From NCBI RefSeq assembly GCF_019468465.1, contig NZ_CP080519.1, positions 2,309,001-2,373,000 of the forward strand: a stretch of 64,000 bases of DNA, given 5' to 3'. Source of the stretch: Amycolatopsis sp. DSM 110486. Lineage in GTDB: Bacteria; Actinomycetota; Actinomycetes; Mycobacteriales; Pseudonocardiaceae. The position numbers and the translations under genes were made by a program. Position 1 is the first letter of the stretch. Each line of letters opens with the position of its first letter. Under the pieces are notes generated by a model, which did no database searches, was not told where the DNA came from, and was given only the letters and a program-made list of their open reading frames with translations. Below are positions 1 through 64,000 of this stretch, one piece after another.

Positions 1-1
1 C

Positions 2-325
2 GACGTCTTCTTCTCCTGCTACGTCTTCGAGCTCATCCCCACCCCGGAGTACGGCGAACGGCTGCTGCGCATCGCCCGGCAGCTGCTGACTCCCGACGGC
101 CTGGCGATGATCCAGATCAAGTACGACCCCGGTTCGTGGCGCACCGGACCCCGTCGCCGCGCCTACCGCAACGGGCTGGCCGGAATGACCACGTACGGCA
201 TCGACGCGTTCTGGCAGACCGCCACCCGCTGCGGCCTGCAGCCGCTCGCCGTCCACCTGGTCCCGAAGAACGACTTGGACGAGCGCTACGCGTACTTCTT
301 CCTGCGCAACGGAAGTCCCTCCTGA
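2..325 (+). CDS. SAM-dependent methyltransferase, C-terminal part (5' end outside the window)
   Basis: The reading frame is open from the window edge to a TGA at 323-325, so only the last 107 codons are present. The segment has the C-terminal half of a class I methyltransferase fold: a strand and helix with PTPEYGERLL, then LLTPDGLAMIQIKY, the usual strand-5 region after the SAM-binding core. A C-terminal Y-A-Y-F-F-L strand follows. The SAM-binding glycine motif lies upstream and is not visible, so the class is inferred from this half alone and the substrate is unknown. The gap to the next gene is 224 bases, so the two are probably not co-transcribed. Confidence 0.6.
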   Translation, partial: DVFFSCYVFELIPTPEYGERLLRIARQLLTPDGLAMIQIKYDPGSWRTGPRRRAYRNGLAGMTTYGIDAFWQTATRCGLQPLAVHLVPKNDLDERYAYFFLRNGSPS

Positions 326-396
326 TCCGATTTGCGCAGTTCGTCCGTTTCAGTGAATCGGACCCCTGTTGCCCACTGACCGTTTCCCTACCAGGC

Positions 397-429
397 GTGA
401 TCAAGCCGGCACAACGCGTTCATGATCAC
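397..429. promoter_or_regulatory. inverted repeat GTGATCA-N19-TGATCAC upstream of the reductase gene
   Basis: Perfect 7-bp arms lie at 397-403 and 423-429, separated by 19 bases, about 120 bases before the carboxylic acid reductase start. A TAAACT at 464-469 could be a -10 element downstream of it. The half sites are themselves near-palindromic, so a chance occurrence is possible. No regulator gene is adjacent, and a role as operator is only a suggestion. Confidence 0.25.
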
Positions 430-549
430 AAACACGAGCAGGTGTTCGGCCGACCACGATCAGTAAACTTAGGGGACGCAAACAACTAGCCCAAAAGGAG
501 CCGACGGCGCCTCCCGCTGGACGAACGCCGACCCAGGGAGGGCTGAGCA

Positions 550-3500
550 TTGGCGACCCCGCCGACCGAGATCACCAGTACCGAGCACCGCGTCGAGCAG
601 CTGCTGGCAGCTGAGCCGCAGCTGCGGGACGCCGCCCCCGACGCCGGCATCGCCGAGGCGATCCGACGACCGGGGTTGTCGTTGGTGGAGCTGATCGAAA
701 CGGTGATGACGGGGTACGCCGACCGCGCCGCCTTCGCCGAACGGGCCACGGAGGCGGTGACCGACCCGGCGACGGGCCGCACCACGCGCCGGCTGCTGCC
801 GCGGTTCGACACGGTGACCTACCGCGAAGCGTGGCAGCGCGCGTGCGCCATCGCGGGCGAGTGGACCCACCACGCCGAAGCTTCCGTGGCGGCCGGTGAT
901 TTCGTGGCCACGCTCGGCTTCACGAGCACCGAGTACGCGATCATCGACCTCGCCTGCGTCCGCGCCGGCGTGGTGTCCGTGCCGCTGCAGGCGGGCGCGA
1001 CGGCGGGCACGCTCAAGCCGATCGTCACCGAGACCGCGCCGAAGCTGCTCGCGTCCAATGTGGACAGCCTCGGGACCGCCGTGGACCTCGTGCTCGACAG
1101 CACGACCGTGCGACGCCTGGTGGTGTTCGACTACCACCCCGAGGTCGACGCCGAGCGCGAGAAGTTCGAGGCCGCCGAGGCGCGGCTCGCCTCGGCCGAC
1201 AGCCCGATCGTCGTCGAGCCGCTGAGCGCGGTGCTCGAACGCGGCGCCACCGCGGCGCCCGCGCCGATGTCCGGCGCGGACCCGGACCGCCTGTCGCTGC
1301 TCATCTACACCTCCGGCAGCACCGGCACGCCCAAGGGCGCGATGTACACCGACCGGCTCATCGCGAACCTGTGGCACGAGTTCTTCCCCGAACGGCCCCC
1401 GTTCCCCTTGGTGGACCTCAACTTCATGCCGCTGAGCCACGTGATGGGCCGCGCCATGCTCGTCTCCACCCTGGCCGACGGCGGTACCGTCCACTTCGCC
1501 GCGAAGAGCGACCTGTCCACCTTGTTCGAGGACATCTCGCTGACGCGCCCCACCGAGATCGTGATGGTGCCGCGGATCTGCGACATGATCTTCCACCACT
1601 ACCAGAGCGAGCTCGACCGTCGCGCGCTCGGCGCCGGTTACTCAGCCGAGCTGGAAGCCGAGGTCAAGCTCGACCTGCGCACGAGCTTCCTGGGCGGGCG
1701 GATGGTCTGGGCCGGCTCCGGTTCCGCGCCCCTGTCGGGCGAGATGCGGGCCTTCATCGAGTCGGTGTTCGGTCTCGAGCTGCACGACGGTTACGGATCC
1801 ACCGAGGCCGGCATCGTGCTGTTCGACCACAAGCCGACCCGCCCGCCGGTGCTCGACTACAAGCTCGACGACGTCCCGGAGCTCGGCTACTTCTCCACGG
1901 ATTCCCCGCACCCGCGCGGAGAGCTGCTGGTCAAAGCGACCAGTTTGGTGCCGGGCTACTACAAGCGCCCCGACGCCACGGCCGAGGTGTTCGACGAGGA
2001 CGGCTACTACCGGACCGGCGACATCATGGTCGAGACCGCGCCGGACACGCTGTTCTACCTCGACCGGCGCAAGAACGTGCTGAAGCTGTCGCAGGGCGAG
2101 TTCGTGGCCGTCTCGCGGCTGGAGGCCGAGTTCGCGGCCGCACCGGCGATCGGGCAGATCTATCTGTACGGCAGCAGTGAACGCGCGTACTTGCTCGCGG
2201 TGATCGTGCCGACGCCGGAGGCGCTCGAAGCGTTTGGCGACGGTGAAAAGCTCAAGGCGCAGCTGAGCGAATCGCTGCAGAGCATCGCGAAGGAGTCCGA
2301 CCTCAACTCGTACGAGATCCCGCGCGACTTCCTCGTGGAGACCCAGCCGTTCAGCCCCGAAAACGGGCTGCTCACAGGAATCCGCAAGCTGTCGAGGCCG
2401 AAACTCAAGGAGCACTACAGCGAGCGGCTCGACCAGCTCTACCGTGAGATCGCCGAGCGCGAGTCGAGCGAGCTGCGCGAACTGCGGCAGGTCGGGCGTT
2501 CGCAGCCGGTGTTCGACACGGTCGTGCGGGCGGCACAGGCACTGCTCGGCGCGTCTTCGAGCGAATTGAGCCCCGAGGCGCACTTTGTCGAGCTGGGTGG
2601 CGACTCGCTGTCGGCGCTCACGTTCTCCAACCTGCTGCGGGAGATCTTCGACGTCGAGGTGCCGGTCGGCGTGGTCATCAGCCCGGCGACCGACCTGCGC
2701 AAGCTAGCGTCGTACATCGAGGACGCGCGCGAGTCGGGCGCCAAGCGGCCCACCTTCGCCAAGGTCCACGGCGCGGGCAGCACCGAGGCTCGCGCCGAAG
2801 CGCTCACGCTCGACAAGTTCCTCGACGCCGCCACCCTGGACGGCGCCTCAACGCTGGCGCGCCCCACGGCCACCATCGGCACCGTGCTGCTGACCGGCGC
2901 CAACGGTTACCTCGGCCGGTTCCTCTGCCTGGAATGGCTGGAACGGCTGGCCGAATCGGGCGGCCGGCTCATCTGCCTCGTCCGCGGCAGCTCCGCCGAG
3001 GCCGCGCACCGGCGGCTCGAGGACGCGTTCGACAGCGGCGACGCCAAGCTGCTGCGCCACTTCCGCGACCTGGCCGCCGACCACCTGGAGGTGCTCGCGG
3101 GCGACATCGGCGAGCCGGACCTCGGCCTCGACGAGGCAACCTGGCGGCGGCTGGCCGACACCGTCGACCTCATCGTGCACCCGGCCGCGCTGGTCAACCA
3201 CGTGCTGCCCTACGACCAGCTGTTCGGCCCCAACGTGGTGGGCACCGCGGAGCTGATCCGGATGGCGTTGACCTCGCGGATGAAACCGATCACCTATCTG
3301 TCCACAGTGGCCGTGATCGCCGACCAGGCGTCATCGGCCGACGAGGTGTCCGACATCCGGGTGACGAGCCCCGTGCGCGTGCTCGACGACGGTTACGCCA
3401 ACGGCTACGCCACCAGCAAGTGGGCCGGCGAGGTCCTGCTGCGCGAGGCCAACGACGCCTTCGGCCTGCCCGTCGCCACGTTCCGCTCCGACATGATCCT

Positions 3501-4050
3501 GGCGCACAGCCGCTACTCCGGCCAGCTCAACGTCCCGGACATGTTCACGCGACTGCTGCTCAGCCTCATCGTCACGGGCATCGCGCCCGGGTCGTTTTAC
3601 AGTTCGGCCGCCCCCGCCCACTACGACGGCCTGCCCGCCGACTTCACCGCCGAGGCCATCACCACCCTCGGCACCCAGGCAACCGAGGGCTACCGCACCT
3701 ACAACGTCCTCAACCCCCACGAGGACGGCGTCTCCCTCGACACCTACGTCGGCTGGCTCGTGTCGGTCGGCTATCCGATCAAGCGCATCGACGACTACGC
3801 CGAGTGGTTCGCCCGCTTCGAGACGGCCATCCGCGGGTTGCCGGAGAAGCAGAAGCAGCACTCCCTCCTGCCGCTGCTGCACGCGTTCTCCGCCCCGGCC
3901 TCCCCCGTCGACGGGGCCGGCATCCCGACCGACCGCTTCCGCTCGGCGGTGCAGGACGCCGGCATCGGCGCGGACAAGGACATCCCGCACGTGACCGTGG
4001 AGCTGATCCGGAAGTACGCGGCGGATCTGGCGCAGCTCGGGTTGATCTGA
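550..4050 (+). CDS. car: carboxylic acid reductase (ATP/NADPH-dependent)
   Basis: It reduces a carboxylic acid to the aldehyde through acyl-AMP and an acyl thioester on a phosphopantetheine arm. All three parts are visible: an ANL adenylation domain (about residues 30-640) with the P-loop [10 protein letters not shown] near residue 254 and YGSTEAG near 420; a carrier domain with LGGDSL and the arm-bearing Ser686; and a reductase domain with TGANGYLGR at 782-790 and the short-chain-type pair Tyr953/Lys957. The length of 1166 residues matches Nocardia and Mycobacterium enzymes of about 1170. The TTG start follows AGGGAGGG at 535-542. Maturation needs a phosphopantetheinyl transferase, not encoded here. 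No partner gene is adjacent, so the natural substrate is unknown. Confidence 0.95.
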
Positions 4051-4383
4051 GGTCCCTTGCCCGGCGTCGGGGAAACTTGGCGCCGGGTAAGGCCTTCCGG
4101 GCGGGATCCGGACCGCGCCCGCGGCGTCCAATGTGGCCGAGCGCGTTCGATCGGCGCCGTCCTTCTCGACCTCGAAGATCGGCCTATCCGCACGTGGCGA
4201 CGGGTTTCGAGGCGCCGACAGCGCAAGAACTCCGTAATACCCACCCACGAATAACGCCAGAAAAGCAACGGAAATCGCCATCTTTTCGAGGCAGGATGCG
4301 GGCGCTGGCCGCGATGATCAAGAACGGCTAGCGTCGGAAACGGCCGTCCGGTCCGCATTCTTTCCCCTTGAGGAGAAACAGTG
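4051..4383. other. intergenic region, no supported gene
   Basis: These 333 bases separate the reductase from the exported hydrolase. The second half (about 4230-4300) is clearly less GC-rich than its surroundings. A minus-strand frame starting at 4281 begins with a hydrophobic stretch but runs antisense deep into the reductase gene and lacks a ribosome binding site, so I do not call it. An AGGAG at 4371-4375 belongs to the next gene. I see no clear terminator. Confidence 0.5.
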
Positions 4384-5688
4384 ATGTCCGAGAACACGTC
4401 CGAGCATTCCCGGCGGAGGTTCCTCGCCACGTCGGCGGGGGCGCTTGCCGTTGCGGCCAGTGCGTCGACGCTGCTGGCCGGGACCGCGAACGCCGCAACG
4501 GCCGCGAACACCACGGCCGGGCCCAGCGCCATCCGCCGCTTCCGCATCGACGTGCCACAGCGCGACCTCACCGACCTGCGCAACCGGCTGCGCGCCACGC
4601 GGTGGCCGACGAAAGAGACCGTCCCCGACGATTCGCAGGGCCTGCAGCTCCAACGCGTCCAGGACCTCGTGAAGTACTGGACCACCCGTTACGACTGGCG
4701 CAAGGTCGAGGCGAAGCTCAATTCCCTCCCGCAGTTCACCACGGAGATCGACGGCCTCGACATCCACTTCCTGCACATCCGCTCGAAGCACGAGAACGCG
4801 CTGCCGATCGTCATCACGCACGGCTGGCCGGGGTCGGTCCTCGAAATGCTCAAGGTGATCGGCCCGCTGACCGACCCGACGCGCCACGGCGGCAGCGCGG
4901 CCGACGCGTTCCACGTCGTCATCCCCTCGATGCCCGGCTACGGCTTCTCCGGCAAGCCCACCGCCACCGGCTGGGGCCCGGCGCGCATCGCGCGGGCTTG
5001 GGACGTGCTCATGAAACGCCTGGGCTACAACGAGTACGTCTCGCAGGGCGGCGACTGGGGTTCGGTCGTGTCGGACGTGATGGCGGCGCAGCGACCCTCC
5101 GGCCTACGAGGCATCCACGTGAACATGCCCGCGACCGTGCCGCCGGAGATCGCGAAGATCCTCACCGACGGTGGTCCCGCGCCGGCGGGTCTGTCCACTG
5201 AGGAGCGTGCGGCGTTCGACTCGCTCAACGCCCTCTACACGCGCGGCTCCGGCTACTCGGCGATGATGGTGACCCGCCCGGAGACCGTCGGCTTCGGGCT
5301 GGCCGACTCGCCCGCGGGCCTCGCGGCGTGGATGTACGACAAATTCGCGGCGTGGACGTATAGCGGCGGCGTGCCCGAGAAGGTGCTCACGCGCGACGAG
5401 ATGCTCGACGACATCACCCTCTACTGGGTCACCAACACGGCCGTGTCGTCCTCGCAGCTGTACTGGGAGAACAACGCGAACAACTTCAACGCCGTCGACG
5501 TCTCGATCCCCGCCGCCGTGACCGTGTTCCCCGGCGAGCTCTACCGCGCGCCGCGCAGCTGGGCCGAGCGCGCCTACCACGACCTGCGCTACTACAACCA
5601 GGTCGACAACGGCGGCCATTTCGCCGCGTGGGAGCAGCCGGAGCTGTTCTCGAAAGAACTTCGGGCGGCGTTCCGCTTCCTTCGCTGA
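4384..5688 (+). CDS. exported epoxide hydrolase (alpha/beta hydrolase, EHN type)
   Basis: It probably opens epoxides by attack of an aspartate followed by hydrolysis. The N-terminus carries a twin-arginine signal (SRRRFLATSA) and a cleavage-like ANA about 40 residues in. Next comes an epoxide-hydrolase N-terminal domain (IRRFRIDVPQRDLTDLRNRL), as in microsomal-type enzymes. The hydrolase core has the oxyanion motif HGWPGS, the nucleophile in GGDWGS (Asp near residue 224) and the histidine in NGGHFAAWEQP (near 412). A GTG three bases upstream is possible, but ATG at 4384 is 8 bases from AGGAG at 4371-4375. Folding before Tat export and an extracellular role are inferred. A second exported hydrolase lies at 9392. 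Confidence 0.88.
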   Translation: MSENTSEHSRRRFLATSAGALAVAASASTLLAGTANAATAANTTAGPSAIRRFRIDVPQRDLTDLRNRLRATRWPTKETVPDDSQGLQLQRVQDLVKYWTTRYDWRKVEAKLNSLPQFTTEIDGLDIHFLHIRSKHENALPIVITHGWPGSVLEMLKVIGPLTDPTRHGGSAADAFHVVIPSMPGYGFSGKPTATGWGPARIARAWDVLMKRLGYNEYVSQGGDWGSVVSDVMAAQRPSGLRGIHVNMPATVPPEIAKILTDGGPAPAGLSTEERAAFDSLNALYTRGSGYSAMMVTRPETVGFGLADSPAGLAAWMYDKFAAWTYSGGVPEKVLTRDEMLDDITLYWVTNTAVSSSQLYWENNANNFNAVDVSIPAAVTVFPGELYRAPRSWAERAYHDLRYYNQVDNGGHFAAWEQPELFSKELRAAFRFLR

Positions 5689-5702
5689 TTACACTCGCGC
5701 GG

Positions 5703-6644
5703 GTGGACACGATCACCGCCCCCGCGCCCCCGGCGTGGTACGGCTGCATGGGTCTCGGCGGCAGCTGGGACCCGGCACCGTACGCGCCCGCCGACGTCGA
5801 TGCCGCCGAGGCGGCAATCACCGCCTCGCTCGACATCGGCGTGACCGCCTTCGACCACGCGGACATCTACCGCCACGGCAAGGCGGAGGCCGTGTTCGGC
5901 GAGGTGCTCGCGCGCACGCCGGGCCTGCGGGAGCGGATCGTGCTCCAGACCAAGTGCGGGATCCGGCTCGACGGCGGCTTCTACGACCTGCGCGGCGCGA
6001 GCATCGTGGCCCGCCTCGCGCAGAGCCTCGAACGGCTGCGCACCGAGTACGTCGACGTGCTGCTGCTGCACCGGCCCGACCCGCTGGCCGACCTCGGCGA
6101 GGTCGCGGAGGCGTTGCACCGCCTGCGTGAGGACGGGCTGGTCCGGCACTTCGGCGTGTCGAACATGAGCGCCGCCCAGATCGCCGCGTTGCAGTCGCGT
6201 ATGGACTTTCCGTTGGTGGCCAACCAGCTGGAGATGAGCCTCGCGCGCCGGGACTGGGTCGAGTCGGGTGTGCTGGTGAACACCTCGACGGCCGCCGCCA
6301 ACGGCTTTCCCCACGGCACCCTCGAATACTGCGTGGAGCACGGGATTCAGCTCCAGTCCTGGGGTTCGCTGGCTCAGGGTGTCTACACGGGACGCCAGGC
6401 GACCCCGATCGAAGAGGCCACCGCCCAGCTGGTGAAGGAACTCGCCGCCCACCACGACACCACGCCGGAAACCATCGTCCTCTGGTGGCTGATGCGCCAC
6501 CCGGCGCGGATCGCCCCGGTACTCGGGAGCACCCGGCCCGAACGCATCCGTGCGTGCGGCGACGCCGTGAACCGCGAACCGGCCCTCACCCACGAAGAGT
6601 GGTACTGCCTGTGGATCACCGCCCGCGACGAGCCGTTGCCCTAG
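5703..6644 (+). CDS. aldo/keto reductase
   Basis: It is an NADPH-dependent carbonyl reductase of the AKR superfamily with the TIM-barrel catalytic tetrad visible: Asp51 and Tyr56 in FDHADIYRHG, Lys84 in LQTKCGI and His123 in LLLHRP. VSNMSAAQI and the late STRPERI motif (cofactor phosphate site) complete the pattern. The frame is open further upstream inside the preceding gene, but GTG at 5703 lies just after that gene ends and gives a normal N-terminus and 313 residues. No strong ribosome binding site is present. The next gene starts one base after the stop, so the two are probably translated together. The substrate is unknown. Confidence 0.85.
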   Translation: MDTITAPAPPAWYGCMGLGGSWDPAPYAPADVDAAEAAITASLDIGVTAFDHADIYRHGKAEAVFGEVLARTPGLRERIVLQTKCGIRLDGGFYDLRGASIVARLAQSLERLRTEYVDVLLLHRPDPLADLGEVAEALHRLREDGLVRHFGVSNMSAAQIAALQSRMDFPLVANQLEMSLARRDWVESGVLVNTSTAAANGFPHGTLEYCVEHGIQLQSWGSLAQGVYTGRQATPIEEATAQLVKELAAHHDTTPETIVLWWLMRHPARIAPVLGSTRPERIRACGDAVNREPALTHEEWYCLWITARDEPLP

Positions 6645-6645
6645 C

Positions 6646-9294
6646 GTGGCCGAGGGAAGGAGTTTGGTCCTGTTCGGACGGGAGCTGGAGCAGAAACGCC
6701 TGGCGGAGCTGGTCGACGGCGTCGGCGAGCGCGGCGGCGCGTTGCTGGTGCGGGGCGAACCGGGCGTCGGCAAGTCCGCTCTCGTCGCCACCGTCCGCCG
6801 GCAGCTCGGCCCGTCGCGCACGACGATCCTGACCGCAACGGGCGCGGAGCCCGAGCAGCACCTCCCCTACGCCGGCCTCAACCAGCTCCTCTACCCCCTC
6901 CGTGACACCACCACCGCCCTCCCGGCCACCCAGCGCACGGCTCTGCGCACCGCGCTCGGCCTCGTCGACGGCCCGGCGCCGCAGACCTATCTCGTCGGCC
7001 TCGCCGTGCTCAACCTCCTCAGCGAGACAGCCGCCACCACGCCGCTGGTCCTGTTGCTGGAAGACGTCCACTGGCTCGACCGTGCAACCCAGGACGTGCT
7101 CGCTTTCCTGGCCCGCCGCGTCGAGTCCGAGCCCGTCGTCCTGATCGCAACGGCCCGCGACGACGAACCCACCCGCCTCGACGACCTCCCTTCCCTCACG
7201 CTGCGCCCCTTGCCGCCGGAGGACGCCGAGGAGCTCCTCGACCACGTCGCCCCGGATCTCGCCTCGGAAGCCCGCAAGCGGATTCTGCAAGACGCCGCCG
7301 GCAACCCCCTCGCGCTCACCGAACTGCCCGCCGCCCGCACCGGCCCGCTGGACCACGCTTTCGCCGCCCGCGTGGCCGAGCTGCCGGAAGCGACGCGCAC
7401 GAACCTCCTCGTCGCGGCGCTCAACGACAGCACCTCGCTGGCCGAAACCCTCAAGGCCACCGGCACGGACGCGCTCGGGCCGGCCGCGGGGCTCGTCGAG
7501 GTGGACGCGACGACCGTGACGTTCCGGCACGCGATGACCCGAGCCGCCATCGTCCGGTCGGCGACACCCGCCGCTCGTCGCGCCGCGCACCACGCGTTGG
7601 CCGCGACGTTGACCGAGCCCGGACGGCGGGCGTGGCACCGGGCGGCGGCGACCACCGGGACCGACGAAACCGTCGCGGCCGAACTGGAAGCAGCCGCGGG
7701 TGACGCTCGACGCCGGGGCGGCGTCGCGGCGGCGATCGCGGCGCTGGAAGAAGCCGCGCGCCTCAGCGAGACCGACCTGCGCCGGGCCGATCGGATGCTC
7801 CAGGCCGCCGACCTCGCCGTCGAATCCGGCCGACGTGACGTGGTCGACCGGCTGCTGGCAGCAGCGTCCACAATGCACCTCACCCCGCGCCAACGAGCCC
7901 TGGTCACGTGGCTGCCGACCGGGTTCGACGACGGCGTCCGCGAAGGTGCCGCCGGCGCGTCGGAGCTGGCGACGCTGGCGGGCACCGTCGCCCGGGACGG
8001 TGATCTCGACCTGGCCATGCGGATCTTCTGGAGCACCGCCATGCGCTGCTTCTGGATCGAACCCGGCGCACTGGCGCGCGAACGCATCACCGCGATCGCC
8101 GACGAGCTGCCCGTCGACCCGGCCGACCCGCGGATGGTGGCGATCGCGGCGTACGTGACGCCGTTGACGCGCGGGGCGGAGGTGGTGGCCGCGTTGCGTG
8201 AGCTGGCGGACCGAACCACCGACCCGACCGTGATCCGGTTCCTCGGCAGCGCCGCGCTGCAGGTGGGCGCGTTCGACCTCGCGGCCCGGTTCTCCCTGGC
8301 CGCGCAACCGGGTCTCCGCGCCGAAGGCCGGCTCGGGTTGCTGAGCCGCGCACTGGCCGTGCAGGCCTGGAGCCACGCCCGGCTCGGCGATCTGGCGGCC
8401 GCGTTGCCCGCCGCGGAAGAAGCCGGCCGGCTGGCGCACGAGACGCGCCAGCCGTACATGGTCGGCCTGGCCAGGGCGGTGCAGGCGGAGATCGCGGCGT
8501 TACGCGGGGACCACGAGCTGGCCGAGAAACTCGCCGCGGAGGCCGAACGTGTGGGCCTCGCGGCGGGCGCGCGGCCGGTGCTGGCCACGGTGCAGCTCGC
8601 CCGCGGTCTGGCCGCCCTCGGCGCGGGCCGGCACGCGGACGCCGTGGCCGCGTTGTTGCGCGTCTTCGATCCCGCAGACCCCGCGTACCAGCTGGCGCTG
8701 CGCTGTTACGTGGTCGCCGAGCTGGCGGAGGCGGCCGTCCACTGCGATCGCGCCGACGTGGTGCGCGGCCTGATCACCGAGCTCGAACAGGCCCCGACGA
8801 CGTCCCCCGCGCTGCACCACGGCCTGCGGTATGCCCGCGCCGTGCTCGCCTCCGACGAGGACGCGGAGGAGCTGTTCCGCGTCGCGTTGCAGGCCGATCT
8901 CACGGGCTGGCCGCTCGAACGCGGACGGCTGCAGCTCGCGTTCGGCGAGTGGCTGCGCCGACGTCGCCGGGCGGCGGAGTCGCGGCCGGTGCTGCGGGCG
9001 GCGCGGGAGACGTTCGACGCACTGGGCGTCACGGCGTCCAGCGATCGGGCCGCTCGCGAGCTGCGCGCCGCGGGCGAGGTGACGCCGGACCGCGAGCCGG
9101 ACGCGCTCGGTGACCTCACGGCGCATGAGCTGAACATCGCGCAGCTGGCCGCGGAGGGGCTCACGAACCGGGAGATCGGACAGCGGCTGTACCTGTCGCA
9201 CCGGACCGTGAGCACGCACCTGCACCGGATCTTCCCGAAGCTCGGCATCAGCGCCCGCGGCGAGCTGGGTGCCGCGCTACGCCGCGAGGGATGA
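6646..9294 (+). CDS. large LuxR-family (LAL/MalT-like) transcriptional regulator with AAA ATPase
   Basis: At 882 residues this is an ATP-binding signal-transduction regulator. It has an N-terminal P-loop GEPGVGKSAL (37-46), a Walker B region LLLEDVHWLD near 137, a long alanine-rich helical middle that reads like TPR repeats (about 330-800), and a C-terminal LuxR helix-turn-helix (LTAHELNIAQLAAEGLTNREIG, about 824-845, then RTVSTHLHRIF). Family members use ATP-dependent oligomerisation to activate nearby operons. GTG at 6646 sits 1 base past the aldo/keto reductase stop, and GGAAGGAG is inside the first codons, so the exact start is uncertain. Likely targets are the flanking reductase and hydrolase genes, which is inference. 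Confidence 0.85.
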   Translation: MAEGRSLVLFGRELEQKRLAELVDGVGERGGALLVRGEPGVGKSALVATVRRQLGPSRTTILTATGAEPEQHLPYAGLNQLLYPLRDTTTALPATQRTALRTALGLVDGPAPQTYLVGLAVLNLLSETAATTPLVLLLEDVHWLDRATQDVLAFLARRVESEPVVLIATARDDEPTRLDDLPSLTLRPLPPEDAEELLDHVAPDLASEARKRILQDAAGNPLALTELPAARTGPLDHAFAARVAELPEATRTNLLVAALNDSTSLAETLKATGTDALGPAAGLVEVDATTVTFRHAMTRAAIVRSATPAARRAAHHALAATLTEPGRRAWHRAAATTGTDETVAAELEAAAGDARRRGGVAAAIAALEEAARLSETDLRRADRMLQAADLAVESGRRDVVDRLLAAASTMHLTPRQRALVTWLPTGFDDGVREGAAGASELATLAGTVARDGDLDLAMRIFWSTAMRCFWIEPGALARERITAIADELPVDPADPRMVAIAAYVTPLTRGAEVVAALRELADRTTDPTVIRFLGSAALQVGAFDLAARFSLAAQPGLRAEGRLGLLSRALAVQAWSHARLGDLAAALPAAEEAGRLAHETRQPYMVGLARAVQAEIAALRGDHELAEKLAAEAERVGLAAGARPVLATVQLARGLAALGAGRHADAVAALLRVFDPADPAYQLALRCYVVAELAEAAVHCDRADVVRGLITELEQAPTTSPALHHGLRYARAVLASDEDAEELFRVALQADLTGWPLERGRLQLAFGEWLRRRRRAAESRPVLRAARETFDALGVTASSDRAARELRAAGEVTPDREPDALGDLTAHELNIAQLAAEGLTNREIGQRLYLSHRTVSTHLHRIFPKLGISARGELGAALRREG

Positions 9295-9391
9295 CGTACA
9301 CCCACGGCGTCACCTGACGGGCGCGAAGCCACCCCGCCACTGCCTACCGTCACAACGCGGAAAAAGGTTTCGAGCTCAGGAGTGTTTTCGG

Positions 9392-10384
9392 ATGATCAGC
9401 AGGAGACAGTTTTCGCAGGTACTCGCCGCCGGCGTGGCAACGGCATCGGTCGCCGGCGTCGCGTCTCCGGCTGCGGCGGCGGCTGGGCACACGTCCTTCG
9501 GGCCGCTCAAGCAGGTGCGGGCCGGCGTGCTGAACATCGGCTACGCGGAGGCCGGCCCCGCGAACGGACCGGTGGTGCTCCTGCTGCACGGGTGGCCGTA
9601 CGACATCCACAGCTACGTCGACGTCGCGCCCGCGCTGGCGGCTCAGGGCTACCGCGTGATCGTGCCGTACCTGCGCGGCTACGGGACCACGACGTTCCGC
9701 TCGGGTTCGACGTTCCGCAACGCCCAGCAGTCCGCCGTCGCCGCCGACGTCATCGCGCTGATGGACGCGCTGAAGATCCCGAAGGCCGTGATCGGCGGCT
9801 TCGACTGGGGCTCGCGCACGGCCGGCGCGGTGGCCGCGCTGTGGCCGCAACGATGCAAGGCGCTGGTGCTCGTGAGCGGGTACCTCATCACCAATCTGAA
9901 GACGCAGCGCGACCCGCTGCCGCCCGCCGCCGAGCTCGGCTGGTGGTACCAGTACTACTTCTCGACCGAACGTGGCGTGCTCGGCTACACGCGCAACACC
10001 GACGAGTTCAACAAGCTCATCTGGCAGACCGTCTCCCCGAAGTGGCACTTCGACGACGCGACCTACCAGCGCACCGCCCAGTCGTTCACCAACCCGGACC
10101 ACGTGGCCATCGTGGTCCACAACTACCGCTGGCGCCTGGGCCTCGCCCACGGCGAACCGCAGTACGACCGGCTCGAAGCCCAGCTCCAGCAAAGCCCCAA
10201 GATCGCCCTGCCCACCATCACCGTCGCCAGCGACTTCGACGGCACCGCCGCCGACGGCTCGGGGTACCGCGGCCAGTTCACGGGCAAGTACGACCACCGC
10301 GTCCTGCCCGGCATCGGCCACAACGTCCCCCAGGAAGCCCCTGCGGACTTCACCCAAGCGATCGTGGACGCGGACCGGCTCTGA
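9392..10384 (+). CDS. exported alpha/beta hydrolase, epoxide hydrolase-like
   Basis: It is an alpha/beta hydrolase fold protein of 330 residues. The N-terminus ISRRQFSQVLAAG with an alanine-rich segment and APASPAAAAA-like cleavage zone resembles a Tat signal. The core has HGWPYD (oxyanion region), the nucleophile Asp138 in GGFDWGSR and His310 in GIGHNVPQE; an Asp nucleophile is typical of epoxide hydrolases and haloalkane dehalogenases. YLRGYGTT fits epoxide hydrolases. ATG at 9392 follows CAGGAG at 9377-9382 with 9 bases spacing, better than earlier in-frame starts. It lacks the EHN domain of the 4384 enzyme, so the two are not recent duplicates. Confidence 0.82.
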   Translation: MISRRQFSQVLAAGVATASVAGVASPAAAAAGHTSFGPLKQVRAGVLNIGYAEAGPANGPVVLLLHGWPYDIHSYVDVAPALAAQGYRVIVPYLRGYGTTTFRSGSTFRNAQQSAVAADVIALMDALKIPKAVIGGFDWGSRTAGAVAALWPQRCKALVLVSGYLITNLKTQRDPLPPAAELGWWYQYYFSTERGVLGYTRNTDEFNKLIWQTVSPKWHFDDATYQRTAQSFTNPDHVAIVVHNYRWRLGLAHGEPQYDRLEAQLQQSPKIALPTITVASDFDGTAADGSGYRGQFTGKYDHRVLPGIGHNVPQEAPADFTQAIVDADRL

Positions 10385-10397
10385 GTACCGTGGTCCC

Positions 10398-10619
10398 ATG
10401 GGCCACAAGGGCATCCGCGACGGCGGACCACCGCGAGATCCGAACTTTCGCCCGACCGACGTCGTCGGGATGCCGATCCGCAAGGCCGTGATCGAGCTGA
10501 GCCGCCACGGTTTCCTCATCCAGCAGCCGAGCGCCCACGCCCGCGACGCGGCGATGCTGCACAACCGCGTGCGCCTGGTGGCGAACGAGGGTGTGATCAC
10601 CGAAGTGATCGTCGGTTGA
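10398..10619 (+). CDS. small protein resembling I78-type peptidase inhibitors
   Basis: A 73-residue protein without signal peptide or membrane segment. The part from VVGMPIRKAVIEL to the C-terminal NRVRLVANEGVITEVIVG matches the general pattern of the I78 inhibitor family (a short helix, then a strand with a D/N-R-x-R-x-x-x-x-x-x-G-x-I motif and a terminal glycine). The similarity is by eye only. The usual cysteine near the end is absent. ATG at 10398 is 13 bases after the hydrolase stop, with no convincing ribosome binding site. A bidirectional terminator follows at once. Confidence 0.5.
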   Translation: MGHKGIRDGGPPRDPNFRPTDVVGMPIRKAVIELSRHGFLIQQPSAHARDAAMLHNRVRLVANEGVITEVIVG

Positions 10620-10638
10620 AAATCCCCTGACCACAAGA

Positions 10639-10673
10639 AAGCGGGGCCGGTCCACAATGGACCAGCCCCGCTT
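10639..10673. terminator. bidirectional hairpin terminator
   Basis: The stem pairs 10639-10647 (AAGCGGGGC) with 10665-10673, and GGTCC with GGACC inside it, around the loop ACAAT with a single C/A mismatch. It separates two convergent genes and would serve both strands. Confidence 0.85.
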
Positions 10674-10692
10674 CTTCGTTCAGCTAAAACAA

Positions 10693-11874
10693 TCAGGCGT
10701 TGCTACGACGACGGCGCACCAGCACCAGCATCGCGCCGCCGGCCAGGACGAGGGCCGCGCCGATGCCGATGGGCAGCGAGGCGTCCACGCCGGTGTTCGC
10801 CAGGGGTGCCGAGCCGCCGGCCGGGGCGGCCGGGGTGGTGGCGGGCGCCGCCGGGGTGGTCGGCGGGGTGACGCCGGCTTCGGTCCAGGTGGCGGTGGCC
10901 GAGGTGTCGACCGTGGTCTTCTGCGACTCCGCGACGATCAGCGACTGCGCCGGGTGCTTGGCGTAGTTCTCGCCCACGAAGAGGCGGCCGGTGTCGAGGT
11001 GGCCGACGGCCTTGAGCGCCAGCTCGGCGGTGCCGGCCTTGGCGTCCTTGGGAACGTCGAGGTACAGCTTGGTGCCGTCCTTGACCTCGCCCTCCGTCAC
11101 GGCCTTGCCGTCGGCGTCGGCGAGCTTGACGCCGTCGGGCAGCTGCGTGGTGAGGTCGGTGATGTCACCGGTGGTGGCGATGGTGAACGGGCCGATCTTG
11201 GTACCGGCTTCGCCCTTGGCCGAGGCCGGGGTGATGCTCAGCGACGGCTTCGGCTGCTGGCCGATGCCGACGTTGTCGCTGCCGGTCAGGTAGTCGTACA
11301 GCGCGAGCACGTCGGCGCCGTTGTCCGCGTTGCCGAACTGCACCGGCTTGTCGCGGTCGATCTCCTTGCCGTCGCTGAAGTGCCAGACGGCGGCCTGCGT
11401 GGCGGCGATGGCCTCGGCCTGCGAGAGGCCATCGTGCAGCGTGACGCCCTGCAGCTCGGCCTCGATGCCCTTGAGGTCCTCGGTCGGGAAGCCGTGGTGC
11501 AGGACCCAGTTGATCTTCGCGTTGTTCTTGTTGAACGGCGAGTCCGGGTTCGGGTACTTGTCCCACGGCGTCTCGAGCATGTCCTGCTGCTCGTCGATGT
11601 TCGTCTCGATCTCGACGCAGTACAGCTTCAGCGTGCTGCCGTCGGAGAGCTTGAGACCGAACAGGACCGTGTCGTAGTAGTGGTCCTTGCCGTTCTCGTT
11701 CAGGTTGACACCGAAGCCGTTGGTGAACGCGCCCGGGACGAGACGCCCACGAGCCGCGCCGTCTTCAGCCTTCGTGCCGGTGTCCGCGGTGGCGCCCTGA
11801 GCGGCCGCCATCAGCGCGACGGCCGCGGCGGCAGCCGCGATCCCGCCTCGCACCAGACCTGACCTGACCTGCAT
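10693..11874 (-). CDS. sortase-anchored thioester-domain surface protein
   Basis: A cell-wall protein of 393 residues with signal peptide (about 1-29), a thioester domain, a proline/alanine-rich stalk (about 335-356), a sortase signal LANTG at 358-362, a membrane segment and RRRR tail. The thioester domain shows both cross-linking residues: Cys86 in LYCVEI and Gln160 in TQAAVWHFS. In Gram-positive adhesins this Cys-Gln bond reacts covalently with host or matrix amines. LAxTG fits class E sortases of high-GC actinobacteria. The start is ATG at 11874: a GGGAGAA overlapping an earlier ATG at 11886 sits a few bases ahead of it. No sortase gene is nearby. Confidence 0.9.
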   Translation of the reverse strand: MQVRSGLVRGGIAAAAAAVALMAAAQGATADTGTKAEDGAARGRLVPGAFTNGFGVNLNENGKDHYYDTVLFGLKLSDGSTLKLYCVEIETNIDEQQDMLETPWDKYPNPDSPFNKNNAKINWVLHHGFPTEDLKGIEAELQGVTLHDGLSQAEAIAATQAAVWHFSDGKEIDRDKPVQFGNADNGADVLALYDYLTGSDNVGIGQQPKPSLSITPASAKGEAGTKIGPFTIATTGDITDLTTQLPDGVKLADADGKAVTEGEVKDGTKLYLDVPKDAKAGTAELALKAVGHLDTGRLFVGENYAKHPAQSLIVAESQKTTVDTSATATWTEAGVTPPTTPAAPATTPAAPAGGSAPLANTGVDASLPIGIGAALVLAGGAMLVLVRRRRSNA

Positions 11875-12110
11875 CTGTTCTCCCATCCAAGCCCGAACCA
11901 GAAAGTCGGAGCCGCGTGAGAAAACACACCCCGATCACGACGGCCACCAATCAGGTGAGAATCCACCCAGTCAAGCGATGCGGAAGCATACAGACAGCTC
12001 ACACGCCCACCCACGGTGGTCCCCACCACCGCAAGGGTCGTCCACCTGGGCGTCACCAAGCCGTTCACGCACCGCCACTGAGCAAATCGGACACACCCCG
12101 ATCACCTGCG

Positions 12111-12140
12111 TATACACGCGATGTATAGTCTCGATGTATA
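12111..12140. promoter_or_regulatory. candidate PadR operator with inverted and direct repeats
   Basis: TATACA (12111-12116) and TGTATA (12122-12127) form a perfect inverted repeat around CGCGA. The octamer GATGTATA occurs at 12120-12127 and again at 12133-12140. The site lies 25 bases before the padR start, where autoregulation by PadR proteins is usual. The ribosome binding site GAAGGGGA at 12151-12158 follows. Confidence 0.55.
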
Positions 12141-12164
12141 GCGATCATCCGAAGGGGACCAGAC

Positions 12165-12689
12165 ATGTCAGTGGGGACCACCCTGCTCGCCTTGCTCGAG
12201 CCAGGACCGCGGCACGGGTACGACCTGAAACGCGCGTACGACGAACAGTTCGGCCAAGACCGGCCACTCGCCTACGGGCAGGTCTACGCCACACTCTCGC
12301 GCCTGCTCAAAAACGGCCTCGTGGAGGTCGCGGGCGTCGAGGCCGGCGACGGGCCGGAGCGCAAGCGCTACACGATCACCGACGCCGGCATCACCGACGT
12401 CGAACACTGGCTCGCGACGCCGGAGAACCCCGAGCCGTACCTGCAGAACACGCTCTACACCAAGGTCGTGCTGGCTCTGCTGTCCGGACGCAGCGCCACG
12501 ACCGTGCTGGACGCGCAACGCAGCAAGCACCTCGAAATGATGCGCGAGCTCACGCGCCGCAAGCGTGAGGGCGACCTCGCGACGCAGCTGATCTGCGACC
12601 ACGCGCTGTTCCACCTCGAAGCCGACCTGCGCTGGCTCGAGCTCACGGCCGCGCGCCTCGACGAACTGGCGAGCGAGGTGCGGTCATGA
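12165..12689 (+). CDS. PadR family transcriptional regulator
   Basis: A 174-residue winged-helix repressor. The N-terminal half has the PadR pattern: LALLEPGPRHGYDLKRAYDEQF, then YGQVYATLSRLLKNGLVEV and a wing GPERKRYTITDAG. The C-terminal half (about 85-174) is helical with charged repeats, the PadR dimerisation part. Family members usually repress an adjacent exporter and are released by its substrate. It overlaps the ABC ATPase gene by ATGA, so the three genes form one operon under the operator at 12111-12140. Confidence 0.9.
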   Translation: MSVGTTLLALLEPGPRHGYDLKRAYDEQFGQDRPLAYGQVYATLSRLLKNGLVEVAGVEAGDGPERKRYTITDAGITDVEHWLATPENPEPYLQNTLYTKVVLALLSGRSATTVLDAQRSKHLEMMRELTRRKREGDLATQLICDHALFHLEADLRWLELTAARLDELASEVRS

Positions 12690-13366
12690 CGGAACCCCTG
12701 CTCGTCGCCGATGGTCTGGAGAAGGCGTTCGGCCCGACACAGGCGCTGCGCGGCGCCGGCGTGTCCGTCGCGGCCGGGGAGGTGCTCGCGATCATGGGCC
12801 CGTCGGGCTCCGGCAAGTCGACGCTGCTGCACTGCCTCGCCGGCATCGTCCGCCCCGACGCCGGCACCATTACCTACGGCGGCCGCGACCTCGTCGCCAT
12901 GAGCGACCGCGAGCGCAGTGCGTTGCGGCGCACGGAGTTCGGCTTCGTGTTCCAGTTCGGGCAGCTCGTGCCGGAGCTGACGTGCCTGGAGAATGTCGCG
13001 CTGCCGCTGCGCCTGGCGAAAGTCGGGCGGCGCCAGGCCGAGGGCGTCGCGCGCGAGTGGCTCGAGCGGCTGCAGGTGTCCGACGTCGCGGACAAGCGCC
13101 CGGGCGACGTCTCGGGCGGGCAGGGACAGCGCATCGCCGTGGCCCGCGCGCTCGTGACCCAGCCGAAGGTGGTTTTCGCCGACGAGCCGACGGGCGCGCT
13201 CGACTCGCTCAACGGCGAGAAGGTCATGCGCATGTTCACCGAGGCCGCGCGGCAGACCAACGCGGCCGTCGTGCTCGTGACGCACGAAGCGCGCGTCGCC
13301 GCGTACTCGGACCACGAGATCGTGGTGCGCGACGGGCGCGTGGCGGATCGGGAGTTCGCGCAGTGA
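12686..13366 (+). CDS. ABC transporter ATP-binding protein (MacB/LolD type)
   Basis: A 226-residue ATPase with Walker A GPSGSGKST near residue 33, Q-loop FVFQFGQLVPEL, signature VSGGQGQR, Walker B VVFADEPTGALDS and a switch histidine in LVTHE. This set, particularly DEPTGALDS, is typical of ATPases that pair with FtsX/MacB-type permeases and act as mechanotransmitters for export of peptides, lipids or antibiotics. It starts at the stop of padR (ATGA) and its own stop overlaps the permease start (GTGA). The substrate is unknown. Confidence 0.92.
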   Translation: MTEPLLVADGLEKAFGPTQALRGAGVSVAAGEVLAIMGPSGSGKSTLLHCLAGIVRPDAGTITYGGRDLVAMSDRERSALRRTEFGFVFQFGQLVPELTCLENVALPLRLAKVGRRQAEGVAREWLERLQVSDVADKRPGDVSGGQGQRIAVARALVTQPKVVFADEPTGALDSLNGEKVMRMFTEAARQTNAAVVLVTHEARVAAYSDHEIVVRDGRVADREFAQ

Positions 13367-15636
13367 TCGCGAACCTCCTTCTCGGCCTCCGGCTGGCCGT
13401 CGGGGGCGGCCGGATGTCGGGACAGGCGCTGCTGCGCCTCACGATGACGGCGGTGGGCATCGGGCTCGTCGTCGCAGTGCTGCTGCCGGCGGCGTCGGTG
13501 AGCTCGGTCGTCGACGCGCGGGAGGACCGCGCGGCCGCGACCGCCGAGATCACGCAGCCGAATCCCGGCGTCGACCCGCTGTACGTCGTCAAGTGGTCGG
13601 CGATCCGGGGCAACCAGTTCGTGGACATCCACTCCGTCGCTGCCGAGGGACCGCACGCGCCGGTACCACCCGGGCTGAGCGCGGTGCCGAAACCAGGTGA
13701 GCTCATCGTGTCGCCCGAGCTCGCGCGCCTGCTCGCCGAGCCGGACGGCGCCGGGCTGCGTGCCCGTCTTCCCGCGGCGCCGTCGGGCACGATCACCAAG
13801 CCCGGACTCGTCGACGCCGGCGAGATCACCGCGTGGTACGGCACCACGGTCGCCGACGCGAAGTCGAACCCGGACGTAGAGACCGTCTACGGCTTCGGCG
13901 GCGGGGAGCCGCCGCGGATCGCAGTGGCGACGACGACGCTCATCGCGGTGCTGCCGGTGGTGATCGCGCTGCTGCTGCCGCTGCTGATCTTCGTGACCAC
14001 GGCGTCGCGGATGGGGGCGGCACAGCGCGACCAGCGGCTGGCGGCGCTGCGGCTGCTCGGTGTGGACGCGCGGCAGATCCGCTGGGTCGCGGCCGGGGAG
14101 TCGTTGCTGGGCGCGACGATCGGCCTGGTGCTAGGCGTGGCGCTGTTCCTCGCGGTGCGTCCGACGCTCAGTTCACTCGACCTGTTCGGCTACCGCGTGT
14201 TCGGCGAGGACTTCGTGCCGCCGTGGCCGCTCGCGGTGCTGGTGGTGGTGCTCGTGCCCGCGCTGGCCGTCGGAGCGGCGCTGTTCGGCCTGCGGCGGAC
14301 GATCGTGGAGCCGCTCGGCGTGGTGCGCCAGGGTAAGCCCGTGCGAAGGCGAATGTGGTGGCGCTGGGTGATCACCGGCGTCGGCGTGCTGCTCGTCGGC
14401 ACGGCGTACGCGACCGAGCCGGGCCAAAGCAGCGACAGCGTGCTGATCGCGCTCACCGGGGGTTCCGCGTTCCTACTGGTGGGCGTGACCGTGCTGCTGC
14501 CGTGGATCGTCGAGGGGATCGCGAGCCGGCTGCACGGCGGGCCGCCCGCGTGGCAGCTCGCGGTGCGGCGGCTGCAGCTCGACAGCGGCACGCCGAGCCG
14601 GGTCGTTTCGGGGCTGGTCGTGGTGGTGGCCGGCAGCATCCTGCTGCAGGTCGTGCTCAACTCCCTGCTCGCGGCGGACGCGGCCGAGGCCAAGACGGAT
14701 CCGTCGTGGGCGGGCGCGGCGCACGTGAGCGTGCTCGCGGACAAGGCGACGGCTGCCGAGGCGCAGCAACGCGTTTCGGGCGTCGCCGGGCTGACGCAGG
14801 TGGGCACGATCCGGCGCTCGTCGGCGGTCGCCGGTGACCAGTGGACCAGTGTGGAGATCGGGTCCTGCGCCGCACTGGCGTTGCGGGCGCAGCTGCCGTC
14901 CTGTGTGGACGGTTCGGTGTTCTCCGTGGGCGACGCCCCCATGCCGACGGGTTCGGTGCGCTTCACGGAGTCCAGCTCGGATACCGGTGGTCCTCAGTGG
15001 ACCGTCCCTTCGGGCGTGGTGCGGGTGCCGGCGAGCTCGGCCGCGCGCAACCTCGACGGCACGCTGCTGGTGACCGACAGCGCCATCGCGGGCCTTCCGG
15101 TGCCGGTGGAGCTGACCACGGTGTTCGTCAAGGGTCCGGGGACCACCGCGGAGCTGGGCGACCGCGTGGCGACCGCCGTCGCGAGCCTGACCTGGCACGT
15201 CGAGGTGGACACGGACGAGCGCGCGAGCGCGCCGACCGGTGTGCTGGGCACGATCCGGGCGGTGCTGCTCACGGCGTCGCTGTTCGTGCTCGCGGTGGCG
15301 GCGTTGAGCCTGCTGATGCTGGCCGTCGAGCAGATCACCGAGCGGCGCCGGGCGTTGGCCGCGTTGGCCGCTTCGGGTGTTCCGCTGGGCGTGCTGGCCC
15401 GCAGTTCGTTCGCGCAGACGGCGCTGCCCGTGGTGATCGGGGTGGTGCTGGCGGTTCTCACGGGGACCGGGCTGACGTTGCCGATCCTGCGCGCGGCGGA
15501 CATCCCGTTGAAGCTCGACGGCGGGCTGATCGCGAGCATGGCGGGCGCGGCCGTGGCGGCGGTTCTTGTCGTGACGGCGTGCACGATTCCGCTGCTGCGC
15601 CAGATCACAAAGGTGGAATCTCTGCGCGCGGAGTGA
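13363..15636 (+). CDS. ABC transporter permease, FtsX family
   Basis: A 757-residue membrane protein with two FtsX-like blocks. The first has a membrane helix near 25-50, an extracytoplasmic region, then three helices around 190-315. The second repeats this, with final helices near 640-750 (LTASLFVLAVAALSLLMLAV and two more). RLAALRLLGVDARQIRWVAAGES and the later RRALAALAASGVPLGVLARSS are the coupling segments that follow the first helix of each block. GTG at 13363 overlaps the ATPase stop. With padR and the ATPase it forms a likely self-resistance or export operon ending at a strong terminator. Confidence 0.88.
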   Translation: MIANLLLGLRLAVGGGRMSGQALLRLTMTAVGIGLVVAVLLPAASVSSVVDAREDRAAATAEITQPNPGVDPLYVVKWSAIRGNQFVDIHSVAAEGPHAPVPPGLSAVPKPGELIVSPELARLLAEPDGAGLRARLPAAPSGTITKPGLVDAGEITAWYGTTVADAKSNPDVETVYGFGGGEPPRIAVATTTLIAVLPVVIALLLPLLIFVTTASRMGAAQRDQRLAALRLLGVDARQIRWVAAGESLLGATIGLVLGVALFLAVRPTLSSLDLFGYRVFGEDFVPPWPLAVLVVVLVPALAVGAALFGLRRTIVEPLGVVRQGKPVRRRMWWRWVITGVGVLLVGTAYATEPGQSSDSVLIALTGGSAFLLVGVTVLLPWIVEGIASRLHGGPPAWQLAVRRLQLDSGTPSRVVSGLVVVVAGSILLQVVLNSLLAADAAEAKTDPSWAGAAHVSVLADKATAAEAQQRVSGVAGLTQVGTIRRSSAVAGDQWTSVEIGSCAALALRAQLPSCVDGSVFSVGDAPMPTGSVRFTESSSDTGGPQWTVPSGVVRVPASSAARNLDGTLLVTDSAIAGLPVPVELTTVFVKGPGTTAELGDRVATAVASLTWHVEVDTDERASAPTGVLGTIRAVLLTASLFVLAVAALSLLMLAVEQITERRRALAALAASGVPLGVLARSSFAQTALPVVIGVVLAVLTGTGLTLPILRAADIPLKLDGGLIASMAGAAVAAVLVVTACTIPLLRQITKVESLRAE

Positions 15637-15647
15637 GAGTTCACCGG

Positions 15648-15689
15648 CCCGAAAGGCCCGCGACCCACCTTCGTCGCGGGCTTTTCGGG
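15648..15689 (+). terminator. rho-independent terminator
   Basis: GCCCGCGAC (15656-15664) pairs with GTCGCGGGC (15673-15681) around an 8-base loop. The outer CCCGAAA pairs with TTTCGGG, with the T-run inside the outer arm. It lies just after the permease stop. Confidence 0.85.
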
Positions 15690-15764
15690 TCCAACTCCTT
15701 CTCCCCGGGGGCCGGGTGCGCCAGCATGATCAACGCCCTGTCCCCATTCGGAAGGTCGACCTTT

Positions 15765-16532
15765 ATGCGAACCTTCAAACGGCTCGGTGCGGTCCTCGGC
15801 GCCACCGTGCTGGCGCTGGTGATCCCGGCGGCCGCGGCGTATGCCGATCCCCCGCACAACCTCCCCCAGAACGCCGGCGGCTACGACCAGTCGTTCTCGC
15901 CCGCGTACGACTACGACACCGACGGCTGCTACGCCACCCCGGCCATCGGCCCGGACGGCACGCTCGCCCCGGGCCTCAACACCACCGGCGCGGTCAACGG
16001 CAGCTGCCGCGACCAGTCCGACCTCGACAACTCCCAGACCTACTCCCGCTCGAAGTGCAACAACGGCTGGTGCGCAGTGGTCTACGCCAGTTACTTCGAG
16101 AAGGACCAGGCCGTCGCCGGCAGCGGCCTCGGCGGCCACCGCCACGACTGGGAGCACGTGATCTCCTGGATCAACCAGGCGAGCAACCAGGTCGAGTTCG
16201 TGACCACGACGCAGCACAGCAGCCAGGTCACATACCCGCGCTCGCAGGTCCGCTTCGACGGCTCACACCCGAAGGTCGTCTACCACAAGGACGGCCTGGG
16301 CACGCACTTCTTCCGCCTGGCCAACGACAACGACGAACCGCCGGAGAACCACTACCACAACTGGCGCTACCCCCCGCTCGTCGGCTACGACGGCTACCCC
16401 TCCACGGCCCTGCGCGACAAGCTCATGTCCGCCGACTTCGGCTCGGCGACGATCAAGATCAACGACGCGCGGTACAACGACCTCCTGGCGGCCTCGCTGC
16501 CTGCGGGGATTCCGTTCGATCCGCGTGGGTGA
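15765..16532 (+). CDS. secreted Nep1-like protein (NLP, necrosis- and ethylene-inducing protein family)
   Basis: A 255-residue secreted protein with a signal peptide ending near AYA-DPP (residues 1-27). The heptapeptide GHRHDWE, the hallmark of the NPP1 family, is intact at 124-130; its His, Asp and Glu help bind the divalent cation needed for binding glycosyl-inositol-phosphoceramide lipids of plant membranes. Paired cysteines in CYATP and SCRDQ and in SKCNNGWCAVVY fit the disulfides of extended NLP types. ATG at 15765 follows GGAAGG at 15750-15755; an in-frame ATG at 15726 lacks a comparable site. The gene is flanked by terminators and is probably transcribed alone. Confidence 0.92.
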   Translation: MRTFKRLGAVLGATVLALVIPAAAAYADPPHNLPQNAGGYDQSFSPAYDYDTDGCYATPAIGPDGTLAPGLNTTGAVNGSCRDQSDLDNSQTYSRSKCNNGWCAVVYASYFEKDQAVAGSGLGGHRHDWEHVISWINQASNQVEFVTTTQHSSQVTYPRSQVRFDGSHPKVVYHKDGLGTHFFRLANDNDEPPENHYHNWRYPPLVGYDGYPSTALRDKLMSADFGSATIKINDARYNDLLAASLPAGIPFDPRG

Positions 16533-16554
16533 GGTCTGAGGGTTTGTGCTGAAG

Positions 16555-16590
16555 GACGGGTGTCATCCTCTTCATGGGGTGGCACCCGTC
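16555..16590 (+). terminator. hairpin after the NLP gene
   Basis: GACGGGTG at 16555-16562 pairs with CACCCGTC at 16583-16590 around 20 bases, followed by TTCC. It is weaker than the neighbouring terminators and lacks a real T-run. Confidence 0.5.
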
Positions 16591-16655
16591 TTCCACGTCG
16601 GGCCAGGTCCGCGAGGCTCTCCGGAGCGATCTGCGTCACGACTTCCCGCCCCGAC

Positions 16656-18141
<1,486 letters not shown>

Positions 18142-18148
18142 GTTGTCT

Positions 18149-18263
18149 GTCTCGGCTCCGCCGAGACGCGCGAGATCGCTTTGAGCCGGTTTCTTCCCTC
18201 CCGGTGTGCTCGGCCCGACGGGCCGAGCACACCGCTCAGTCCAGAAACCGGCGCGATCTCGCG
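18149..18263. terminator. compound stem-loops between convergent genes
   Basis: A first hairpin GTCTCGGC-TCC-GCCGAGAC spans 18149-18167. A second, nested structure follows: 11-bp arms at 18169-18179 and 18253-18263, 9-bp arms at 18185-18193 and 18244-18252, and 13-bp arms at 18203-18215 and 18221-18233 around the loop CGACG. All arms are perfect. There is no T-run. The position between argG (+) and the XRE gene (-) suggests bidirectional termination or an mRNA 3'-end barrier. Confidence 0.75.
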
Positions 18264-18280
18264 GTGGTGCTCGGCGAAGT

Positions 18281-19114
18281 TCAGAGCTGCTGAGCCCCGA
18301 TCACCGACAACAGCTGCAGCTTCTCGTGGCTCTCCGTCCCCGGCACGGCCGTGAAGATAAGCAGAGCCTGGTACTGGTCGGGGTCCAGGAGCGTCTGGCC
18401 GTGGACCTCGATGGCGCCGACCTCCGGATGCAGGAGCCGTTTCGGCTCGCAGTAGGGGCCGAGCACGGGGTGTTCGGCCCACAGGGCGGCGAACTCGGGG
18501 CTGCGCGCGGACAGCTCGGCGACCAGCGAGCCCGCCGGGGAAGAGCGGCCCGTCTTGGCGAAGACCTCCGCCAGGCGTGCGACCAGGGTGCGGCTGTGGT
18601 GCGCATGATCTTCGAGCGGCAGCCGCTCCCGCGCGGACGGCGAGGTGAACCAGCGGAACACCCGCGCGCGCGAAAGCCCGGTGTACGCGGTCTCGTCACC
18701 CAGCAACGCCACCGCGAGCGGGGTCTGGCGCAGGGTCTCCCCGAGCACGTTCTCGATCTGCGCCGGCGTGTCCTCCAAGCGGTCGAACACGCGCATCAGG
18801 CCGGCGTTGATGTGGTCGCCGCGGACGGCGCGCTGGGGCGTGCCGTGGCCCGCGAGGCGGAACAGGTGGTCACGTTCCTCCAGCGTGAGGTGCAGGCCGT
18901 GCGCGATCGCGGCCAGGATCTGCTCCGACGGCACCGGGCCGCGCTGCTGCTCGATGCGGCTGTAGTAGTCGCTGGAAACACCGCTCAACGCGGCCACCTC
19001 CTCCCGCCGCAGGCCGCTGGTACGGCGGCGCGGGCCGCGGCGCAGTCCGACGTCCTCGGGCTGCAGCGCCTCTCGTCGCGCGCGCAGGAATTTCGCCAGT
19101 TCGGGCCGGTCCAT
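18281..19114 (-). CDS. XRE family regulator with MmyB-like ligand domain
   Basis: A 277-residue regulator starting MDRPELAKFLRARREALQPE, the standard opening of this actinobacterial family. The helix-turn-helix covers TSGLRREEVAALSGVSSDYYSRIEQ (about 30-55). The rest (about 100-270) matches the MmyB-like PAS-type ligand domain (RVFRWFTSPSAR, LVAELSARSPEFAALWAEHPV, KRLLHPEVGAIEVHG, LLIFTAVPGT), which in relatives binds fatty acyl ligands. The start at 19114 is preceded by CGGAGG; upstream ATGs at 19141 and 19123 lack spacing. It is divergent from the aldehyde dehydrogenase gene 87 bases away. In this family the adjacent divergent oxidoreductase is commonly the target, so it probably controls that gene. 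Confidence 0.85.
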   Translation of the reverse strand: MDRPELAKFLRARREALQPEDVGLRRGPRRRTSGLRREEVAALSGVSSDYYSRIEQQRGPVPSEQILAAIAHGLHLTLEERDHLFRLAGHGTPQRAVRGDHINAGLMRVFDRLEDTPAQIENVLGETLRQTPLAVALLGDETAYTGLSRARVFRWFTSPSARERLPLEDHAHHSRTLVARLAEVFAKTGRSSPAGSLVAELSARSPEFAALWAEHPVLGPYCEPKRLLHPEVGAIEVHGQTLLDPDQYQALLIFTAVPGTESHEKLQLLSVIGAQQL

Positions 19115-19201
19115 GCCCTCCATCCTCCGCCCGAACGCCACGCTCAGCCACGGACATTCCGAACATGGCTACGCCCCGCGACCACAGGCACCGTCGAAGT
19201 C

Positions 19202-20599
19202 ATGAAGCACTGGATCAACGGCGAGGACGTCCCCGCCGAAACCACCCTCGACGTCGTCAACCCCGCCAACGGCACGGTCGTCGCCCACATGCCGCTCGGC
19301 ACCCCGGAAGACGTCGATCGCGCGGTCGCCGCGGCAACGAAGGCCCTGCCCGCGTGGGCCGCCACGTCACCGCAAGAACGCGCCAAAAGGCTCAAAGCGC
19401 TCGCCCACGAGCTCCGCGAACGCAACGAAGAGCTCGCCCAAGCCATCTCCACCGAGATCGGCGCCCCGATCAGCCTCGCCCGCGCCGCCCAGGCCGGTCT
19501 GCCGCCGCTCGTCGCGGACTCGACAGCGGACCTGGCGGCCGGCTTCGCGTGGACCGAAACCGTGGGTACCTCGCTCGTCGTACGCGAACCCGTCGGCGTC
19601 GTCGGCGTCATCACCCCGTGGAACTTCCCGCTCCAGCAGATCATGACCAAACTCGCCCCCGCACTGCTGGCGGGCAACACCGTCGTCGCCAAACCCGCCG
19701 AGCTCGCGCCGACGTCGATGCCGATCCTCGCCGCGGCCGTCAAAGCGGCCGAAATTCCCGACGGCGTCGTCAACATCGTCTACGGCACCGGCCCGGTCGT
19801 CGGCGAGGCCATCGCGAAACACCCCGGCATCGACATGGTCAGCTTCACCGGCTCCACCGCCGTCGGGAAGCGGATTTCGGTGCTGGCAGCCGAAACCGTC
19901 AAACGCGTGGCCCTCGAACTCGGCGGCAAATCCGCGAGTGTGGTCCTCGACGACGCCGACCTGCAGCTCGCCGTCGAGCGCACCCTCACCACCGCGTGGA
20001 CCAACTCCGGCCAGGTCTGCGGCGCGTGGTCCCGGATGATCGTCCCAGCGACCCGCCGCGACGAAATCCTCGACCGGCTCACGAAAGCGGCCGAGGACTA
20101 CCGCCTCGGCGACCCCAGCGAGGAGACCACCCGGCTCGGCCCGCTCGCGTCGGAAACCCAGTGGACTCGCGTCGACAACCATGTCGAACGCGGCCTCGAA
20201 CAAGGCGCCACTCTCGTCCTCGGCGGCCCCGGCCGCGTCCCCGGCCTCGAACACGGCGCCTACTTCCGCCCGACCATCCTCGCCGACGTCCACCCGGATT
20301 CCGCACTGGCGCAAGAAGAAATCTTCGGCCCCGTCCTCAGCGTCCTGACCTACACCGACGAAGACGAAGCCATCGCGATCGCCAACAACAGCGTCTACGG
20401 CCTCACCGGCGCCGTCTTCGGCGAACCCGCCCGCGCGCTCGCGATCGCGCGCCGGCTGCGCACAGGTCAGGTCGACGTCAACGAGGGCCAGTTCAACGTC
20501 CTCGCCCCCTTCGGCGGCTACAAGCAGTCCGGCAACGGCCGCGAGTTCGGCTACCTCGGCGTCGAGGAGTTCACGGAGGTCAAGTCAATCCAGCGGTGA
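19202..20599 (+). CDS. NAD(P)-dependent aldehyde dehydrogenase
   Basis: A 465-residue oxidoreductase oxidising an aldehyde to the acid. Catalytic Cys273 in NSGQVCGAW and general base Glu239 in LELGGKSA are both present with normal spacing. ITPWNFPLQQIMTK, SFTGSTAVGKRI (cofactor fold) and EEIFGPVLSV complete the family pattern. It is short by about 15-30 residues at the N-terminus compared with typical members, as in the actinobacterial MmyB-linked group. ATG at 19202 has only a weak ribosome binding site. It could detoxify an aldehyde under control of the divergent regulator; the substrate is unknown. Confidence 0.9.
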   Translation: MKHWINGEDVPAETTLDVVNPANGTVVAHMPLGTPEDVDRAVAAATKALPAWAATSPQERAKRLKALAHELRERNEELAQAISTEIGAPISLARAAQAGLPPLVADSTADLAAGFAWTETVGTSLVVREPVGVVGVITPWNFPLQQIMTKLAPALLAGNTVVAKPAELAPTSMPILAAAVKAAEIPDGVVNIVYGTGPVVGEAIAKHPGIDMVSFTGSTAVGKRISVLAAETVKRVALELGGKSASVVLDDADLQLAVERTLTTAWTNSGQVCGAWSRMIVPATRRDEILDRLTKAAEDYRLGDPSEETTRLGPLASETQWTRVDNHVERGLEQGATLVLGGPGRVPGLEHGAYFRPTILADVHPDSALAQEEIFGPVLSVLTYTDEDEAIAIANNSVYGLTGAVFGEPARALAIARRLRTGQVDVNEGQFNVLAPFGGYKQSGNGREFGYLGVEEFTEVKSIQR

Positions 20600-20617
20600 G
20601 TCCACAGTAGACAACGC

Positions 20618-21223
20618 TCAGAACGTGGGCGGCGTGATCAGCCAGACCGCCTTGAGCGGTTCGCCTTCCCCGACGTGCCAACGGTGTGGCACCGTCGAGT
20701 CGAGGTAGATCGCGTCGCCCGCTTCGAGTTTCACCTCGTCGTCGCCGATCCAGAAGATCATCACGCCGGACAGCACGATGCCGCACTCCTCGCCGACGTG
20801 CGAATGCGGGTGCCCGCCGCTGGTCGCGCCCACGGGCGCCTCGACCCACACCACTTCCATCTGGTGCTGCAGATCGGGGCTGAGCAGCTCGTTCATGATC
20901 CCGGAGCCCGGGTACTGGATGCGTTTGCGCTGCCCGCTCTTGGAAACCGAGTACCGCAACGGATTCGCGGGCGGCGCCTCGTTGCTGAACAGCTCGCCGA
21001 CGGTGTGGCCGAGCACGTCGGCCAGCCGCTTCAGCGCTTCCAGCGACGGGTTCGCGCGCCCGCGCTCGACCTGGCTGATGTAGCCGACGGAAAGCCCGAC
21101 CGCCTCGGACACCTCCGTGAGCGTCGTCCGGCTCTCGTGGCGCCATTCGCGCAGCTTCGAGCCGATGTGCACGCCCTCCGAAGTGCTGCGCGGCTCGTCG
21201 GACTGCTCGGGGGGTGAGGCCAT
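20618..21223 (-). CDS. XRE-cupin transcriptional regulator
   Basis: A 201-residue regulator with an N-terminal helix-turn-helix (KLREWRHESRTTLTEVSEAVG then LSVGYISQVERGRANPS, about 23-62) and a C-terminal cupin (about 105-200) with GGHPHSHVGEECGIVLSG and DAIYLDSTVPHRW, the two metal-site motifs. Relatives such as PuuR sense small amines or acids through the cupin. AGGAG lies 7 bases before the ATG. It is divergent from the ABC importer operon with a repeated operator between them, so it probably controls that operon and itself. Ligand unknown, presumably the transported compound. Confidence 0.92.
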   Translation of the reverse strand: MASPPEQSDEPRSTSEGVHIGSKLREWRHESRTTLTEVSEAVGLSVGYISQVERGRANPSLEALKRLADVLGHTVGELFSNEAPPANPLRYSVSKSGQRKRIQYPGSGIMNELLSPDLQHQMEVVWVEAPVGATSGGHPHSHVGEECGIVLSGVMIFWIGDDEVKLEAGDAIYLDSTVPHRWHVGEGEPLKAVWLITPPTF

Positions 21224-21273
21224 GTGTCGCTCCTGCGCCGGCGGGGGTCGGGTTGGCGGAACTCGATCGGACG

Positions 21274-21320
21274 GTGAAACGCCACTCTACAAGTTTTACC
21301 CTCAGTTCAACCAGTAAAAC
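21274..21320. promoter_or_regulatory. candidate operator cluster of the XRE-cupin regulator
   Basis: GTTTTAC (21293-21299) and GTAAAAC (21314-21320) are perfect inverted arms 14 bases apart. A related GTGAAAC is at 21274-21280, and a further GTAAAA at 21461-21466 overlaps the -10 of the operon promoter. The sites stand 19-21 bases apart, about two helical turns. The region is markedly AT-richer than the genes around it. Confidence 0.6.
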
Positions 21321-21438
21321 ATCGACCACTCCAAACCAAGATCGAAATCGGCCCCGATGTCGATTCCGCAACGACCGTTGCATCCCACATGAGCAGGAGG
21401 TATGCCACTGACCGGCGCAAAGAGCAACGGCGAGAGCC

Positions 21439-21467
21439 TTGACACTGGACTGAGTTGACAGTAAAAA
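21439..21467 (+). promoter_or_regulatory. sigma70-type promoter of the importer-catabolic operon
   Basis: TTGACA at 21439-21444 and TAAAAA at 21462-21467 are separated by 17 bases. Transcription would start near 21474, giving a leader of about 90 bases before the ATG at 21563. The -10 element contains the GTAAAA half operator, so a bound repressor would block polymerase. A second TTGACA at 21455-21460 overlaps this arrangement. Confidence 0.6.
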
Positions 21468-21562
21468 TCTGCACTCACAGTGCGCCTCCTGCGGATCTGG
21501 TCCCCGCCGCCGCCGGCGTCGTCGTCTCGAATCATCCGAACCAATGACGCGGAGGAATGATG

Positions 21563-22744
21563 ATGACTTTTCCCAGGCGGCCGCGAAAACTCGCGCTGGT
21601 GGCCGCCGTCGCCACCGCCGCCGCGGTGCTCACGGCCTGCGGCTCGAGCGGGTCGAGCAGCGACAGCATCAAGATCGGCGTGCAGTTCGGCCTCACCGGG
21701 GCCGACGCCGCGTTCGACGCGGTCTACCAGGACTCCGCCAAGCTCGCCTTCGCCGACCTGACCAAGAACGGCGTCAACGGCCACTCCGTCGAACTGCTCT
21801 ACGCCGACGACGCGAGCGACCCGGCGACCGCCGTCACGGTGGCGCGCAAGTACATCACGCAGGACAAGGTCTCGGTGCTCTACGGGCCCGCCTTCACGCC
21901 CACCGCGCTGTCGACCATGCAGGTCGCGAGCAGCACGAAAACCCCGTTCTACACACCGGGCAGCATCAACCCGCAGCTCACCTCGCCGCTCAACAAGTAC
22001 ACGTTCGCCCCGGCGTTCTCCTCCAACGACGTCGCCACCGGCATCGCGAAGCTCGTGAACTCCATGGGCGCCAAGAAGATCGGCATGATGGTGGAGTCCG
22101 ACGCGTACGGCGACGCCGCGCTGTCCGGCGCCAAGGACGCGCTCGCCAAGTACGGCCTCACCGTCGACTCGACGCAGAAGATCGCCGCCGACGCCACTGA
22201 CGCCACCAGCCAGGTGCAGGGACTGAAGGACGCCGGCGTCGACGCCGTGCTGCTCGGTATCACCGCGCCGCCGATGGCCGCGGTGATCAACGCCGAGATC
22301 CACCAGGCCACCTACCTGCCGCTGGTCACGTTCGCCGGGTCCAACACCTCGCTCGACCAGCTCGCGAAGTCGGACCCGAAGGTGCGTTACTACGCGCTGA
22401 CCCCGCTGGCGTGTCCCGTCGGGGACCCGTGCACGGCCGACTTCATGAAGGCGTGGAAGGCCGAGCACCCGACCACCGAGCCGATCGTGTGGACAGTGCA
22501 GGCCTACGCGGCGGCCAAGGCGTTCATCGCCGGGCTGCGCAACGCCAAGGACACCACCCCCGAAGGGCTGGTCACCGGCCTGGAGACGATGAAGCCGTTC
22601 TCGACGCCCGAGCTGCCGTGCCCCATCGCGTTCTCCACGACCTCGCACAAGGGCAACTCCTGCACCAACTTCTACGGCATCTCCGGCGGCAAGGTCTCGT
22701 TCTTCGGCAGCGACACGACCCAGAACCAGCTCACCGCGAACTGA
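21563..22744 (+). CDS. ABC transporter substrate-binding lipoprotein (branched-chain amino acid type)
   Basis: This extracellular binding protein of the LivJ family has a signal peptide ending in the lipobox LTAC, with the lipid-modified Cys near residue 26. A type-I periplasmic-binding fold follows: IKIGVQFGLTGADAAF at the first strand, DDASDPATAVTVARKYI, YGPAFTPTALS and the second-lobe GAKKIGMMVESDAYGDAAL. Three in-frame ATGs stand at 21557, 21560 and 21563; GGAGG at 21551-21555 best fits the third. Two cysteine pairs late in the protein (PLACPVGDPC and ELPC/NSC) are unusual and may form disulfides. Relatives bind amino acids, amides or aromatic acids; the linked enzymes suggest an organic acid. 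Confidence 0.9.
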   Translation: MTFPRRPRKLALVAAVATAAAVLTACGSSGSSSDSIKIGVQFGLTGADAAFDAVYQDSAKLAFADLTKNGVNGHSVELLYADDASDPATAVTVARKYITQDKVSVLYGPAFTPTALSTMQVASSTKTPFYTPGSINPQLTSPLNKYTFAPAFSSNDVATGIAKLVNSMGAKKIGMMVESDAYGDAALSGAKDALAKYGLTVDSTQKIAADATDATSQVQGLKDAGVDAVLLGITAPPMAAVINAEIHQATYLPLVTFAGSNTSLDQLAKSDPKVRYYALTPLACPVGDPCTADFMKAWKAEHPTTEPIVWTVQAYAAAKAFIAGLRNAKDTTPEGLVTGLETMKPFSTPELPCPIAFSTTSHKGNSCTNFYGISGGKVSFFGSDTTQNQLTAN

Positions 22745-22768
22745 CCTTGCCCCAGTGAGGACTGATCG

Positions 22769-23623
22769 ATGGTCACCACCGCCACTTTCGGCACCGGAAT
22801 CGTCAACGGATTCGCCCTAGCCCTCGTCTCACTCGGTTTCACGCTCGTCTACCGCGCCACCGGCGTGGTCAACTTCGCCAACGGCAGCCAGATGGTGCTC
22901 GGCGGCTACGTCGCGTGGGAGCTCGGCTCGCACGGGTTCCCCGCGTGGGTGGTCATGCTCGGCGCCGTCGCCGCGGGCGTCGCTTCGGGTGTGGTCGTCG
23001 ACCAGATCGCGTTGCGCCCCCTGCGCGGCGCGAGCCTGCTCGCCCAGATCATCGTGCTGATCGCGGTCACCGAGGTCGCCGGCGGGTTGTTCCTGTCGTC
23101 GTTCGGGGCCGAGGCCAAGACGATGACGCCTTACGCGGGCCGCTCGCCGATCGTGCCGGGACTCGGCTGGTCGGCGAGCGACGTGGTGCTCATGGTGGTG
23201 AGCCTCGTGCTCGTCGCCGGGCTCACGCTGGTGCTGCGTGGCACGTCGGCCGGCCTGCGGATGCGGCTGGTCGCGAGCAACCGCCTCGGCGCCACGGTCG
23301 TCGGCGTGAACCCGGCGCGGGTCTCCACGCTGGCGTGGTGCGTCGGCGGCGGCCTCGCGGCGCTGAGCGGCGCGCTGATCTTCCCGACCTACCTGCTGTC
23401 CCCGGACCTCGGGCAGCAGTACACGTTCGACAGCTTCGCCGCCGTGGTCCTCGGTGGGTTCGGCAGCCTGCCGGGCGCCGCCGTCGGCGGGGTGCTGATC
23501 GGGGTCGTGCAGTCGGTCGTGTCGGGGTCGATCGGGGCGAGCTACAGCGCCTTCGTGTCGCTCGGCGTGATGCTCGTGATCCTGCTGACGCGGCCCACCG
23601 GACTGTTCGGAGCACGCGCATGA
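22769..23623 (+). CDS. branched-chain-type ABC transporter permease (LivH family)
   Basis: A 284-residue inner-membrane permease with about eight helices. It has the LivH opening GIVNGFALALVSLGFTLVYRATGVVNFANGSQMVLGGY, and late EAA-like coupling around RLVASNRLGATVVGVNPARV. VVLGGFGSLPGAAVGGVLIGV is the typical penultimate helix. A GAGGAC precedes ATG 22769, 24 bases after the binding-protein stop, and the stop overlaps the next permease start by ATGA. It forms the membrane channel with the following gene. Confidence 0.92.
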   Translation: MVTTATFGTGIVNGFALALVSLGFTLVYRATGVVNFANGSQMVLGGYVAWELGSHGFPAWVVMLGAVAAGVASGVVVDQIALRPLRGASLLAQIIVLIAVTEVAGGLFLSSFGAEAKTMTPYAGRSPIVPGLGWSASDVVLMVVSLVLVAGLTLVLRGTSAGLRMRLVASNRLGATVVGVNPARVSTLAWCVGGGLAALSGALIFPTYLLSPDLGQQYTFDSFAAVVLGGFGSLPGAAVGGVLIGVVQSVVSGSIGASYSAFVSLGVMLVILLTRPTGLFGARA

Positions 23624-24657
23624 CCACTGTCAATGTCCCCCGCCGAGTGCGGGCCGCCGTCCGCGATTCCGCGCTGCCGGTGGAGAAGTGGCTCGGCCGG
23701 TTGCGCGTGCCGACGCCCAGCACGGTGACGTCGCCGGCCGGCGAGAAGCGCTACGTCGGTTCGCTGTGGACCACGGCCGGGGTCGTGCTCGTCGCGGTGG
23801 TCGTCGCCGTGTGGGCCGACGTCGGCGGCGGCTACATCCAGACCGTGGTGGGCCTGTTCGCCGCGTACCTGGTGTCCGCGCTCGGGTACACGGTCGTGCT
23901 CGGGCAGGCGGGGCAGTTCGCCTTCTGCCAGAACGCGTTCATGGCGTTGGGCGCCTACGGGTACGCGGTTTCCGAGCCTCGCTTCGGTCCGGTCGGCGGA
24001 CTGATCGTCGGCGCCGTGGCCGCGACCGTGGCGGGCACCATCATCGGAGTCGCCATCATCCGCACCCGCGATCTGTACCTGGCGCTGCTCACGCTCGCGT
24101 TCTCCCAGGCCGCGCTGCTCGCGATCCAGCTGTGGCCACCCACGCAAGGCGACAATGGGATCCTCGTCGACCTCGGCGGCGATCAGGCCTACCTCGTCGC
24201 CGTGGTGTTCGCGGCGGTCGCGCTGATCGTGGTGCAGCGCATGACGCGCTCGAAGATCGGCCGCGCGTTCGCCCTCGTGCGCACCGACGAGAAGGCCGCC
24301 GCGACGATGGGCGTGAACGTGCCGCTCACGCGGATGCTGGCGTTCGCGTTCAGCAGCCTGCTCGGCGGGCTCGGCGGCGTGCTGCTGGGCGCGGTCCTCA
24401 CGTTCATCACGCCGACGAACTTCACGCTCGAGCTGACGTTGCTGTTGCTCACGATGATCGTGATCGGCGGCGTCGGGAGCGTGTGGGGCACGGTCACGGG
24501 TGTGCTGATCATGGTGGTGGTGCAGCAGTTCCTGCCCAGCAGCGGGAGTTTCGGCAGCTACCTCAACGCGGGCCTGCTGTTCGTGATCCTCGTGCTGCGG
24601 CCCGGTGGGCTGCGCTCGCTGGTGAACCTGCGCTCGTCGGGCGGCAGCCGTGGCTGA
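23620..24657 (+). CDS. branched-chain-type ABC transporter permease (LivM family)
   Basis: A 345-residue permease that pairs with the LivH-type protein. A basic N-terminal tail of about 65 residues precedes the first helix. ALGYTVVLGQAGQFAFCQNAFMALGAY is the LivM signature, and the cytoplasmic coupling loop is at SKIGRAFALVRTDEKAAATMGVNV. VIGGVGSVWGTVTGVL is typical of the late helices. ATG 23620 overlaps the LivH stop by 4 bases; the LivG start overlaps this gene's end by 8 bases, indicating coupled translation. Confidence 0.92.
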   Translation: MTTVNVPRRVRAAVRDSALPVEKWLGRLRVPTPSTVTSPAGEKRYVGSLWTTAGVVLVAVVVAVWADVGGGYIQTVVGLFAAYLVSALGYTVVLGQAGQFAFCQNAFMALGAYGYAVSEPRFGPVGGLIVGAVAATVAGTIIGVAIIRTRDLYLALLTLAFSQAALLAIQLWPPTQGDNGILVDLGGDQAYLVAVVFAAVALIVVQRMTRSKIGRAFALVRTDEKAAATMGVNVPLTRMLAFAFSSLLGGLGGVLLGAVLTFITPTNFTLELTLLLLTMIVIGGVGSVWGTVTGVLIMVVVQQFLPSSGSFGSYLNAGLLFVILVLRPGGLRSLVNLRSSGGSRG

Positions 24658-25444
24658 CGCGATCCTCGATCTCGACTCCGTATTCGTCCGCTTCGGCGGG
24701 CTGGTCGCGGTGGGCGGTGTGAGCTTCTCCGTGGAGCGCGGCTCGGTCACCGGGCTGGTCGGACCCAACGGCGCGGGCAAGACCACGCTGTTCAACGCGA
24801 TCAGCGGCCTGGTCCCCGTGACCGGGGGCGCGATCAACTTGCGGACCACGCGGGGCTCCGCCGACTTGACAGGCGTGGGTGCGTGGCGGCGGGCCGGGCT
24901 GGGCATCGGGCGCACCTTCCAGGACTCGCGGCTCGTGGCCGGCCTGCCGGTGCTCGACCAGCTGGCCACCGGCGCGTTCGCGGGGCGCAGCCGGTTCCTC
25001 GGCGCCGTGCTCCGCGGCCGCAGCTTCCTGGCCGACGAGAGGCAACTTGTCGACCGGGCCCACGAAGTGTTCGCGCAGCTGAAGATCGAGCACCAGGCCG
25101 CGGTGAACGTCGACCTGCTCTCGGCGCCCGAACGGCGGCTGGTGGACCTCGGCCGCGCGCTGATGAGCCGGCCGGAGCTCCTGCTGCTCGACGAGATCAG
25201 TGCCGGAATGCCCGTGGAGGACAAGGAAATGGTGGCCGACCGCGTGCTCGACTACGTCCGGTCCTCGGGCGCGACGGTGATCTTCGTCGAGCACGACATG
25301 GGCTTCGTCCGGCGGGTCGCCGACCGCACGGTGGTGCTGGCCGAGGGCGAGATCCTCGCCGACGGCGGCCCGGAAGAGGTGCTGCGGCGCCCGGACGTGC
25401 TCGCCGCCTACATCGGCCCCGGAGCCGAAGGAGCACTGCGATGA
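24650..25444 (+). CDS. ABC transporter ATP-binding protein (LivG family, degenerate signature)
   Basis: A 264-residue ATPase. Walker A is GPNGAGKTTLFNA near residue 38, the LivG-specific IGRTFQDSRL follows at the Q-loop, and Walker B is LLLLDEISAGM with the switch histidine in FVEHDMGFV. The signature motif, normally LSxGx, reads LLSAPERRL here: the two glycines that contact ATP are lost. The Walker B stretch also has IS where P-A/T is usual. Since LivG pairs with LivF, whose signature is intact, one of the two ATP sites may be non-hydrolytic. GTG start at 24650 within the LivM gene end. Confidence 0.9.
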   Translation: MADAILDLDSVFVRFGGLVAVGGVSFSVERGSVTGLVGPNGAGKTTLFNAISGLVPVTGGAINLRTTRGSADLTGVGAWRRAGLGIGRTFQDSRLVAGLPVLDQLATGAFAGRSRFLGAVLRGRSFLADERQLVDRAHEVFAQLKIEHQAAVNVDLLSAPERRLVDLGRALMSRPELLLLDEISAGMPVEDKEMVADRVLDYVRSSGATVIFVEHDMGFVRRVADRTVVLAEGEILADGGPEEVLRRPDVLAAYIGPGAEGALR

Positions 25445-26145
25445 CGTTCTCCGCGCAGGGAATCCACGCCGGTTACGGGCGGATCCCGGTGGTGCACGAC
25501 CTCGGCTTCGAGGTCGCCGCGGGTGGGTACCTCGGCATCGTCGGCGCCAACGGCGCGGGCAAGAGCACGCTGCTCAAGGCCTTGTCCGGCGTGGTCACGC
25601 CGCACGCCGGGACCATCCGGCTCGGCGACGAAGACCTCACCGGTGTGCCGGCGTGGGACCGGGCCCGCCGCGGGCTCGCGTTCGTCCCCGAGTCGCGCGA
25701 GCTCTTCGGCGAGCTGACCGTGGAAGAGCACTTGCATGCGGGTTGCCTGCAGGTGCGGGGCCGGGCGAAGCGCACGGAACGGACCGACTTCGCGTACGAG
25801 CTCTTTCCCGTGCTGCGCGACCTGCGCCGCCGCACGGCCGGCCGGCTTTCCGGTGGCCAGCAGCAGTCGCTGGCCGTTGCGCGGGCCGTGGTGTCCCAGC
25901 CGAGGGTGCTGCTGCTCGACGAACCCTCCCTCGGCCTGTCCCCGATCGCGGTCAGCGGGCTCGTCGAGTCACTGACCCGGCTCGCGCGTACCACGGACAT
26001 GGCCGTGGTCATCGCCGAGCAGAGCCTCACGGTCGTGCGGGAGCTGTGCGACGACGTGCTGGTGCTCAACCTCGGCCGCGAGGTCGAGCGGGGCCCGGCC
26101 GCCGCGGTGCTCACCCGCTCGGTCATCGAGAACGCGTTCCTGTGA
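25441..26145 (+). CDS. ABC transporter ATP-binding protein (LivF family)
   Basis: A 234-residue ATPase with Walker A GANGAGKSTLLKALSG, the LivF-typical RGLAFVPESRELFGELTVEEH, intact signature RLSGGQQQSLAVARA, Walker B LLLDEPSLGLSP and a switch position with Glu-Gln (VIAEQS), as usual in LivF. It completes the five-gene importer: one binding protein, two permeases, two ATPases. ATG 25441 overlaps the LivG stop. The next gene, an enolase-superfamily enzyme, starts 25 bases after, so uptake and metabolism are on one transcript. Confidence 0.92.
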   Translation: MTFSAQGIHAGYGRIPVVHDLGFEVAAGGYLGIVGANGAGKSTLLKALSGVVTPHAGTIRLGDEDLTGVPAWDRARRGLAFVPESRELFGELTVEEHLHAGCLQVRGRAKRTERTDFAYELFPVLRDLRRRTAGRLSGGQQQSLAVARAVVSQPRVLLLDEPSLGLSPIAVSGLVESLTRLARTTDMAVVIAEQSLTVVRELCDDVLVLNLGREVERGPAAAVLTRSVIENAFL

Positions 26146-26170
26146 AAACTCCCCCGGAGGTGTGCGACAG

Positions 26171-27292
26171 GTGACAACCAGCAAGATCTCCTCGATCGAC
26201 GTCATCCCGTTCCGGATTCCCCTGAAACACGAGGTGAAGTTCGCGACGGGCCGGCTGACCCACGCCGAGCACCTGCTGGTGCGCGTGCGCACGGCCGACG
26301 GTGTCGTCGGCCTGGCCGAGGCCATCCCCCGGCCGATGATCTACGGCGAGACCACCGTGTCGATCGCGCACGTGATCGACACGATGATCGCGCCGGCCGC
26401 GCAGTCGCTCGACCTGCTCGGCACCGAAGAGCTCGGCCACCGGCTGCGCCACCTCGCCGGCAACCCGACCGCCCGCGGCGCGGTGGAGCTGGCGATGTTC
26501 GACGCGCTGGGCAAGACGCTCGGCGTGTCCTGCCACGACCTGCTCGGCGGCTACGCACCGGAGGTCCGTTGCACCGCGATCCTCGGCGCGGGCACGATCG
26601 ACGAGGTCGTGGCCGAGACCGCGGCACTGCGCGCGGAACACGGCATCACCAGCTACAAGGTCAAGGTCGGCCTGGACCTCGACCGTGACGTGCGACTGGT
26701 CGCTCAGCTGCGCCAGGAGCACCCCGACGCGTTGATCTACGTCGATGCCAACCACGGTTACTCCGCGGCCGACGCGATGACCTTTCTGGGGTCCACAAAG
26801 GACCATCGGCTCGCGTGGATCGAAGAGCCGTGCCCGGCCGAGGACGTGCTCGGGCGCGCCGACGTGGTCGCCAAGACGACCGTGCCCGTGCTCGGCGACG
26901 AGAGCTGCACGACGCCGCGTGAGGTCGCCACCGAGATCCTGGCCCGGCGCTGCACGATGATCAGCATCAAGCTGGCCCGTACGGGAATTCGCGCGTCCAC
27001 GCGGATCCGCGAGTTCTGCGCGGCCGTCGGCGCGCAGGCGATCGTGGGCAGCCAGGGCGACTCGGCGATCGGCACGTACACCAGCGCCGCGTTCGCCGCC
27101 GCCAGCCCCGTGACCGCGCAGCATCCGGCCGAGCTGGCCTACCTGCTCAACTTAGACGGCGACCTCGTGGTCACCCCGCCCGAAATCCGGGACGGCGTGC
27201 TGCGGGTGCCCGCCGAACCCGGCTTCGGGTTCGAGATCGACGAAGCCGCACTGGCGCGTTTCCGGACCGACCGGCCCGGGGAAAGGAGCTGA
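26171..27292 (+). CDS. enolase-superfamily enzyme, muconate cycloisomerase subgroup
   Basis: It probably abstracts a proton alpha to a carboxylate, as muconate-lactonising and related enzymes do. The 373-residue protein has the capping domain (1-about 125) and a barrel with Lys163 and Lys165 (YKVKVG), metal ligands Asp192 (DANHG), Glu218 (WIEEP) and Asp243 (LGDES), and Lys267 (SIKLARTG) on the opposite face. This two-lysine arrangement defines the muconate cycloisomerase subgroup, which also includes dipeptide epimerases and o-succinylbenzoate synthases, so the reaction is uncertain. GTG 26171 is 10 bases from GGAGG; GTG 26162 is too close. The maleylacetate-reductase-like neighbour favours a muconate-type route. 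Confidence 0.82.
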   Translation: MTTSKISSIDVIPFRIPLKHEVKFATGRLTHAEHLLVRVRTADGVVGLAEAIPRPMIYGETTVSIAHVIDTMIAPAAQSLDLLGTEELGHRLRHLAGNPTARGAVELAMFDALGKTLGVSCHDLLGGYAPEVRCTAILGAGTIDEVVAETAALRAEHGITSYKVKVGLDLDRDVRLVAQLRQEHPDALIYVDANHGYSAADAMTFLGSTKDHRLAWIEEPCPAEDVLGRADVVAKTTVPVLGDESCTTPREVATEILARRCTMISIKLARTGIRASTRIREFCAAVGAQAIVGSQGDSAIGTYTSAAFAAASPVTAQHPAELAYLLNLDGDLVVTPPEIRDGVLRVPAEPGFGFEIDEAALARFRTDRPGERS

Positions 27293-27297
27293 ACCGC

Positions 27298-28479
27298 GTG
27301 TTCCGTTACGACCAGGCAAGGCAGGTGCTCACCGTGGGGGCCGGCACGATCGCGACGGTGCCGGACGAGCTCACCGCTCTGTCCGCCCGTTCGGTGTGCC
27401 TCGTCGGCAGCCCGCGTTCACTCGCGTCGGCCGCCGGGCAGGCGACGCGCGAAGCGTTGCGCGGCTTCGACGTCCGGCACGAGTTCGGCAAGATCGCGCC
27501 GCACGCGCCGATCACCGACACCGAGGCGATGGCGCGGCAGCTGCGCGACGACCCGCCCGACGCGCTGGTGGCCGTCGGCGGCGGCAGCGTGAGCGACACC
27601 GCGAAAGCGCTTTCCATCCTGCTGGCCGAAGGCTTTCCGCTCGAGGCCAAGTGCAGCACGTTCACACCACCCGACGTGTTGAAGCACGTGCAGCTCAACC
27701 AGCCGAAGATCCCCGTGCTCACCATCCCGACGACGTTGTCGGGCGCGGAAGTCACGCCTGGCGGCGGCGCGACGGACGCTCGCGGCATCAAGCGCGTGTT
27801 CTGGGACCAGAAGGTCGCCTCGCGGGTGGTGGTGTACGACCCCGAACTGTTCACCGACGTCCCGGCCGAGCTGCTCCTGACCACCGGCATGAACGGGCTC
27901 GCCCACTGCGCCGAAGCCCTGTACTCCAAGTCCGCGTCGCCGTTCACGGACGCGCTGGCGGCCGAAGGCGCGCGGCGGTTCGCCGAGACGTTGCCCCTGA
28001 TCGGCGGCGCGACCGGACGGCTGCCCGTCGACCTGCTGGAGGACGCGCTCACCGCCGCGGCCATCGGCGGCCTGGTCATCAGCAACGCGCGGGTCGGCCT
28101 GCACCACGCCGTCTGCCACGTGCTCGGCGCCGCGTACGGCGTGCCGCACGGGGTCGCGAACTCCGTGATGCTGCCGTACGTCCTCGAGTACAACCACGAT
28201 CACACCGAGGCCAAGCAGGCGATCCTGGCCCGCGCACTCGGCGAAGGGCTCGGAGAGACGGGCAGCGCGGCGGTGCTGGCCGCGACCGTGCAGCGGCGCG
28301 CCGGCGTGCCGCGGACGCTGGCGGACACCGGCCTCGCCGAGTCCGACCTGGAGCGGGTGGCCGGGGAAGTCTTGCAGGACCGTGGTTTGTTCTTCAACCC
28401 CAAGCGAGTCCCCGACGCCGGTGCGGTGCTGGGCGTGCTGCGGCGCGCGTGGACCGGCACCGTGACCGGGGCCGCGTGA
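27298..28479 (+). CDS. iron-containing dehydrogenase, maleylacetate reductase-like
   Basis: A 393-residue member of the Fe-alcohol dehydrogenase/maleylacetate reductase fold. The N-terminal domain has VGAGTIATVPDEL and the nucleotide loop GGGSVSDTAKAL. The C-terminal domain has the metal histidines in HCAEALYS, GLHHAVCHVLG and GVPHG. PTTLSGAEVTPGGGATDARGIK closely follows the maleylacetate reductase pattern (TTLSGAEVT). Those enzymes reduce maleylacetate to 3-oxoadipate in chlorocatechol and resorcinol degradation. GTG start 27298 with AGGAG upstream. It overlaps the following synthetase gene by 1 base (TGATG). Confidence 0.85.
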   Translation: MFRYDQARQVLTVGAGTIATVPDELTALSARSVCLVGSPRSLASAAGQATREALRGFDVRHEFGKIAPHAPITDTEAMARQLRDDPPDALVAVGGGSVSDTAKALSILLAEGFPLEAKCSTFTPPDVLKHVQLNQPKIPVLTIPTTLSGAEVTPGGGATDARGIKRVFWDQKVASRVVVYDPELFTDVPAELLLTTGMNGLAHCAEALYSKSASPFTDALAAEGARRFAETLPLIGGATGRLPVDLLEDALTAAAIGGLVISNARVGLHHAVCHVLGAAYGVPHGVANSVMLPYVLEYNHDHTEAKQAILARALGEGLGETGSAAVLAATVQRRAGVPRTLADTGLAESDLERVAGEVLQDRGLFFNPKRVPDAGAVLGVLRRAWTGTVTGAA

Positions 28480-30527
28480 TGGCGGAGCTCGCCACCGGGA
28501 GCGCGCTCGTCGACCTCGTCACCGCGCCCCGCAGTGTGGTCGTCGTCGGCGCGTCGGCCGACCCGGCCAAGCCCGCGGGCCGGCCGCTGGCCTACCTCAG
28601 CCGCTACGGGTTCACGGGCGACGTGTTCGTCGTCAACCCACGACACTCCGTCGTCGGCGGTTACCCGGCGGTGCCGGCCGTGCTCGACCTCCCCGTCGAC
28701 GCGGCCGAGGCCGCCATCGTCAACCTGCCCGCCGACCAAGTGCCGAGCGCGTTGCACGACCTCGACAGCCGCGGTGTGCGGGTCGCGGTCGTGATCGGCA
28801 GCGGCTTCGAGCGCCCGGACAGCGCGCCGCGCCAGGAGCTCAACCGGTTCCTGGCCTCGCCCGACCGGCGGCTGCGTGTGATCGGCCCCAACTGCGTGGG
28901 CACGATGAGCGTGGTTTCCGGCGCGCACCTGAACTTCTCGAGCGTGCTCGGCCGCGGCCCGGCGCGCGCGGGTTCGGTCGCGATGATCACGCAGAGCGGC
29001 GCGAGCGGCAACGGGCTGCTCATGTCGATCCTGCGCCGTGGCGGCGGCATCGCGCACTGGTTCAGCACCGGGGACGAGTTCGACGTCGGCGCCCTCGAAT
29101 TGCTCGTCGGCGTCCTGGCCCGCGACGACGTGCGCACGGTCGGGCTGTTCCTCGAAGCCATCACCGACCTCGACTGGCTGCCCGTGGCGACGGAAGCCAT
29201 CGCGCGTACCGGGAAACGGGTGTTCCTGGTCAAGATCGCCGACAGCGACCTCGGACAGCTCGCCGCCGGCGGGCACACCGGGCGGGTGGTCGGGTCCAGC
29301 GACATCTCGCACGCGGTGCTGAAGCAGGCCGGGTTCGTGCGGGTGCCGGGGATCGCCGAGCTGGCCGACTGCCTGGTGACCGCGCAGGTCGTCGGTGAGC
29401 TGCCCGCGCGGCCGCGGATCGCCGCGGCGTCGGTGTCGGGAGCGGGGGCGGTGGTGCTGGCCGACCGCGTGCAGCAGGCTCCGGCGTTGTCGCTGCCGGC
29501 GTTGGGTACGGCGACGCGGCGGCAGCTGCAGGAAGTGCTGGCCGATCGGGTCGAGCTGCACAACCCCATGGACGTGCCGTTCCTCGGCGAGACCGAGACG
29601 TTCGCACGGACCGTGGCCACGTTGTCCGAAGCGCCGGAATCGGACGTCGTCGTGGCGGTCGAATCGAGCCTCGCGCACGATCGTGAGGTGCTGACCGAGG
29701 TCCTCACCGCCCGGTCCCCCACCGCGAGCCCCGTCGTGCTGAGTCACCTCAGCGAGGACGACCCGATCCCGGAAGCCCTCCTCGCGCGGCTCGCCGCGGC
29801 CCGGGTGGCCGTGGTCCCGACGCCGGAACGGGCGGTGCAAGCGCTGGGCCTGCTCGCGGGTGACGCGGGTGCGCAAGCCGCGGCCGAACCTGCCGAAGAC
29901 CTGACCGGGTACCTCGGCCTGCCGGACATCGCCGCCTTGCTCCCCGCGGATTTCCCCTGGGCGCCTTGGGTTTCCGCACCCGACCGGGAGGCCGCGGCGG
30001 AGGCGGCGAGACGCTGGGGCTACCCCGTCGCGGTCAAGGCGGCCGGGCAGACGATCGCGCACCGGTCCGAGCTCGGCGCCGTCGCGGTGGTGCGCGCCGA
30101 GGACGACCTGACGGCAGCGTACGAGCGGGTCGCGAAGGTGTGCGCCGAACACGGCGACGACGTCGTGGTGCAGCAAGGCGTCGGCGCGGGGCAGGAAGTG
30201 CTGGTGGCCGTGGTGCGCGACCCGGAGTACGGCCTGTCCGCCGTGCTCCGGCCGGGTGGCGTCAACGCCGAGCTGCTCGACGATCAGGTCGTGCTCTGGC
30301 ACGGCTGGCCCGCCGGGCAACGGCTGGCGACGCTGCGTGAGTCCCGGCTCGGCGTGCTCCTGTCCGGCTACCGCGGCCAGACGGCGAGTGACGTCGAGGC
30401 ACTCAACACCGCGATCACCACCTTGTTCACGGCGCTGGCCGACCAGCCGGTGTCCTTTGTGGAACTCAACCCCGTGCTCGTGCTGGCGGACGGGGTCCGC
30501 GCGATCGACGCGATCGGGCGGAAATGA
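28479..30527 (+). CDS. ADP-forming acyl-CoA synthetase (acetyl-CoA synthetase type, fused alpha-beta)
   Basis: A 682-residue fusion that converts an acid, CoA and ATP to acyl-CoA, ADP and phosphate. Order: CoA-binding Rossmann domain (about 15-140, VVVVGASADPAKPAGRPL), succinyl-CoA-synthetase-like domain (about 145-290) with Gly-rich TQSGASG and the phosphorylated-type histidine His266 in AAGGHTG, a third flavodoxin-like domain (about 295-440), then an ATP-grasp domain (about 480-682; YPVAVKAAG, VVVQQGVGAGQE, VELNPVLV). Relatives include pimeloyl-CoA and feruloyl-CoA synthetases. Here it could activate the ring-cleavage acid produced by its neighbours. Confidence 0.88.
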   Translation: MAELATGSALVDLVTAPRSVVVVGASADPAKPAGRPLAYLSRYGFTGDVFVVNPRHSVVGGYPAVPAVLDLPVDAAEAAIVNLPADQVPSALHDLDSRGVRVAVVIGSGFERPDSAPRQELNRFLASPDRRLRVIGPNCVGTMSVVSGAHLNFSSVLGRGPARAGSVAMITQSGASGNGLLMSILRRGGGIAHWFSTGDEFDVGALELLVGVLARDDVRTVGLFLEAITDLDWLPVATEAIARTGKRVFLVKIADSDLGQLAAGGHTGRVVGSSDISHAVLKQAGFVRVPGIAELADCLVTAQVVGELPARPRIAAASVSGAGAVVLADRVQQAPALSLPALGTATRRQLQEVLADRVELHNPMDVPFLGETETFARTVATLSEAPESDVVVAVESSLAHDREVLTEVLTARSPTASPVVLSHLSEDDPIPEALLARLAAARVAVVPTPERAVQALGLLAGDAGAQAAAEPAEDLTGYLGLPDIAALLPADFPWAPWVSAPDREAAAEAARRWGYPVAVKAAGQTIAHRSELGAVAVVRAEDDLTAAYERVAKVCAEHGDDVVVQQGVGAGQEVLVAVVRDPEYGLSAVLRPGGVNAELLDDQVVLWHGWPAGQRLATLRESRLGVLLSGYRGQTASDVEALNTAITTLFTALADQPVSFVELNPVLVLADGVRAIDAIGRK

Positions 30528-30544
30528 AGGCTGAAGGGAAGAGC

Positions 30545-30946
30545 ATGACCGCACAAGACAGGTTGCAGCACTACCAGGAGTCGCTGGGCAACATCCCGCC
30601 CGCCATCTCGACGATGTTCGCGATGGACGAGGGGTTCGCCGGCGACTACACCGACATCCGCGAGCGGATCTACACCCAGCACGCCGACGGGCTCTCGCTC
30701 GCGATGAAGGAGCTGCTGCTGGTCATGTTCGACCTGGCCGTGAGCAACGCCGGCGGCGCGATCAACCACCTGCGCGCGGCCAAGCGGGCCGGGCTCACCG
30801 GTGAGCAGCTGCGCGAGTCGCTGCAGATCGCGTTCCTCGTGCTGGGCGTGTCGGGCTGGGGCAAGGTCGGCTACAAGCTGTGGGCGGCCTGGGAGAACGA
30901 CTTCGAGGAAGAGGGGGCGAGCACCAATGGCCACCACGCGTCTTGA
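30545..30946 (+). CDS. carboxymuconolactone decarboxylase-family protein
   Basis: A 133-residue all-helical protein of the CMD/AhpD family. The core is MKELLLVMFDLAVSNAGGAINHLRAAKRAGLTGEQLRESLQI, the conserved helix pair. The CxxC of AhpD-type peroxidases is replaced (SNAG), so a redox role is unlikely; a lactone decarboxylase or lyase role suits the muconate-type context. ATG 30545 follows AAGGGAAGAG; an in-frame ATG at 30524 overlaps the preceding stop but has no ribosome binding site. The end overlaps the next gene by 20 bases. The true CMD catalytic residues cannot be verified by eye. Confidence 0.75.
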   Translation: MTAQDRLQHYQESLGNIPPAISTMFAMDEGFAGDYTDIRERIYTQHADGLSLAMKELLLVMFDLAVSNAGGAINHLRAAKRAGLTGEQLRESLQIAFLVLGVSGWGKVGYKLWAAWENDFEEEGASTNGHHAS

Positions 30947-32051
30947 GTTCAGCACCGAGATCACTGACGAGATGCTGTCGGAGGCGGCAGCGCTCGAAGG
31001 CCAGGAGATCCGCGTCGAGCCGTGGAACAACGAGGCGACGCTGGACACCATCCGCCACTACGCCTGGGGGCTCGGCGACCACAACCCGCTGTTCCACGAC
31101 GAGCAGTACGCGGCGACGAGCCCGCACGGCGGTGTGATCGCCCCGCCGACCTTCCTGTACTCCAGCTACGACGGCGCCGTCGGCCTCGGTTTCCCCGGCG
31201 TGCAGCCGATCTACGCGGGCACCGAGTGGGTGTTCCACGAGACGATCCACCGCGGCGACCGGATCCTGCCGAAGGCGCGGCTGGGGAAGGTGACCGTCCA
31301 CAGTGGCCGCCACGCCGACCGGTTCGCGATCCAGCGCGTGCACACCGAGTACCGCCGCGAGAGCGACGGGGTGCTGCTGGCCGAGGCGCTGGCCAGCACG
31401 TTCCGCGTGCCGCGCGCCGCGGCGTCGGGCGGGTTGTCGTACAAGGCCCGCGACCGGCACGTCTACCGCGACGAGGAGCTGGAGGAGATCCGCCGCTGGG
31501 CGATCACGGAGGCACGTCGGGGCACGGCGCCACGCAACCCGGCCGAGGTCCAGGTCGGTGACGTGGTGCCCGAGGTCGTGAAGGGCCCGATCGACCAGAT
31601 CACCATGACGGCGTACTACGCCGGCTGCATCGGCTCGCCCGGCTACAAGGCGGGCGAGATCTCGTGGCTGTACCGCACGTGGGCCGTCGAGGAGCCGGAG
31701 CGGCTGCCGAACAACTACGACCCCACGTACTTCAGCGAGCGCGTGCTGCCCAGCCTCGGACACCAGGACCCCGAGGTGGCCAAGGAGATCGGCATGCCCG
31801 GCGCGTACAACAACGGCCCGCAGAAGTGCGGCTGGATGGCGCACCCCGTGCTGAACTGGATGGGTGACGCCGGTTCGCTGCGGGAGTTCTCCGTGCGCCT
31901 GCGCCGCCCCGACATCTTCGGCGACACCGTCTGGTGTGGCGGCAAGGTGACCGAGGTGCGGGACAACGGTGACGTGCTCATCGCGTTGTCCGCACGCAAC
32001 CAGCTCGGCGAGCAGACCGCAGAGGGCAGCGCCCTGGTGCGCTTGAGCTGA
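30927..32051 (+). CDS. double-hotdog MaoC-like acyl-CoA hydratase/dehydratase
   Basis: A 374-residue protein with two hotdog domains. The N-terminal one (about 10-160) contains YAWGLGDHNPLFHDEQYA and GVIAPPTFL, matching the hydratase-2 active-site Asp-His pattern, and the C-terminal one (about 200-374) is less conserved (GPIDQITMTAYYAGC, PGAYNNGPQKCGWMAHPVLNW). Relatives hydrate or dehydrate CoA thioesters such as mesaconyl-CoA or enoyl-CoA. Directly following an acyl-CoA synthetase, it probably acts on that CoA ester. It is the last gene of the operon, followed by a 15-bp-stem terminator. Confidence 0.8.
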   Translation: MATTRLEFSTEITDEMLSEAAALEGQEIRVEPWNNEATLDTIRHYAWGLGDHNPLFHDEQYAATSPHGGVIAPPTFLYSSYDGAVGLGFPGVQPIYAGTEWVFHETIHRGDRILPKARLGKVTVHSGRHADRFAIQRVHTEYRRESDGVLLAEALASTFRVPRAAASGGLSYKARDRHVYRDEELEEIRRWAITEARRGTAPRNPAEVQVGDVVPEVVKGPIDQITMTAYYAGCIGSPGYKAGEISWLYRTWAVEEPERLPNNYDPTYFSERVLPSLGHQDPEVAKEIGMPGAYNNGPQKCGWMAHPVLNWMGDAGSLREFSVRLRRPDIFGDTVWCGGKVTEVRDNGDVLIALSARNQLGEQTAEGSALVRLS

Positions 32052-32054
32052 GAC

Positions 32055-32089
32055 CCGGCGGGCGGCGCGGTGTGCGCGCCGCCCGCCGG
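32055..32089. terminator. strong GC-rich terminator hairpin
   Basis: A perfect 15-bp stem (32055-32069 with 32075-32089) closes a GTGTG loop. It lies between the convergent ends of the importer operon (+) and the MFS gene (-). No T-run follows on the plus strand. Confidence 0.85.
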
Positions 32090-32096
32090 CAGCTCG

Positions 32097-33407
32097 TCAG
32101 TCCACCGGGGCGGCGAGCGGGGTGGCGACTGTCTTCTTGCGACGGACGGATTCCCTGACCAGGAACACCGCCACGAACGACACCGCGGCCATCAACGCCA
32201 GGTACAACGCGATCGCGTTGGCCGTCTGGAACTCGGCGAACAACGACGTCGCGATGATGGGCGCCAGCGCACCGCCGGCGACCGCGCCGATCTGGTAGCC
32301 CACCGAGACACCCGAGTAGCGGACGCGGGCGCCGAACATCTCGGAGAACAACGCCGGGCACGGGCCGTAGGTGAGGCTGAAGATGACCTGCGCGATGACG
32401 AGCGCCACGGTGATCAGCACGGGTGAGCCGGTGTTCACGAGCCAGAACATCGGGAAGCCCCACACCGCCAGTCCCGCGGCACCGCTCAGGAACACCTTGC
32501 GGCGGCCGATGCGGTCGGACAACGCCGCGGCTGCCGGGATCGTCAACCCCGAGGCAACGGCGGAGATCAGCACCGCCACCAGGATCGTGCCACGCGGAAG
32601 GCCCAGGGCCTGCGTGGCGTACGACAGGATGTAGACCGTGAGCAGGTAGTACGCGCCGCCGTTGATCACGGTCGCGCCGGCGGCGAGCAGGATCTGCTTC
32701 GGGTGCGAGCGCAGCAGTTCCAGCAGCGGCGCGCGCCGCTGCGCCGGCTCCTCCGAAGGCGCCGCGTGAGTTTCCGACGCCCGCGACTGGGCGTAGAGCC
32801 CGACCGCGATGAGCAGGATGCTCAGCAGGAACGGGATCCGCCAGCCCCACGCCAGGAACGCGTCCTGCGACAGCGCGGCCGAGAGAATCAGGAACATCAC
32901 GTTGGAGAAGATCAACGCGATCGGCACCCCGAGCTGCGCGAAGCTGCCGTAGAACCCGCGTTTGCCCTCCGGCGCGCACTCCGTCACCAGCAGCACCGCA
33001 CCACCCCACTGCCCGCCCAGCGCCAGGCCCTGGACCAGGCGCAGCACCACGAGCAGGATCGGCGCGGCCACACCGAGGGTGGCGTACGACGGCAGCAAGC
33101 CGATCGCCGTCGTGGCCGCGCCCATGATCATCATGGCCGTGACCAGCGCCGGCTTGCGGCCGAACTTGTCACCGAAGTGCCCGAACACGGCCGCCCCCAC
33201 GGGCCGGATCAGGAACCCGACGGCGAACGTGCTGAACGCGAGCAGCGTGCCCGCGACGGAATCGACCGACGGAAAGAACAGTTTGTTCAGCACCAGCGCC
33301 GAAGCCGACGCGTAGATGAAGAAGTCGTACCACTCGATGGCCGAACCGGCGACGCTGACGAGGATGTTCTTTCTCATCTGCCGGGGCGGCGGGGACAACT
33401 GGGTCAT
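32097..33407 (-). CDS. MFS transporter, metabolite:H+ symporter family
   Basis: A 436-residue permease with about twelve helices. The motif GHFGDKFGRKPALV between helices 2 and 3 and the later ALSDRIGRRKVFL are the MFS loop signatures. The opening SVAGSAIEWYDFFIYASASALVLNKLFFP is characteristic of the MHS family (ShiA, KgtP, PcaT), which take up shikimate, alpha-ketoglutarate and aromatic or dicarboxylic acids with protons. GGAG precedes the ATG. It is the last gene of the meta-cleavage operon, 73 bases after the flavin reductase, and would import the pathway substrate or an intermediate. Confidence 0.88.
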   Translation of the reverse strand: MTQLSPPPRQMRKNILVSVAGSAIEWYDFFIYASASALVLNKLFFPSVDSVAGTLLAFSTFAVGFLIRPVGAAVFGHFGDKFGRKPALVTAMMIMGAATTAIGLLPSYATLGVAAPILLVVLRLVQGLALGGQWGGAVLLVTECAPEGKRGFYGSFAQLGVPIALIFSNVMFLILSAALSQDAFLAWGWRIPFLLSILLIAVGLYAQSRASETHAAPSEEPAQRRAPLLELLRSHPKQILLAAGATVINGGAYYLLTVYILSYATQALGLPRGTILVAVLISAVASGLTIPAAAALSDRIGRRKVFLSGAAGLAVWGFPMFWLVNTGSPVLITVALVIAQVIFSLTYGPCPALFSEMFGARVRYSGVSVGYQIGAVAGGALAPIIATSLFAEFQTANAIALYLALMAAVSFVAVFLVRESVRRKKTVATPLAAPVD

Positions 33408-33430
33408 GGGGGAACTCCGTTGTTCAGGGG

Positions 33431-33466
33431 ACGGGGGTTTTTCGGGCGACGGGGGTTGTTCGGGCG
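33431..33466. repeat. 18-bp tandem direct repeat
   Basis: ACGGGGGTTTTTCGGGCG at 33431-33448 is followed directly by a copy differing at one base (33449-33466). It fills half of the 73-base gap between the flavin reductase and the MFS gene. A function is not apparent. Confidence 0.7.
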
Positions 33467-33480
33467 ACGAGGAAAGCGCT

Positions 33481-34059
33481 TCACCGACCGAGCGAGGCCA
33501 GGGCGCGCCGGTGTTCGATCAGGTCGACCAGGCCGTCGACCACGGCGGTGAGGATCGGCAGCGACGGCGAACCCACCGGCAGCTCGCCGTCGGCGAGGGC
33601 CTGGTGGGCGTGGGGCAGCACGAACTCGGGCTGGCCCACCACGTCGGCGTTCATCTTGTGCAGCACCGAGCGCAGGTTCAGCTGTGCGCGAATGGTGCCC
33701 AGCGGCCCTTGCGAAGCGCCGATGATCGCGACGGGCTTGCGTTCCAGCACCGGACCTTCGTCCACGGGACGGGAAAGCCAGTCCAGCCCGTTCTTGAGCA
33801 CACCGGGCATGGCCGCGTTGTACTCCGGGGTGGCGATGAGCACCCCGTCGGCCGCGCGGATCCGGCGTCGCAGCTGCGCGACGGCGGGCGGGGCCGGGTG
33901 TTCGTCGTCCTCGTTGAACGGCGGGATCGCCGCCAGGTCACCGAAGACGTCGAAGGTGAGCTCGGGCGGCGCGAGCTGCGTGACCGCCGTGAGCAGGCGC
34001 GTGTTGAGGGACTCCTTGCGCAGGCTTCCCGACAGCGCGAGGATCGTCAAGTCCGACAA
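33481..34059 (-). CDS. NADPH-dependent FMN reductase
   Basis: A 192-residue flavodoxin-like reductase. The FMN phosphate loop is LSGSLRKESLNTRLL (residues 9-23), the second flavin loop is ATPEYNAAMPGVLKNGLDWLSRP and GASQGPLGTIRAQ is the third. The family reduces FMN, quinones or azo compounds with NADPH. It lies 13 bases downstream of the tryptophan-dioxygenase-like gene and is co-directional, so it belongs to the operon; it might keep dioxygenase metal or haem reduced, or reduce a nitro or quinone intermediate. Which one cannot be told from sequence. Confidence 0.88.
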   Translation of the reverse strand: MSDLTILALSGSLRKESLNTRLLTAVTQLAPPELTFDVFGDLAAIPPFNEDDEHPAPPAVAQLRRRIRAADGVLIATPEYNAAMPGVLKNGLDWLSRPVDEGPVLERKPVAIIGASQGPLGTIRAQLNLRSVLHKMNADVVGQPEFVLPHAHQALADGELPVGSPSLPILTAVVDGLVDLIEHRRALASLGR

Positions 34060-34072
34060 GGGTTTTCTCCAG

Positions 34073-34873
34073 TCAGGAATCTTCCGGGTCCATGGACCAC
34101 AGTTCGGGGAACGGCACCTCGATCGCCGTCTGCGCCAGCCAGTCGAGGCCGCTGGAGCCGTAGTAGCCGGGCCGGTGGCCGAACGAGCGGCGCGTGGCCA
34201 CGAGGTGCAGGTGCTTGTACTCGGCGTAGCCCTCCGCGATCTTCATCAGGGCCTCACCGCAGAACCGCAGGTCCACCATCGCGGGGTCGCCGCCGTAGAA
34301 GACCGCGGTCCACGCGCGCACCACGTCGGGGTGCGACTCGTGTTCCTCCTGCGGGTCACGCTTCACGATCGAGTCCGGAATGGACAGTCCACGCCGGCTC
34401 AGCAGCGCGAGCGCCTCGTCGTAGACGCTCGGCTCGCGCAGGGTCGTCAGCAGTGACGAGTGCTCGTCCGGCATCGACGACACCGGGTCGGCCAGCGCGT
34501 GCGGGCGGATGCCGAGCAGGAACACCAGCTCGCGATACTTCCACGACTGCAGCGACGAAGACTTGCCGTGGACGGAACCGAGGCCGTTCTTGATCGGCAG
34601 GAAGTCGCCGACGGTCATCCACTCCAGCGATTTCCACGACGCGTTGAGGCCCACGAAGTGGTCCGCCGCTCGCCGCAGGGCCGCCGCGGCCGAAGGGGTC
34701 TCACCGTCCCGGAAGTGCCGCGCGGCGAAGCGCAGCTCGGTGGTGATCAGGCCGAAGTACAGTTCCTGCACCTGGCACACCACGAGGAACGAGCGCTCGC
34801 CCTCCAGGTCGGTCACCGGCTCCTGCAGCGTGTGCAGCACGTCGGCCTTGAGGTAGGAGTTGTACGCGGTCAT
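34073..34873 (-). CDS. tryptophan 2,3-dioxygenase family haem protein (divergent)
   Basis: A 266-residue helical protein. The tryptophan dioxygenase pattern is recognisable: YLKADVLHTLQ, CQVQELYFGLI, SLEWMTVGDFLPIK, SSSLQSWKYRELVFLLG, and the haem-ligand segment YKHLHLVATRRSFGHRPGYYGSSGLDWL. Two sites differ from typical enzymes: the active-site His of the usual HQ-x-x-E-L-W-F motif is Cys here (CQVQELYF), and the GTGGSSG loop reads GYYGSSG. The substrate may therefore be a changed indole or another aromatic. GAGGAGG precedes the ATG at 34873, which overlaps the ACMS decarboxylase stop. Confidence 0.8.
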   Translation of the reverse strand: MTAYNSYLKADVLHTLQEPVTDLEGERSFLVVCQVQELYFGLITTELRFAARHFRDGETPSAAAALRRAADHFVGLNASWKSLEWMTVGDFLPIKNGLGSVHGKSSSLQSWKYRELVFLLGIRPHALADPVSSMPDEHSSLLTTLREPSVYDEALALLSRRGLSIPDSIVKRDPQEEHESHPDVVRAWTAVFYGGDPAMVDLRFCGEALMKIAEGYAEYKHLHLVATRRSFGHRPGYYGSSGLDWLAQTAIEVPFPELWSMDPEDS

Positions 34874-35889
34874 CTCGTGACCTCCTCTGGCAGGGACAGG
34901 AACCGCGCGGCGTTGCCGCCGAGCAACAGGTCGCGTTCGGCTTCGGACAGGAACTGTGCTTTTCGCACCACCTGGCCCACCGGCCGTTCGCCCAGCGGGT
35001 ACGGGTAGTCGCTGCCGAGCAGGATGTTCTCCACGCCGACGACGTCGACCAGCAGGCGCAGCGCCGACGGGTCGAACACCACGCTGTCCACGGAGAACCG
35101 GCCGAGGTAGCTCGACGGCGGGTTCGCCGAGCCGCCGATCACGTCGTGGCGCTCGTGCCAGGCGTTTTCCAGCCGGCCGAGCCAGAACGCGAACGAGCCG
35201 CCGCCGTGCGCGAAGCAGATCTTGAGCGTCTCGGGCACCTGGTCGAACACGCCGCCGAGAATCATCGCCAGCAGCGAAAGGTGCGTCTCCGCGGGCATGC
35301 CCGTGAGCCACTGCGACATCCAGCGGCCCAGCCGCGGCGAGCTCGGCATGTCCCACGGGTGCACGAACACCGGCACGCCCTTGGCCGCGCAGTGCTGCAG
35401 GAACATGACGATGCCGGCGTCATCGAGGTCGCGATCGCCCACGTGGTTGCCGATCTCGACGCCACGGTGGCCGGCGGCGAGGCAGCGGTCGAGCTCTTCG
35501 CACGCGAGATCCGGGTCCTGCAGCGGAACCTGGCAGAACGGCAGCAGCCGTCCGGAGGCCGGCTCGCAGATCTCCAGCGCGAGGTCGTTGAAGACCTTCG
35601 CGATCCGCACGGCCTCGGCCGGCGTGCGGTCGTAGGAGAAGAACACCGGTGTCGGCGAGACGACCTGCACGTCGACCTGGTCCTCGCCCATCTCACGCAG
35701 CCGCTCGCCGGCGTCCCAGCAGTTGGCGAGGATGCGCCGGAACTCGCGCGAGCCGACCATGATGGTCGCCTCGCGCTCGTTCTCGACGCGCAGCCACGGC
35801 AGAGTGCTCTCCTGGCCCGTGCCGTCTGCGCCCAGCTGCGGCCAGCCGCGCGGGACGTAGTGCGTGTGGACGTCGATCACCTGTGGCAT
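34870..35889 (-). CDS. nbaD: 2-amino-3-carboxymuconate-6-semialdehyde decarboxylase (ACMSD)
   Basis: A 339-residue amidohydrolase-superfamily enzyme that removes CO2 from the unstable ring-cleavage product of 3-hydroxyanthranilate, diverting it from quinolinate. Zinc ligands are visible as His8 and His10 in DVHTHYVP, a His in VFVHPWDMP, and Asp in LLGSDYPYPLG; FAHGGGSFAF carries the further active-site His. WD-MPSS and YPYPLGE are typical of ACMSD rather than other decarboxylases. An upstream frame is open but ATG 35889 overlaps the dioxygenase stop (ATGA) and gives the standard N-terminus. The neighbouring dioxygenase makes its substrate. Confidence 0.92.
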   Translation of the reverse strand: MPQVIDVHTHYVPRGWPQLGADGTGQESTLPWLRVENEREATIMVGSREFRRILANCWDAGERLREMGEDQVDVQVVSPTPVFFSYDRTPAEAVRIAKVFNDLALEICEPASGRLLPFCQVPLQDPDLACEELDRCLAAGHRGVEIGNHVGDRDLDDAGIVMFLQHCAAKGVPVFVHPWDMPSSPRLGRWMSQWLTGMPAETHLSLLAMILGGVFDQVPETLKICFAHGGGSFAFWLGRLENAWHERHDVIGGSANPPSSYLGRFSVDSVVFDPSALRLLVDVVGVENILLGSDYPYPLGERPVGQVVRKAQFLSEAERDLLLGGNAARFLSLPEEVTR

Positions 35890-36419
35890 CAGAGCGCGGA
35901 CCTTCCGGGGTGCACCGTGCCGCAGTTGGCGCACTTGCGCAGGGACTCGTCGTTGTAGAACTGCTCGAATACCGGCGGCAGGTCCTCGACGATGTCACGC
36001 ACCTGCAGTTCGACCTCGTGCACGAGGTGCTCGCAGTTGAGGCAGTACCATTGGAACTTCTCCAGCGTGCCCTCTTCGCGGACGCGCTCGATCACGACAC
36101 CGATCGAGCCGGCCTCGGGACGCTGCGGCGAATGCGGCACATTGCCGGGCAGCAGCCACATGTCGCCCTCGCGCACGTGGACCGTCTGCTGGCCCTTGTC
36201 GGACATGACGTTGACGTGCATGTTGCCCTTGACCTGGTAGAACCACTCCTCGTACGGGTCGACGTGGAAGTCGGTCCGCTGGTTGGGCCCGCCGACGACC
36301 TGCACGATGAAGTCGCCCGTGCGTTCCCACATCTGCTTGTTGTTGACCGGCGGCTTGAGCAGGTGCTGGTGTTCGGAGACCCACGCGGCGAAGTTGAAGA
36401 CGGGATTGATGTCGGTCAC
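35889..36419 (-). CDS. nbaC: 3-hydroxyanthranilate 3,4-dioxygenase
   Basis: A 176-residue cupin that opens the ring of 3-hydroxyanthranilate with O2. The Fe(II) ligands His52, Glu58 and His96 and the substrate arginines Arg48 and Arg100 are in place, each one residue later than in the Cupriavidus enzyme. The C-terminus keeps the rubredoxin-like second iron site of bacterial enzymes with CLNC and CANC. GTG 36419 is set 9 bases after AAGGAA. It sits between the deaminase and decarboxylase genes, and its product is the decarboxylase substrate. Confidence 0.94.
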   Translation of the reverse strand: MTDINPVFNFAAWVSEHQHLLKPPVNNKQMWERTGDFIVQVVGGPNQRTDFHVDPYEEWFYQVKGNMHVNVMSDKGQQTVHVREGDMWLLPGNVPHSPQRPEAGSIGVVIERVREEGTLEKFQWYCLNCEHLVHEVELQVRDIVEDLPPVFEQFYNDESLRKCANCGTVHPGRSAL

Positions 36420-36424
36420 GGTGA

Positions 36425-36856
36425 TCAGTTCCTTTCGGTGCGTTCGCTCGGCACGTGGGCGACGGCCTGGATCTCGATGAGCAGGTGCGGGTGCGGCAGC
36501 TGGTGCACGGCGACGGTGGTGCGCGTCGGGCCGTTCTCGTCGAAGTAGCGGCCGTAGACCTCGTTGTAGCCGCCGAAGTCGTTCATGCTGACCAGGTAGC
36601 TGGTGACCTGCACGACGTCGGCGAGGCTCGCGCCGACAGAGCCGAGGATGTCGGCGATGTTGTCGAGCACGGCGGCGGTCTGCACGCGGATGTCGAGCGT
36701 CGTGGTGCCGAACTCGTCGGCCTCGGCGCCGGCGAACGTGTTGTCCGGCAGGCGGCTGCTCGTGCCGGAGACGAACACGAAGTCGCCGGCGCGTTTCACG
36801 TGGGGGAAGCGGCCGCGGGGTTTGGCCTTGTCCGCGAGCGTTTTGGCTTCGGTCAT
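36425..36856 (-). CDS. amnD: RidA/YjgF family deaminase, probable 2-aminomuconate deaminase
   Basis: A 143-residue RidA-fold protein with the family pattern [14 protein letters not shown], then [36 protein letters not shown], and the C-terminal [23 protein letters not shown], with the Arg that binds the carboxylate. In 3-hydroxyanthranilate and aminophenol meta pathways a member of this family hydrolyses 2-aminomuconate to 4-oxalocrotonate and ammonia. Its position between the decarboxylase/hydratase genes and the dioxygenase supports that. ATGA overlap with the upstream gene. General RidA housekeeping is less likely in this setting. Confidence 0.88.
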
Positions 36857-37623
36857 CGGGGTTCTCCCTGTTCTGCGACGGAGAAGCGGGCCCGGCCGAG
36901 GCCGGAGACGGTGGCGCTGACGTGGGTGCCTGCCGTGAGCGCGACCGCGGGAGTTGCCGCGCCGGCCAGCAGGACCGTGCCCGCGGTGAGCGGGAGGCCA
37001 TAGCGCTGAGCCATGCGGACGGCGGCGGGAATGGCACGCAGCGGGTCGCCGAGGATGGCAGCGGTCGAGCCGGCGCCGGCGATGCGTCCGTCCACTTCGA
37101 ACACCACGCCGCGGTTGTCGACGCCGGCTTTCAGCGGCTGCCAGTGGCCGAGCACGAACGCGGCGGCCGAGGTGTTGTCGGCGACCACGTCGGCGAGGGA
37201 GAACTTGAAGTCGCGGTAGCGGGAGTCGATCACCTCGATCGCGGGGGCGACGGCGTCCACGAGGTCGGGGCCCGGCACTTCGCCCGGCTCGACGTCGCGG
37301 CTCAGCCGGAACGCGACCTCGGGCTCGGCGCGAGGATGGATGAGGGTGTTCAGATCGAGCTCGTCGCCGTCGGCCAGGACCATGCCCGAGGTGAGGCGGC
37401 CGATGATCACGTCGTCGACGCCCATCTGCGCGGCCTTCGCCTTGCTGGTGAAGCCGAGCTTGACGCCGAAGCGGCGCTCGCCCCGGGCGATGCGGCGTTC
37501 GACCAGCTCCCGCTGGACGGCGTAGGCGTCGTCCAACGACAGTTCGTGGTCCGTGGACAGCTGTGCGCACGGCTTGCGGGTGGTGGCGGCTTCGTCGAGC
37601 CGCGCCGCGAAGTCCTCGATCAT
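36853..37623 (-). CDS. dmpH: 4-oxalocrotonate decarboxylase (2-keto-4-pentenoate hydratase family)
   Basis: A 256-residue member of the hydratase/decarboxylase family. Metal-site residues are in [12 protein letters not shown], with [10 protein letters not shown] and [14 protein letters not shown] as the family core. Two paralogues exist in this operon. This one follows the aldolase, as dmpH does in the dmpC-E-F-G-H order, so it is assigned as the decarboxylase giving 2-oxopent-4-enoate. Sequence alone does not separate the two activities securely. It is linked by ATGA overlaps at both ends. Confidence 0.82.
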
Positions 37624-38645
37624 GCCGGGGCCGCCTCTCGAGTGGCCACGAGGTCGAGCGCGACGTCGACCAGCATGTCTTCCTGGCCGCCGACGAGGCC
37701 GCGCTTGCCGGCTTCGAGGAGGATCGCGCGGACGTCGAGGTCGTAGCGGCCGGCGACGCGTTCGGCGTGGAGGAGGAAGCTGGAGTAGACGCCGGCGTAG
37801 CCCAGCGTCAGCGTCTCGCGGTCCACGCGCACCGGGCGAGTCTGAAGTGGACGGACGAGGTCCTCGGCCGCGTCCTGCAGGCCGAACGGGTCGCAGCCGT
37901 GGTCCCAGCCGAGCAGGTCGGCGACGGCGATGAACGCTTCGATCGGCGTGTTCCCCGCGCCCGCACCCTGGCCGGCCAGCGAAGCGTCTACGCGGTAGGC
38001 ACCGTGCTCGACGGCGGTGACGCTGTTGGCCACCGACAGCGACAGGTTCTCGTGCGCGTGGATGCCGATCTGCGTGTCCGCGTCGAGGACTTCGCGGTAC
38101 GCGTCGATCCGCGCGGCGACGTCCCGCATGGTCAGGCGGCCGCCGGAGTCGGTGACGTAGACGCAGTGGGCGCCCGCGTCTTCCATGATCTTCGCCTGCT
38201 TGGCGAGGTCCTCGGGCGAGTTCATGTGGCTCAGCATCAGGAACCCGGCGACGTCCATGCCGTTGTCGCGGGCCCAGCCGATGTGCTGGATCGCGATGTC
38301 GGCCTCGGTGCAGTGCGTGGCGATGCGGACGCTGCCGACGCCGAGGTCACGCGCGGCCCGAAGGTCTTCGATCGTGCCGACGCCCGGGAGCAGCAGCGTG
38401 GTGAGCTTCGCGTTCTTCACGACCTCGGCGGCCGCGGCGATCCAGCCCGCGTCGGTGGCCGCGCCGTGGCCGTAGTTCACGCTCGACCCGGCCAGCCCGT
38501 CGCCGTGCGCGACTTCGATGGCCGCCACGCCCGACGCGTCCAGCGCGGCGGCGATCGTGCGCACCTGCTCGACGCTGTAGCGGTGGGCGATGGCGTGCAT
38601 GCCGTCGCGCAGCGTCACGTCCTGCACGTAGAGCTTGCCGGTCAT
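37620..38645 (-). CDS. dmpG: 4-hydroxy-2-oxovalerate aldolase
   Basis: A 341-residue DRE-TIM aldolase that cleaves 4-hydroxy-2-oxovalerate to pyruvate and acetaldehyde. [15 protein letters not shown] holds the substrate Arg and metal Asp, and [15 protein letters not shown] the two metal histidines; [16 protein letters not shown] and the C-terminal helical domain (about 270-341) form the channel to the dehydrogenase. It must pair with the acylating acetaldehyde dehydrogenase encoded immediately upstream; the genes overlap by 4 bases, suiting complex assembly. Confidence 0.94.
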
Positions 38646-39577
38646 CGAAGGGCTCCTTCCGCGGCGACCTGCACGAGCCGTTCCGCGGTCCGCAGCGCGG
38701 CCGAGGTCATGATGTCGAGGTTCCCCGCGTATTCCGGCAGGTAGTGCCCGGCGCCGGAGACCTCCAGGAACACTGCCACCTTCACCCCGCGGAACGGGCG
38801 CCCGAGCGCGGGCAGGAACGGCTCGTCGACCCGGTCGAACTGCACCCGCTGCTTGAGGCGGTAACCCGGCACGTAGTCCTGCACCTGCGCGACCATCGCC
38901 TCGACGGACGCGCTGACGGCGGCCTCGTCTACTTCGGATTCCTCGACGAGACAGAACACCGTGTCCCGCATGGTGATGGGCGGGTCGGCCGGGTTGAGCA
39001 CAATGATCGCCTTGCCGCGTCCGGCGCCACCGACGGTTTCCAGCGCCCGCGCGGTCGTCTCGGTGAATTCGTCGATGTTCGCCCGGGTGCCCGGACCGGC
39101 GGACTTGGCGGCGATCGTCGCCACGATCTCCGCGTACGCCACCGGTGCCACCGCCGAAACGGCGGCCACGACCGGTGTCGTCGCCTGGCCGCCGCAGGTG
39201 ACCATGTTGACGTTGGGCGCGCCGAGGTGCTCGTCGAGGTTCACGGTCGGCACCACGTACGGCCCGATGGCCGCGGGCGTGAGGTCCACCAACTGCTTGC
39301 CGTGGGCGCTCAGGACCGCGTTGTTGTGCCGGTGCGCTCCGGCCGAGGTCGCGTCAAAGACCAGCCGGATGTCGGCGAACTCGGGCAGGGCGACGAGCCC
39401 GGCCACACCTTCGTGCGACGTCGCGACCCCGAGCCGGCGCGCCCGCGCGAGCCCGTCGGAGGCGGCGTCGATCCCCACCATCGCCGCGACTTCGAGCTCG
39501 CTCGAAAGCCGTTTCACCTTGAACATCAGGTCGGTGCCGATGTTGCCCGACCCGATGATCGCCACCGGGGTGCTCAT
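38642..39577 (-). CDS. dmpF: acetaldehyde dehydrogenase (acylating)
   Basis: A 311-residue enzyme oxidising acetaldehyde with NAD and CoA to acetyl-CoA. The nucleotide loop is [15 protein letters not shown] (residues 5-19) and the catalytic cysteine lies in [26 protein letters not shown] and the C-terminal [17 protein letters not shown] are typical of DmpF/BphJ/HsaG. It receives acetaldehyde through a tunnel from the aldolase partner. ATG 39577 overlaps the hydratase stop. An upstream open frame exists but has no start with a ribosome site. Confidence 0.94.
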
Positions 39578-40389
39578 GCGCGTTTCCCTCCGTCCGGCCC
39601 GGCGGTGAACCCGACGCGGACCTCTCCGATGTCTTCGAACCGGGCCACGTAACTCCCGGGCGCCGTCACGGGCACCATCGGTCCCCACGCGCCGGCCAGC
39701 ACCACTTCCCCCGCCCGCAGCGGCTCGCCGCGGCGGGCGACTTCCTGCGCCAGCCACGCGACGGCGACGGCGGGCGAGCCCAGGCAGGCCGCACCGACGC
39801 CGGTCGAGATCGGCTCGCCGCCGTGTTCCAGCACCATGCCGAGCCCGGCGAGGTCCACTTCGGACAGTTTCACCGGACGCGTGCCCAGCACCAGAGCGCC
39901 GCTGGACGCGTTGTCGGCGACGGTGTCCGTGATCCGGATGTTCCAGTCGGCCACGCGCGAGTCGACGATCTCGATCGCCGGCAGCACGAAGTCCGTGGCA
40001 CGCAGGACGTCGACCACGGTGGCGCAATCCGGCAGGTCGGCACCGAGGACGAACGCGACCTCGCCTTCGACGCGCGGCTGGCAGAAGCGCTCAAGCGGGA
40101 TCTCCGCGCGGTCGCCGAACACCATGTCGTCGAGCAGCACGCCAAAGTCGGGCCGGTCGACGCCGAGCTGGCGCTGCACCGCCTCCGACGTCAGCCCGAT
40201 CTTGCGGCCGACCACGCGACGGCCGCTCGCGACCTTGTCCGCGATGATCCGGCGCTGCACCTCGTAGGCGGCGTCGACGTCGTCTTCGCCGAGGAAGTCG
40301 CGCACTGGCTGCACGGGCGTGCGGTCACGCTCGGCCCGCTGCAGGAAGGAGACCGCAGTGTCGATCGCCGCGTCGACTCGGGCGTTCAC
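39574..40389 (-). CDS. dmpE: 2-keto-4-pentenoate hydratase
   Basis: A 271-residue enzyme adding water to 2-oxopent-4-enoate to give 4-hydroxy-2-oxovalerate. The family motifs are [33 protein letters not shown] (metal site), [33 protein letters not shown] and [13 protein letters not shown]. It is paralogous to the gene at 36853 and placed directly between aldehyde dehydrogenase and acetaldehyde dehydrogenase, the dmpE position. GTG 40389 overlaps the upstream stop (GTGA); an open frame continues upstream inside the dehydrogenase gene and is not used. Confidence 0.88.
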
Positions 40390-41840
40390 AGCGCCACGCA
40401 CACGTTGGTCGGCTGGGTGTAGAAGTGCAGCGAATGCACGCCGCCTTCGCGGCCGATGCCCGAAAGCCCGTTGCCGCCGAAGGGCGATCGCAGGTCGCGC
40501 AGGTACCACGTGTTGACCCACGACATGCCGACCCGCATGGCGCCCGCGACGCGGTGGGCACGTTCGAGGTTTGTCGTCCACACGGCGGCGGCGAGGCCGT
40601 AGTCGCTGTCGTTGGCCAGGCGGATCGCCTCGTCCTCGGTGTCGAACGGCACGAGCGCCGCGACCGGGCCGAAGATCTCCTCGCGCAGCACGCGGTGGGT
40701 GTTGTCGAGCCCGGTCCACAGCGCGGGGCGCACCCAGGCACCGCCTTCGAGATCGGGGCCGAGGTCCGGGATCCCGCCGCCGGCGAGGAGCTTCGCGCCC
40801 TCTTGCTCGGCGAGCTCGTAGTAGGAGAGGACTTTCTCGCGGTGCTGGCGCGAGATCAACGGTCCCGTGGTGGTGTTCGGAGCGTCCGGGCGGCCGAAGC
40901 GCAAGGCCTCGGCGCGTTCGGCGAGCCCGGCGGCGACCTCGTCGAAGATGCCGCGCTGCACGTAGATCCGCTCGGTGCACAGGCAGATCTGGCCGGTGTT
41001 GGTGAACGTCGAGCGGGCGAGGCCGTCGACGGTCTTGCCGAGGTCCGCGTCGTCGAACACCACGGCCGCGTTCTTGCCGCCGAGCTCGAACGACACCGGC
41101 AGCACGCGCGGCGCCACGGCCTGCATGATCGCCGAGCCCGTGCGGGATTCGCCGGTGAAAGTGACGCCGTCGATGCCCGGGTGGCCCGTGAGGAACTCGC
41201 CGGCCGAGCCGGGGCCGAAGCCGTGGACGACATTGAACACGCCGTCGGGCGCGCCGGCCTCGGTGATGAGCTCGGCCAGCAGCGTCGCGCTCGAGGGTGT
41301 CTCCTCCGACGGCTTCACCACCACGGCGTTGCCCGCGGCCAGCGCCGGCGCGACCTTCCAGGTCAGCAGCAACAGCGGCAGGTTCCACGGCACGATGACC
41401 GCGACCACGCCCAGCGGTTTGCGCAGCGCGTAGTTCAGCGCACGCCCGGCCGGGCCTTCGGTGAGGAACGAGTCGAGCCCGGCCGACGCGATCGTGTCGG
41501 CGGCGGCCCGGAAGTTGGCGGCGGCGCGCGAGACGTCGAGCCGGCGGGCCAGGTCGAGCGGCTTGCCGGTGTCGGCGACCTCGGCCGCCAGCAGGTCGTC
41601 GAACCGCTCGTCGATGCGTTCGGCGATCTTCCTGAGCACCTGCGCACGGTCGGCGTCGGAGGTGCGGCCCCACGCGCCGTCGAGGGCGGTCCGTGCGGCG
41701 CGCACCGCGCGGTCGACCACCGCCTGGTCGGCCTCCTCGACCTGGGCTACCAGGGTCCCGTCGACCGGGCTGACCTTGTCGAACAGGTCACCACCGCTGT
41801 CGGTGAACCGCCCGTCCACGAAGCTCTTGAGCACCGTCAT
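40386..41840 (-). CDS. amnC: 2-aminomuconate/2-hydroxymuconate semialdehyde dehydrogenase
   Basis: A 484-residue aldehyde dehydrogenase. Glu in SFELGGKNAAV and catalytic Cys in NTGQICLCTER are present; VIVPWNLPLLLLTWKVAP and the GLSGIGREGGVHSLHFYTQPTNVCV ending match the AmnC/DmpC/XylG group that oxidises muconic semialdehydes. After ACMSD the substrate would be 2-aminomuconate semialdehyde. It is the first gene of the minus-strand operon; GGAAGG precedes ATG 41840 (upstream in-frame 41903 start has no such site). The 111-base gap to the divergent LysR gene holds the promoter region. Confidence 0.9.
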   Translation of the reverse strand: MTVLKSFVDGRFTDSGGDLFDKVSPVDGTLVAQVEEADQAVVDRAVRAARTALDGAWGRTSDADRAQVLRKIAERIDERFDDLLAAEVADTGKPLDLARRLDVSRAAANFRAAADTIASAGLDSFLTEGPAGRALNYALRKPLGVVAVIVPWNLPLLLLTWKVAPALAAGNAVVVKPSEETPSSATLLAELITEAGAPDGVFNVVHGFGPGSAGEFLTGHPGIDGVTFTGESRTGSAIMQAVAPRVLPVSFELGGKNAAVVFDDADLGKTVDGLARSTFTNTGQICLCTERIYVQRGIFDEVAAGLAERAEALRFGRPDAPNTTTGPLISRQHREKVLSYYELAEQEGAKLLAGGGIPDLGPDLEGGAWVRPALWTGLDNTHRVLREEIFGPVAALVPFDTEDEAIRLANDSDYGLAAAVWTTNLERAHRVAGAMRVGMSWVNTWYLRDLRSPFGGNGLSGIGREGGVHSLHFYTQPTNVCVAL

Positions 41841-41922
41841 GTCCGCCTTCCCGCGTGGCTGTGATCCCTGCTCATCGTCGCGACCTCCAGCTATGCCTGA
41901 CAAATGCCAAAGCCTTAAGTTG

Positions 41923-41943
41923 ATATGTGCATATGGCTATAGT
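41923..41943. promoter_or_regulatory. divergent promoter/operator region of LysR gene and meta operon
   Basis: ATATGTGCATAT at 41923-41934 is a near palindrome, framed by AGCC (41911-41914) and GGCT (41935-41938). This dyad of AT-rich type is where a LysR regulator would bind. TATAGT at 41938-41943 is a good -10 for the regulator, and its start at 41952 would then give a nearly leaderless mRNA; no ribosome binding site precedes that ATG. Confidence 0.5.
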
Positions 41944-41951
41944 GGCTCGTT

Positions 41952-42902
41952 ATGACCCCTCGTGAGCTGCCACGTCTGCTCGACGGCCGGATGAAGTTCC
42001 GCCACCTGGTGCTGCTCGACGCCATCGCGCGACGCGGCACGATCGTCGGCGCGGCCGCCGAGCTGCACGTGACCCAACCCGTGGCCACGCGTGGGCTACG
42101 CGAGCTCGAGGAGATCCTGGAGGTCGAGCTGTTCCAGCGCGGCCCGCGCGGCCTCACGCCGACCGTCTACGGCGAGGCCTTCACCGAGCACGCGCGCGCG
42201 ATCCTCGCCCAGGCCCGGCAGGCCGCCCGCCACGTCGTGGAGCTGGCCGGCGCCGAACGCGGCACTGTGGTGGTCGGGACACACCTGTTCGGCTCGAACG
42301 TCCTGCTCCCGCGGGCCATCGCCGCGTTGAAGGCGGAACGGCCGAACCTGACCGTGGCCGTGCGCGACGGGACCCCCGAGTCGCTGCTGGTGGAGCTGAG
42401 CGCGGGCCGGCTCGACCTGATCGTCGGGCGGCTCACGCAGATCTCCGACGAGGGGTTCCTCCGCCGCAAGCTCTACGACGAGTCCGTGGTCCTCGTGGTC
42501 CGCGCCTCGCACCCGCTGGCCGGCGCGAAGACCGTGGACCTCGCGACGGTCGCCGAGTACCCGTGGATCCTGCCCGGCCCGGAGACCGCGCTACGGCGTG
42601 AGCTCGAGGAGCTGTTCCACAACAACGACGTGCTCCTGCCCGCCAACCGCGTGGAGGCGACTTCGTTCCTCACCGTGCGCCAACTGCTTCGCGACACAGA
42701 CGTCGTGGCCGCGCTGCCGCGCCTGATCACCGAAGAGGACCCGGGGATCGCGCGCCTGCCGTTGTCGCTCGAGCCGATCGGCCACAGCGTCGGCATCACC
42801 ATGCCCGCCTCCAGCAAGCCCACCCCGTCGGCGAGCGCGCTGATCGACAAGCTCGTGGCCGAGGCCGTGCAGGTGACTCGCCGGTTCAGCCCTGCTTCGT
42901 GA
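41952..42902 (+). CDS. LysR family transcriptional regulator
   Basis: A 316-residue regulator with N-terminal winged helix (MKFRHLVLLDAIARRGTIVGAAAELHVTQPVATRGLRELEE, about 14-54) and a two-lobe ligand domain (about 100-305; GTVVVGTHLFGSNVLLPRAIAAL, GRLDLIVGRL, VLVVRASHPLAG). The GxIxxAAxxLxxTQPAxTR pattern resembles the GbpR/PcaQ-type LysR group that responds to sugar acids and aromatic acids. It is divergent from the meta-cleavage operon and likely activates it with a pathway intermediate. The 3' end overlaps the flavin reductase gene on the other strand by 17 bases. Confidence 0.9.
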   Translation: MTPRELPRLLDGRMKFRHLVLLDAIARRGTIVGAAAELHVTQPVATRGLRELEEILEVELFQRGPRGLTPTVYGEAFTEHARAILAQARQAARHVVELAGAERGTVVVGTHLFGSNVLLPRAIAALKAERPNLTVAVRDGTPESLLVELSAGRLDLIVGRLTQISDEGFLRRKLYDESVVLVVRASHPLAGAKTVDLATVAEYPWILPGPETALRRELEELFHNNDVLLPANRVEATSFLTVRQLLRDTDVVAALPRLITEEDPGIARLPLSLEPIGHSVGITMPASSKPTPSASALIDKLVAEAVQVTRRFSPAS

Positions 42903-43434
42903 CTCGGGGACGTTCGAGCTGGTCACCGAGGTCGTGGTAGGCCGACTTGTGCCAGACGAGCGGCTGCAAGTCCTCCCGCTCCGTCGACCCGTAGTCCAGC
43001 GACTCGCCCACGAAAATCGTGTGGTCCCCGCCGTCGTACGCGGCCCACTTCCGGCACACGAACCACGCCAGCGCACCCCCCACCGTCGGGCACCCGTGGT
43101 GCAGATCCATCTCCACGTCCACCGCCACACTCCACGGCTGGCGCGCGTAGAAATCGGCGATCGCCCCCTGGTCCTGGCCCATGATGCTGAGCCCGAAGTG
43201 CCCATCCGTGCCATGCAGCAACTGATGCATCCGCCCCGGCTTGTTCACACTCACCGCGCACAACGCCGGATCCAGCGACACCGACGCGAACGAGCTCGCC
43301 GTCATCCCGTGCACCCCGCCGTCCCCGTCGACGACCGTCACCACCGACACACCACTCGGGAAATGCCGCAACGCCCGCCGGAACTTCAACGCGTGCGGAT
43401 CGGTGGGGGCGTAGGTGCTGCGTGGTGTTCCCAC
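42886..43434 (-). CDS. flavin reductase (HpaC-like, split-barrel)
   Basis: A 182-residue flavin reductase domain protein: LRHFPSGVSVVTVVDGDGGVHGMTASSFASVSLDPALCAVSVNKPGRM is the family signature, with GHFGLSIMGQDQ and FVCRKWAAYDGGDHTIFVGESLDY later. Such enzymes supply FADH2 or FMNH2 to a separate monooxygenase. GTG 43434 follows GAGGAGG by about 7 bases; the open frame upstream is not used. A candidate partner, the HpaB-type hydroxylase at 45778, has its own flavin reductase next to it, so the partner of this one is uncertain. Confidence 0.85.
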   Translation of the reverse strand: MGTPRSTYAPTDPHALKFRRALRHFPSGVSVVTVVDGDGGVHGMTASSFASVSLDPALCAVSVNKPGRMHQLLHGTDGHFGLSIMGQDQGAIADFYARQPWSVAVDVEMDLHHGCPTVGGALAWFVCRKWAAYDGGDHTIFVGESLDYGSTEREDLQPLVWHKSAYHDLGDQLERPRVTKQG

Positions 43435-43562
43435 GGACGTCCTCCTCGATTTCACCGCCTCTGACCAGCGGTGATGGTCCACCCATCGTCGCCGCCCGAG
43501 CCATACCCGTCCAATGCCGATCCGCGCCCCCGCCATGCCTGAACGGTCATACTCGCTCTGCG

Positions 43563-44320
43563 CTACCGTCGGGCCGCGTGGCCAAGATCGGCCTGAGCGA
43601 TCCAGCTGATCGCCGCGAACAGGTCGTCCCGCGGCGCCACCCGCTGCGCGCTCTCCTTGGCCCGATGGTGCGCCTGCCGCACCAGCTCGGGCCACGGCTG
43701 CGTGAAGTCGAGCTCGGCGTGGTAGGCGAAGTCTCCCTCGTTGTAGAAGTGGCCGTCGTCCTCACTTCGCCACAACCCGAAGGACAACGTCGCCTGGTCG
43801 CGCGCAGCGAGTTGATCGAGCACTTCCCCCAACCGCGCCGACGGCCATGCCTCCACGTCGCCGACTCGGACTGCCGGTGCCAACGCCGGCGTCACGGGTA
43901 CCCGGGCGCCGAGCGCGGTCAGCGCCAAGCGCAGGCCCCACTGCTCGCCCTCACCGGGGCGTCACCCCGCGCCTTGCTCGTCTCCCATGCGCGCCTCAAG
44001 GCCGGCACCGCTCCAGTTGCGCGCAGGTCAGCCAAGGCTCCCGCCGCCCACTCCCGGACGGTGCTGTTGTCCCCCGCCAGCAAGTCGATCAGCGCACCGA
44101 TCGCGCGGGTGTCTTGCAACTGCTGGAAGATCTCGATGGCGCATAGCTGTGCGAACGAGCCGAAGTTCGGTAGGGCGAGGAGCAAGGGGGCGACGACGTC
44201 GGCCTCGCGGCCGAGGGCGGTCAGGTCCCACTGCGCATCGGCGGCACCCATGGCGTTCGCGTCGAGCGTGTCGGAGTCCAGGAGTCGGATTAGTCGATCG
44301 ATCTCGTGCTCGGTGTTCAT
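43563..44320 (-). pseudogene. HEAT-repeat protein split by a -1 frameshift
   Basis: Two adjacent frames make one protein. Codons from ATG 44320 (GGGGGAG upstream) give about 120 residues of HEAT repeats (DVVAPLLLALPNFGSFAQLCAIEIF, AIGALIDLLAGDNSTVREWAAGALADL, AVPALRRAWETSK) and then run into an early stop near 43919. The next frame continues GEQWGLRLALTALGARVPV and then WPSARLGEVLDQLAARDQ and LSFGLWRSEDDGHFYN to 43563, the tail expected after such repeats. The frames meet at a run of four G on the plus strand (43956-43959); one extra base would restore a protein of about 250 residues. It may be a sequencing error. A smaller relative lies at 49860. Confidence 0.65.
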
Positions 44321-44647
44321 GAGTGTGCTCCCCCCGGATGTGTTGTGGGACTACGAAAGCACATTCGGTGGGTGTGAGGCGCGGGAATTGTCGGCCGGTG
44401 GATGCTGGGGTGTGGGGTGGATGGTTTGTGGTGGGTTTCAGGTCGGTGTGGACGCGTGACCCCGGGGCGGGTGGTTGTCGGTGGTGGGGTTCTCGGGGCA
44501 GCTGGATGATGCCGCCTGCACCAGCCAGCCACCCATACAACCCGGCGCGGGTCTTTTGCTTTTCCGTCTACCCAGCTCAACCACCCAACAAAGCCGTCGA
44601 TATCTCCGGCTAACCTTTCCCCGGCCGGCCCCCGGCGAAGCACTTTC

Positions 44648-44713
44648 TTCTACGGGACTTGCTTTGTGTCAAGGTACTCTTTCCAGCCTTGGCACAAGGC
44701 AAGTCCCGTAGAA
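44648..44713 (+). repeat. 27-bp inverted repeat with 12-base loop
   Basis: The arms are 44648-44674 and 44687-44713. Only two positions are not Watson-Crick: 44663/44698 and 44669/44692, both T opposite G. In a plus-strand RNA these are G-U pairs, so the stem would be continuous; in a minus-strand RNA they would be A-C mismatches. The loop is TACTCTTTCCAG. Confidence 0.8.
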
Positions 44714-44806
44714 CCATTGAGCGCAGCGGGGGCTAGCCATGTGCATCCTTCTTTTAATCTTTTGCTTTTAAAGATCAAAAGATCAAAAGGCAACCTTCAG
44801 ATGGCT

Positions 44807-44866
44807 CCCCGAAGTTCGGGGGATTGGTTAAGGAGATCTTGGGTTGGGCAGACCGGCTGTCTGCCC
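44807..44866. repeat. two further hairpins
   Basis: CCCCGAA-G-TTCGGGG at 44807-44821 and GGGCAGAC-CGGCT-GTCTGCCC at 44846-44866. Both stems are perfect. They lie 35-80 bases beyond the 3' end of the flavin reductase gene (minus strand), so the second could act as its terminator. Confidence 0.6.
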
Positions 44867-44900
44867 GGAAAATGGCTTCGGCCGACAGTAACTGGGTGGT

Positions 44901-45440
44901 TCAGAAGAACCAAGGCACCGGCTCGTGCCCCCGGTCCACCACGTCACTGAACCGCCCGCCGAGGAACCCCAACGGCTCCCCTCCCCGCGAACACACCTTC
45001 AGTACCTCACCAATCACAACCTCATGATCACCAGCCGTCAACGCGCGATAAACCGAACACTCCAAGTGCACCAGAGCATCCGGAATAACCGGAACATCAT
45101 GCGATCCCGCCTTCACCGGTAAACCCGAAAAGTGGTCCTCACCGCGCCGAGCGAACCGGAGAGCGAGTTGTTCCTGTCGCGTCGACAGGACGTTCAGCGC
45201 GAAGCGGTCCGCGGAGACGACAGCGTCGGTAGTGCGCGCACCGGTCGTCAAGCAGACGAGCACCAACGGTGGGGACAGCGACACCGATGTCAACGAGTTC
45301 ACCGTCATCCCGTGGGGAACATCGCCGACGCTGGTAGTCACCACCGCGACCCCAGTCGCGAACCGGCCCATCGCCGTCCTCATCGCCAACGCATCAACCG
45401 GGCCGGAACCGGGAGTGCAGTCAGGAGGCATGGTGGTCAT
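44901..45440 (-). CDS. flavin reductase component (HpaC family) of the HpaB-type hydroxylase
   Basis: A 179-residue split-barrel reductase: MRTAMGRFATGVAVVTTSVGDVPHGMTVNSLTSVSLSPPLVLVCL is the family signature and FALNVLSTRQEQLALRFA the next conserved part; the C-terminal GDHEVVIGEVLKV ... PLGFLGGRFSDV closes the barrel. It would pass reduced FAD to the HpaB-type enzyme encoded two genes upstream. ATG 45440 overlaps the cupin gene stop (ATGA), so hydroxylase, cupin and reductase are translated in series. It is the last gene of the operon. Confidence 0.9.
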   Translation of the reverse strand: MTTMPPDCTPGSGPVDALAMRTAMGRFATGVAVVTTSVGDVPHGMTVNSLTSVSLSPPLVLVCLTTGARTTDAVVSADRFALNVLSTRQEQLALRFARRGEDHFSGLPVKAGSHDVPVIPDALVHLECSVYRALTAGDHEVVIGEVLKVCSRGGEPLGFLGGRFSDVVDRGHEPVPWFF

Positions 45441-45781
45441 GCGCGGTAGCGGACCTCGAAGGTGAGCACACCGTCGTCGGTGCGCCAGGGGCCGTGTGGC
45501 ATGCCCGGAGGACGGCAGGCGTACATCCCGGCGCTGAAGGTCTCCCCCAGGGTGAGGTCGGAGAATGAGCCCTCCAGGATGTAGACCTCCTCCCAGAAGT
45601 CGTGCGACTGGACGCCCATCGGTGACGAGTCGGCGCCCGGCGCGTAGCGCAGGATGCGGGTGGCGACGCCGGAGGCCTCGTCCGTGGACAAGACGCGTTC
45701 GGTGATGAGCGGGTCGTCGCCCTTGCAGGTGGTGAAGTCGACCTCAGTCACCGGGAAGAACTCGCGTTCGGGTTTGCTCAC
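45437..45781 (-). CDS. small cupin-domain protein
   Basis: A 114-residue single cupin. The two motif regions are GVQSHDFWEEVYILEGSFSDL and YACRPPGMPHGPWRT, with His, Glu and His likely to bind a metal, as in ChrR-type cupins. GTG 45781 overlaps the hydroxylase stop (GTGA). Small cupins like this in catabolic operons may be isomerases, dioxygenases or stabilise a hydroxylated intermediate; which applies here is unknown. Confidence 0.8.
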   Translation of the reverse strand: MSKPEREFFPVTEVDFTTCKGDDPLITERVLSTDEASGVATRILRYAPGADSSPMGVQSHDFWEEVYILEGSFSDLTLGETFSAGMYACRPPGMPHGPWRTDDGVLTFEVRYRA

Positions 45782-47214
45782 TGGCTCTCCTCGGAGTAGC
45801 CGGCCAGGAAACGGTCCACTTCGGACACGGGGCCGTCGAAGCCGTAGTTGCGGAAGGAGTAGCCCTTCACCACGAAGGGCGCGCCGGCGTAGAAGAGCTC
45901 GTACTGGTGGTGGCGGCCGGCGAACTCGCTGCCGACGGCGTCCCACGCGAGTTTGAACAGTTTGACGCGGTCGGCGGCGGGCGTACCTGGGCTGTAGATG
46001 TAGCGGTCGATGTCCGCGCGCGTCTCCGGGCTGGTCATGTCGGCGACGCTGGAGGGGACCTGCAGCACACCGCCGCCGACGAGGTCGCGGAGGATGGCGA
46101 GCACGCGGGGGTACAACTCCGACTGCAGGCCCATGGCGCCGTACAGCGCCCGGCTGCCGGGGCGCCAAAGGCCGGCCGAGTCGGGTTCGGCGGTGTACTC
46201 GGCGGCCAGAACAGCGGACTCCACAAGGGACACCAGGCTGGCCAGCTCGCCGAGTTTCTCCACGACGCCGGGGAACTTGTCGACGCCGTTGACCGCCGCG
46301 ACCTTGCGCGCCAGGCCGGCCAGGAATTGCAGCTTCACCGAAAACCGGATCTGCGCCTGCCAGTTGCCCAGCACGTGCGCGCCCGTCTCGAAGAACTGGT
46401 TGCGCACGCCGGCGACGTCGCGGTAGACGAACACGCGGTCCCACGGCACGAAGACGTCGTCGAAGACCAGCAGGGCATCGGTCTCGTCGAAGCGCGTGGT
46501 GAGCGGGTAGTCGTAATGGCTGGTCGCGGCGGGTGCGTACGGGCGGCGACAGTAGAGCTTCAGGCCCTCGGTGTCCACGGGCAGCACGAAGCTGAGCGCG
46601 AAGTCCGTGTCCTCCGGCGTCAGCGGCTTGATGCACGACACCAGGATCTCGTCGGCGACCGGCCCACCCGTGGCCAGCATCTGCGCGCCCCGCACCACGA
46701 TCCCGTCGGCGCGCTCCTCGGCGACGCCGACCTGCACGAGATCACCGTCCCACGCGCTCGCCGTGGTGGCGCGCGAAACCTGCGGCGGGATGATCGCGTA
46801 GGACAGGTACAGGTCCTCCTCGACGACGCGCTTCTGGAACGCCGTCACGTTGGCCGCGTAGTCGCCGAACACGTCCGGGTGCGAGGCGAACGCGGCCAGG
46901 AACGCGCCGACGTGGTCCGGGCTGCGGCCCACCCAGCCGTGGGTGTGGCGCGCCCACGTGGTGGCGGCCTCGCGGAACGCGGTGAGGTCCTCGCGGCTGC
47001 GCGGGGCGGTGAAAAGCCGGTTCACCACCTCGCCGTTCGGGCCGGGCCGCGTCATGCCGGACGCGGGGTCGGCGGCGAGGTCGAACAGCTCCGACACCGT
47101 CTTCGCGATCGGCGCGAACGCCGGGTGCCGGGCCACGCCGTCCACCCGCTTTCCGTCGAGGTAGACGCGACGTCCGTCGTCGATGGCGCTCAGGTACTGC
47201 GATCCGGTGCGCAT
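45778..47214 (-). CDS. HpaB-family FADH2-dependent aromatic hydroxylase
   Basis: A 478-residue enzyme of the 4-hydroxyphenylacetate 3-hydroxylase family. MRTGSQYLSAIDDGRRVYLDGKRV is the classic N-terminus; the acyl-CoA-dehydrogenase-like core includes QMLATGGPVADEILVS, FDDVFVPWDRVFVYRD and the C-terminal domain VPSSVADMTSPETRADIDRYIYSPGTPAADRVKLFKLAWDAVGSEFAGRHHQYELFYAG. It would insert one oxygen into an aromatic or heteroaromatic ring using FADH2 from a partner. The usual TH in the loop before the conserved P-P/Q reads SY here (YLSYAIIPPQVSR), so the substrate is probably not 4-hydroxyphenylacetate. ATG 47214 follows GGAGGG. Confidence 0.88.
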   Translation of the reverse strand: MRTGSQYLSAIDDGRRVYLDGKRVDGVARHPAFAPIAKTVSELFDLAADPASGMTRPGPNGEVVNRLFTAPRSREDLTAFREAATTWARHTHGWVGRSPDHVGAFLAAFASHPDVFGDYAANVTAFQKRVVEEDLYLSYAIIPPQVSRATTASAWDGDLVQVGVAEERADGIVVRGAQMLATGGPVADEILVSCIKPLTPEDTDFALSFVLPVDTEGLKLYCRRPYAPAATSHYDYPLTTRFDETDALLVFDDVFVPWDRVFVYRDVAGVRNQFFETGAHVLGNWQAQIRFSVKLQFLAGLARKVAAVNGVDKFPGVVEKLGELASLVSLVESAVLAAEYTAEPDSAGLWRPGSRALYGAMGLQSELYPRVLAILRDLVGGGVLQVPSSVADMTSPETRADIDRYIYSPGTPAADRVKLFKLAWDAVGSEFAGRHHQYELFYAGAPFVVKGYSFRNYGFDGPVSEVDRFLAGYSEESQ

Positions 47215-47879
47215 CAAGCCCTCCTTCGCTGGGTTTCGTACACGTGGGTCAGGGTTTCGCCGTGGGGCAGCCGCAGGTCGACGCGCCAGCGCGAGCCGTA
47301 CACGAACTTCCCGCCGAGCAAGGAAAGCGTGCCGCAGAACAGCACGAGGTCGCCACCGTCGTCCAGTCCGGACGGCATCCGGCCGAGCGTGTCCGACGGG
47401 TGGCGCAAGGTCGCGACACTGCCGCTTTGGTACGTCGACGAGTCCACACTGGACTCCGCGACCAGACCATCCCAGTCCACGACGGACAGATCAGGCCCGA
47501 GGTCCACCACGTGCGAGCCGAGCGGCTTCGGGCACGCGGCCTTGCTCCGCGCGATGTCGACGCGTTCGAGCTCCCGGTCGGTGTGATCGGAGCCGACGCC
47601 GAGGTAGTACCGCCCGTCGTGGCGGATCACCACTGGCTCGACCTCGCCCGACGTCGTCGCCGAACCCACCTCGACCACCGGCGAGCTGGTCAACAGTCCC
47701 GGCGAAAGCACGTAATACGCCGGTACGCTCACCGGCCGCGGCACGCCGATCGCCGCGAGCTCGGCGATGTGGTGCTCCACAACCGCCTCGTCCTTGGCGG
47801 TGTAACCCGCAACAACGATCCGCTCCGGCGCGATCGACAACGTCGCACCGGAGCCGACCACGATCAGCTCACTCGTCAC
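47214..47879 (-). CDS. DUF2848 protein (fumarylacetoacetate hydrolase-like)
   Basis: A 221-residue protein of the DUF2848 family. VVAGYTAKDEAVVEHHIAELAAIGVPRPVSVPAYYVLSPGLLT and LGVGSDHTDRELERVDIARSKAACPKPLGSHVVDL are the diagnostic stretches. The overall pattern resembles the FAH superfamily, which cleaves C-C bonds in 2-oxo acids or hydrates them. GTG 47879 is 4 bases after GAGGAG; it overlaps the hydroxylase start. As it is linked to an HpaB-type hydroxylase it may open or hydrolyse the hydroxylated product. The family has no agreed reaction known to me. Confidence 0.82.
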   Translation of the reverse strand: MTSELIVVGSGATLSIAPERIVVAGYTAKDEAVVEHHIAELAAIGVPRPVSVPAYYVLSPGLLTSSPVVEVGSATTSGEVEPVVIRHDGRYYLGVGSDHTDRELERVDIARSKAACPKPLGSHVVDLGPDLSVVDWDGLVAESSVDSSTYQSGSVATLRHPSDTLGRMPSGLDDGGDLVLFCGTLSLLGGKFVYGSRWRVDLRLPHGETLTHVYETQRRRA

Positions 47880-47898
47880 GTCACTCCTCAAAGGACGG

Positions 47899-48621
47899 TC
47901 AGTCCCGCCCCGCCTCGATGAACTTGCGCGCCGTCAGCTCGGGGTTCGCCAGCAGCACCTCGTGGCTGCCCTCCATCCCGATCAGCCGGAACATCACGAG
48001 CCGGTTGGACAGCCGCGGGTGCCGCCCCCACTCGCCCTGCGTGATGTCGTTGTCCTCGGACGGCGCCAGGTAGCTGAACGCCTGCGGCACCTTGTCCCAG
48101 CCCGTCATGTCGGCCGGGTCGGTGAAGGCGCTCCACGGCTGCGGGCGCAGCACGTCGTACACGCGCCGGGCCTCCTCCGCGGAGGCGTCGCCGTAGAACG
48201 CGTCGCGCCACACGGGGAACGGCAGCACGACACCGCCGTCAGTGCGTTCGTCGTAGCTCGCCTGAAGCGCGGCGACGAGGTGCGGTGGGATCTCGTCGAC
48301 GAGCGCCCGGCCGTGCGCCGGCACGAACGCGGCGAAGTAGACCAGCCGCCGCATCCGCTCTGGCAGCTCGATCGCCACGCGGGAGATCACGTAACCGCCC
48401 CAGCTGTGCCCGACCAGCACGACGTCGGTCAGGTCGTGCTCCCGGATGTAGTCGACGATCGGCGCCGCGGCACCGCGCAGGTCGACGTGCTTGTCGTCGT
48501 TCTCGCCGAGGCCGCCGGCCGTCGGGGTGTGGACCTCGTGGCCCGCGTTCTCCAAGTGCTTGCGGACGGGGTCCCACAGCTCCCCGAAGTGCCACGCTCC
48601 GTGCACCAGTACGAATCGCAT
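47899..48621 (-). CDS. alpha/beta hydrolase
   Basis: A 240-residue alpha/beta hydrolase of the esterase/hydroxynitrile-lyase-like branch: FVLVHGAWHFGELWDPV (oxyanion), the nucleophile Ser in LVGHSWGGYVIS, then GSHEVLLANPELTARKFIE with the catalytic His. GLGENDDKHVDL and VYFAAFVPAHG are typical of that branch. ATG 48621 follows a GGAG; the frame is open further upstream to a start without ribosome site. It is 19 bases upstream of the DUF2848 gene, so it is the first gene of the operon. It probably hydrolyses an ester or lactone of the pathway substrate. Confidence 0.88.
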   Translation of the reverse strand: MRFVLVHGAWHFGELWDPVRKHLENAGHEVHTPTAGGLGENDDKHVDLRGAAAPIVDYIREHDLTDVVLVGHSWGGYVISRVAIELPERMRRLVYFAAFVPAHGRALVDEIPPHLVAALQASYDERTDGGVVLPFPVWRDAFYGDASAEEARRVYDVLRPQPWSAFTDPADMTGWDKVPQAFSYLAPSEDNDITQGEWGRHPRLSNRLVMFRLIGMEGSHEVLLANPELTARKFIEAGRD

Positions 48622-48726
48622 CCGCCGCTCCGTTCTCACCGTTGAGTGCGTACGGCACATGCTGCTGTCGGCGAGCGGCAAGGACTATCGGTGAAGCGAC
48701 GCGCGAGCATCGGATTCGCGCAACCG

Positions 48727-49704
48727 TCAGCGGCGGCCCAGCGCGGCCGACGGCGTGACCCCGAACCGCGCCTTGAACTGCGCGGCGAACTCGCCCAGGT
48801 GGAAGTACCCGCATTCCGCCGCGACGCCGGTCACCGTCGTGGTCCCCGGCTCACCCGCCGCGAGCAGGCGGCGGGCCCGGTCGAGCCGCTGATCGCGCAG
48901 CCACTGCCCGGGCGTCGTGTCGAGGTCGCGCCGGAACCCGGTCTGCAGGCTGCGCAGGCTCGTCCCGTTCTGCCGCGCGACTTCCGACAGGCTGATCGGC
49001 TCGGCGAGGTGGTCGAGCAGGTACTCCATCGCCCGCCTGACCTGGGCCGACGGCACCCGTCCGGGCTCGGCTTCCTCCTCGCGCAGCTGCGTGAGCAGGA
49101 ACGACTCGATCACCAGCTCACCCAGCTGTTGCCCCACCTCCGGGCGCGCGACGCTCGGCCCCAGCGTCGGCAGGCTGATCACGCTCTCCAGCAGCCGGTA
49201 CAGGAACGCGGGCTGCTCCGGCAGCGACAGCGGGAGGTCCACCGGGCCGGCGGTCGCGACCCCGCGGATCCGGCGGGCCGTGCGCTCGACCCAGCGCCGG
49301 TCCATCCGCACGATCAGCTGGTCGAACGCGCTGTCGATGTCCAGCTTGAACTCGCGGTACGGCCCGACGATCGCGGGACGCCCCGGCGCGAGCTCGGCCG
49401 TGTCGCGGCCGTAGGTGAACTTCGCGGACCCGGCGACAGGCAGCGTCAGCAGGAAGTTGTCCTCTTCGGGCACGGCGGGCGCGACCGTGACGTCGGCGCC
49501 GTAGCGCAGGCGGTTGAGCGAGATCGGGCCCGCCGAGAGGTGCTCCAACCGGGTCGAAAGCCGCGCTCGCCGCGAATGCACCACGAGCCGGTGCGGGCGC
49601 AACGCCTGCGTGCAGGCCTGCGTGACCTCGTCGGGATCGCCGCTGGACGCGAGCACGTGCTGCGAGACCTCGGCCAGCCCGGCCGCGAGCTGCGCTGCTG
49701 TCAT
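48727..49704 (-). CDS. AraC family transcriptional regulator
   Basis: A 325-residue regulator. The C-terminal double helix-turn-helix covers about 222-322 (RAMEYLLDHLAEPISLSEVARQNGTSLRSLQTGFRRDLDTTPGQWLRDQRL, then GVAAECGYFHLGEFAAQFKARFGVTPSAALG). The N-terminal half (about 40-190) is an AraC-binding-like domain of the NphR/AraL type (FLLTLPVAGSAKF, FKLDIDSAFDQLIVRMD). Lying 105 bases upstream of the hydrolase-hydroxylase operon on the same strand, it probably activates it. Confidence 0.9.
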   Translation of the reverse strand: MTAAQLAAGLAEVSQHVLASSGDPDEVTQACTQALRPHRLVVHSRRARLSTRLEHLSAGPISLNRLRYGADVTVAPAVPEEDNFLLTLPVAGSAKFTYGRDTAELAPGRPAIVGPYREFKLDIDSAFDQLIVRMDRRWVERTARRIRGVATAGPVDLPLSLPEQPAFLYRLLESVISLPTLGPSVARPEVGQQLGELVIESFLLTQLREEEAEPGRVPSAQVRRAMEYLLDHLAEPISLSEVARQNGTSLRSLQTGFRRDLDTTPGQWLRDQRLDRARRLLAAGEPGTTTVTGVAAECGYFHLGEFAAQFKARFGVTPSAALGRR

Positions 49705-49758
49705 GCCGCCTCCCGGTGCGTTGTCCCTCAGGACAACATCCCCGCTCGCCGTTGTCCA

Positions 49759-49787
49759 GCGGACCCGAGGACCAGGACGGCGGTGGC
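49759..49787. repeat. 29-bp direct repeat, copy 1
   Basis: The 29 bases beginning GCGGACCCGAGGACC are repeated exactly at 50393-50421, 634 bases away. Copy 1 lies between the AraC gene start and the end of the HEAT-like gene. Confidence 0.85.
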
Positions 49788-49859
49788 ACTCCTGCGCGGA
49801 GCCGGTCTGGCGGTTCTTGGCCAGGACACAATGAGGACTCGGCTGTGTGTCGTGTCGGA

Positions 49860-50306
49860 TCAGAGCTGGTCGTCGTCCGAGTCTCGGGCCTGTTCCTTAC
49901 GCGGCCGCAGATGCGCGAGGATTCCCTGGGCCTCGTCGCGGACCCCGGCGTCGTCATCGGCGGCGAGCTCGTGCAGCTGCTGGATCAGCCGATCCGCGCC
50001 TGCAGTCGTCAGCCACTCGGGGTTGCAGTCCAGCGCGGCCACGAGCTCATCTCTGGTCCAGAACTCGACAGCTCGGCTGCTAGCCAGCAGCACGCAGCGC
50101 AGGCCAGCGGTGTCCTTGCGTGAGAGCAAAGCCTTCGCGGTCTCCTGGGTGACTGCGGAGTCTCCGCGATCCAACAGGAGACGGTGGAGGACGTCCGCCA
50201 CTCCGTCGATCTTGTCCGATGCCGCGAGCCGCCGACCCGCCGCTGCGCGAACTGACCAATCCGGGGAGTCGGCGTCGGTCAGTTCTTGATCGTCAGGAGA
50301 CACCAT
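49860..50306 (-). CDS. small HEAT-repeat-like protein
   Basis: A 148-residue soluble helical protein. It opens DADSPDWSVRAAAGRRLAASDKI, then LHRLLLDRGDSAVTQETAKALLSRKDTAGLRCVL and LIQQLHELAADDDAGVRDEAQGILAHL, which are HEAT-type helix pairs. It ends in a very acidic tail (DSDDDQL). Relatives occur scattered in actinobacterial genomes without assigned role. ATG 50306 has only a weak purine-rich site; ATG 50354 is an alternative. Exact 29-bp direct repeats flank the gene on both sides. The frameshifted gene at 43563 is of the same broad kind. Confidence 0.7.
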   Translation of the reverse strand: MVSPDDQELTDADSPDWSVRAAAGRRLAASDKIDGVADVLHRLLLDRGDSAVTQETAKALLSRKDTAGLRCVLLASSRAVEFWTRDELVAALDCNPEWLTTAGADRLIQQLHELAADDDAGVRDEAQGILAHLRPRKEQARDSDDDQL

Positions 50307-50392
50307 GCCCCCAAGCCTGCCAAGGTTGTCGTTGATCCTCAATCGATTTCCCATGGCCTCAGCCGCCGCCGCGACGCCGTCACCGAACGACC

Positions 50393-50421
50393 GCGGACCC
50401 GAGGACCAGGACGGCGGTGGC
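50393..50421. repeat. 29-bp direct repeat, copy 2
   Basis: This is an exact copy of 49759-49787 in the same orientation, just upstream of the HEAT-like gene. The intervening unit carries that gene only. Confidence 0.85.
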
Positions 50422-50483
50422 CCACCGTCACGAACCAGTGCGGCCAGGCCGGCTGATCGACGGCACCGGCCCACCCGCGTTCC

Positions 50484-51572
50484 TCAAGCCGAAACCACGC
50501 CGAACTCCGCCGCCGCGATGTCCGCCGCGCCGGCCGCATTCGGGTGGAAGGCGTCGTTCATCAACCCCGCGCCGGACGCGGCGGCGTAGCTGCCCCAGCG
50601 ATCGAAGAGGTCGAGCACCGGCACGCCGTGAGCGTTCGCCACGTCGTACACGGCGTCGCGATAAGGGGACAAGTCGACCCACGCCGGATCGCCGGGGATC
50701 TGTGCCTCGAGGACCACGTCGCAGGTGTTCTCCAGTGCGGACACCATCGTCTCGAGGTTGGCCGCGTACCGGTCCGGCGCGACCGCCGTCTGCTCGTTGG
50801 CGTCATTCGTCATCAACGCGATCAGGGCGAGATCCGGCGCCCAGGCCACCACGTGGTTCAGCGCCGAGTACGCCTCACCACCGGCGACCCAGTCCGTGGT
50901 CGTCGACATCGAGATGCCGAAGTCGCCGATCGTGATGCCGTCGAGCGCTTCGATCCCGATGCTGCCGACCCGCAGTTCGCCGGTCTCGCCGGCCACGGTG
51001 ACCGTGACGGTGTGCCGTCCGGCGGCCAGCTTGGGGAGCGCGACGAGGTGTGTCGCCAGGCCGGCCGCACCGCTCAGCCGGACCGGGCCGGGTTCGCCAC
51101 CGTCGATCGCGATCGTGCACTCGCGCGAGTCCTGTGTGGTGATGACGCGAGCCAGGTAGTCGCCGGCCTCCGCGACTAAGGCGGAGAGGGAAACGGAGCC
51201 GCCACTCGTCGCGGACGAGGCGAACGTCGTCAGCGCACCCGGCGCGAACTCGGACCAGGACCCGGTGAACGTCAGCCTCGAATCCGCCGTCATGGTCCGC
51301 GGGTTCAGGATCACCGACGCACCCCGCACCGGGAACCCCCGGGCCGCCAGCATGTCGCCCATCACCACCGGCGGCGACTGCGTGGCGGGCTGGAGTCCCT
51401 GGCCGGCGCTGATGGAGTCGCCGATCTTCGCGTACCTGGCCGAACCGGTCCCGGCGACGGCGGCGGCGCGCTTCCAGCGCCAGCGCCGGATCGAGCCCGC
51501 AGTCATCCCGTACAGCTGCCGGCCCTCGTCGTATCCACCGGAGTGGGCCTTGCCGAGCGGACCCGTGACCAT
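50484..51572 (-). CDS. SGNH/GDSL-family hydrolase
   Basis: A 362-residue esterase-type protein. Block I is YAKIGDSISAG with the catalytic Ser53, and the last block is LMNDAFHPNAAG with Asp and His. Between them (about 90-230) lies a beta-rich insert (TADSRLTFTGSWSEF, GRHTVTVTVAGETGELRVGSIGIEAL) that looks like a carbohydrate-binding or jelly-roll module. No signal peptide is seen; the N-terminus is basic (RRWRWKRA). ATG 51572 follows GAAGGAG; starts at 51614 and 51608 have no ribosome site. A role in deacylating a polysaccharide or similar is inferred. Confidence 0.85.
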   Translation of the reverse strand: MVTGPLGKAHSGGYDEGRQLYGMTAGSIRRWRWKRAAAVAGTGSARYAKIGDSISAGQGLQPATQSPPVVMGDMLAARGFPVRGASVILNPRTMTADSRLTFTGSWSEFAPGALTTFASSATSGGSVSLSALVAEAGDYLARVITTQDSRECTIAIDGGEPGPVRLSGAAGLATHLVALPKLAAGRHTVTVTVAGETGELRVGSIGIEALDGITIGDFGISMSTTTDWVAGGEAYSALNHVVAWAPDLALIALMTNDANEQTAVAPDRYAANLETMVSALENTCDVVLEAQIPGDPAWVDLSPYRDAVYDVANAHGVPVLDLFDRWGSYAAASGAGLMNDAFHPNAAGAADIAAAEFGVVSA

Positions 51573-51714
51573 CGTGCGAGCTCCTTCGTCGGGCGGAAGT
51601 CGACCCATAATCACATCCGCGCCGCCGCCCAGGCGGCCGATCCGTCACCTCTTGTGATGCCGGTGCGCGCGTGATGCCCGCTCGTCACCGGCCGGCGGAG
51701 GTTAGGGTCGGGGC

Positions 51715-52308
51715 GTGTTCGTGAAGATCTGCGGCCTGAAGACAGCGGCCGACGTGGCGTGCGCGGTCGAAGCGGGAGCCGACGCCGTGGGGTTCCTGCT
51801 GTGCGAGAGCCCTCGGCAGGTCACCCGGGCCGAGGCCGCGCAGCTCGCGGCGGGTGTGCCCGGCGAGGTGCTCACGGTCGGCGTGTTCAAGGGCGTGCCG
51901 GTGCCGGAGGTCCGCGACGCCGTGGCCGAGACCGGGATCCGGGCCGTTCAGCTGCACGGCTCCGGGTACTCGCCGGCCGACTTCGCGGCGTTGCGCGACC
52001 TGCCCGTGCGGCTGATCCGTGCCACGTCACTGAAGCACAGCGAGGTCCCGGCCGTCGGCGAATACGGCGAGGACTTGCTCCTGCTCGACTCCCCCAACGC
52101 GGGTTCGGGCGAGACCTGGGACTGGTCGGCCGAGATCCCCGACGGCGACTGGCTGCTGGCCGGCGGCCTCACCCCGGACAACGTGGCCGACGCCGTCGCC
52201 ACCGTGCGGCCGTGGGGAGTGGACGTCTCCAGCGGCGTCGAGTCCGCCCGCGGCGTGAAGGACCAGGCCCTGATCCGAGCTTTCCTCGCCGCCGCAAGGA
52301 GTTCCTGA
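51715..52308 (+). CDS. trpF: phosphoribosylanthranilate isomerase
   Basis: A 197-residue beta/alpha barrel that isomerises N-(5-phosphoribosyl)anthranilate in tryptophan synthesis. The general base Cys is in VKICGLKT (residues 3-10), the general acid Asp in LLLLDSPN, and the phosphate loops are LAGGLTPDNV and GVDVSSGVES. The order is full-length for TrpF. GTG 51715 has AGGG close upstream. No other trp gene is adjacent. Many actinobacteria lack trpF because PriA does both HisA and TrpF reactions, so a dedicated copy here is notable. Confidence 0.92.
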   Translation: MFVKICGLKTAADVACAVEAGADAVGFLLCESPRQVTRAEAAQLAAGVPGEVLTVGVFKGVPVPEVRDAVAETGIRAVQLHGSGYSPADFAALRDLPVRLIRATSLKHSEVPAVGEYGEDLLLLDSPNAGSGETWDWSAEIPDGDWLLAGGLTPDNVADAVATVRPWGVDVSSGVESARGVKDQALIRAFLAAARSS

Positions 52309-52320
52309 CCGAGGACGGCA

Positions 52321-52346
52321 GCGGGTGGGCGCCGATGACCACCCGC
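52321..52346. terminator. hairpin between convergent genes
   Basis: GCGGGTGG (52321-52328) pairs with CCACCCGC (52339-52346) around a 10-base loop, 12 bases after trpF and just before the end of the phosphoesterase gene. Confidence 0.6.
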
Positions 52347-52356
52347 CGCCGGTGGA

Positions 52357-54276
52357 TCACTTGGTCATGAACTCGTCCAGGCGCAGCGCCCGGTTCACGA
52401 TGCGGACGTCGCCGATCCAGCCGTGGAACACGTTGTCGATCGCGCCGCCGTACTCGTGGCCGCCGAGCAGCCAGGTGAGACCGAGCGAGGCGATGCCGAT
52501 CGAGTCGGTCGACGGGTTGTCCGCGACCGGCGAGCTTTCGATGTAGGCCTTGGTGTGGTGGCCGTCGTTGACCACGGCGAGGTGCCACCACTGGTCCTCG
52601 GGCATGCCGTGGCTCCAGTTGGTGGTCGGGTAGGTCTGGCTGAGCGGGTAGCAGTTGAACTGCAGTTCACGACCGTTGTTCGTGGTCATGAGCTGGGCCA
52701 CCGGCTCCTTCGGGTCGGTGTTCTTGCCGTGCTTGCCCGCGTCGCCGGCCGCGCCGCGGCGGACCAGCACCGGCATGTTGCCGTTGTTGCCGCCGTCCCA
52801 GTCGCGCGGGATCTTCACGAACGTTTCGATGGTGTAGCCGTGCTTGAACGTCTCGGTGTTCAGCGGCGCCTTCGCGGCGGTGCTGAGGTACGCACCGTGC
52901 AGCGGGTTCTTGCCGCCGACGAAACGCAGGCTGGCGTGGCCCGGCTGGTCGGGGTGGTGGTCGTCGGACCAGGTCAGCGCGTCGGGGACGGTGCCGGCCA
53001 CCGACGCGAGCGTGAGGTCGTTGCCGTGGCCGGACAGGTCGCGCACCTTCTGGCTCGCGGTGACGGCGCTGCCGTTGGCGCCGACGTTGTCGAAACGCCA
53101 GTACGCCAGCGTGCCCGGCACGAGCACCTTGTTCGCCGGCCGCGCCGAGCGCACGGGCACCGGGATGAAGCCGGAGAAGCGCTGCTCGAAGTCGAACGGC
53201 ATCGAAAACAGGTCGACGGAAGTCGTCAGCCGCGACTCCAGCACCTCCATCTTGTTGCGCTTCGCCGGGTCCTTCTCGAGGATCCACGGCGCGATCGTCT
53301 CGACGTCGATCGTGTTGCGCTGCAGGTCGAAGTGGTAGAGGCGCAGCATGCCGCCACCGCTCATGTAGCGGTTCTGGTAGTTCGTGATGTGCAGGTGCAC
53401 GTCGTTGCCGGCGGCGTTCTGCTTCGTCATGCGGCCCGACGGCCAGTAGTGGCCGTTGAGGGTGAGGAAGATCTGGTCGTTGTTCTTGATCAGCTGGTCC
53501 CACACGGTCTGGCCGTAGCCGGTGACCGCCGCGTTGTTCTCGGCGTCGCCCGATTCGTACGGGTACACCTCGTCGCCGTAGGTCGGCGCGACGATCTCGT
53601 GGCAGGTCAGGATCACCGGCAGGTGCGGGTTCTTCTTGATCACGTCGTTGGCCCAGGTGAAGCCCGCGGCCGACGTGCGCCAGTCCATGGCCAGCAGCAG
53701 CCACTCGCGCCCGGCGGCGCGGAAGGTGTGGGCGGTGTTGTAGCCACTGGCGTCCGAGCTGAGGAAGGACTTCTGGTTCTTGAACCGCTGCGGGCCCATC
53801 GTCTGCAGGTACGGCGTGGTGCCGCGCGTGTCGTCACCGGACACGTCGTGGTTGCCGGCGAGCACGCTGTAGGCGACGTTCGCCTTGTCGAGGATCTTGA
53901 ACGTCTGGTCCACGGCCTGGAACGACGTGACGTCGGCGTCCTGCGTCACGTCACCGAGGTGCGCCATGAACACGATGTTGTTGTTCGGCGTGCCGCTGTT
54001 CTCGATCACGTACCGGAACGAGGCTGCCTGCGGCTCCGCGTTGATGCTGTTCTGGCTGCCCCAGTAGAGGTACTGGGTGTCCGGCATCACGGCGACGGTG
54101 AACTGGAGGCTCTCGCCGTCCGGGTTCCATCTGCCGCTGCCTCTGTTTGCGGTGTTCGCGGTGTCGGCCTCGGCCGGCGCGACGCCGAGCGCACCCAGCG
54201 CCGTGGCGCCGACGCCGGCGAGTCCCGCGTTCCGCAGGAAGGACCGTCGGTTCGGGCCCACCTGGTTTTCGCGCAT
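52357..54276 (-). CDS. exported metallophosphoesterase with LamG-type domain
   Basis: A 639-residue exported protein. The N-terminus has a twin-arginine signal NRRSFLRNAGLAGVG. The calcineurin-like phosphoesterase domain (about 55-340) shows MPDTQYL (metal Asp), HLGDVTQDAD (Asp), GNHDVSGDD (Asn-His), a His in ILTCHE and the final GHYWPSGR. A C-terminal concanavalin/LamG domain (about 430-635; LAYWRFDNVG, ETFVKIPRDWDGG, GWIGDVRIVNRAL) would bind a carbohydrate or surface. It may cleave phosphodiesters such as teichoic acids or nucleic acids outside the cell. A terminator-like hairpin separates it from trpF. Confidence 0.9.
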   Translation of the reverse strand: MRENQVGPNRRSFLRNAGLAGVGATALGALGVAPAEADTANTANRGSGRWNPDGESLQFTVAVMPDTQYLYWGSQNSINAEPQAASFRYVIENSGTPNNNIVFMAHLGDVTQDADVTSFQAVDQTFKILDKANVAYSVLAGNHDVSGDDTRGTTPYLQTMGPQRFKNQKSFLSSDASGYNTAHTFRAAGREWLLLAMDWRTSAAGFTWANDVIKKNPHLPVILTCHEIVAPTYGDEVYPYESGDAENNAAVTGYGQTVWDQLIKNNDQIFLTLNGHYWPSGRMTKQNAAGNDVHLHITNYQNRYMSGGGMLRLYHFDLQRNTIDVETIAPWILEKDPAKRNKMEVLESRLTTSVDLFSMPFDFEQRFSGFIPVPVRSARPANKVLVPGTLAYWRFDNVGANGSAVTASQKVRDLSGHGNDLTLASVAGTVPDALTWSDDHHPDQPGHASLRFVGGKNPLHGAYLSTAAKAPLNTETFKHGYTIETFVKIPRDWDGGNNGNMPVLVRRGAAGDAGKHGKNTDPKEPVAQLMTTNNGRELQFNCYPLSQTYPTTNWSHGMPEDQWWHLAVVNDGHHTKAYIESSPVADNPSTDSIGIASLGLTWLLGGHEYGGAIDNVFHGWIGDVRIVNRALRLDEFMTK

Positions 54277-54566
54277 GGTCTACCTCATTCAGGTTTCCAG
54301 GGAGACTTCTCGAGCGCCCCGAACGCTATTCACGGCTGTTTGAGCCAACGCGAACACCACGTGGCCTGCTCACGTCGGCTCCCTTACGTCGCGCGCCCTT
54401 GAGACGCAGGTCACGGCCGGTGAGCCTGAGGGGCAACGGCGCTGCCCTTCCGTTTTCGACAATTCCTGTCTCGTCCGGGGGCATTTCCCTCCGGTTGTCA
54501 CGAATCGCGACTGTGCGTGGTCTACCGGGTACTCGCTTCGCTTGCTTCGGCGGAAGGAACCCTCTC

Positions 54567-55187
54567 GTGCCGGCGTCCGTGTCCTGGCTGCTGACGGCCG
54601 CGTTCGCCGCGCTGGCGTGGGCGCCACTCGCGAACCTTCGGCGTGGGGTTGCCGCTTTGCCGGCGGACGCTGCCGAGCGTCGCGAGTCTCCAGTGGATGT
54701 CCACCGTGGCCAGGCACCACTCTCCGCGGGTTCATCGTTGCCCACCAACGCCGCGTTGCCCGCCAACGCCCCACCGCCGCTCCGGGTGCCGACCCGTGCC
54801 GACTCCGTGGCCGAACTCGTCCTCTGCGCCGCGATGATCGCCATGGCCTCCCCCGTCGGCGCCCCCATCCCCGCCGCCGGCTGGCAGGCCGTGCTCCTGC
54901 TCACACTCGGCTGGTCCCTCACGACCCGGCATCTGCACCACGTCGCAACCACCGCGACGATGCTGTTCATGCTCACCGCCATGCCGCACTCCGGCGACCA
55001 CGGCCCGTGGCTCACGATGCCCGCGATGGGCCACGGCTGGTGGACACCCATCACCTTCGCCGCGGCCGCGTGGGTCCTCCTCGAAGCCGCCTACTCGGTC
55101 CCGTCGTGGCACATGGACCCGACCCGCGCGTTGTCGCGGACGGGCATGAGCCTCGGAATGGCTTGCGCGCTGGTCGCCTCGGCCTGA
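54567..55187 (+). CDS. DUF5134-like membrane protein
   Basis: A 206-residue membrane protein with one helix near the start (WLLTAAFAALAWAPLANL), an Ala/Pro-rich cytoplasmic or external stretch (about 25-75) and four helices in the second half. The later helices are rich in Met and His (HHVATTATMLFMLTAMPHSGDH, then MPAMGHGWW), as in actinobacterial DUF5134 proteins, which may relate to metal binding. GTG 54567 follows GGAAGGA by about 8 bases. The open frame upstream lies in a region with no start site. Function unknown. Confidence 0.7.
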   Translation: MPASVSWLLTAAFAALAWAPLANLRRGVAALPADAAERRESPVDVHRGQAPLSAGSSLPTNAALPANAPPPLRVPTRADSVAELVLCAAMIAMASPVGAPIPAAGWQAVLLLTLGWSLTTRHLHHVATTATMLFMLTAMPHSGDHGPWLTMPAMGHGWWTPITFAAAAWVLLEAAYSVPSWHMDPTRALSRTGMSLGMACALVASA

Positions 55188-55592
55188 GCCGGCAATCTCG
55201 GCGGAAACCTGTTCCTGTGCCAGTAATGTGAGCGGTCGTGCTCTCCACGACTCGACGGCTGACCGCGCAGTGGACCGCCCACCCCGTCCGGCGGAGGCAT
55301 GATGGCCGCCAAGGCCCTCGCGATCGCCGTGACCCCACAATGGACAGCTTCGCGGACCTCGAAGCGCAACGCCGTGCCGGTCAGTACTGCGGCGTGACGG
55401 AACAGTTCGAGGCCTTCTGGTCACCTTCCGTCGACGTTTCCTGACCCGCGGCACCGCCTCGACCGCACCGGGAGTTTCCGCACAGTTTCGGCGCCTGCAT
55501 TTCCGCGACCATTCGATGCTACGATCACAATCGATCGCCACATTCGTGCGCCTGGTCACGGTCAGCATGCACGCCAATTTCAAGGAGCACTC
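55188..55592. other. intergenic region before lsr2
   Basis: 405 bases without a gene I can support. A short frame at 55340-55444 would encode 34 residues (starting MDSFADLEAQRR) but lacks a ribosome binding site. TACGAT at 55520-55525 is a possible -10 for lsr2, with a leader of about 60 bases. A stretch near 55500-55560 is relatively AT-rich, as expected for an Lsr2-autoregulated promoter. Confidence 0.45.
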
Positions 55593-56003
55593 ATGGCCCA
55601 GAAGGTTCTCGTCGAAATGCTGGACGACATCGACGGCAGCCCGGCCACCCAGACAGTCCCCTTCGGACTCGACGGTGTCAGCTACGAGATCGACCTGTCC
55701 GACGACAACGCCGCCGCCCTGCGCGACGAGCTCGCGCGCTACATCGGCGTGGGCCGCAAGACCGGCGGCCGCAAGGTGCGCGTCGCCGCCGGGCAGCCGA
55801 CCGCGGCCACCCCGGCCGACCGCGAGCGCTCGCGCACGATCCGCGCGTGGGCCAACGAAAACGGCTACCAGATCTCCGAGCGCGGCCGCATCCCGTCCGA
55901 CGTCGTGAACGCCTACGAGCAGGCCGAGCTCGAAGCCGCCAAGCCCTCCGCGCCGGCCCGCAAGCGCCCGGCGCGCAAGAAGGTCGCCGCCGCCAAGAAG
56001 TAG
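55593..56003 (+). CDS. lsr2: Lsr2 nucleoid-associated protein
   Basis: A 136-residue histone-like protein that bridges AT-rich DNA and silences horizontally acquired genes. The N-terminal oligomerisation domain (about 1-60) reads MAQKVLVEMLDDIDG and GLDGVSYEIDLSDDNAAALRDELARYI. The C-terminal DNA-binding domain has the AT-hook-like RGR at 97-99 within RTIRAWANENGYQISERGRIPSDVVNAY. A basic lysine/arginine/alanine tail (122-136, KRPARKKVAAAKK) extends about 20 residues beyond the mycobacterial protein. AAGGAG precedes the ATG. A strong terminator follows. Confidence 0.96.
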   Translation: MAQKVLVEMLDDIDGSPATQTVPFGLDGVSYEIDLSDDNAAALRDELARYIGVGRKTGGRKVRVAAGQPTAATPADRERSRTIRAWANENGYQISERGRIPSDVVNAYEQAELEAAKPSAPARKRPARKKVAAAKK

Positions 56004-56026
56004 CACCGCGAGCCTGCTGACCGAGC

Positions 56027-56072
56027 TGCCGGCTCGTTGACAACGGACCCCCCGTTCGTCAACGAACCGGCA
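56027..56072 (+). terminator. terminator after lsr2
   Basis: Arms 56027-56046 and 56052-56072 pair over about 19 positions with one C/T difference and one bulged base. The loop is ACCCC. The stem lies 24 bases after the lsr2 stop and also faces the end of the carbonic anhydrase gene. Confidence 0.75.
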
Positions 56073-56098
56073 TCAGCCGGTCCACAGTGGATGGTCGC

Positions 56099-56608
56099 CT
56101 ACGGCCCGACGACGGTTTCCACCAAACCGGTACCGACGTCGTAAACAAGACCCGACACCAGATACCCGGGCAGGCGCGGCTCGGCCCTCAGCAACGCCAC
56201 GTCCCGAGCCACCGCCGCTCGCGGATCCGCCACGTCGGGCAGCTCGGCCTCAGGCGACCCGAAGTACGGAGCCAGCAGGTCGGGCCGGTCTCGGATCAGG
56301 GTGATGCCGCAGCCGGTGTGCTGCAGCACGACGACGTTCCACCCACCGGGACCCGCCCCCGCGGCCGCGGCCAGGTGCTGCAACATCACCAGCTGCTCGA
56401 TCGTGTCCGGCGTGACGCGTCCGCCGACGTTGCGCAGCACCCCGATCTCCCCCGGCTCCGTGCCGAGCACGACAGCGGGGTCGACCCGCGGGTCGAAACA
56501 GCTGATGACGCTCGTCAGCAGGCTCGGCCGCATGATCAACGTGGGATCGAACCGCGTCTCGGCGAACTTCCGGTTCCGCTCGACGAAAGTGTCCACGACT
56601 TCAGCCAT
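56099..56608 (-). CDS. beta-carbonic anhydrase
   Basis: A 169-residue zinc enzyme interconverting CO2 and bicarbonate. The zinc ligands are Cys37, His97 and Cys100 (ISCFDPRVD, VLQHTGCG), and the Asp39-Arg41 dyad is present. VLRNVGGRVTPDTIEQL is the conserved helix that follows the first ligand. The short form with a single domain is common in actinobacteria. ATG 56608 follows CGGAG with 7 bases spacing and overlaps the upstream gene stop by one base. Its coupling to two reductase-like genes is curious, with no obvious metabolic link. Confidence 0.92.
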   Translation of the reverse strand: MAEVVDTFVERNRKFAETRFDPTLIMRPSLLTSVISCFDPRVDPAVVLGTEPGEIGVLRNVGGRVTPDTIEQLVMLQHLAAAAGAGPGGWNVVVLQHTGCGITLIRDRPDLLAPYFGSPEAELPDVADPRAAVARDVALLRAEPRLPGYLVSGLVYDVGTGLVETVVGP

Positions 56609-57504
56609 CACTCGACTCCGTTCAGCAGGGCGGCGTGTTTGCGGGCGAACTCGGCGACGGACATCGGCCGCCGCCCGGTGAGCTTTTCGATGGTGTCGTC
56701 GGCGCCGCCGAGCCGTCCGGCGCGGTAGTCGATCATGATTCCGCGAATCGACCCGACCAGGTAATCGGGCACGCCGAACGCGGCAATCGTGGCGACGAAC
56801 TCGTCCAGGTCGCAGTCTTCGTAGACGATCTCCCGGCCCAGCGCGTCGGACAGCTCGGCCGCCATCTTCGCCTGGCCGAGCTCAGCCGGGCCGGACAGCG
56901 GGATCGTCCGACCGATGTGGACGCCCGGCTCCTTCAGCAGCGCGGCGATCGCGCGCCCCAGGTCCTCGGTGCCGACGATCGACGACGTGCCCACACCCGC
57001 AGGCATCCACAGCTTCCCCTTGCGCAGGTTCGGCAGGATCCACGGGTAGAGGAACCATTCGAGGAACATCGTCGGGCGCAGGTGGACGACGTCCACACCG
57101 GACCAGGTGAACACTTCCTGCGACAGGAACGTCTCCCGCGTCGAGATCCCCGTGGACTCGCGGCTGGTGTTGCGCTGCGAGAGGTTGAGGACGGCCGAGC
57201 CGCCGGTTTCCTTCACCGCCTGGACAAAGTTGACCGTCGCCTGGATCAGGCCCGGCCGCATCGGGTGGACGAAATACGCGGCGTCCGTGCCCTCGAGCGC
57301 CGACCGCAGCGTGGTGATGTCCTGGAAGTCACCGACGACGACCTCCGCCCCCTGGTCGGCCAGCGCCCGCGCGCGGTCGTCGAGCGTGCGCACCATCGCC
57401 CGCACGGTCAGCCCCAGCACCATGGCCTCGCGGACGGCGGCCCCTCCAGTGCCACCGGCCGCTCCCGTGACGAGCACTCTTCTGTCTGAAGTGGACACAG
57501 TCAC
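56608..57504 (-). CDS. NmrA-like NAD(P)-binding protein
   Basis: A 298-residue atypical short-chain dehydrogenase. The nucleotide loop is VLVTGAAGGTGGAAV (residues 10-24). The NmrA/HSCARG-type pattern continues with VVVGDFQDITTLRSALEGTDAAYFVHP, and VVHLRPTMFLEWFLYPWI; no Tyr-x3-Lys active pair is visible, as in NmrA-group proteins that act as redox sensors or reduce azo/quinone substrates. GTG 57504 overlaps the upstream SDR stop (GTGA). With the SDR and carbonic anhydrase it forms a three-gene operon divergent from the HxlR regulator. Confidence 0.87.
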   Translation of the reverse strand: MTVSTSDRRVLVTGAAGGTGGAAVREAMVLGLTVRAMVRTLDDRARALADQGAEVVVGDFQDITTLRSALEGTDAAYFVHPMRPGLIQATVNFVQAVKETGGSAVLNLSQRNTSRESTGISTRETFLSQEVFTWSGVDVVHLRPTMFLEWFLYPWILPNLRKGKLWMPAGVGTSSIVGTEDLGRAIAALLKEPGVHIGRTIPLSGPAELGQAKMAAELSDALGREIVYEDCDLDEFVATIAAFGVPDYLVGSIRGIMIDYRAGRLGGADDTIEKLTGRRPMSVAEFARKHAALLNGVE

Positions 57505-58205
57505 CTACCGGCCAGCGCCGGGTAGAGCGCCGTGACGTCGGCCGCGAGTCCGGCGTGGACCTTCTTCGTCATGTCGTCGACCAGAACCTCGTGCTCGCCG
57601 GCTTCGAGGGCGTCGAAGATCGCGCTGACGACGTCGGCAGGCTTGTTCATGCCGCCGGTGTCGTTGCCGGCCTGCATCGGAGTGTCGGTCGGGCCGAAGA
57701 AGGCCCCGAGGACCTGCACGCCGTCGGGCGCGAGTTCGAGCCGCAGGGCGTTGGTGGCCATCCACAGCCCGGCCTTGGAAACGCTGTGCGCCTTGCCGAT
57801 GGCGAACCAGCTCAGCACCGACCCCACATTGAGCAGCGCGCCCTTTGCCGTCCGCAGCGCCGGCGCCAGCTCGCGGGTCAGGACGAGCGGGCCCAGCAGG
57901 TTGGCCTCGAACACCTCCTCGATCTCCTCGATCGGGGCGGTCAACAGGTCGCTGTGCGGGAAGATCGCCGCGTTGTTGACGAGGATCGTGGTGTCGCCCA
58001 GCTTCGCCGCGGCCGTCGCGATCGAGTCCCGGTCGGTCAGATCCAGGTCGACGGTCACGACCCGCTCGTCACCCCACTCTTTCTCCTTGCGGGCAGCCGC
58101 ATACACCCGAGCCGCACCCCGATCCAGCGCGGCCTGGACGAACGCGGACCCGAGCCCACCGTTCGCACCCGTCACGCACACCGTCGCGTTCTGCAGAGCA
58201 GTCAT
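57501..58205 (-). CDS. short-chain dehydrogenase-like protein with altered catalytic site
   Basis: A 234-residue SDR fold. The cofactor loop VTGANGGLGSAFVQAAL (residues 12-28), NNAAIF and the GSVLSW Ser are normal. The catalytic Tyr of the YxxxK motif is His: the sequence is AHSVSKAG (codon CAC where TAC is expected), while the Lys is kept. The protein may be inactive, use a different mechanism, or bind NAD(P) only. GAAGGGGA precedes ATG 58205; the frame is open upstream. It is the first gene of the operon opposite the HxlR gene, which probably controls it. Confidence 0.88.
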   Translation of the reverse strand: MTALQNATVCVTGANGGLGSAFVQAALDRGAARVYAAARKEKEWGDERVVTVDLDLTDRDSIATAAAKLGDTTILVNNAAIFPHSDLLTAPIEEIEEVFEANLLGPLVLTRELAPALRTAKGALLNVGSVLSWFAIGKAHSVSKAGLWMATNALRLELAPDGVQVLGAFFGPTDTPMQAGNDTGGMNKPADVVSAIFDALEAGEHEVLVDDMTKKVHAGLAADVTALYPALAGR

Positions 58206-58325
58206 CGTTGGTTCCCCTTCAGGTTCCGTGGCCCCTTCTTGGTCACGCCGAGGACGGTAATCCGGTCGCTTCATTTTTGCAAGTACAGTCCTTTTGGAGA
58301 AGTCTAGTCTCAGTTCGGGACGGTG

Positions 58326-58331
58326 CTACAC
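58326..58331 (+). promoter_or_regulatory. probable -10 of a leaderless hxlR-type gene
   Basis: TACACT lies 8 bases before the ATG at 58339 and no ribosome binding site is present, suggesting transcription from the start codon. The 133-base divergent region is AT-richer than its flanks and contains the likely operator for both directions. Confidence 0.4.
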
Positions 58332-58338
58332 TTAACAC

Positions 58339-58992
58339 ATGAAACGGCGTGATTTCGGGCAGTACTGCGGCCTCGCACGAGCCCTGGAGCTCGTCGGCGA
58401 ACGCTGGGGGTTGCTGATCATCCGCGACCTGGCCATCCACCCGCGCCGCTACACCGATCTCCTCGACGGCCTGCCCGGCATCCCGTCCAACGTGCTGGCC
58501 ACGCGCTTGAAAGAGTTCGAACAGTCCGGCATCGTCGAACGCCAGATCGCGCCCGCGCCCCGCCGCGGCGTCGTCTACGCCCTCACCCCACTCGGCCAGG
58601 AACTCGAACCGGCCATCCACGCCCTCGGCCGCTGGGGCACAACCCAACTCGGCGAACCCCGCCCCGGCGAGATCGTCACCCCCGAATCCCTGGCCATGTC
58701 ACTCCGCGCCGCCTTCGACCCCTCCGGCGCCACCGACGTCACCGCGACCTGGGAAATCCACACCCCCGACTTCGCCGTCCACGCCGTCGTCACCAACGGC
58801 AAACTCGACGCCGGCGTCGGCCCCGCTCCCTCCGGTGCGGACCTCGTGATCACCCTCCAGCCCGAGGACCTCCCGTCCTACCTGGAGCTGGTGCAGGCCA
58901 TCAAGTGCGGCCTGGTGAAGATCTCGGGGCCCCGCAAGCTTCTGGACACGTTTACCCGCGTGTTCGCCAGCCGTGGCCCTTCGACTCCCTAG
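58339..58992 (+). CDS. HxlR family regulator with SCP2-like C-terminal domain
   Basis: A 217-residue winged-helix regulator. The HxlR part (about 8-100) is CGLARALELVGERWGLLIIRDLAIHPRRYTDLLDGLPGIPSNVLATRLKEFEQSGIV and VYALTPLGQELEPAI. The second half (about 115-212) is not part of standard HxlR proteins and resembles a sterol-carrier/SCP2-type ligand fold (ATWEIHTPDFAVHAVVTNGKLDAGVG, ADLVITLQPEDLPSYLELVQ). A lipophilic inducer would fit. It is divergent from the SDR operon, its likely target. Confidence 0.88.
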   Translation: MKRRDFGQYCGLARALELVGERWGLLIIRDLAIHPRRYTDLLDGLPGIPSNVLATRLKEFEQSGIVERQIAPAPRRGVVYALTPLGQELEPAIHALGRWGTTQLGEPRPGEIVTPESLAMSLRAAFDPSGATDVTATWEIHTPDFAVHAVVTNGKLDAGVGPAPSGADLVITLQPEDLPSYLELVQAIKCGLVKISGPRKLLDTFTRVFASRGPSTP

Positions 58993-59686
58993 GGTGGATC
59001 TCACTTCACTGGGCCCGCGGGCGGCATACTTCCCTGGCTCCGCCCCGATTTACCGGCCGTCCTTCGTGGCCACAGTGGACACTCGCGCGCACACTGTTCC
59101 TGAGTTCTTTCGACCCGATTTGGAACATGGCGAAGCGGCCGACTGCGACGACGACTGCTTCTGCGTATGGGAGAACGACGGCGCCACCGGACGACGGAAA
59201 TCGGGTGCCTCTGGAAAACAGCAACTACCAGGGGCCAGTCGCTGAACGACGCGACCCCGGGATCGGCCTCGACCTCCACCACCGCCTCGGGCTGCACCGG
59301 CAGATATTGCGTGCGCCGCGGCCGAACCCACCGACCGACGTGTACGCCACGGGCTCGCCGGTGGGCAATCTGTGCGCCCAGCCGCGACGTCAGCGGCAGC
59401 GACAGCCCGATCTGCCGCCACCCACCGGCGCTGCGTTTGCCAGCTTTGAGCGGCGACGGCCGCGGGACCTCACAGTCGTCGATCTTGCCGCTGAGCACAC
59501 TCCAAACCTGGCGCGCCAGCAGCAAAGTTCGGCTGATGGCATCTGAGGAGCGCTAGCTCGCAGGAGAGATCGGCTGGTGGGCTGAGCCCGAGAGCCCGGC
59601 TGGCCGTCAAAGCCTGTGCGAGGCGTAACGGGGTGAGCTCTACGCTCGATATAGGGCAACCTGATCGATCCGCTGGGGAGAAAGAT
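58993..59686. other. 694-base region without an intact gene
   Basis: Frames here are short and have no starts with ribosome sites, and the sequence has a lower coding bias than its neighbours. A stretch on the minus strand near 59255-59330 may be a DNA ligase remnant (separate entry). Upstream of 59687 a GGGGAG ribosome site belongs to the next gene. I see no RNA gene or hairpin of note. Confidence 0.5.
59255..59330 (-). pseudogene. possible remnant of an ATP-dependent DNA ligase C-terminus
   Basis: In one minus-strand frame the peptide GRWVRPRRTQYLPVQPEA, followed by VVEVEADPG, resembles the end of the OB-fold domain of actinobacterial LigC/LigD-type ligases (pattern Y-x-P-V-x-P-x-x-V-V-E-V-x-A-D). 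Nothing upstream in this frame resembles the nucleotidyltransferase domain, so at most a scrap remains. The match is by memory of the family only. Confidence 0.3.
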
Positions 59687-59953
59687 ATGGGATCTGACCC
59701 GAAGATCGTCTCGCGGTACACCCGCCCGGAAGTGGGCGACCCGGAGACCCGCGCACGCGACCTCGGGGAGCTGGTGGCCGAGCGCTTCAAGTGGGCACAG
59801 CTCGCCGTGGTTCCCGGGCAGTTCAACGGCTGGGACGTCGCCGTGCGCATCGACGGTTCGTACTCGAGCCTAGAGGCCGCGATGGCGGCAATGGAGCACC
59901 TTGCACACCGTGCGGCGAAGGTGGACTACCTCGACGGAGACGACGCCCAGTAG
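59687..59953 (+). CDS. small conserved-looking hypothetical protein
   Basis: An 88-residue acidic protein, MGSDPKIVSRYTRPEVGDPE at the start and LEAAMAAMEHLAHRAAKV near the end. A strand-rich middle (AQLAVVPGQFNGWDVAVRIDG) precedes the helix, so a small alpha/beta fold is likely. GGGGAG at 59675-59680 is 6 bases before the ATG. There is no signal peptide. I do not recognise the family. Its intact frame contrasts with the decayed sequence on both sides. Confidence 0.6.
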   Translation: MGSDPKIVSRYTRPEVGDPETRARDLGELVAERFKWAQLAVVPGQFNGWDVAVRIDGSYSSLEAAMAAMEHLAHRAAKVDYLDGDDAQ

Positions 59954-60047
59954 TCACGCGACACAAAAAGCCGCAACCGTGCAAGGTGTCGTGCGGTCGA
60001 CGCACCACGCTCCGCCGCACGCTCACCTTCGTTGATCACTGTGGACC

Positions 60048-60231
60048 CGCCCCGCGGGCGCGGTGCGACTGAGTGCCCCGCCGTCGCCCGGCCTGCGACG
60101 ATCGGCGCGAGATTGAGCCCCGCCGTCCCAAGCGCCTCATCGGTGTCCTTGTCTGCCACGCAAAAGGAGTAACCGGCTCCTGAGTCGAGGCGTCCGATCT
60201 GTCGCTCGATGCCACGCGCACCTCCGTCCAC
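60048..60231 (-). pseudogene. remnant of a GNAT N-acetyltransferase
   Basis: A minus-strand frame reads IGRLDSGAGYSFCVADKDTDEALGTAG then APIVAGRATAGHSVAPRPRG, matching the beta-2 to beta-4 region of RimJ/RimL-type acetyltransferases (YSF-V-D--T-EALG-AGL ... GRATAGYWVAP-ARG). After RPRGG the frame departs from the family, so the acetyl-CoA loop and the C-terminal half are missing. It lies 29 bases beyond the end of the DUF402 gene. Confidence 0.55.
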
Positions 60232-60259
60232 ACGAGGGAGGACCGGACCTCCTCTGGCG

Positions 60260-60840
60260 TCAACCTGTGACCTCGACGACCGGCGTCGGCAGCGCGGCGA
60301 GCCCGGCCAGCATGCGCGGCGGGAAGTCGATCCAGCCGGCGAGGAGGAAGCGGTGGGTGTGCACGTGCAGCTCCTGGAAGCGGTGCCAGCGCCGCATCCC
60401 GTCCACCGCGGTGGCCAGGTCGAGGTGCCCTGCGTCGATCGCGTCGGCGAACTCGTCGAAGTCGAGCGGCCGCTGGTGGCGGCCGTCGGTGGACACCATG
60501 ACCTCCAGGTACAGGTCGCGCAGCACGATCCGCCCGGGCTCGACCGTCACGTGCAGCAGATCGACATACCAGGTGGCCGGTGCGGGCAGGTCCCCGTCGA
60601 CCCCCACGACGACGCGGCCATCGGTGGTCCGCATCCGCTGCCAGCACGGCTCGGCCATGCCCACCCCGAGGTCCAACAGGACGAACACGCGCACCAGCCG
60701 GGTGCGCCCCGGCCACGGCTCAAAACGCTGCGGCAGCTGGAATTCGTAGGCAAGGGTGTCGCCGTCGCGGACCCCGGCAGCGGGCCGACCAGCGGCACCG
60801 GGTCACCGTGGTCGCCCCGCCAGACCTCCACGTGCTTCAT
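60260..60840 (-). pseudogene. DUF402 (FomD-like) protein gene with a -1 frameshift
   Basis: From ATG 60840 (GGGAAAG upstream) the frame reads MKHVEVWRGDHGDPVPLVGPLPG and then loses sense. One base earlier in phase it continues VRDGDTLAYEFQLPQRFEPWPGRTRL, then VRVFVLLDLGVGMAEPCWQ and the typical DUF402 part WYVDLLHVTVEPGRIVLRDLYLEVMVS, RPLDFDEFADAIDAGHL. The break is at CCCC on the plus strand (60772-60775); one more base would restore a protein of 193 residues. DUF402 proteins such as FomD hydrolyse nucleotide-linked phosphonates or act in RNA biology. A sequencing error is possible. Confidence 0.75.
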
Positions 60841-61168
60841 GGATCTTTCCCACCGCACCCGGCAACCGAAAACCCGACGTCTAGGTCCGCGAATTGCTGG
60901 CCGGCCGGGTATTGGCGACCTACCTTCACGGTCCGGTCCTGGCACGCAATTCTGCGCTGACCGACGTGCTGCTGGAATTTAAGGCTTTTCCGCCGACGTG
61001 CGGCCCCCTGTGGTCTCCGGCGCGATGGTTTTGGTCGTCGCTGGCGTGTTTCGGTCGACCAGTACTCCTCATCCATTCCAGGTGGTGCGCCAGGCACCCT
61101 GTCCGGTCGAGCGTGACTCCGGCGGCATCGGAGCCGCTGCCAATCGGACTGATGATCGGAGGCATCCG
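60841..61168. other. intergenic region, nothing recognised
   Basis: 328 bases between the divergently read DUF402 gene and the SHOCT membrane protein gene. It must contain both promoters, but no clear element stands out. GGAGG at 61158-61162 is the ribosome site of the next gene. Confidence 0.45.
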
Positions 61169-61579
61169 GTGTCGAGCTATCCGCTGCTCAACATTTTCTG
61201 GACCATGTTGTGGTTCTTCCTCTGGATCTTGTGGTTCATGCTCCTGTTCCGCGTGATAGCGGACATCTTCCGAGACGATCACCTCAACGGCTGGGCCAAG
61301 GCGGGGTGGACGATCTTCGTCTGCATCCTGCCATTCCTCGGAATCTTCGTGTACCTCGTTGCCCGCGGCCGTGGCATGGGCGAGCGCGCGCAGGAACGCG
61401 CACAGCGCCAGGAGCAGGCATTCCGCTCCTACGTGCAGGACGCGGCGCGCGATAAGCCACCGTCGGACCGTGGACCCGATCGGGTCGGCGAGCTGGAGCG
61501 GCTGGCCGGCTTGCGCAAGAGCGGCGACCTCACCGAAGACGAGTACCAACAGGCCAAGTCGAAGCTGCTCGCTGTTTGA
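61169..61579 (+). CDS. PLDc_N/SHOCT-domain membrane protein
   Basis: A 136-residue membrane protein. Two helices at about 8-30 (FWTMLWFFLWILWFMLLFRV) and 45-65 (KAGWTIFVCILPFLGIFVYL) flank DIFRDDHLNGW, the cardiolipin-synthase N-terminal-like motif. The C-terminus has a short SHOCT helix, LERLAGLRKSGDLTEDEYQQAKSKLLA. GTG 61169 is 6 bases after GGAGG. The family is common in actinobacteria; a SHOCT module often mediates oligomerisation. A second SHOCT protein lies at 63638. The next frame starts at its stop codon. Confidence 0.82.
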   Translation: MSSYPLLNIFWTMLWFFLWILWFMLLFRVIADIFRDDHLNGWAKAGWTIFVCILPFLGIFVYLVARGRGMGERAQERAQRQEQAFRSYVQDAARDKPPSDRGPDRVGELERLAGLRKSGDLTEDEYQQAKSKLLAV

Positions 61580-62196
61580 CGAACCAGAACGACAGACCGA
61601 CTCCGGCCGGGCGCCGCGGCAGGCACCGCGCAGCCGGTATCTACGGCGCCATCGTGACCGCCGCGCTCACGGTCGCGGTGGTGGTCACGCTGCTCGTGTA
61701 CTGGGTCGCCGAGGAGTACGCGGAACTGCTCGGCGAACACCTGGCCGACGTGCGTTTGACCGCGAAACCCGTGACACCGTTCACCGCGGAGGACTGCGCG
61801 GCGCGTACGGGGCAACGCACGCGATTGAAGGCACACGCCGTGGGAGGCACAGGTGCGGCCGATGGTCATGACCATGACGAACCGATTTCGCCGGCAGAAC
61901 AGCCGCTGGCTGCACCACCGCACCCACCCCCGGCAACACCGCCGAGAGTTCGGCCCCAAGGGCGCTACCGCAGGCATCAGTGTCGTCGTCACACGGCGGA
62001 ACGCCCGGCAAAACGACATTGGACCCTATCCGGACTCAACCCGCCCCTGCACGCTGGATCGCGGACTCCCCGCCGCCGGAGCACCACGCGCCGAGGCGGC
62101 GTAGAGCCCCACGGGGCCGGTGTCCTGGCTCCCGGTGCTTCGCTCGACAGTCGAGGTGAACCGTGTTCGCTCGCGTGGTGTGGTGGTCGACAGTGA
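61576..62196 (+). CDS. truncated membrane protein, probably decayed
   Basis: The first 50 codons, from TTG 61576 overlapping the preceding stop, read RRGRHRAAGIYGAIVTAALT, one helix (VAVVVTLLVYWVAEEYAELLGEHL) and then VRLTAKPV. This matches the start of a common actinobacterial membrane protein with several more helices. After about residue 60 the frame changes to Pro/Arg/His-rich sequence with no helix, so the rest of the gene is lost or shifted. The open frame runs on to 62196 and overlaps the next gene by 34 bases, but that part is unlikely to be coding. Confidence 0.4.
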   Translation: MTNQNDRPTPAGRRGRHRAAGIYGAIVTAALTVAVVVTLLVYWVAEEYAELLGEHLADVRLTAKPVTPFTAEDCAARTGQRTRLKAHAVGGTGAADGHDHDEPISPAEQPLAAPPHPPPATPPRVRPQGRYRRHQCRRHTAERPAKRHWTLSGLNPPLHAGSRTPRRRSTTRRGGVEPHGAGVLAPGASLDSRGEPCSLAWCGGRQ

Positions 62197-62831
62197 GTTG
62201 CACGAGCGTGATTTGCGCACTCGGTCTCACGCTGGTACCGGCTCTGGCCCTGGTCGCCGTGGCGGCTTCAGCACTGGCCTTGGGCTTGTTCTTCCGGGTC
62301 TGCGCCAACGACCGCTGGGTGGAGCGTCGCTTCGGTCCTCGCCACGCGGCCCCGCGAGCAGCCGCGGCGGTCGCCGTCTTCACCGCGGTCGTCGGACTGA
62401 TCGCGGCGACCATCGCAGTCGTCGCCGGAGCGACCCTCGCCCTGACGACCACCACCATTCTCGTAATCGCCGGCCTCTGGTCGGGGCCAAAGGTCCTCGC
62501 CCGGCCTGACCAGCCCCGCCGGCACCGGCGGCCCGCGCCTCTTCCGAACGTCCAGCGCGGGTCGGTCCAGCGCGGGTCCGTCCGGCCGGTGTCGGTCCGG
62601 CCGGTGTCGGTCAGCTCGCTGTCGGTCGAAGAGCTCTGCTTGGCGTGGCGGCGGAGTTACGTCGAGCTGGAGCACGTCCGCGACGAAGAGTCGCGGTACG
62701 CCGTCATTGCCGCCAGGCAGGCGTACCTCGACGAACTGGAACGGCGCGACCGGCAGGGTTTCACCCGATGGCTGGACAGCGGAGCGCGAGCGGCCGGCGA
62801 TCCGAGCCGGTTCGTCCGCCCGGCGGAATGA
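62163..62831 (+). CDS. membrane protein with pentapeptide-repeat linker
   Basis: A 222-residue protein with four helices in the first 110 residues (two near 8-42, two near 68-108), a cytoplasmic linker and a soluble C-terminal helix bundle (LSVEELCLAWRRSYVELE, YAVIAARQAYLDELERRD, about 153-198), a pattern seen in actinobacterial proteins of unknown role. The linker consists of 5-residue units ending in SV: RGSVQ, RGSVR, PVSVR, PVSVS, SLSVE. GTG 62163 follows GAGGTGA. Function unknown. Confidence 0.65.
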   Translation: MFARVVWWSTVSCTSVICALGLTLVPALALVAVAASALALGLFFRVCANDRWVERRFGPRHAAPRAAAAVAVFTAVVGLIAATIAVVAGATLALTTTTILVIAGLWSGPKVLARPDQPRRHRRPAPLPNVQRGSVQRGSVRPVSVRPVSVSSLSVEELCLAWRRSYVELEHVRDEESRYAVIAARQAYLDELERRDRQGFTRWLDSGARAAGDPSRFVRPAE

Positions 62832-63166
62832 TCCCGCATCCGGCGGCTTGCGGTCCAGCGATCGAGGTGTCTGTCCGCGTTGCGCTCTACGTACTGCATC
62901 GCGACGTGGGACAGATACGAGTGCTGCCATTCGCTGGACTCGTGGAAGATGATCTTCATCGTGACCGGGGTTCGTGCTGACATCGATGACCGCGACAGGC
63001 GCGGGGTCGAAATCGGAAGTGGCGTACCCGCCAAGCCGTGCCCGCGCGACGTCACCTGCTTGGGATGAGGACAGGGCCGGCGCTCAGCTCGAAAGTCGAG
63101 TGGTGATGTGTGCGTCCGCTGTGGCGCGCACTACATCCCTGCCGGGAAGTAGCCAGGAGGCCTGTG
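62832..63166. other. intergenic region, no supported gene
   Basis: 335 bases. A minus-strand frame starting at 62962 (MKIIFHESSEWQHSYLSHVA) looks protein-like for about 45 residues but runs antisense into the preceding gene and cannot be confirmed. AGGAGG at 63155-63160 belongs to the next gene. Confidence 0.45.
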
Positions 63167-63613
63167 ATGACCGATGCCGTCGAGGCAATGGGGCCGGTCA
63201 GCTATCTGATCGTCGAGTTCCCGGGCGGCAAGATAACCGGCCACGGCTTGCCAATTTTAGTGGACTTGGTCGACCAGGGTTTGATCCGAATCCTCGATTT
63301 GCTGTTCGTCACCCGGGACGACGATGGGTCGGTGCGCGCGGTCGAGTTGCGCGACCTGGATCTTGACGGCCGGCTTGACGTGGCGACCTTCGAAGGCGCG
63401 TCCTCGGGCCTGTTCGACGACGGTGACCTGGCCGATGCCGCGTCCGCGATCGAACCCGGGGCGTCCGCGGCGATCCTGCTGTTCGAGAATCGGTGGGCAC
63501 GGCCGTTCACGCAGGCCCTGCGCCGCGGTGGGGCCGAGGTGGTGGCTGTCGGTTACGTCCCCCTCGATGCCATCGCCGCATCGCTCGATGCCGCCGAAGC
63601 AGCCGACGTCTGA
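63167..63613 (+). CDS. DUF6325 (DUF1269-like) family protein
   Basis: A 148-residue soluble protein of the type GPVSYLIVEFPGGKITGHGL ... LVDLVDQGLIRILDLLFVTRDDDGSVRAVEL, then AAILLFENRWARPFTQALRRGGAEVVAVGYVPLD. It alternates alpha and beta segments with an acidic surface. The family occurs widely next to SHOCT-domain genes in actinobacteria, as here. ATG 63167 is 6 bases after AGGAGG. Stress response is often suggested for such genes, but I can give no reaction. Confidence 0.8.
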   Translation: MTDAVEAMGPVSYLIVEFPGGKITGHGLPILVDLVDQGLIRILDLLFVTRDDDGSVRAVELRDLDLDGRLDVATFEGASSGLFDDGDLADAASAIEPGASAAILLFENRWARPFTQALRRGGAEVVAVGYVPLDAIAASLDAAEAADV

Positions 63614-63637
63614 TCCGACGGAGAAAGGACGAGAACC

Positions 63638-63916
63638 ATGCCGGGTCTCCTCCGAGGTCTCGCACGAACTGCCGCGATCGCAGGGACTGCGACCGCCGTG
63701 TCGAATCGAGTCTCGCGCCGTCAGGGCCAACGCTGGTCCCGGCAGGAGGACGAGCAGTACGCCCAGCAACAGCAGGACGTGCCACCGTCGCAGCCAGCTG
63801 CGGCACCCGCTCGCGACACGGTCACGCAGCTCAAGGAGCTTGCCGAGCTCAAGGCGCAGGGCGTCCTCACCGACGCCGAGTTCCAGTCCGAGAAGGCCAA
63901 GATCCTCGCGTCATGA
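63638..63916 (+). CDS. SHOCT-domain protein
   Basis: A 92-residue protein with a basic, weakly hydrophobic N-terminus (LLRGLARTAAIAGTATAVSNRVSRRQ), a glutamine-rich linker (YAQQQQDVPPSQP) and a C-terminal SHOCT module (VTQLKELAELKAQGVLTDAEFQSEKAKILA). AAAGGA lies upstream of the ATG, 24 bases after the DUF6325 stop, so the two are co-transcribed. The combination is recurrent in actinobacteria. Function unknown. Confidence 0.85.
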   Translation: MPGLLRGLARTAAIAGTATAVSNRVSRRQGQRWSRQEDEQYAQQQQDVPPSQPAAAPARDTVTQLKELAELKAQGVLTDAEFQSEKAKILAS

Positions 63917-64000
63917 CACTGCGGGCCCCGGATATGTATATGGAGGGCCGCCGCTGTTCCCGAGCGCGGCCTGTCTGCGGCTCGGTTTCGAGCTGAGCCG

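What the first reader, a model, noticed from the sequence alone, without database searches (positions are those of the whole stretch)
21563..32051. Ten-gene operon joining a Liv-type importer to a muconate-cycloisomerase/maleylacetate-reductase/ADP-acyl-CoA-synthetase set
Seen: ten same-strand genes with gaps of 25 bases or fewer, many overlapping, behind one strong promoter. The enzymes are an MLE-subgroup enolase (Lys163, Lys165, Asp192, Glu218, Asp243, Lys267), a maleylacetate-reductase-like dehydrogenase, an ADP-forming acyl-CoA synthetase, a CMD-family protein and a MaoC-type hydratase. Known: MLE and MAR work in muconate/chloromuconate routes that normally end with a CoA transferase and thiolase. 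Inference: an unusual pathway in which an imported unsaturated acid is cyclised or isomerised, reduced, activated by the ADP-forming ligase and hydrated. No dioxygenase, dienelactone hydrolase or thiolase is present, so the substrate probably arrives already non-aromatic. I know no described pathway with this set.
Basis: partly seen in the sequence, partly recalled or inferred. Interest (0 to 1): 0.8.

Follow-up and report, generated by a model that had tools for sequence, protein, structure and literature searches.

The report
Uncharacterised CoA-dependent muconate-like acid operon
A rare but conserved ten-gene bacterial operon appears to import an unusual non-aromatic acid and break it down through coenzyme A, using a relative of the ring-fragment enzyme muconate cycloisomerase, in a combination whose pathway is not known.

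Summary
Ten same-strand genes (21557-32051) encode a five-part Liv-type importer, a muconate-cycloisomerase-like enolase (MLE), a maleylacetate-reductase-like dehydrogenase, an ADP-forming acyl-CoA synthetase (ACS), a distant CMD-family protein and a two-domain MaoC-like protein. The genus is Amycolatopsis. I add a divergent XRE-cupin regulator and an operator-like site found in the control region of all four complete copies. The whole order recurs in one other Amycolatopsis (86-95%) and two Subtercola MAGs (58-72%); a third Amycolatopsis has lost 10.2 kb of it.

The MLE lies apart from CatB enzymes of catechol operons (99/98), and the same genome keeps a separate catB-catA-catC set, so plain muconate is an unlikely substrate. 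The dehydrogenase carries the Asn that marks metal-free maleylacetate reductases, but other features differ. ACS-MaoC also occurs without MLE.

Best reading (inferred, 0.35): scavenging of a substituted muconate- or muconolactone-like acid by lactone/acid interconversion, reduction, CoA activation and CoA-level (de)hydration. Substrate and order of steps are not shown. My full-text searches found no described operon of this composition. New variant of a known kind; interest 0.5.

The parts
20618..21172 (-). Divergent XRE-cupin regulator (HTH + Cupin_2, 184 aa), 384 bases upstream of the operon
   Evidence: Pfam HTH_31/HTH_3/Cupin_2; conserved next to the operon in L039, L024, L025; a 51% relative near ACS-MaoC in L080
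21294..21304 (+). Operator-like site TTTTACCCTCA (1 mismatch), left arm of an inverted repeat TTTTAC-14-GTAAAA (21294-21319)
   Evidence: only 2 hits of TTTTACNGTCA (up to 1 mismatch) in 64 kb, both in this control region; 0.34 expected
21456..21466 (-). Operator-like site TTTTACTGTCA (exact), overlapping the promoter's -10 region
   Evidence: the same motif in the control regions of L024, L025 and L039
21439..21468 (+). Promoter-like site, TTGACA then 18 bases then AAAAAT
   Evidence: 10 of 12; a similar arrangement can be read by eye in the L024 and L025 intergenic DNA printed
21557..22744 (+). Substrate-binding lipoprotein of a Liv/HAAT importer
   Evidence: Peripla_BP_6 1.3e-51; LTAC lipobox visible in the translation
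22769..23623 (+). LivH-type permease
   Evidence: BPD_transp_2 2.5e-35
23620..24657 (+). LivM-type permease
   Evidence: BPD_transp_2 3.3e-34
24650..25444 (+). LivG-type ATPase
   Evidence: ABC_tran, LivG model 1.1e-48
25441..26145 (+). LivF-type ATPase
   Evidence: ABC_tran, UrtE and LivF models
26162..27292 (+). Muconate-cycloisomerase-like enolase (MLE subgroup)
27298..28479 (+). Iron-ADH-family dehydrogenase, maleylacetate-reductase-like in part
   Evidence: Fe-ADH; best solved relative 3jzd, 1e-41, closely followed by non-MAR dehydrogenases; Asn at the metal-Asp position in 4 of 4 operon copies
28476..30527 (+). ADP-forming acyl-CoA synthetase, fused alpha-beta type
   Evidence: CoA_binding_2, Succ_CoA_lig, ATP-grasp_5; H267 invariant in 42 of 42 and aligned with the His stretch of 8wzu and DddX 7cm9
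30524..30946 (+). CMD-family-like protein, 140 aa, no Cys, conserved His
   Evidence: CMD 1.4e-4, 22.3 bits against cut-off 23; 2qeu 2e-14; alignment of five proteins
30927..32051 (+). Two-domain MaoC/FAS1_DH-like protein

Best explanation
A substrate-inducible catabolic operon, switched by the divergent XRE-cupin protein acting on TTTTACYGTCA sites, that scavenges a non-aromatic, probably substituted, muconate- or muconolactone-like acid (for example a methylmuconolactone, known to be left over by aromatic degraders). Steps: (1) the Liv-type importer takes up the acid; (2) the MLE interconverts unsaturated acid and gamma-lactone through a Mg-bound enediolate; (3) the probably metal-free MAR-like dehydrogenase reduces a conjugated C=C (or C=O) with NAD(P)H; (4) the ADP-forming synthetase makes the CoA thioester through a phospho-histidine; (5) the MaoC-like and CMD-like proteins work on that thioester (hydration/dehydration, possibly isomerisation or decarboxylation), and general thiolases or lyases elsewhere finish it. 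Shown: gene content, conserved order, conserved regulator and operator-like sites, and family membership on which steps 1, 2 and 4 rest. Inferred: substrate, direction of the MLE reaction, order of steps, role of the CMD-like protein, and that the sites are bound by the regulator.
For: Whole ten-gene order plus regulator in G091 (85.5-95.1% identity) and in Subtercola L024 and L025 (57.6-72.5%). ACS, MLE and MaoC relatives share longest-contig lengths 9 (ACS-MLE), 15 (ACS-MaoC) and 9 (MLE-MaoC) times; a rough control gives 0.08 and 0.2 for the first two, not computed for the third. MLE nearest to the M. smegmatis muconolactone-bound enzyme 3dg6, catalytic residues invariant, yet outside the CatB clade (99/98), while catB-catA-catC exists separately in the same genome (L041). 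The dehydrogenase has the D-to-N change that a review links to metal-free maleylacetate reductases (PMC5125639, passages). Methylmuconolactones are described as dead-end products in most strains, and the enzymes that use 2-methylmuconolactone were called unknown in 2014 (PMC4321380, passages). Operator-like sites: window 2 of 2, L025 1 of 1, L039 2 of 2 and L024 3 of 4 lie in the control region.
Against: No direct evidence for any substrate. That the changed residues (I52, S294, G296, Y324) line the pocket is recalled from MLE structures, not tested, and part of the change is not special: L027, L029 and L026 also read SQGDS in the rows printed. No muconolactone isomerase, enol-lactonase or thiolase in the operon. 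ACS-MaoC occurs without MLE in L080, so the core chemistry does not need a muconate-like acid. The CMD-like protein falls under the Pfam cut-off. The dehydrogenase scores almost equally with non-MAR enzymes. The binding protein's PDB relatives give no ligand. Conserved order could also reflect transfer of the block as a unit.
Confidence: 0.35

Rival explanations
1. The MLE is a racemase, epimerase or dehydratase for another imported acid (for example an acylated amino acid or hydroxy acid); the dehydrogenase then oxidises or reduces it, and ACS-MaoC takes it into beta-oxidation.
Against: Muconate and chloromuconate enzymes hold the top 13 fold rows, the best NCBIfam model is muconate cycloisomerase, and the PRPxxYGE stretch is shared with catB rows.
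Confidence: 0.25
2. The core substrate is a short branched unsaturated dicarboxylate (itaconate/mesaconate/aconitate type): ACS and MaoC make and hydrate its CoA ester, and a CoA-ester lyase elsewhere cleaves it; MLE and the dehydrogenase only feed it.
Confidence: 0.2
3. The operon is the lower branch of the adjacent tryptophan/3-hydroxyanthranilate operon (33481-41840, - strand) and takes an aminomuconate-type product.
For: The neighbour encodes tryptophan-2,3-dioxygenase-like and 3-hydroxyanthranilate dioxygenase steps, and the pairing is kept in G091 and, beside the truncated operon, in G028.
Against: That neighbour already has its own semialdehyde dehydrogenase, hydratase-type proteins, aldolase and acetaldehyde dehydrogenase; none of its genes except aldehyde-dehydrogenase paralogues was hit in the Subtercola loci; and G028 keeps the eight of its genes that lie in L040 after losing most of this operon.
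Confidence: 0.05

Closest known systems
Catechol branch of the beta-ketoadipate pathway (catB-catA-catC) of Actinobacteria
   Same: MLE fold, catalytic residues and PRPxxYGE stretch shared with CatB
   Different: No catA, catC, enol-lactonase, CoA transferase or thiolase among the ten genes; MLE in another clade; importer, ACS, CMD-like and MaoC-like genes instead; catBAC is separate in the same genome
Methylmuconolactone (mml) pathway of Proteobacteria (PMC6449761, passages read)
   Same: Deals with products beyond ring cleavage; possible substrate class
   Different: mml uses isomerases MmlI/J, hydrolase MmlL, CoA transferase MmlFG, thiolase MmlC and a LysR regulator; the families found here include none of these by name. 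mml sequences were not compared
3-Methylmuconolactone-CoA synthetase route of Rhodococcus rhodochrous N75 (Cha et al. 1998; recalled, paper not held)
   Same: As recalled: a muconolactone is activated with CoA before the ring opens, in an actinomycete
   Different: As recalled, its synthetase has 62-kDa subunits; here the enzyme is a 683-aa ADP-forming type. No sequence comparison was possible
ADP-forming acyl-CoA synthetases: 4-hydroxybutyryl-CoA synthetase (8wzu), DddX DMSP lyase (7cm9)
   Same: Domain content, His stretch and ATP-grasp domain
   Different: Distant in sequence (profile hits), another operon context, substrate unknown
MaoC-CMD-AMP-ligase module on a Variovorax sp. PBL-E5 plasmid (L048)
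   Same: MaoC (46%) and CMD-like (40%) genes adjacent, beside a CoA-ligase-type gene and solute-binding proteins
   Different: AMP-forming ligase family, tripartite-tricarboxylate binding proteins, no MLE and no iron-ADH gene among the annotated neighbours; no function is given there
ACS-MaoC locus with XRE-cupin gene in L080 (contig length equal to that listed for Sciscionella marina)
   Same: XRE-cupin 51%, ACS 44%, MaoC 56%
   Different: No MLE, MAR-like, CMD-like or Liv hit in the 20 kb read; P450, Zn-ADHs, acetoacetate-CoA ligase, CaiB proteins, AMP ligases and ALDH instead

Membership tests
   K163, K165, D192, E218, D243, K267 invariant in 39 of 39
Muconate cycloisomerase (CatB) | Groups with enzymes encoded in catA/catC operons | tested here: not met
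   12 catB rows and 39 A1 rows fall on separate sides, 99/98; 27 of 78 rows belong to neither group
Muconate cycloisomerase (CatB) | NCBIfam TIGR02534 cut-off 334.95 bits | tested here: inconclusive
   172.6 bits, but three CatB controls from catA/catC loci also fail with 196-203
Muconate cycloisomerase (CatB) | Converts cis,cis-muconate to muconolactone | not testable with these tools
   Needs an enzyme assay
Maleylacetate reductase (MAR) | Asp metal ligand replaced by Asn or Arg (PMC5125639) | tested here: met
   GMN(G/A)LAH in 4 of 4 operon copies
Maleylacetate reductase (MAR) | PHAETH stretch as in 3jzd | tested here: not met
   PHGVAN in the window protein and in 4 of 4 operon copies
Maleylacetate reductase (MAR) | Membership of cd08177 | not tested
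   No CDD library here; best solved relative 3jzd (1e-41) is placed in the MAR subfamily by PMC5125639, but 9ldl (5.9e-40) and methanol dehydrogenases follow closely
ADP-forming acyl-CoA synthetase (ACD superfamily) | CoA-binding, ligase and ATP-grasp domains | tested here: met
   CoA_binding_2, Succ_CoA_lig and ATP-grasp_5 over cut-off
ADP-forming acyl-CoA synthetase (ACD superfamily) | Phosphorylated His on the swinging loop (His292 in DddX, PMC8163506) | tested here: met
   H267 invariant in 42 of 42; aligned to a His in 8wzu and 7cm9. Phosphorylation itself not tested
Carboxymuconolactone decarboxylase (PF02627) | Score over Pfam's cut-off (23 bits) | tested here: not met
   22.3 bits
Carboxymuconolactone decarboxylase (PF02627) | Relative among solved structures named as CMD | tested here: met
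   2qeu, 2e-14; its name is putative
MaoC / hydratase 2 | Double hot-dog fold | tested here: met
MaoC / hydratase 2 | Asp-His pair in GDxNPxH (motif recalled) | tested here: not met
   F, Y or W in the His slot in 7 of 7 compared proteins; D51, N53 and another His, H279, invariant in 49 of 49
Liv/HAAT ABC importer | Binding protein, two permeases, two ATPases together | tested here: met
Beta-ketoadipate or mml pathway operon | Isomerase, enol-lactonase, CoA transferase and thiolase in the cluster | tested here: not met
   No such family among the ten genes

The most novel reading that the evidence does not exclude
A so far undescribed CoA-dependent route for scavenging substituted muconolactones and muconates, long treated as dead-end products of ring cleavage: dedicated uptake, lactone/acid interconversion by a non-CatB cycloisomerase, metal-free reduction, ADP-forming CoA activation of the lactone or acid, and a MaoC-CMD pair working on the CoA ester.
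Probability: 0.25. Interest if true: 0.75.

Novelty: new variant of a known kind. Interest (0 to 1): 0.5.

Why it matters
If the reading is right it would give genes for the use of ring-fragment acids that many aromatic degraders leave behind, and a clear test set (muconates, muconolactones, enelactones). Even if the substrate is different, it defines a muconate-cycloisomerase clade outside the catechol pathway, an ACS-MaoC core that recurs with an XRE-cupin gene, a candidate operator, and a natural deletion strain (G028) for comparison.

Tried and rejected
Chance clustering: rejected, same order in three further genomes. Close orthologue of CatB: rejected by the tree and by the separate catBAC set. 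Part of the tryptophan operon: unlikely. Plasmid-borne copies: no ACS match at 1e-60 in the plasmid collection; the nearest MLE there is 42% (5 records), and the three of the five that I read lie beside cat genes. Substrate from PDB relatives of the binding protein: no clear ligand. Literature, full-text searches: searches were aimed at this gene set and returned 0, 2, 1 and 0 papers, none of them on such an operon by title and abstract; some searches were on single enzymes or methylmuconolactones. Context of the MLE in named genomes was limited to one genome-contig scan (12 loci).

Distribution, counted per search: MLE at 1e-60 in 14 of 60 relatives, own included, with no match outside the own operon over 43%; ACS in 3 of 80 Amycolatopsis (own included, one truncated) and 1 of 394 class genomes (own); MaoC in 1 of 396 phylum genomes (own), 2 of 230 family genomes (own and G1171), 0 of 128 (genus of L034's genome), 0 of 354 (family of L029's genome). 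These searches score only some first-look candidates per genome, and the tool warns that, with no positive control, show nothing by themselves. MLE profile in the family of L024's genome: 10 of 249; of these G851 is the operon itself, five others were read (four beside catA/catC, one type II), four were not. I looked by a motif for an NSAR-type paralogue in the same genome, to compare pocket residues, and found none in 14 of the 20 MLE-family places; a comparison of G296 with the engineered I293G of PDB 5fjp (title seen) would rest on a recalled alignment and was left out.

Rows dropped before counts: A1 holds 38 of 120 listed MLE hits plus the window, A2 41 of 87 ACS hits plus the window, A3 48 of 120 listed MaoC hits plus the window. 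One search left out four A1 rows that branch apart (P0039, P0042, P0043, P0045). One search used 75 of 87 ACS rows, the first 52 of 120 listed MLE rows and 119 of 120 listed MaoC rows.


Full report
Setting. The window lies in an 11-Mb, two-contig genome. The closest named protein relatives, 91-98% identical, come from Amycolatopsis.

The operon is real. Searches give ten + strand genes from 21557 to 32051; gaps are 24, 16 and 5 bases and six junctions overlap. The CMD-like protein scores 22.3 bits, just under Pfam's 23, and its closest solved relative is 2qeu, a putative CMD. The MaoC-like protein has a FAS1_DH region and a MaoC stretch.

Regulation. A divergent XRE-cupin gene lies at 20618-21172. 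The pattern TTTTACNGTCA with up to one mismatch occurs twice in 64 kb, at 21294 and 21456, both in the 384-base control region (0.34 expected; 5 of 100 shuffles reach two). In other loci: L039 2 hits, both in the control region; L025 1 hit, in it; L024 4 hits, 3 in it; L080, L040 and L048 have 0, 0 and 1 hits. Means in base-shuffled controls were 0.44, 0.44 and 0.05 for L024, L025 and L039. The exact site at 21456 overlaps the -10 part of the best promoter-like site. That the regulator binds there is inferred.

Conservation. tblastn of the window's genes finds the full order, regulator included, in G091 (L039, 85.5-95.1% identity; its contig length, equals that listed for Amycolatopsis sp. FDAARGOS 1241) and in two Subtercola MAGs, L024 and L025 (57.6-72.5%). 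G028 (L040) keeps the MaoC-like gene, the CMD-like gene and 431 codons of ACS; by blastn its DNA runs from window position 29235 straight to 19011, a 10.2-kb loss. The operon is rare: counts are in Tried and rejected. In the protein searches, ACS, MLE and MaoC relatives share longest-contig lengths 9, 15 and 9 times (ACS-MLE, ACS-MaoC, MLE-MaoC); a rough jitter control gives 0.08 and 0.2 for the first two. This is a proxy, since one contig length per cluster is listed. Conserved order across genera fits selection for linkage, but transfer as a block is not excluded.

The dehydrogenase. Best solved relative 3jzd at 1e-41, with 9ldl (5.9e-40) and methanol dehydrogenases close behind; the best NCBIfam model is lactaldehyde reductase, 150.8 bits against a cut-off of 523.15. 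A review places 3jzd among maleylacetate reductases and says that these work without metal, perhaps because the Asp ligand became Asn or Arg (PMC5125639, passages). The window protein, G091, L024, L025 and a 39% Hydrogenophaga relative all have Asn there. The PHGVAN stretch is not of the 3jzd type. I call it MAR-like, not MAR.

The synthetase. CoA-binding, ligase and ATP-grasp domains in one chain; H267 invariant in 42 of 42, aligned to the His stretch of 8wzu and 7cm9. For DddX (7cm9) the paper argues that His292 is phosphorylated (PMC8163506, passages).

Wider MLE contexts. L027, L028 and L029 have an MLE with a CoA transferase downstream. In L029 (Micromonospora) and L027/L076 (one genome, Pseudolysinimonas) the genes between are Lyase_1, MaoC, SDR and Zn-ADH, with thiolase matches after. 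L034 (Nocardia) has a 30% ACS, SDR, MLE, enoyl-CoA hydratase, thiolase, CoA transferase and MaoC. MLE relatives thus sit in CoA-type operons of at least three kinds.

Interpretation. What I change: the MLE should not be called muconate cycloisomerase, hydration is plausible rather than shown, and the core of the system seems to be ACS-MaoC. A scavenger of substituted muconolactones or muconates fits the importer, the absence of ring-cleaving enzymes and the divergence from CatB; methylmuconolactones are described as dead ends in most strains, and the 2014 paper calls the enzymes for 2-methylmuconolactone unknown (PMC4321380, passages). A CoA synthetase for 3-methylmuconolactone in R. rhodochrous N75 is recalled, not read. 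Confidence 0.35, with the rivals listed.

Noticed in passing
window 33481-41840 (-), LysR 41991-42902 (+): Tryptophan/3-hydroxyanthranilate meta-cleavage operon: FMN reductase-like, Trp 2,3-dioxygenase-like, amidohydrolase (ACMSD-like by place; name inferred), 3-HAA dioxygenase, RidA-like, two FAA-type proteins, 4-hydroxy-2-oxovalerate aldolase, acetaldehyde dehydrogenase, hydroxymuconic-semialdehyde dehydrogenase.
   Followed up: partly
L040 around 10527 (G028): Natural 10.2-kb deletion removes the XRE-cupin gene, importer, MLE, dehydrogenase and the first part of ACS, with both flanks about 95% identical to the window.
   Followed up: yes
L027, L028, L029, L076: A second type of MLE operon (MLE, Lyase_1, MaoC, SDR, Zn-ADH, CaiB, thiolase); L029 also has an Asp/Glu-racemase-family gene, L027 an MmgE/PrpD gene; L028 only partly annotated.
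   Followed up: partly
L080: XRE-cupin, ACS and MaoC beside P450, Zn-ADHs, acetoacetate-CoA ligase, two CaiB proteins, AMP ligases and ALDH.
   Followed up: partly
L054 7007-11305: Rhodococcus rhodochrous plasmid: CatB-like MLE next to an enol-lactonase, an AMP-binding protein and a citryl-CoA-lyase-named gene; a possible home for a lactone-CoA synthetase (the idea is inference).
   Followed up: no
window 15765-16532 (+): Gene for an NPP1 (necrosis-inducing protein) family member, Pfam 2.4e-55.
   Followed up: no
window 45778-47214 (-): HpaB-type 4-hydroxyphenylacetate 3-hydroxylase family gene.
   Followed up: no
window 19202-20599 (+): Aldehyde dehydrogenase converging on the XRE-cupin gene; below the cut-off of each of the 25 NCBIfam models shown. 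Whether it belongs to the pathway is open; a partial ALDH match (52%) lies at the start of L024.
   Followed up: partly
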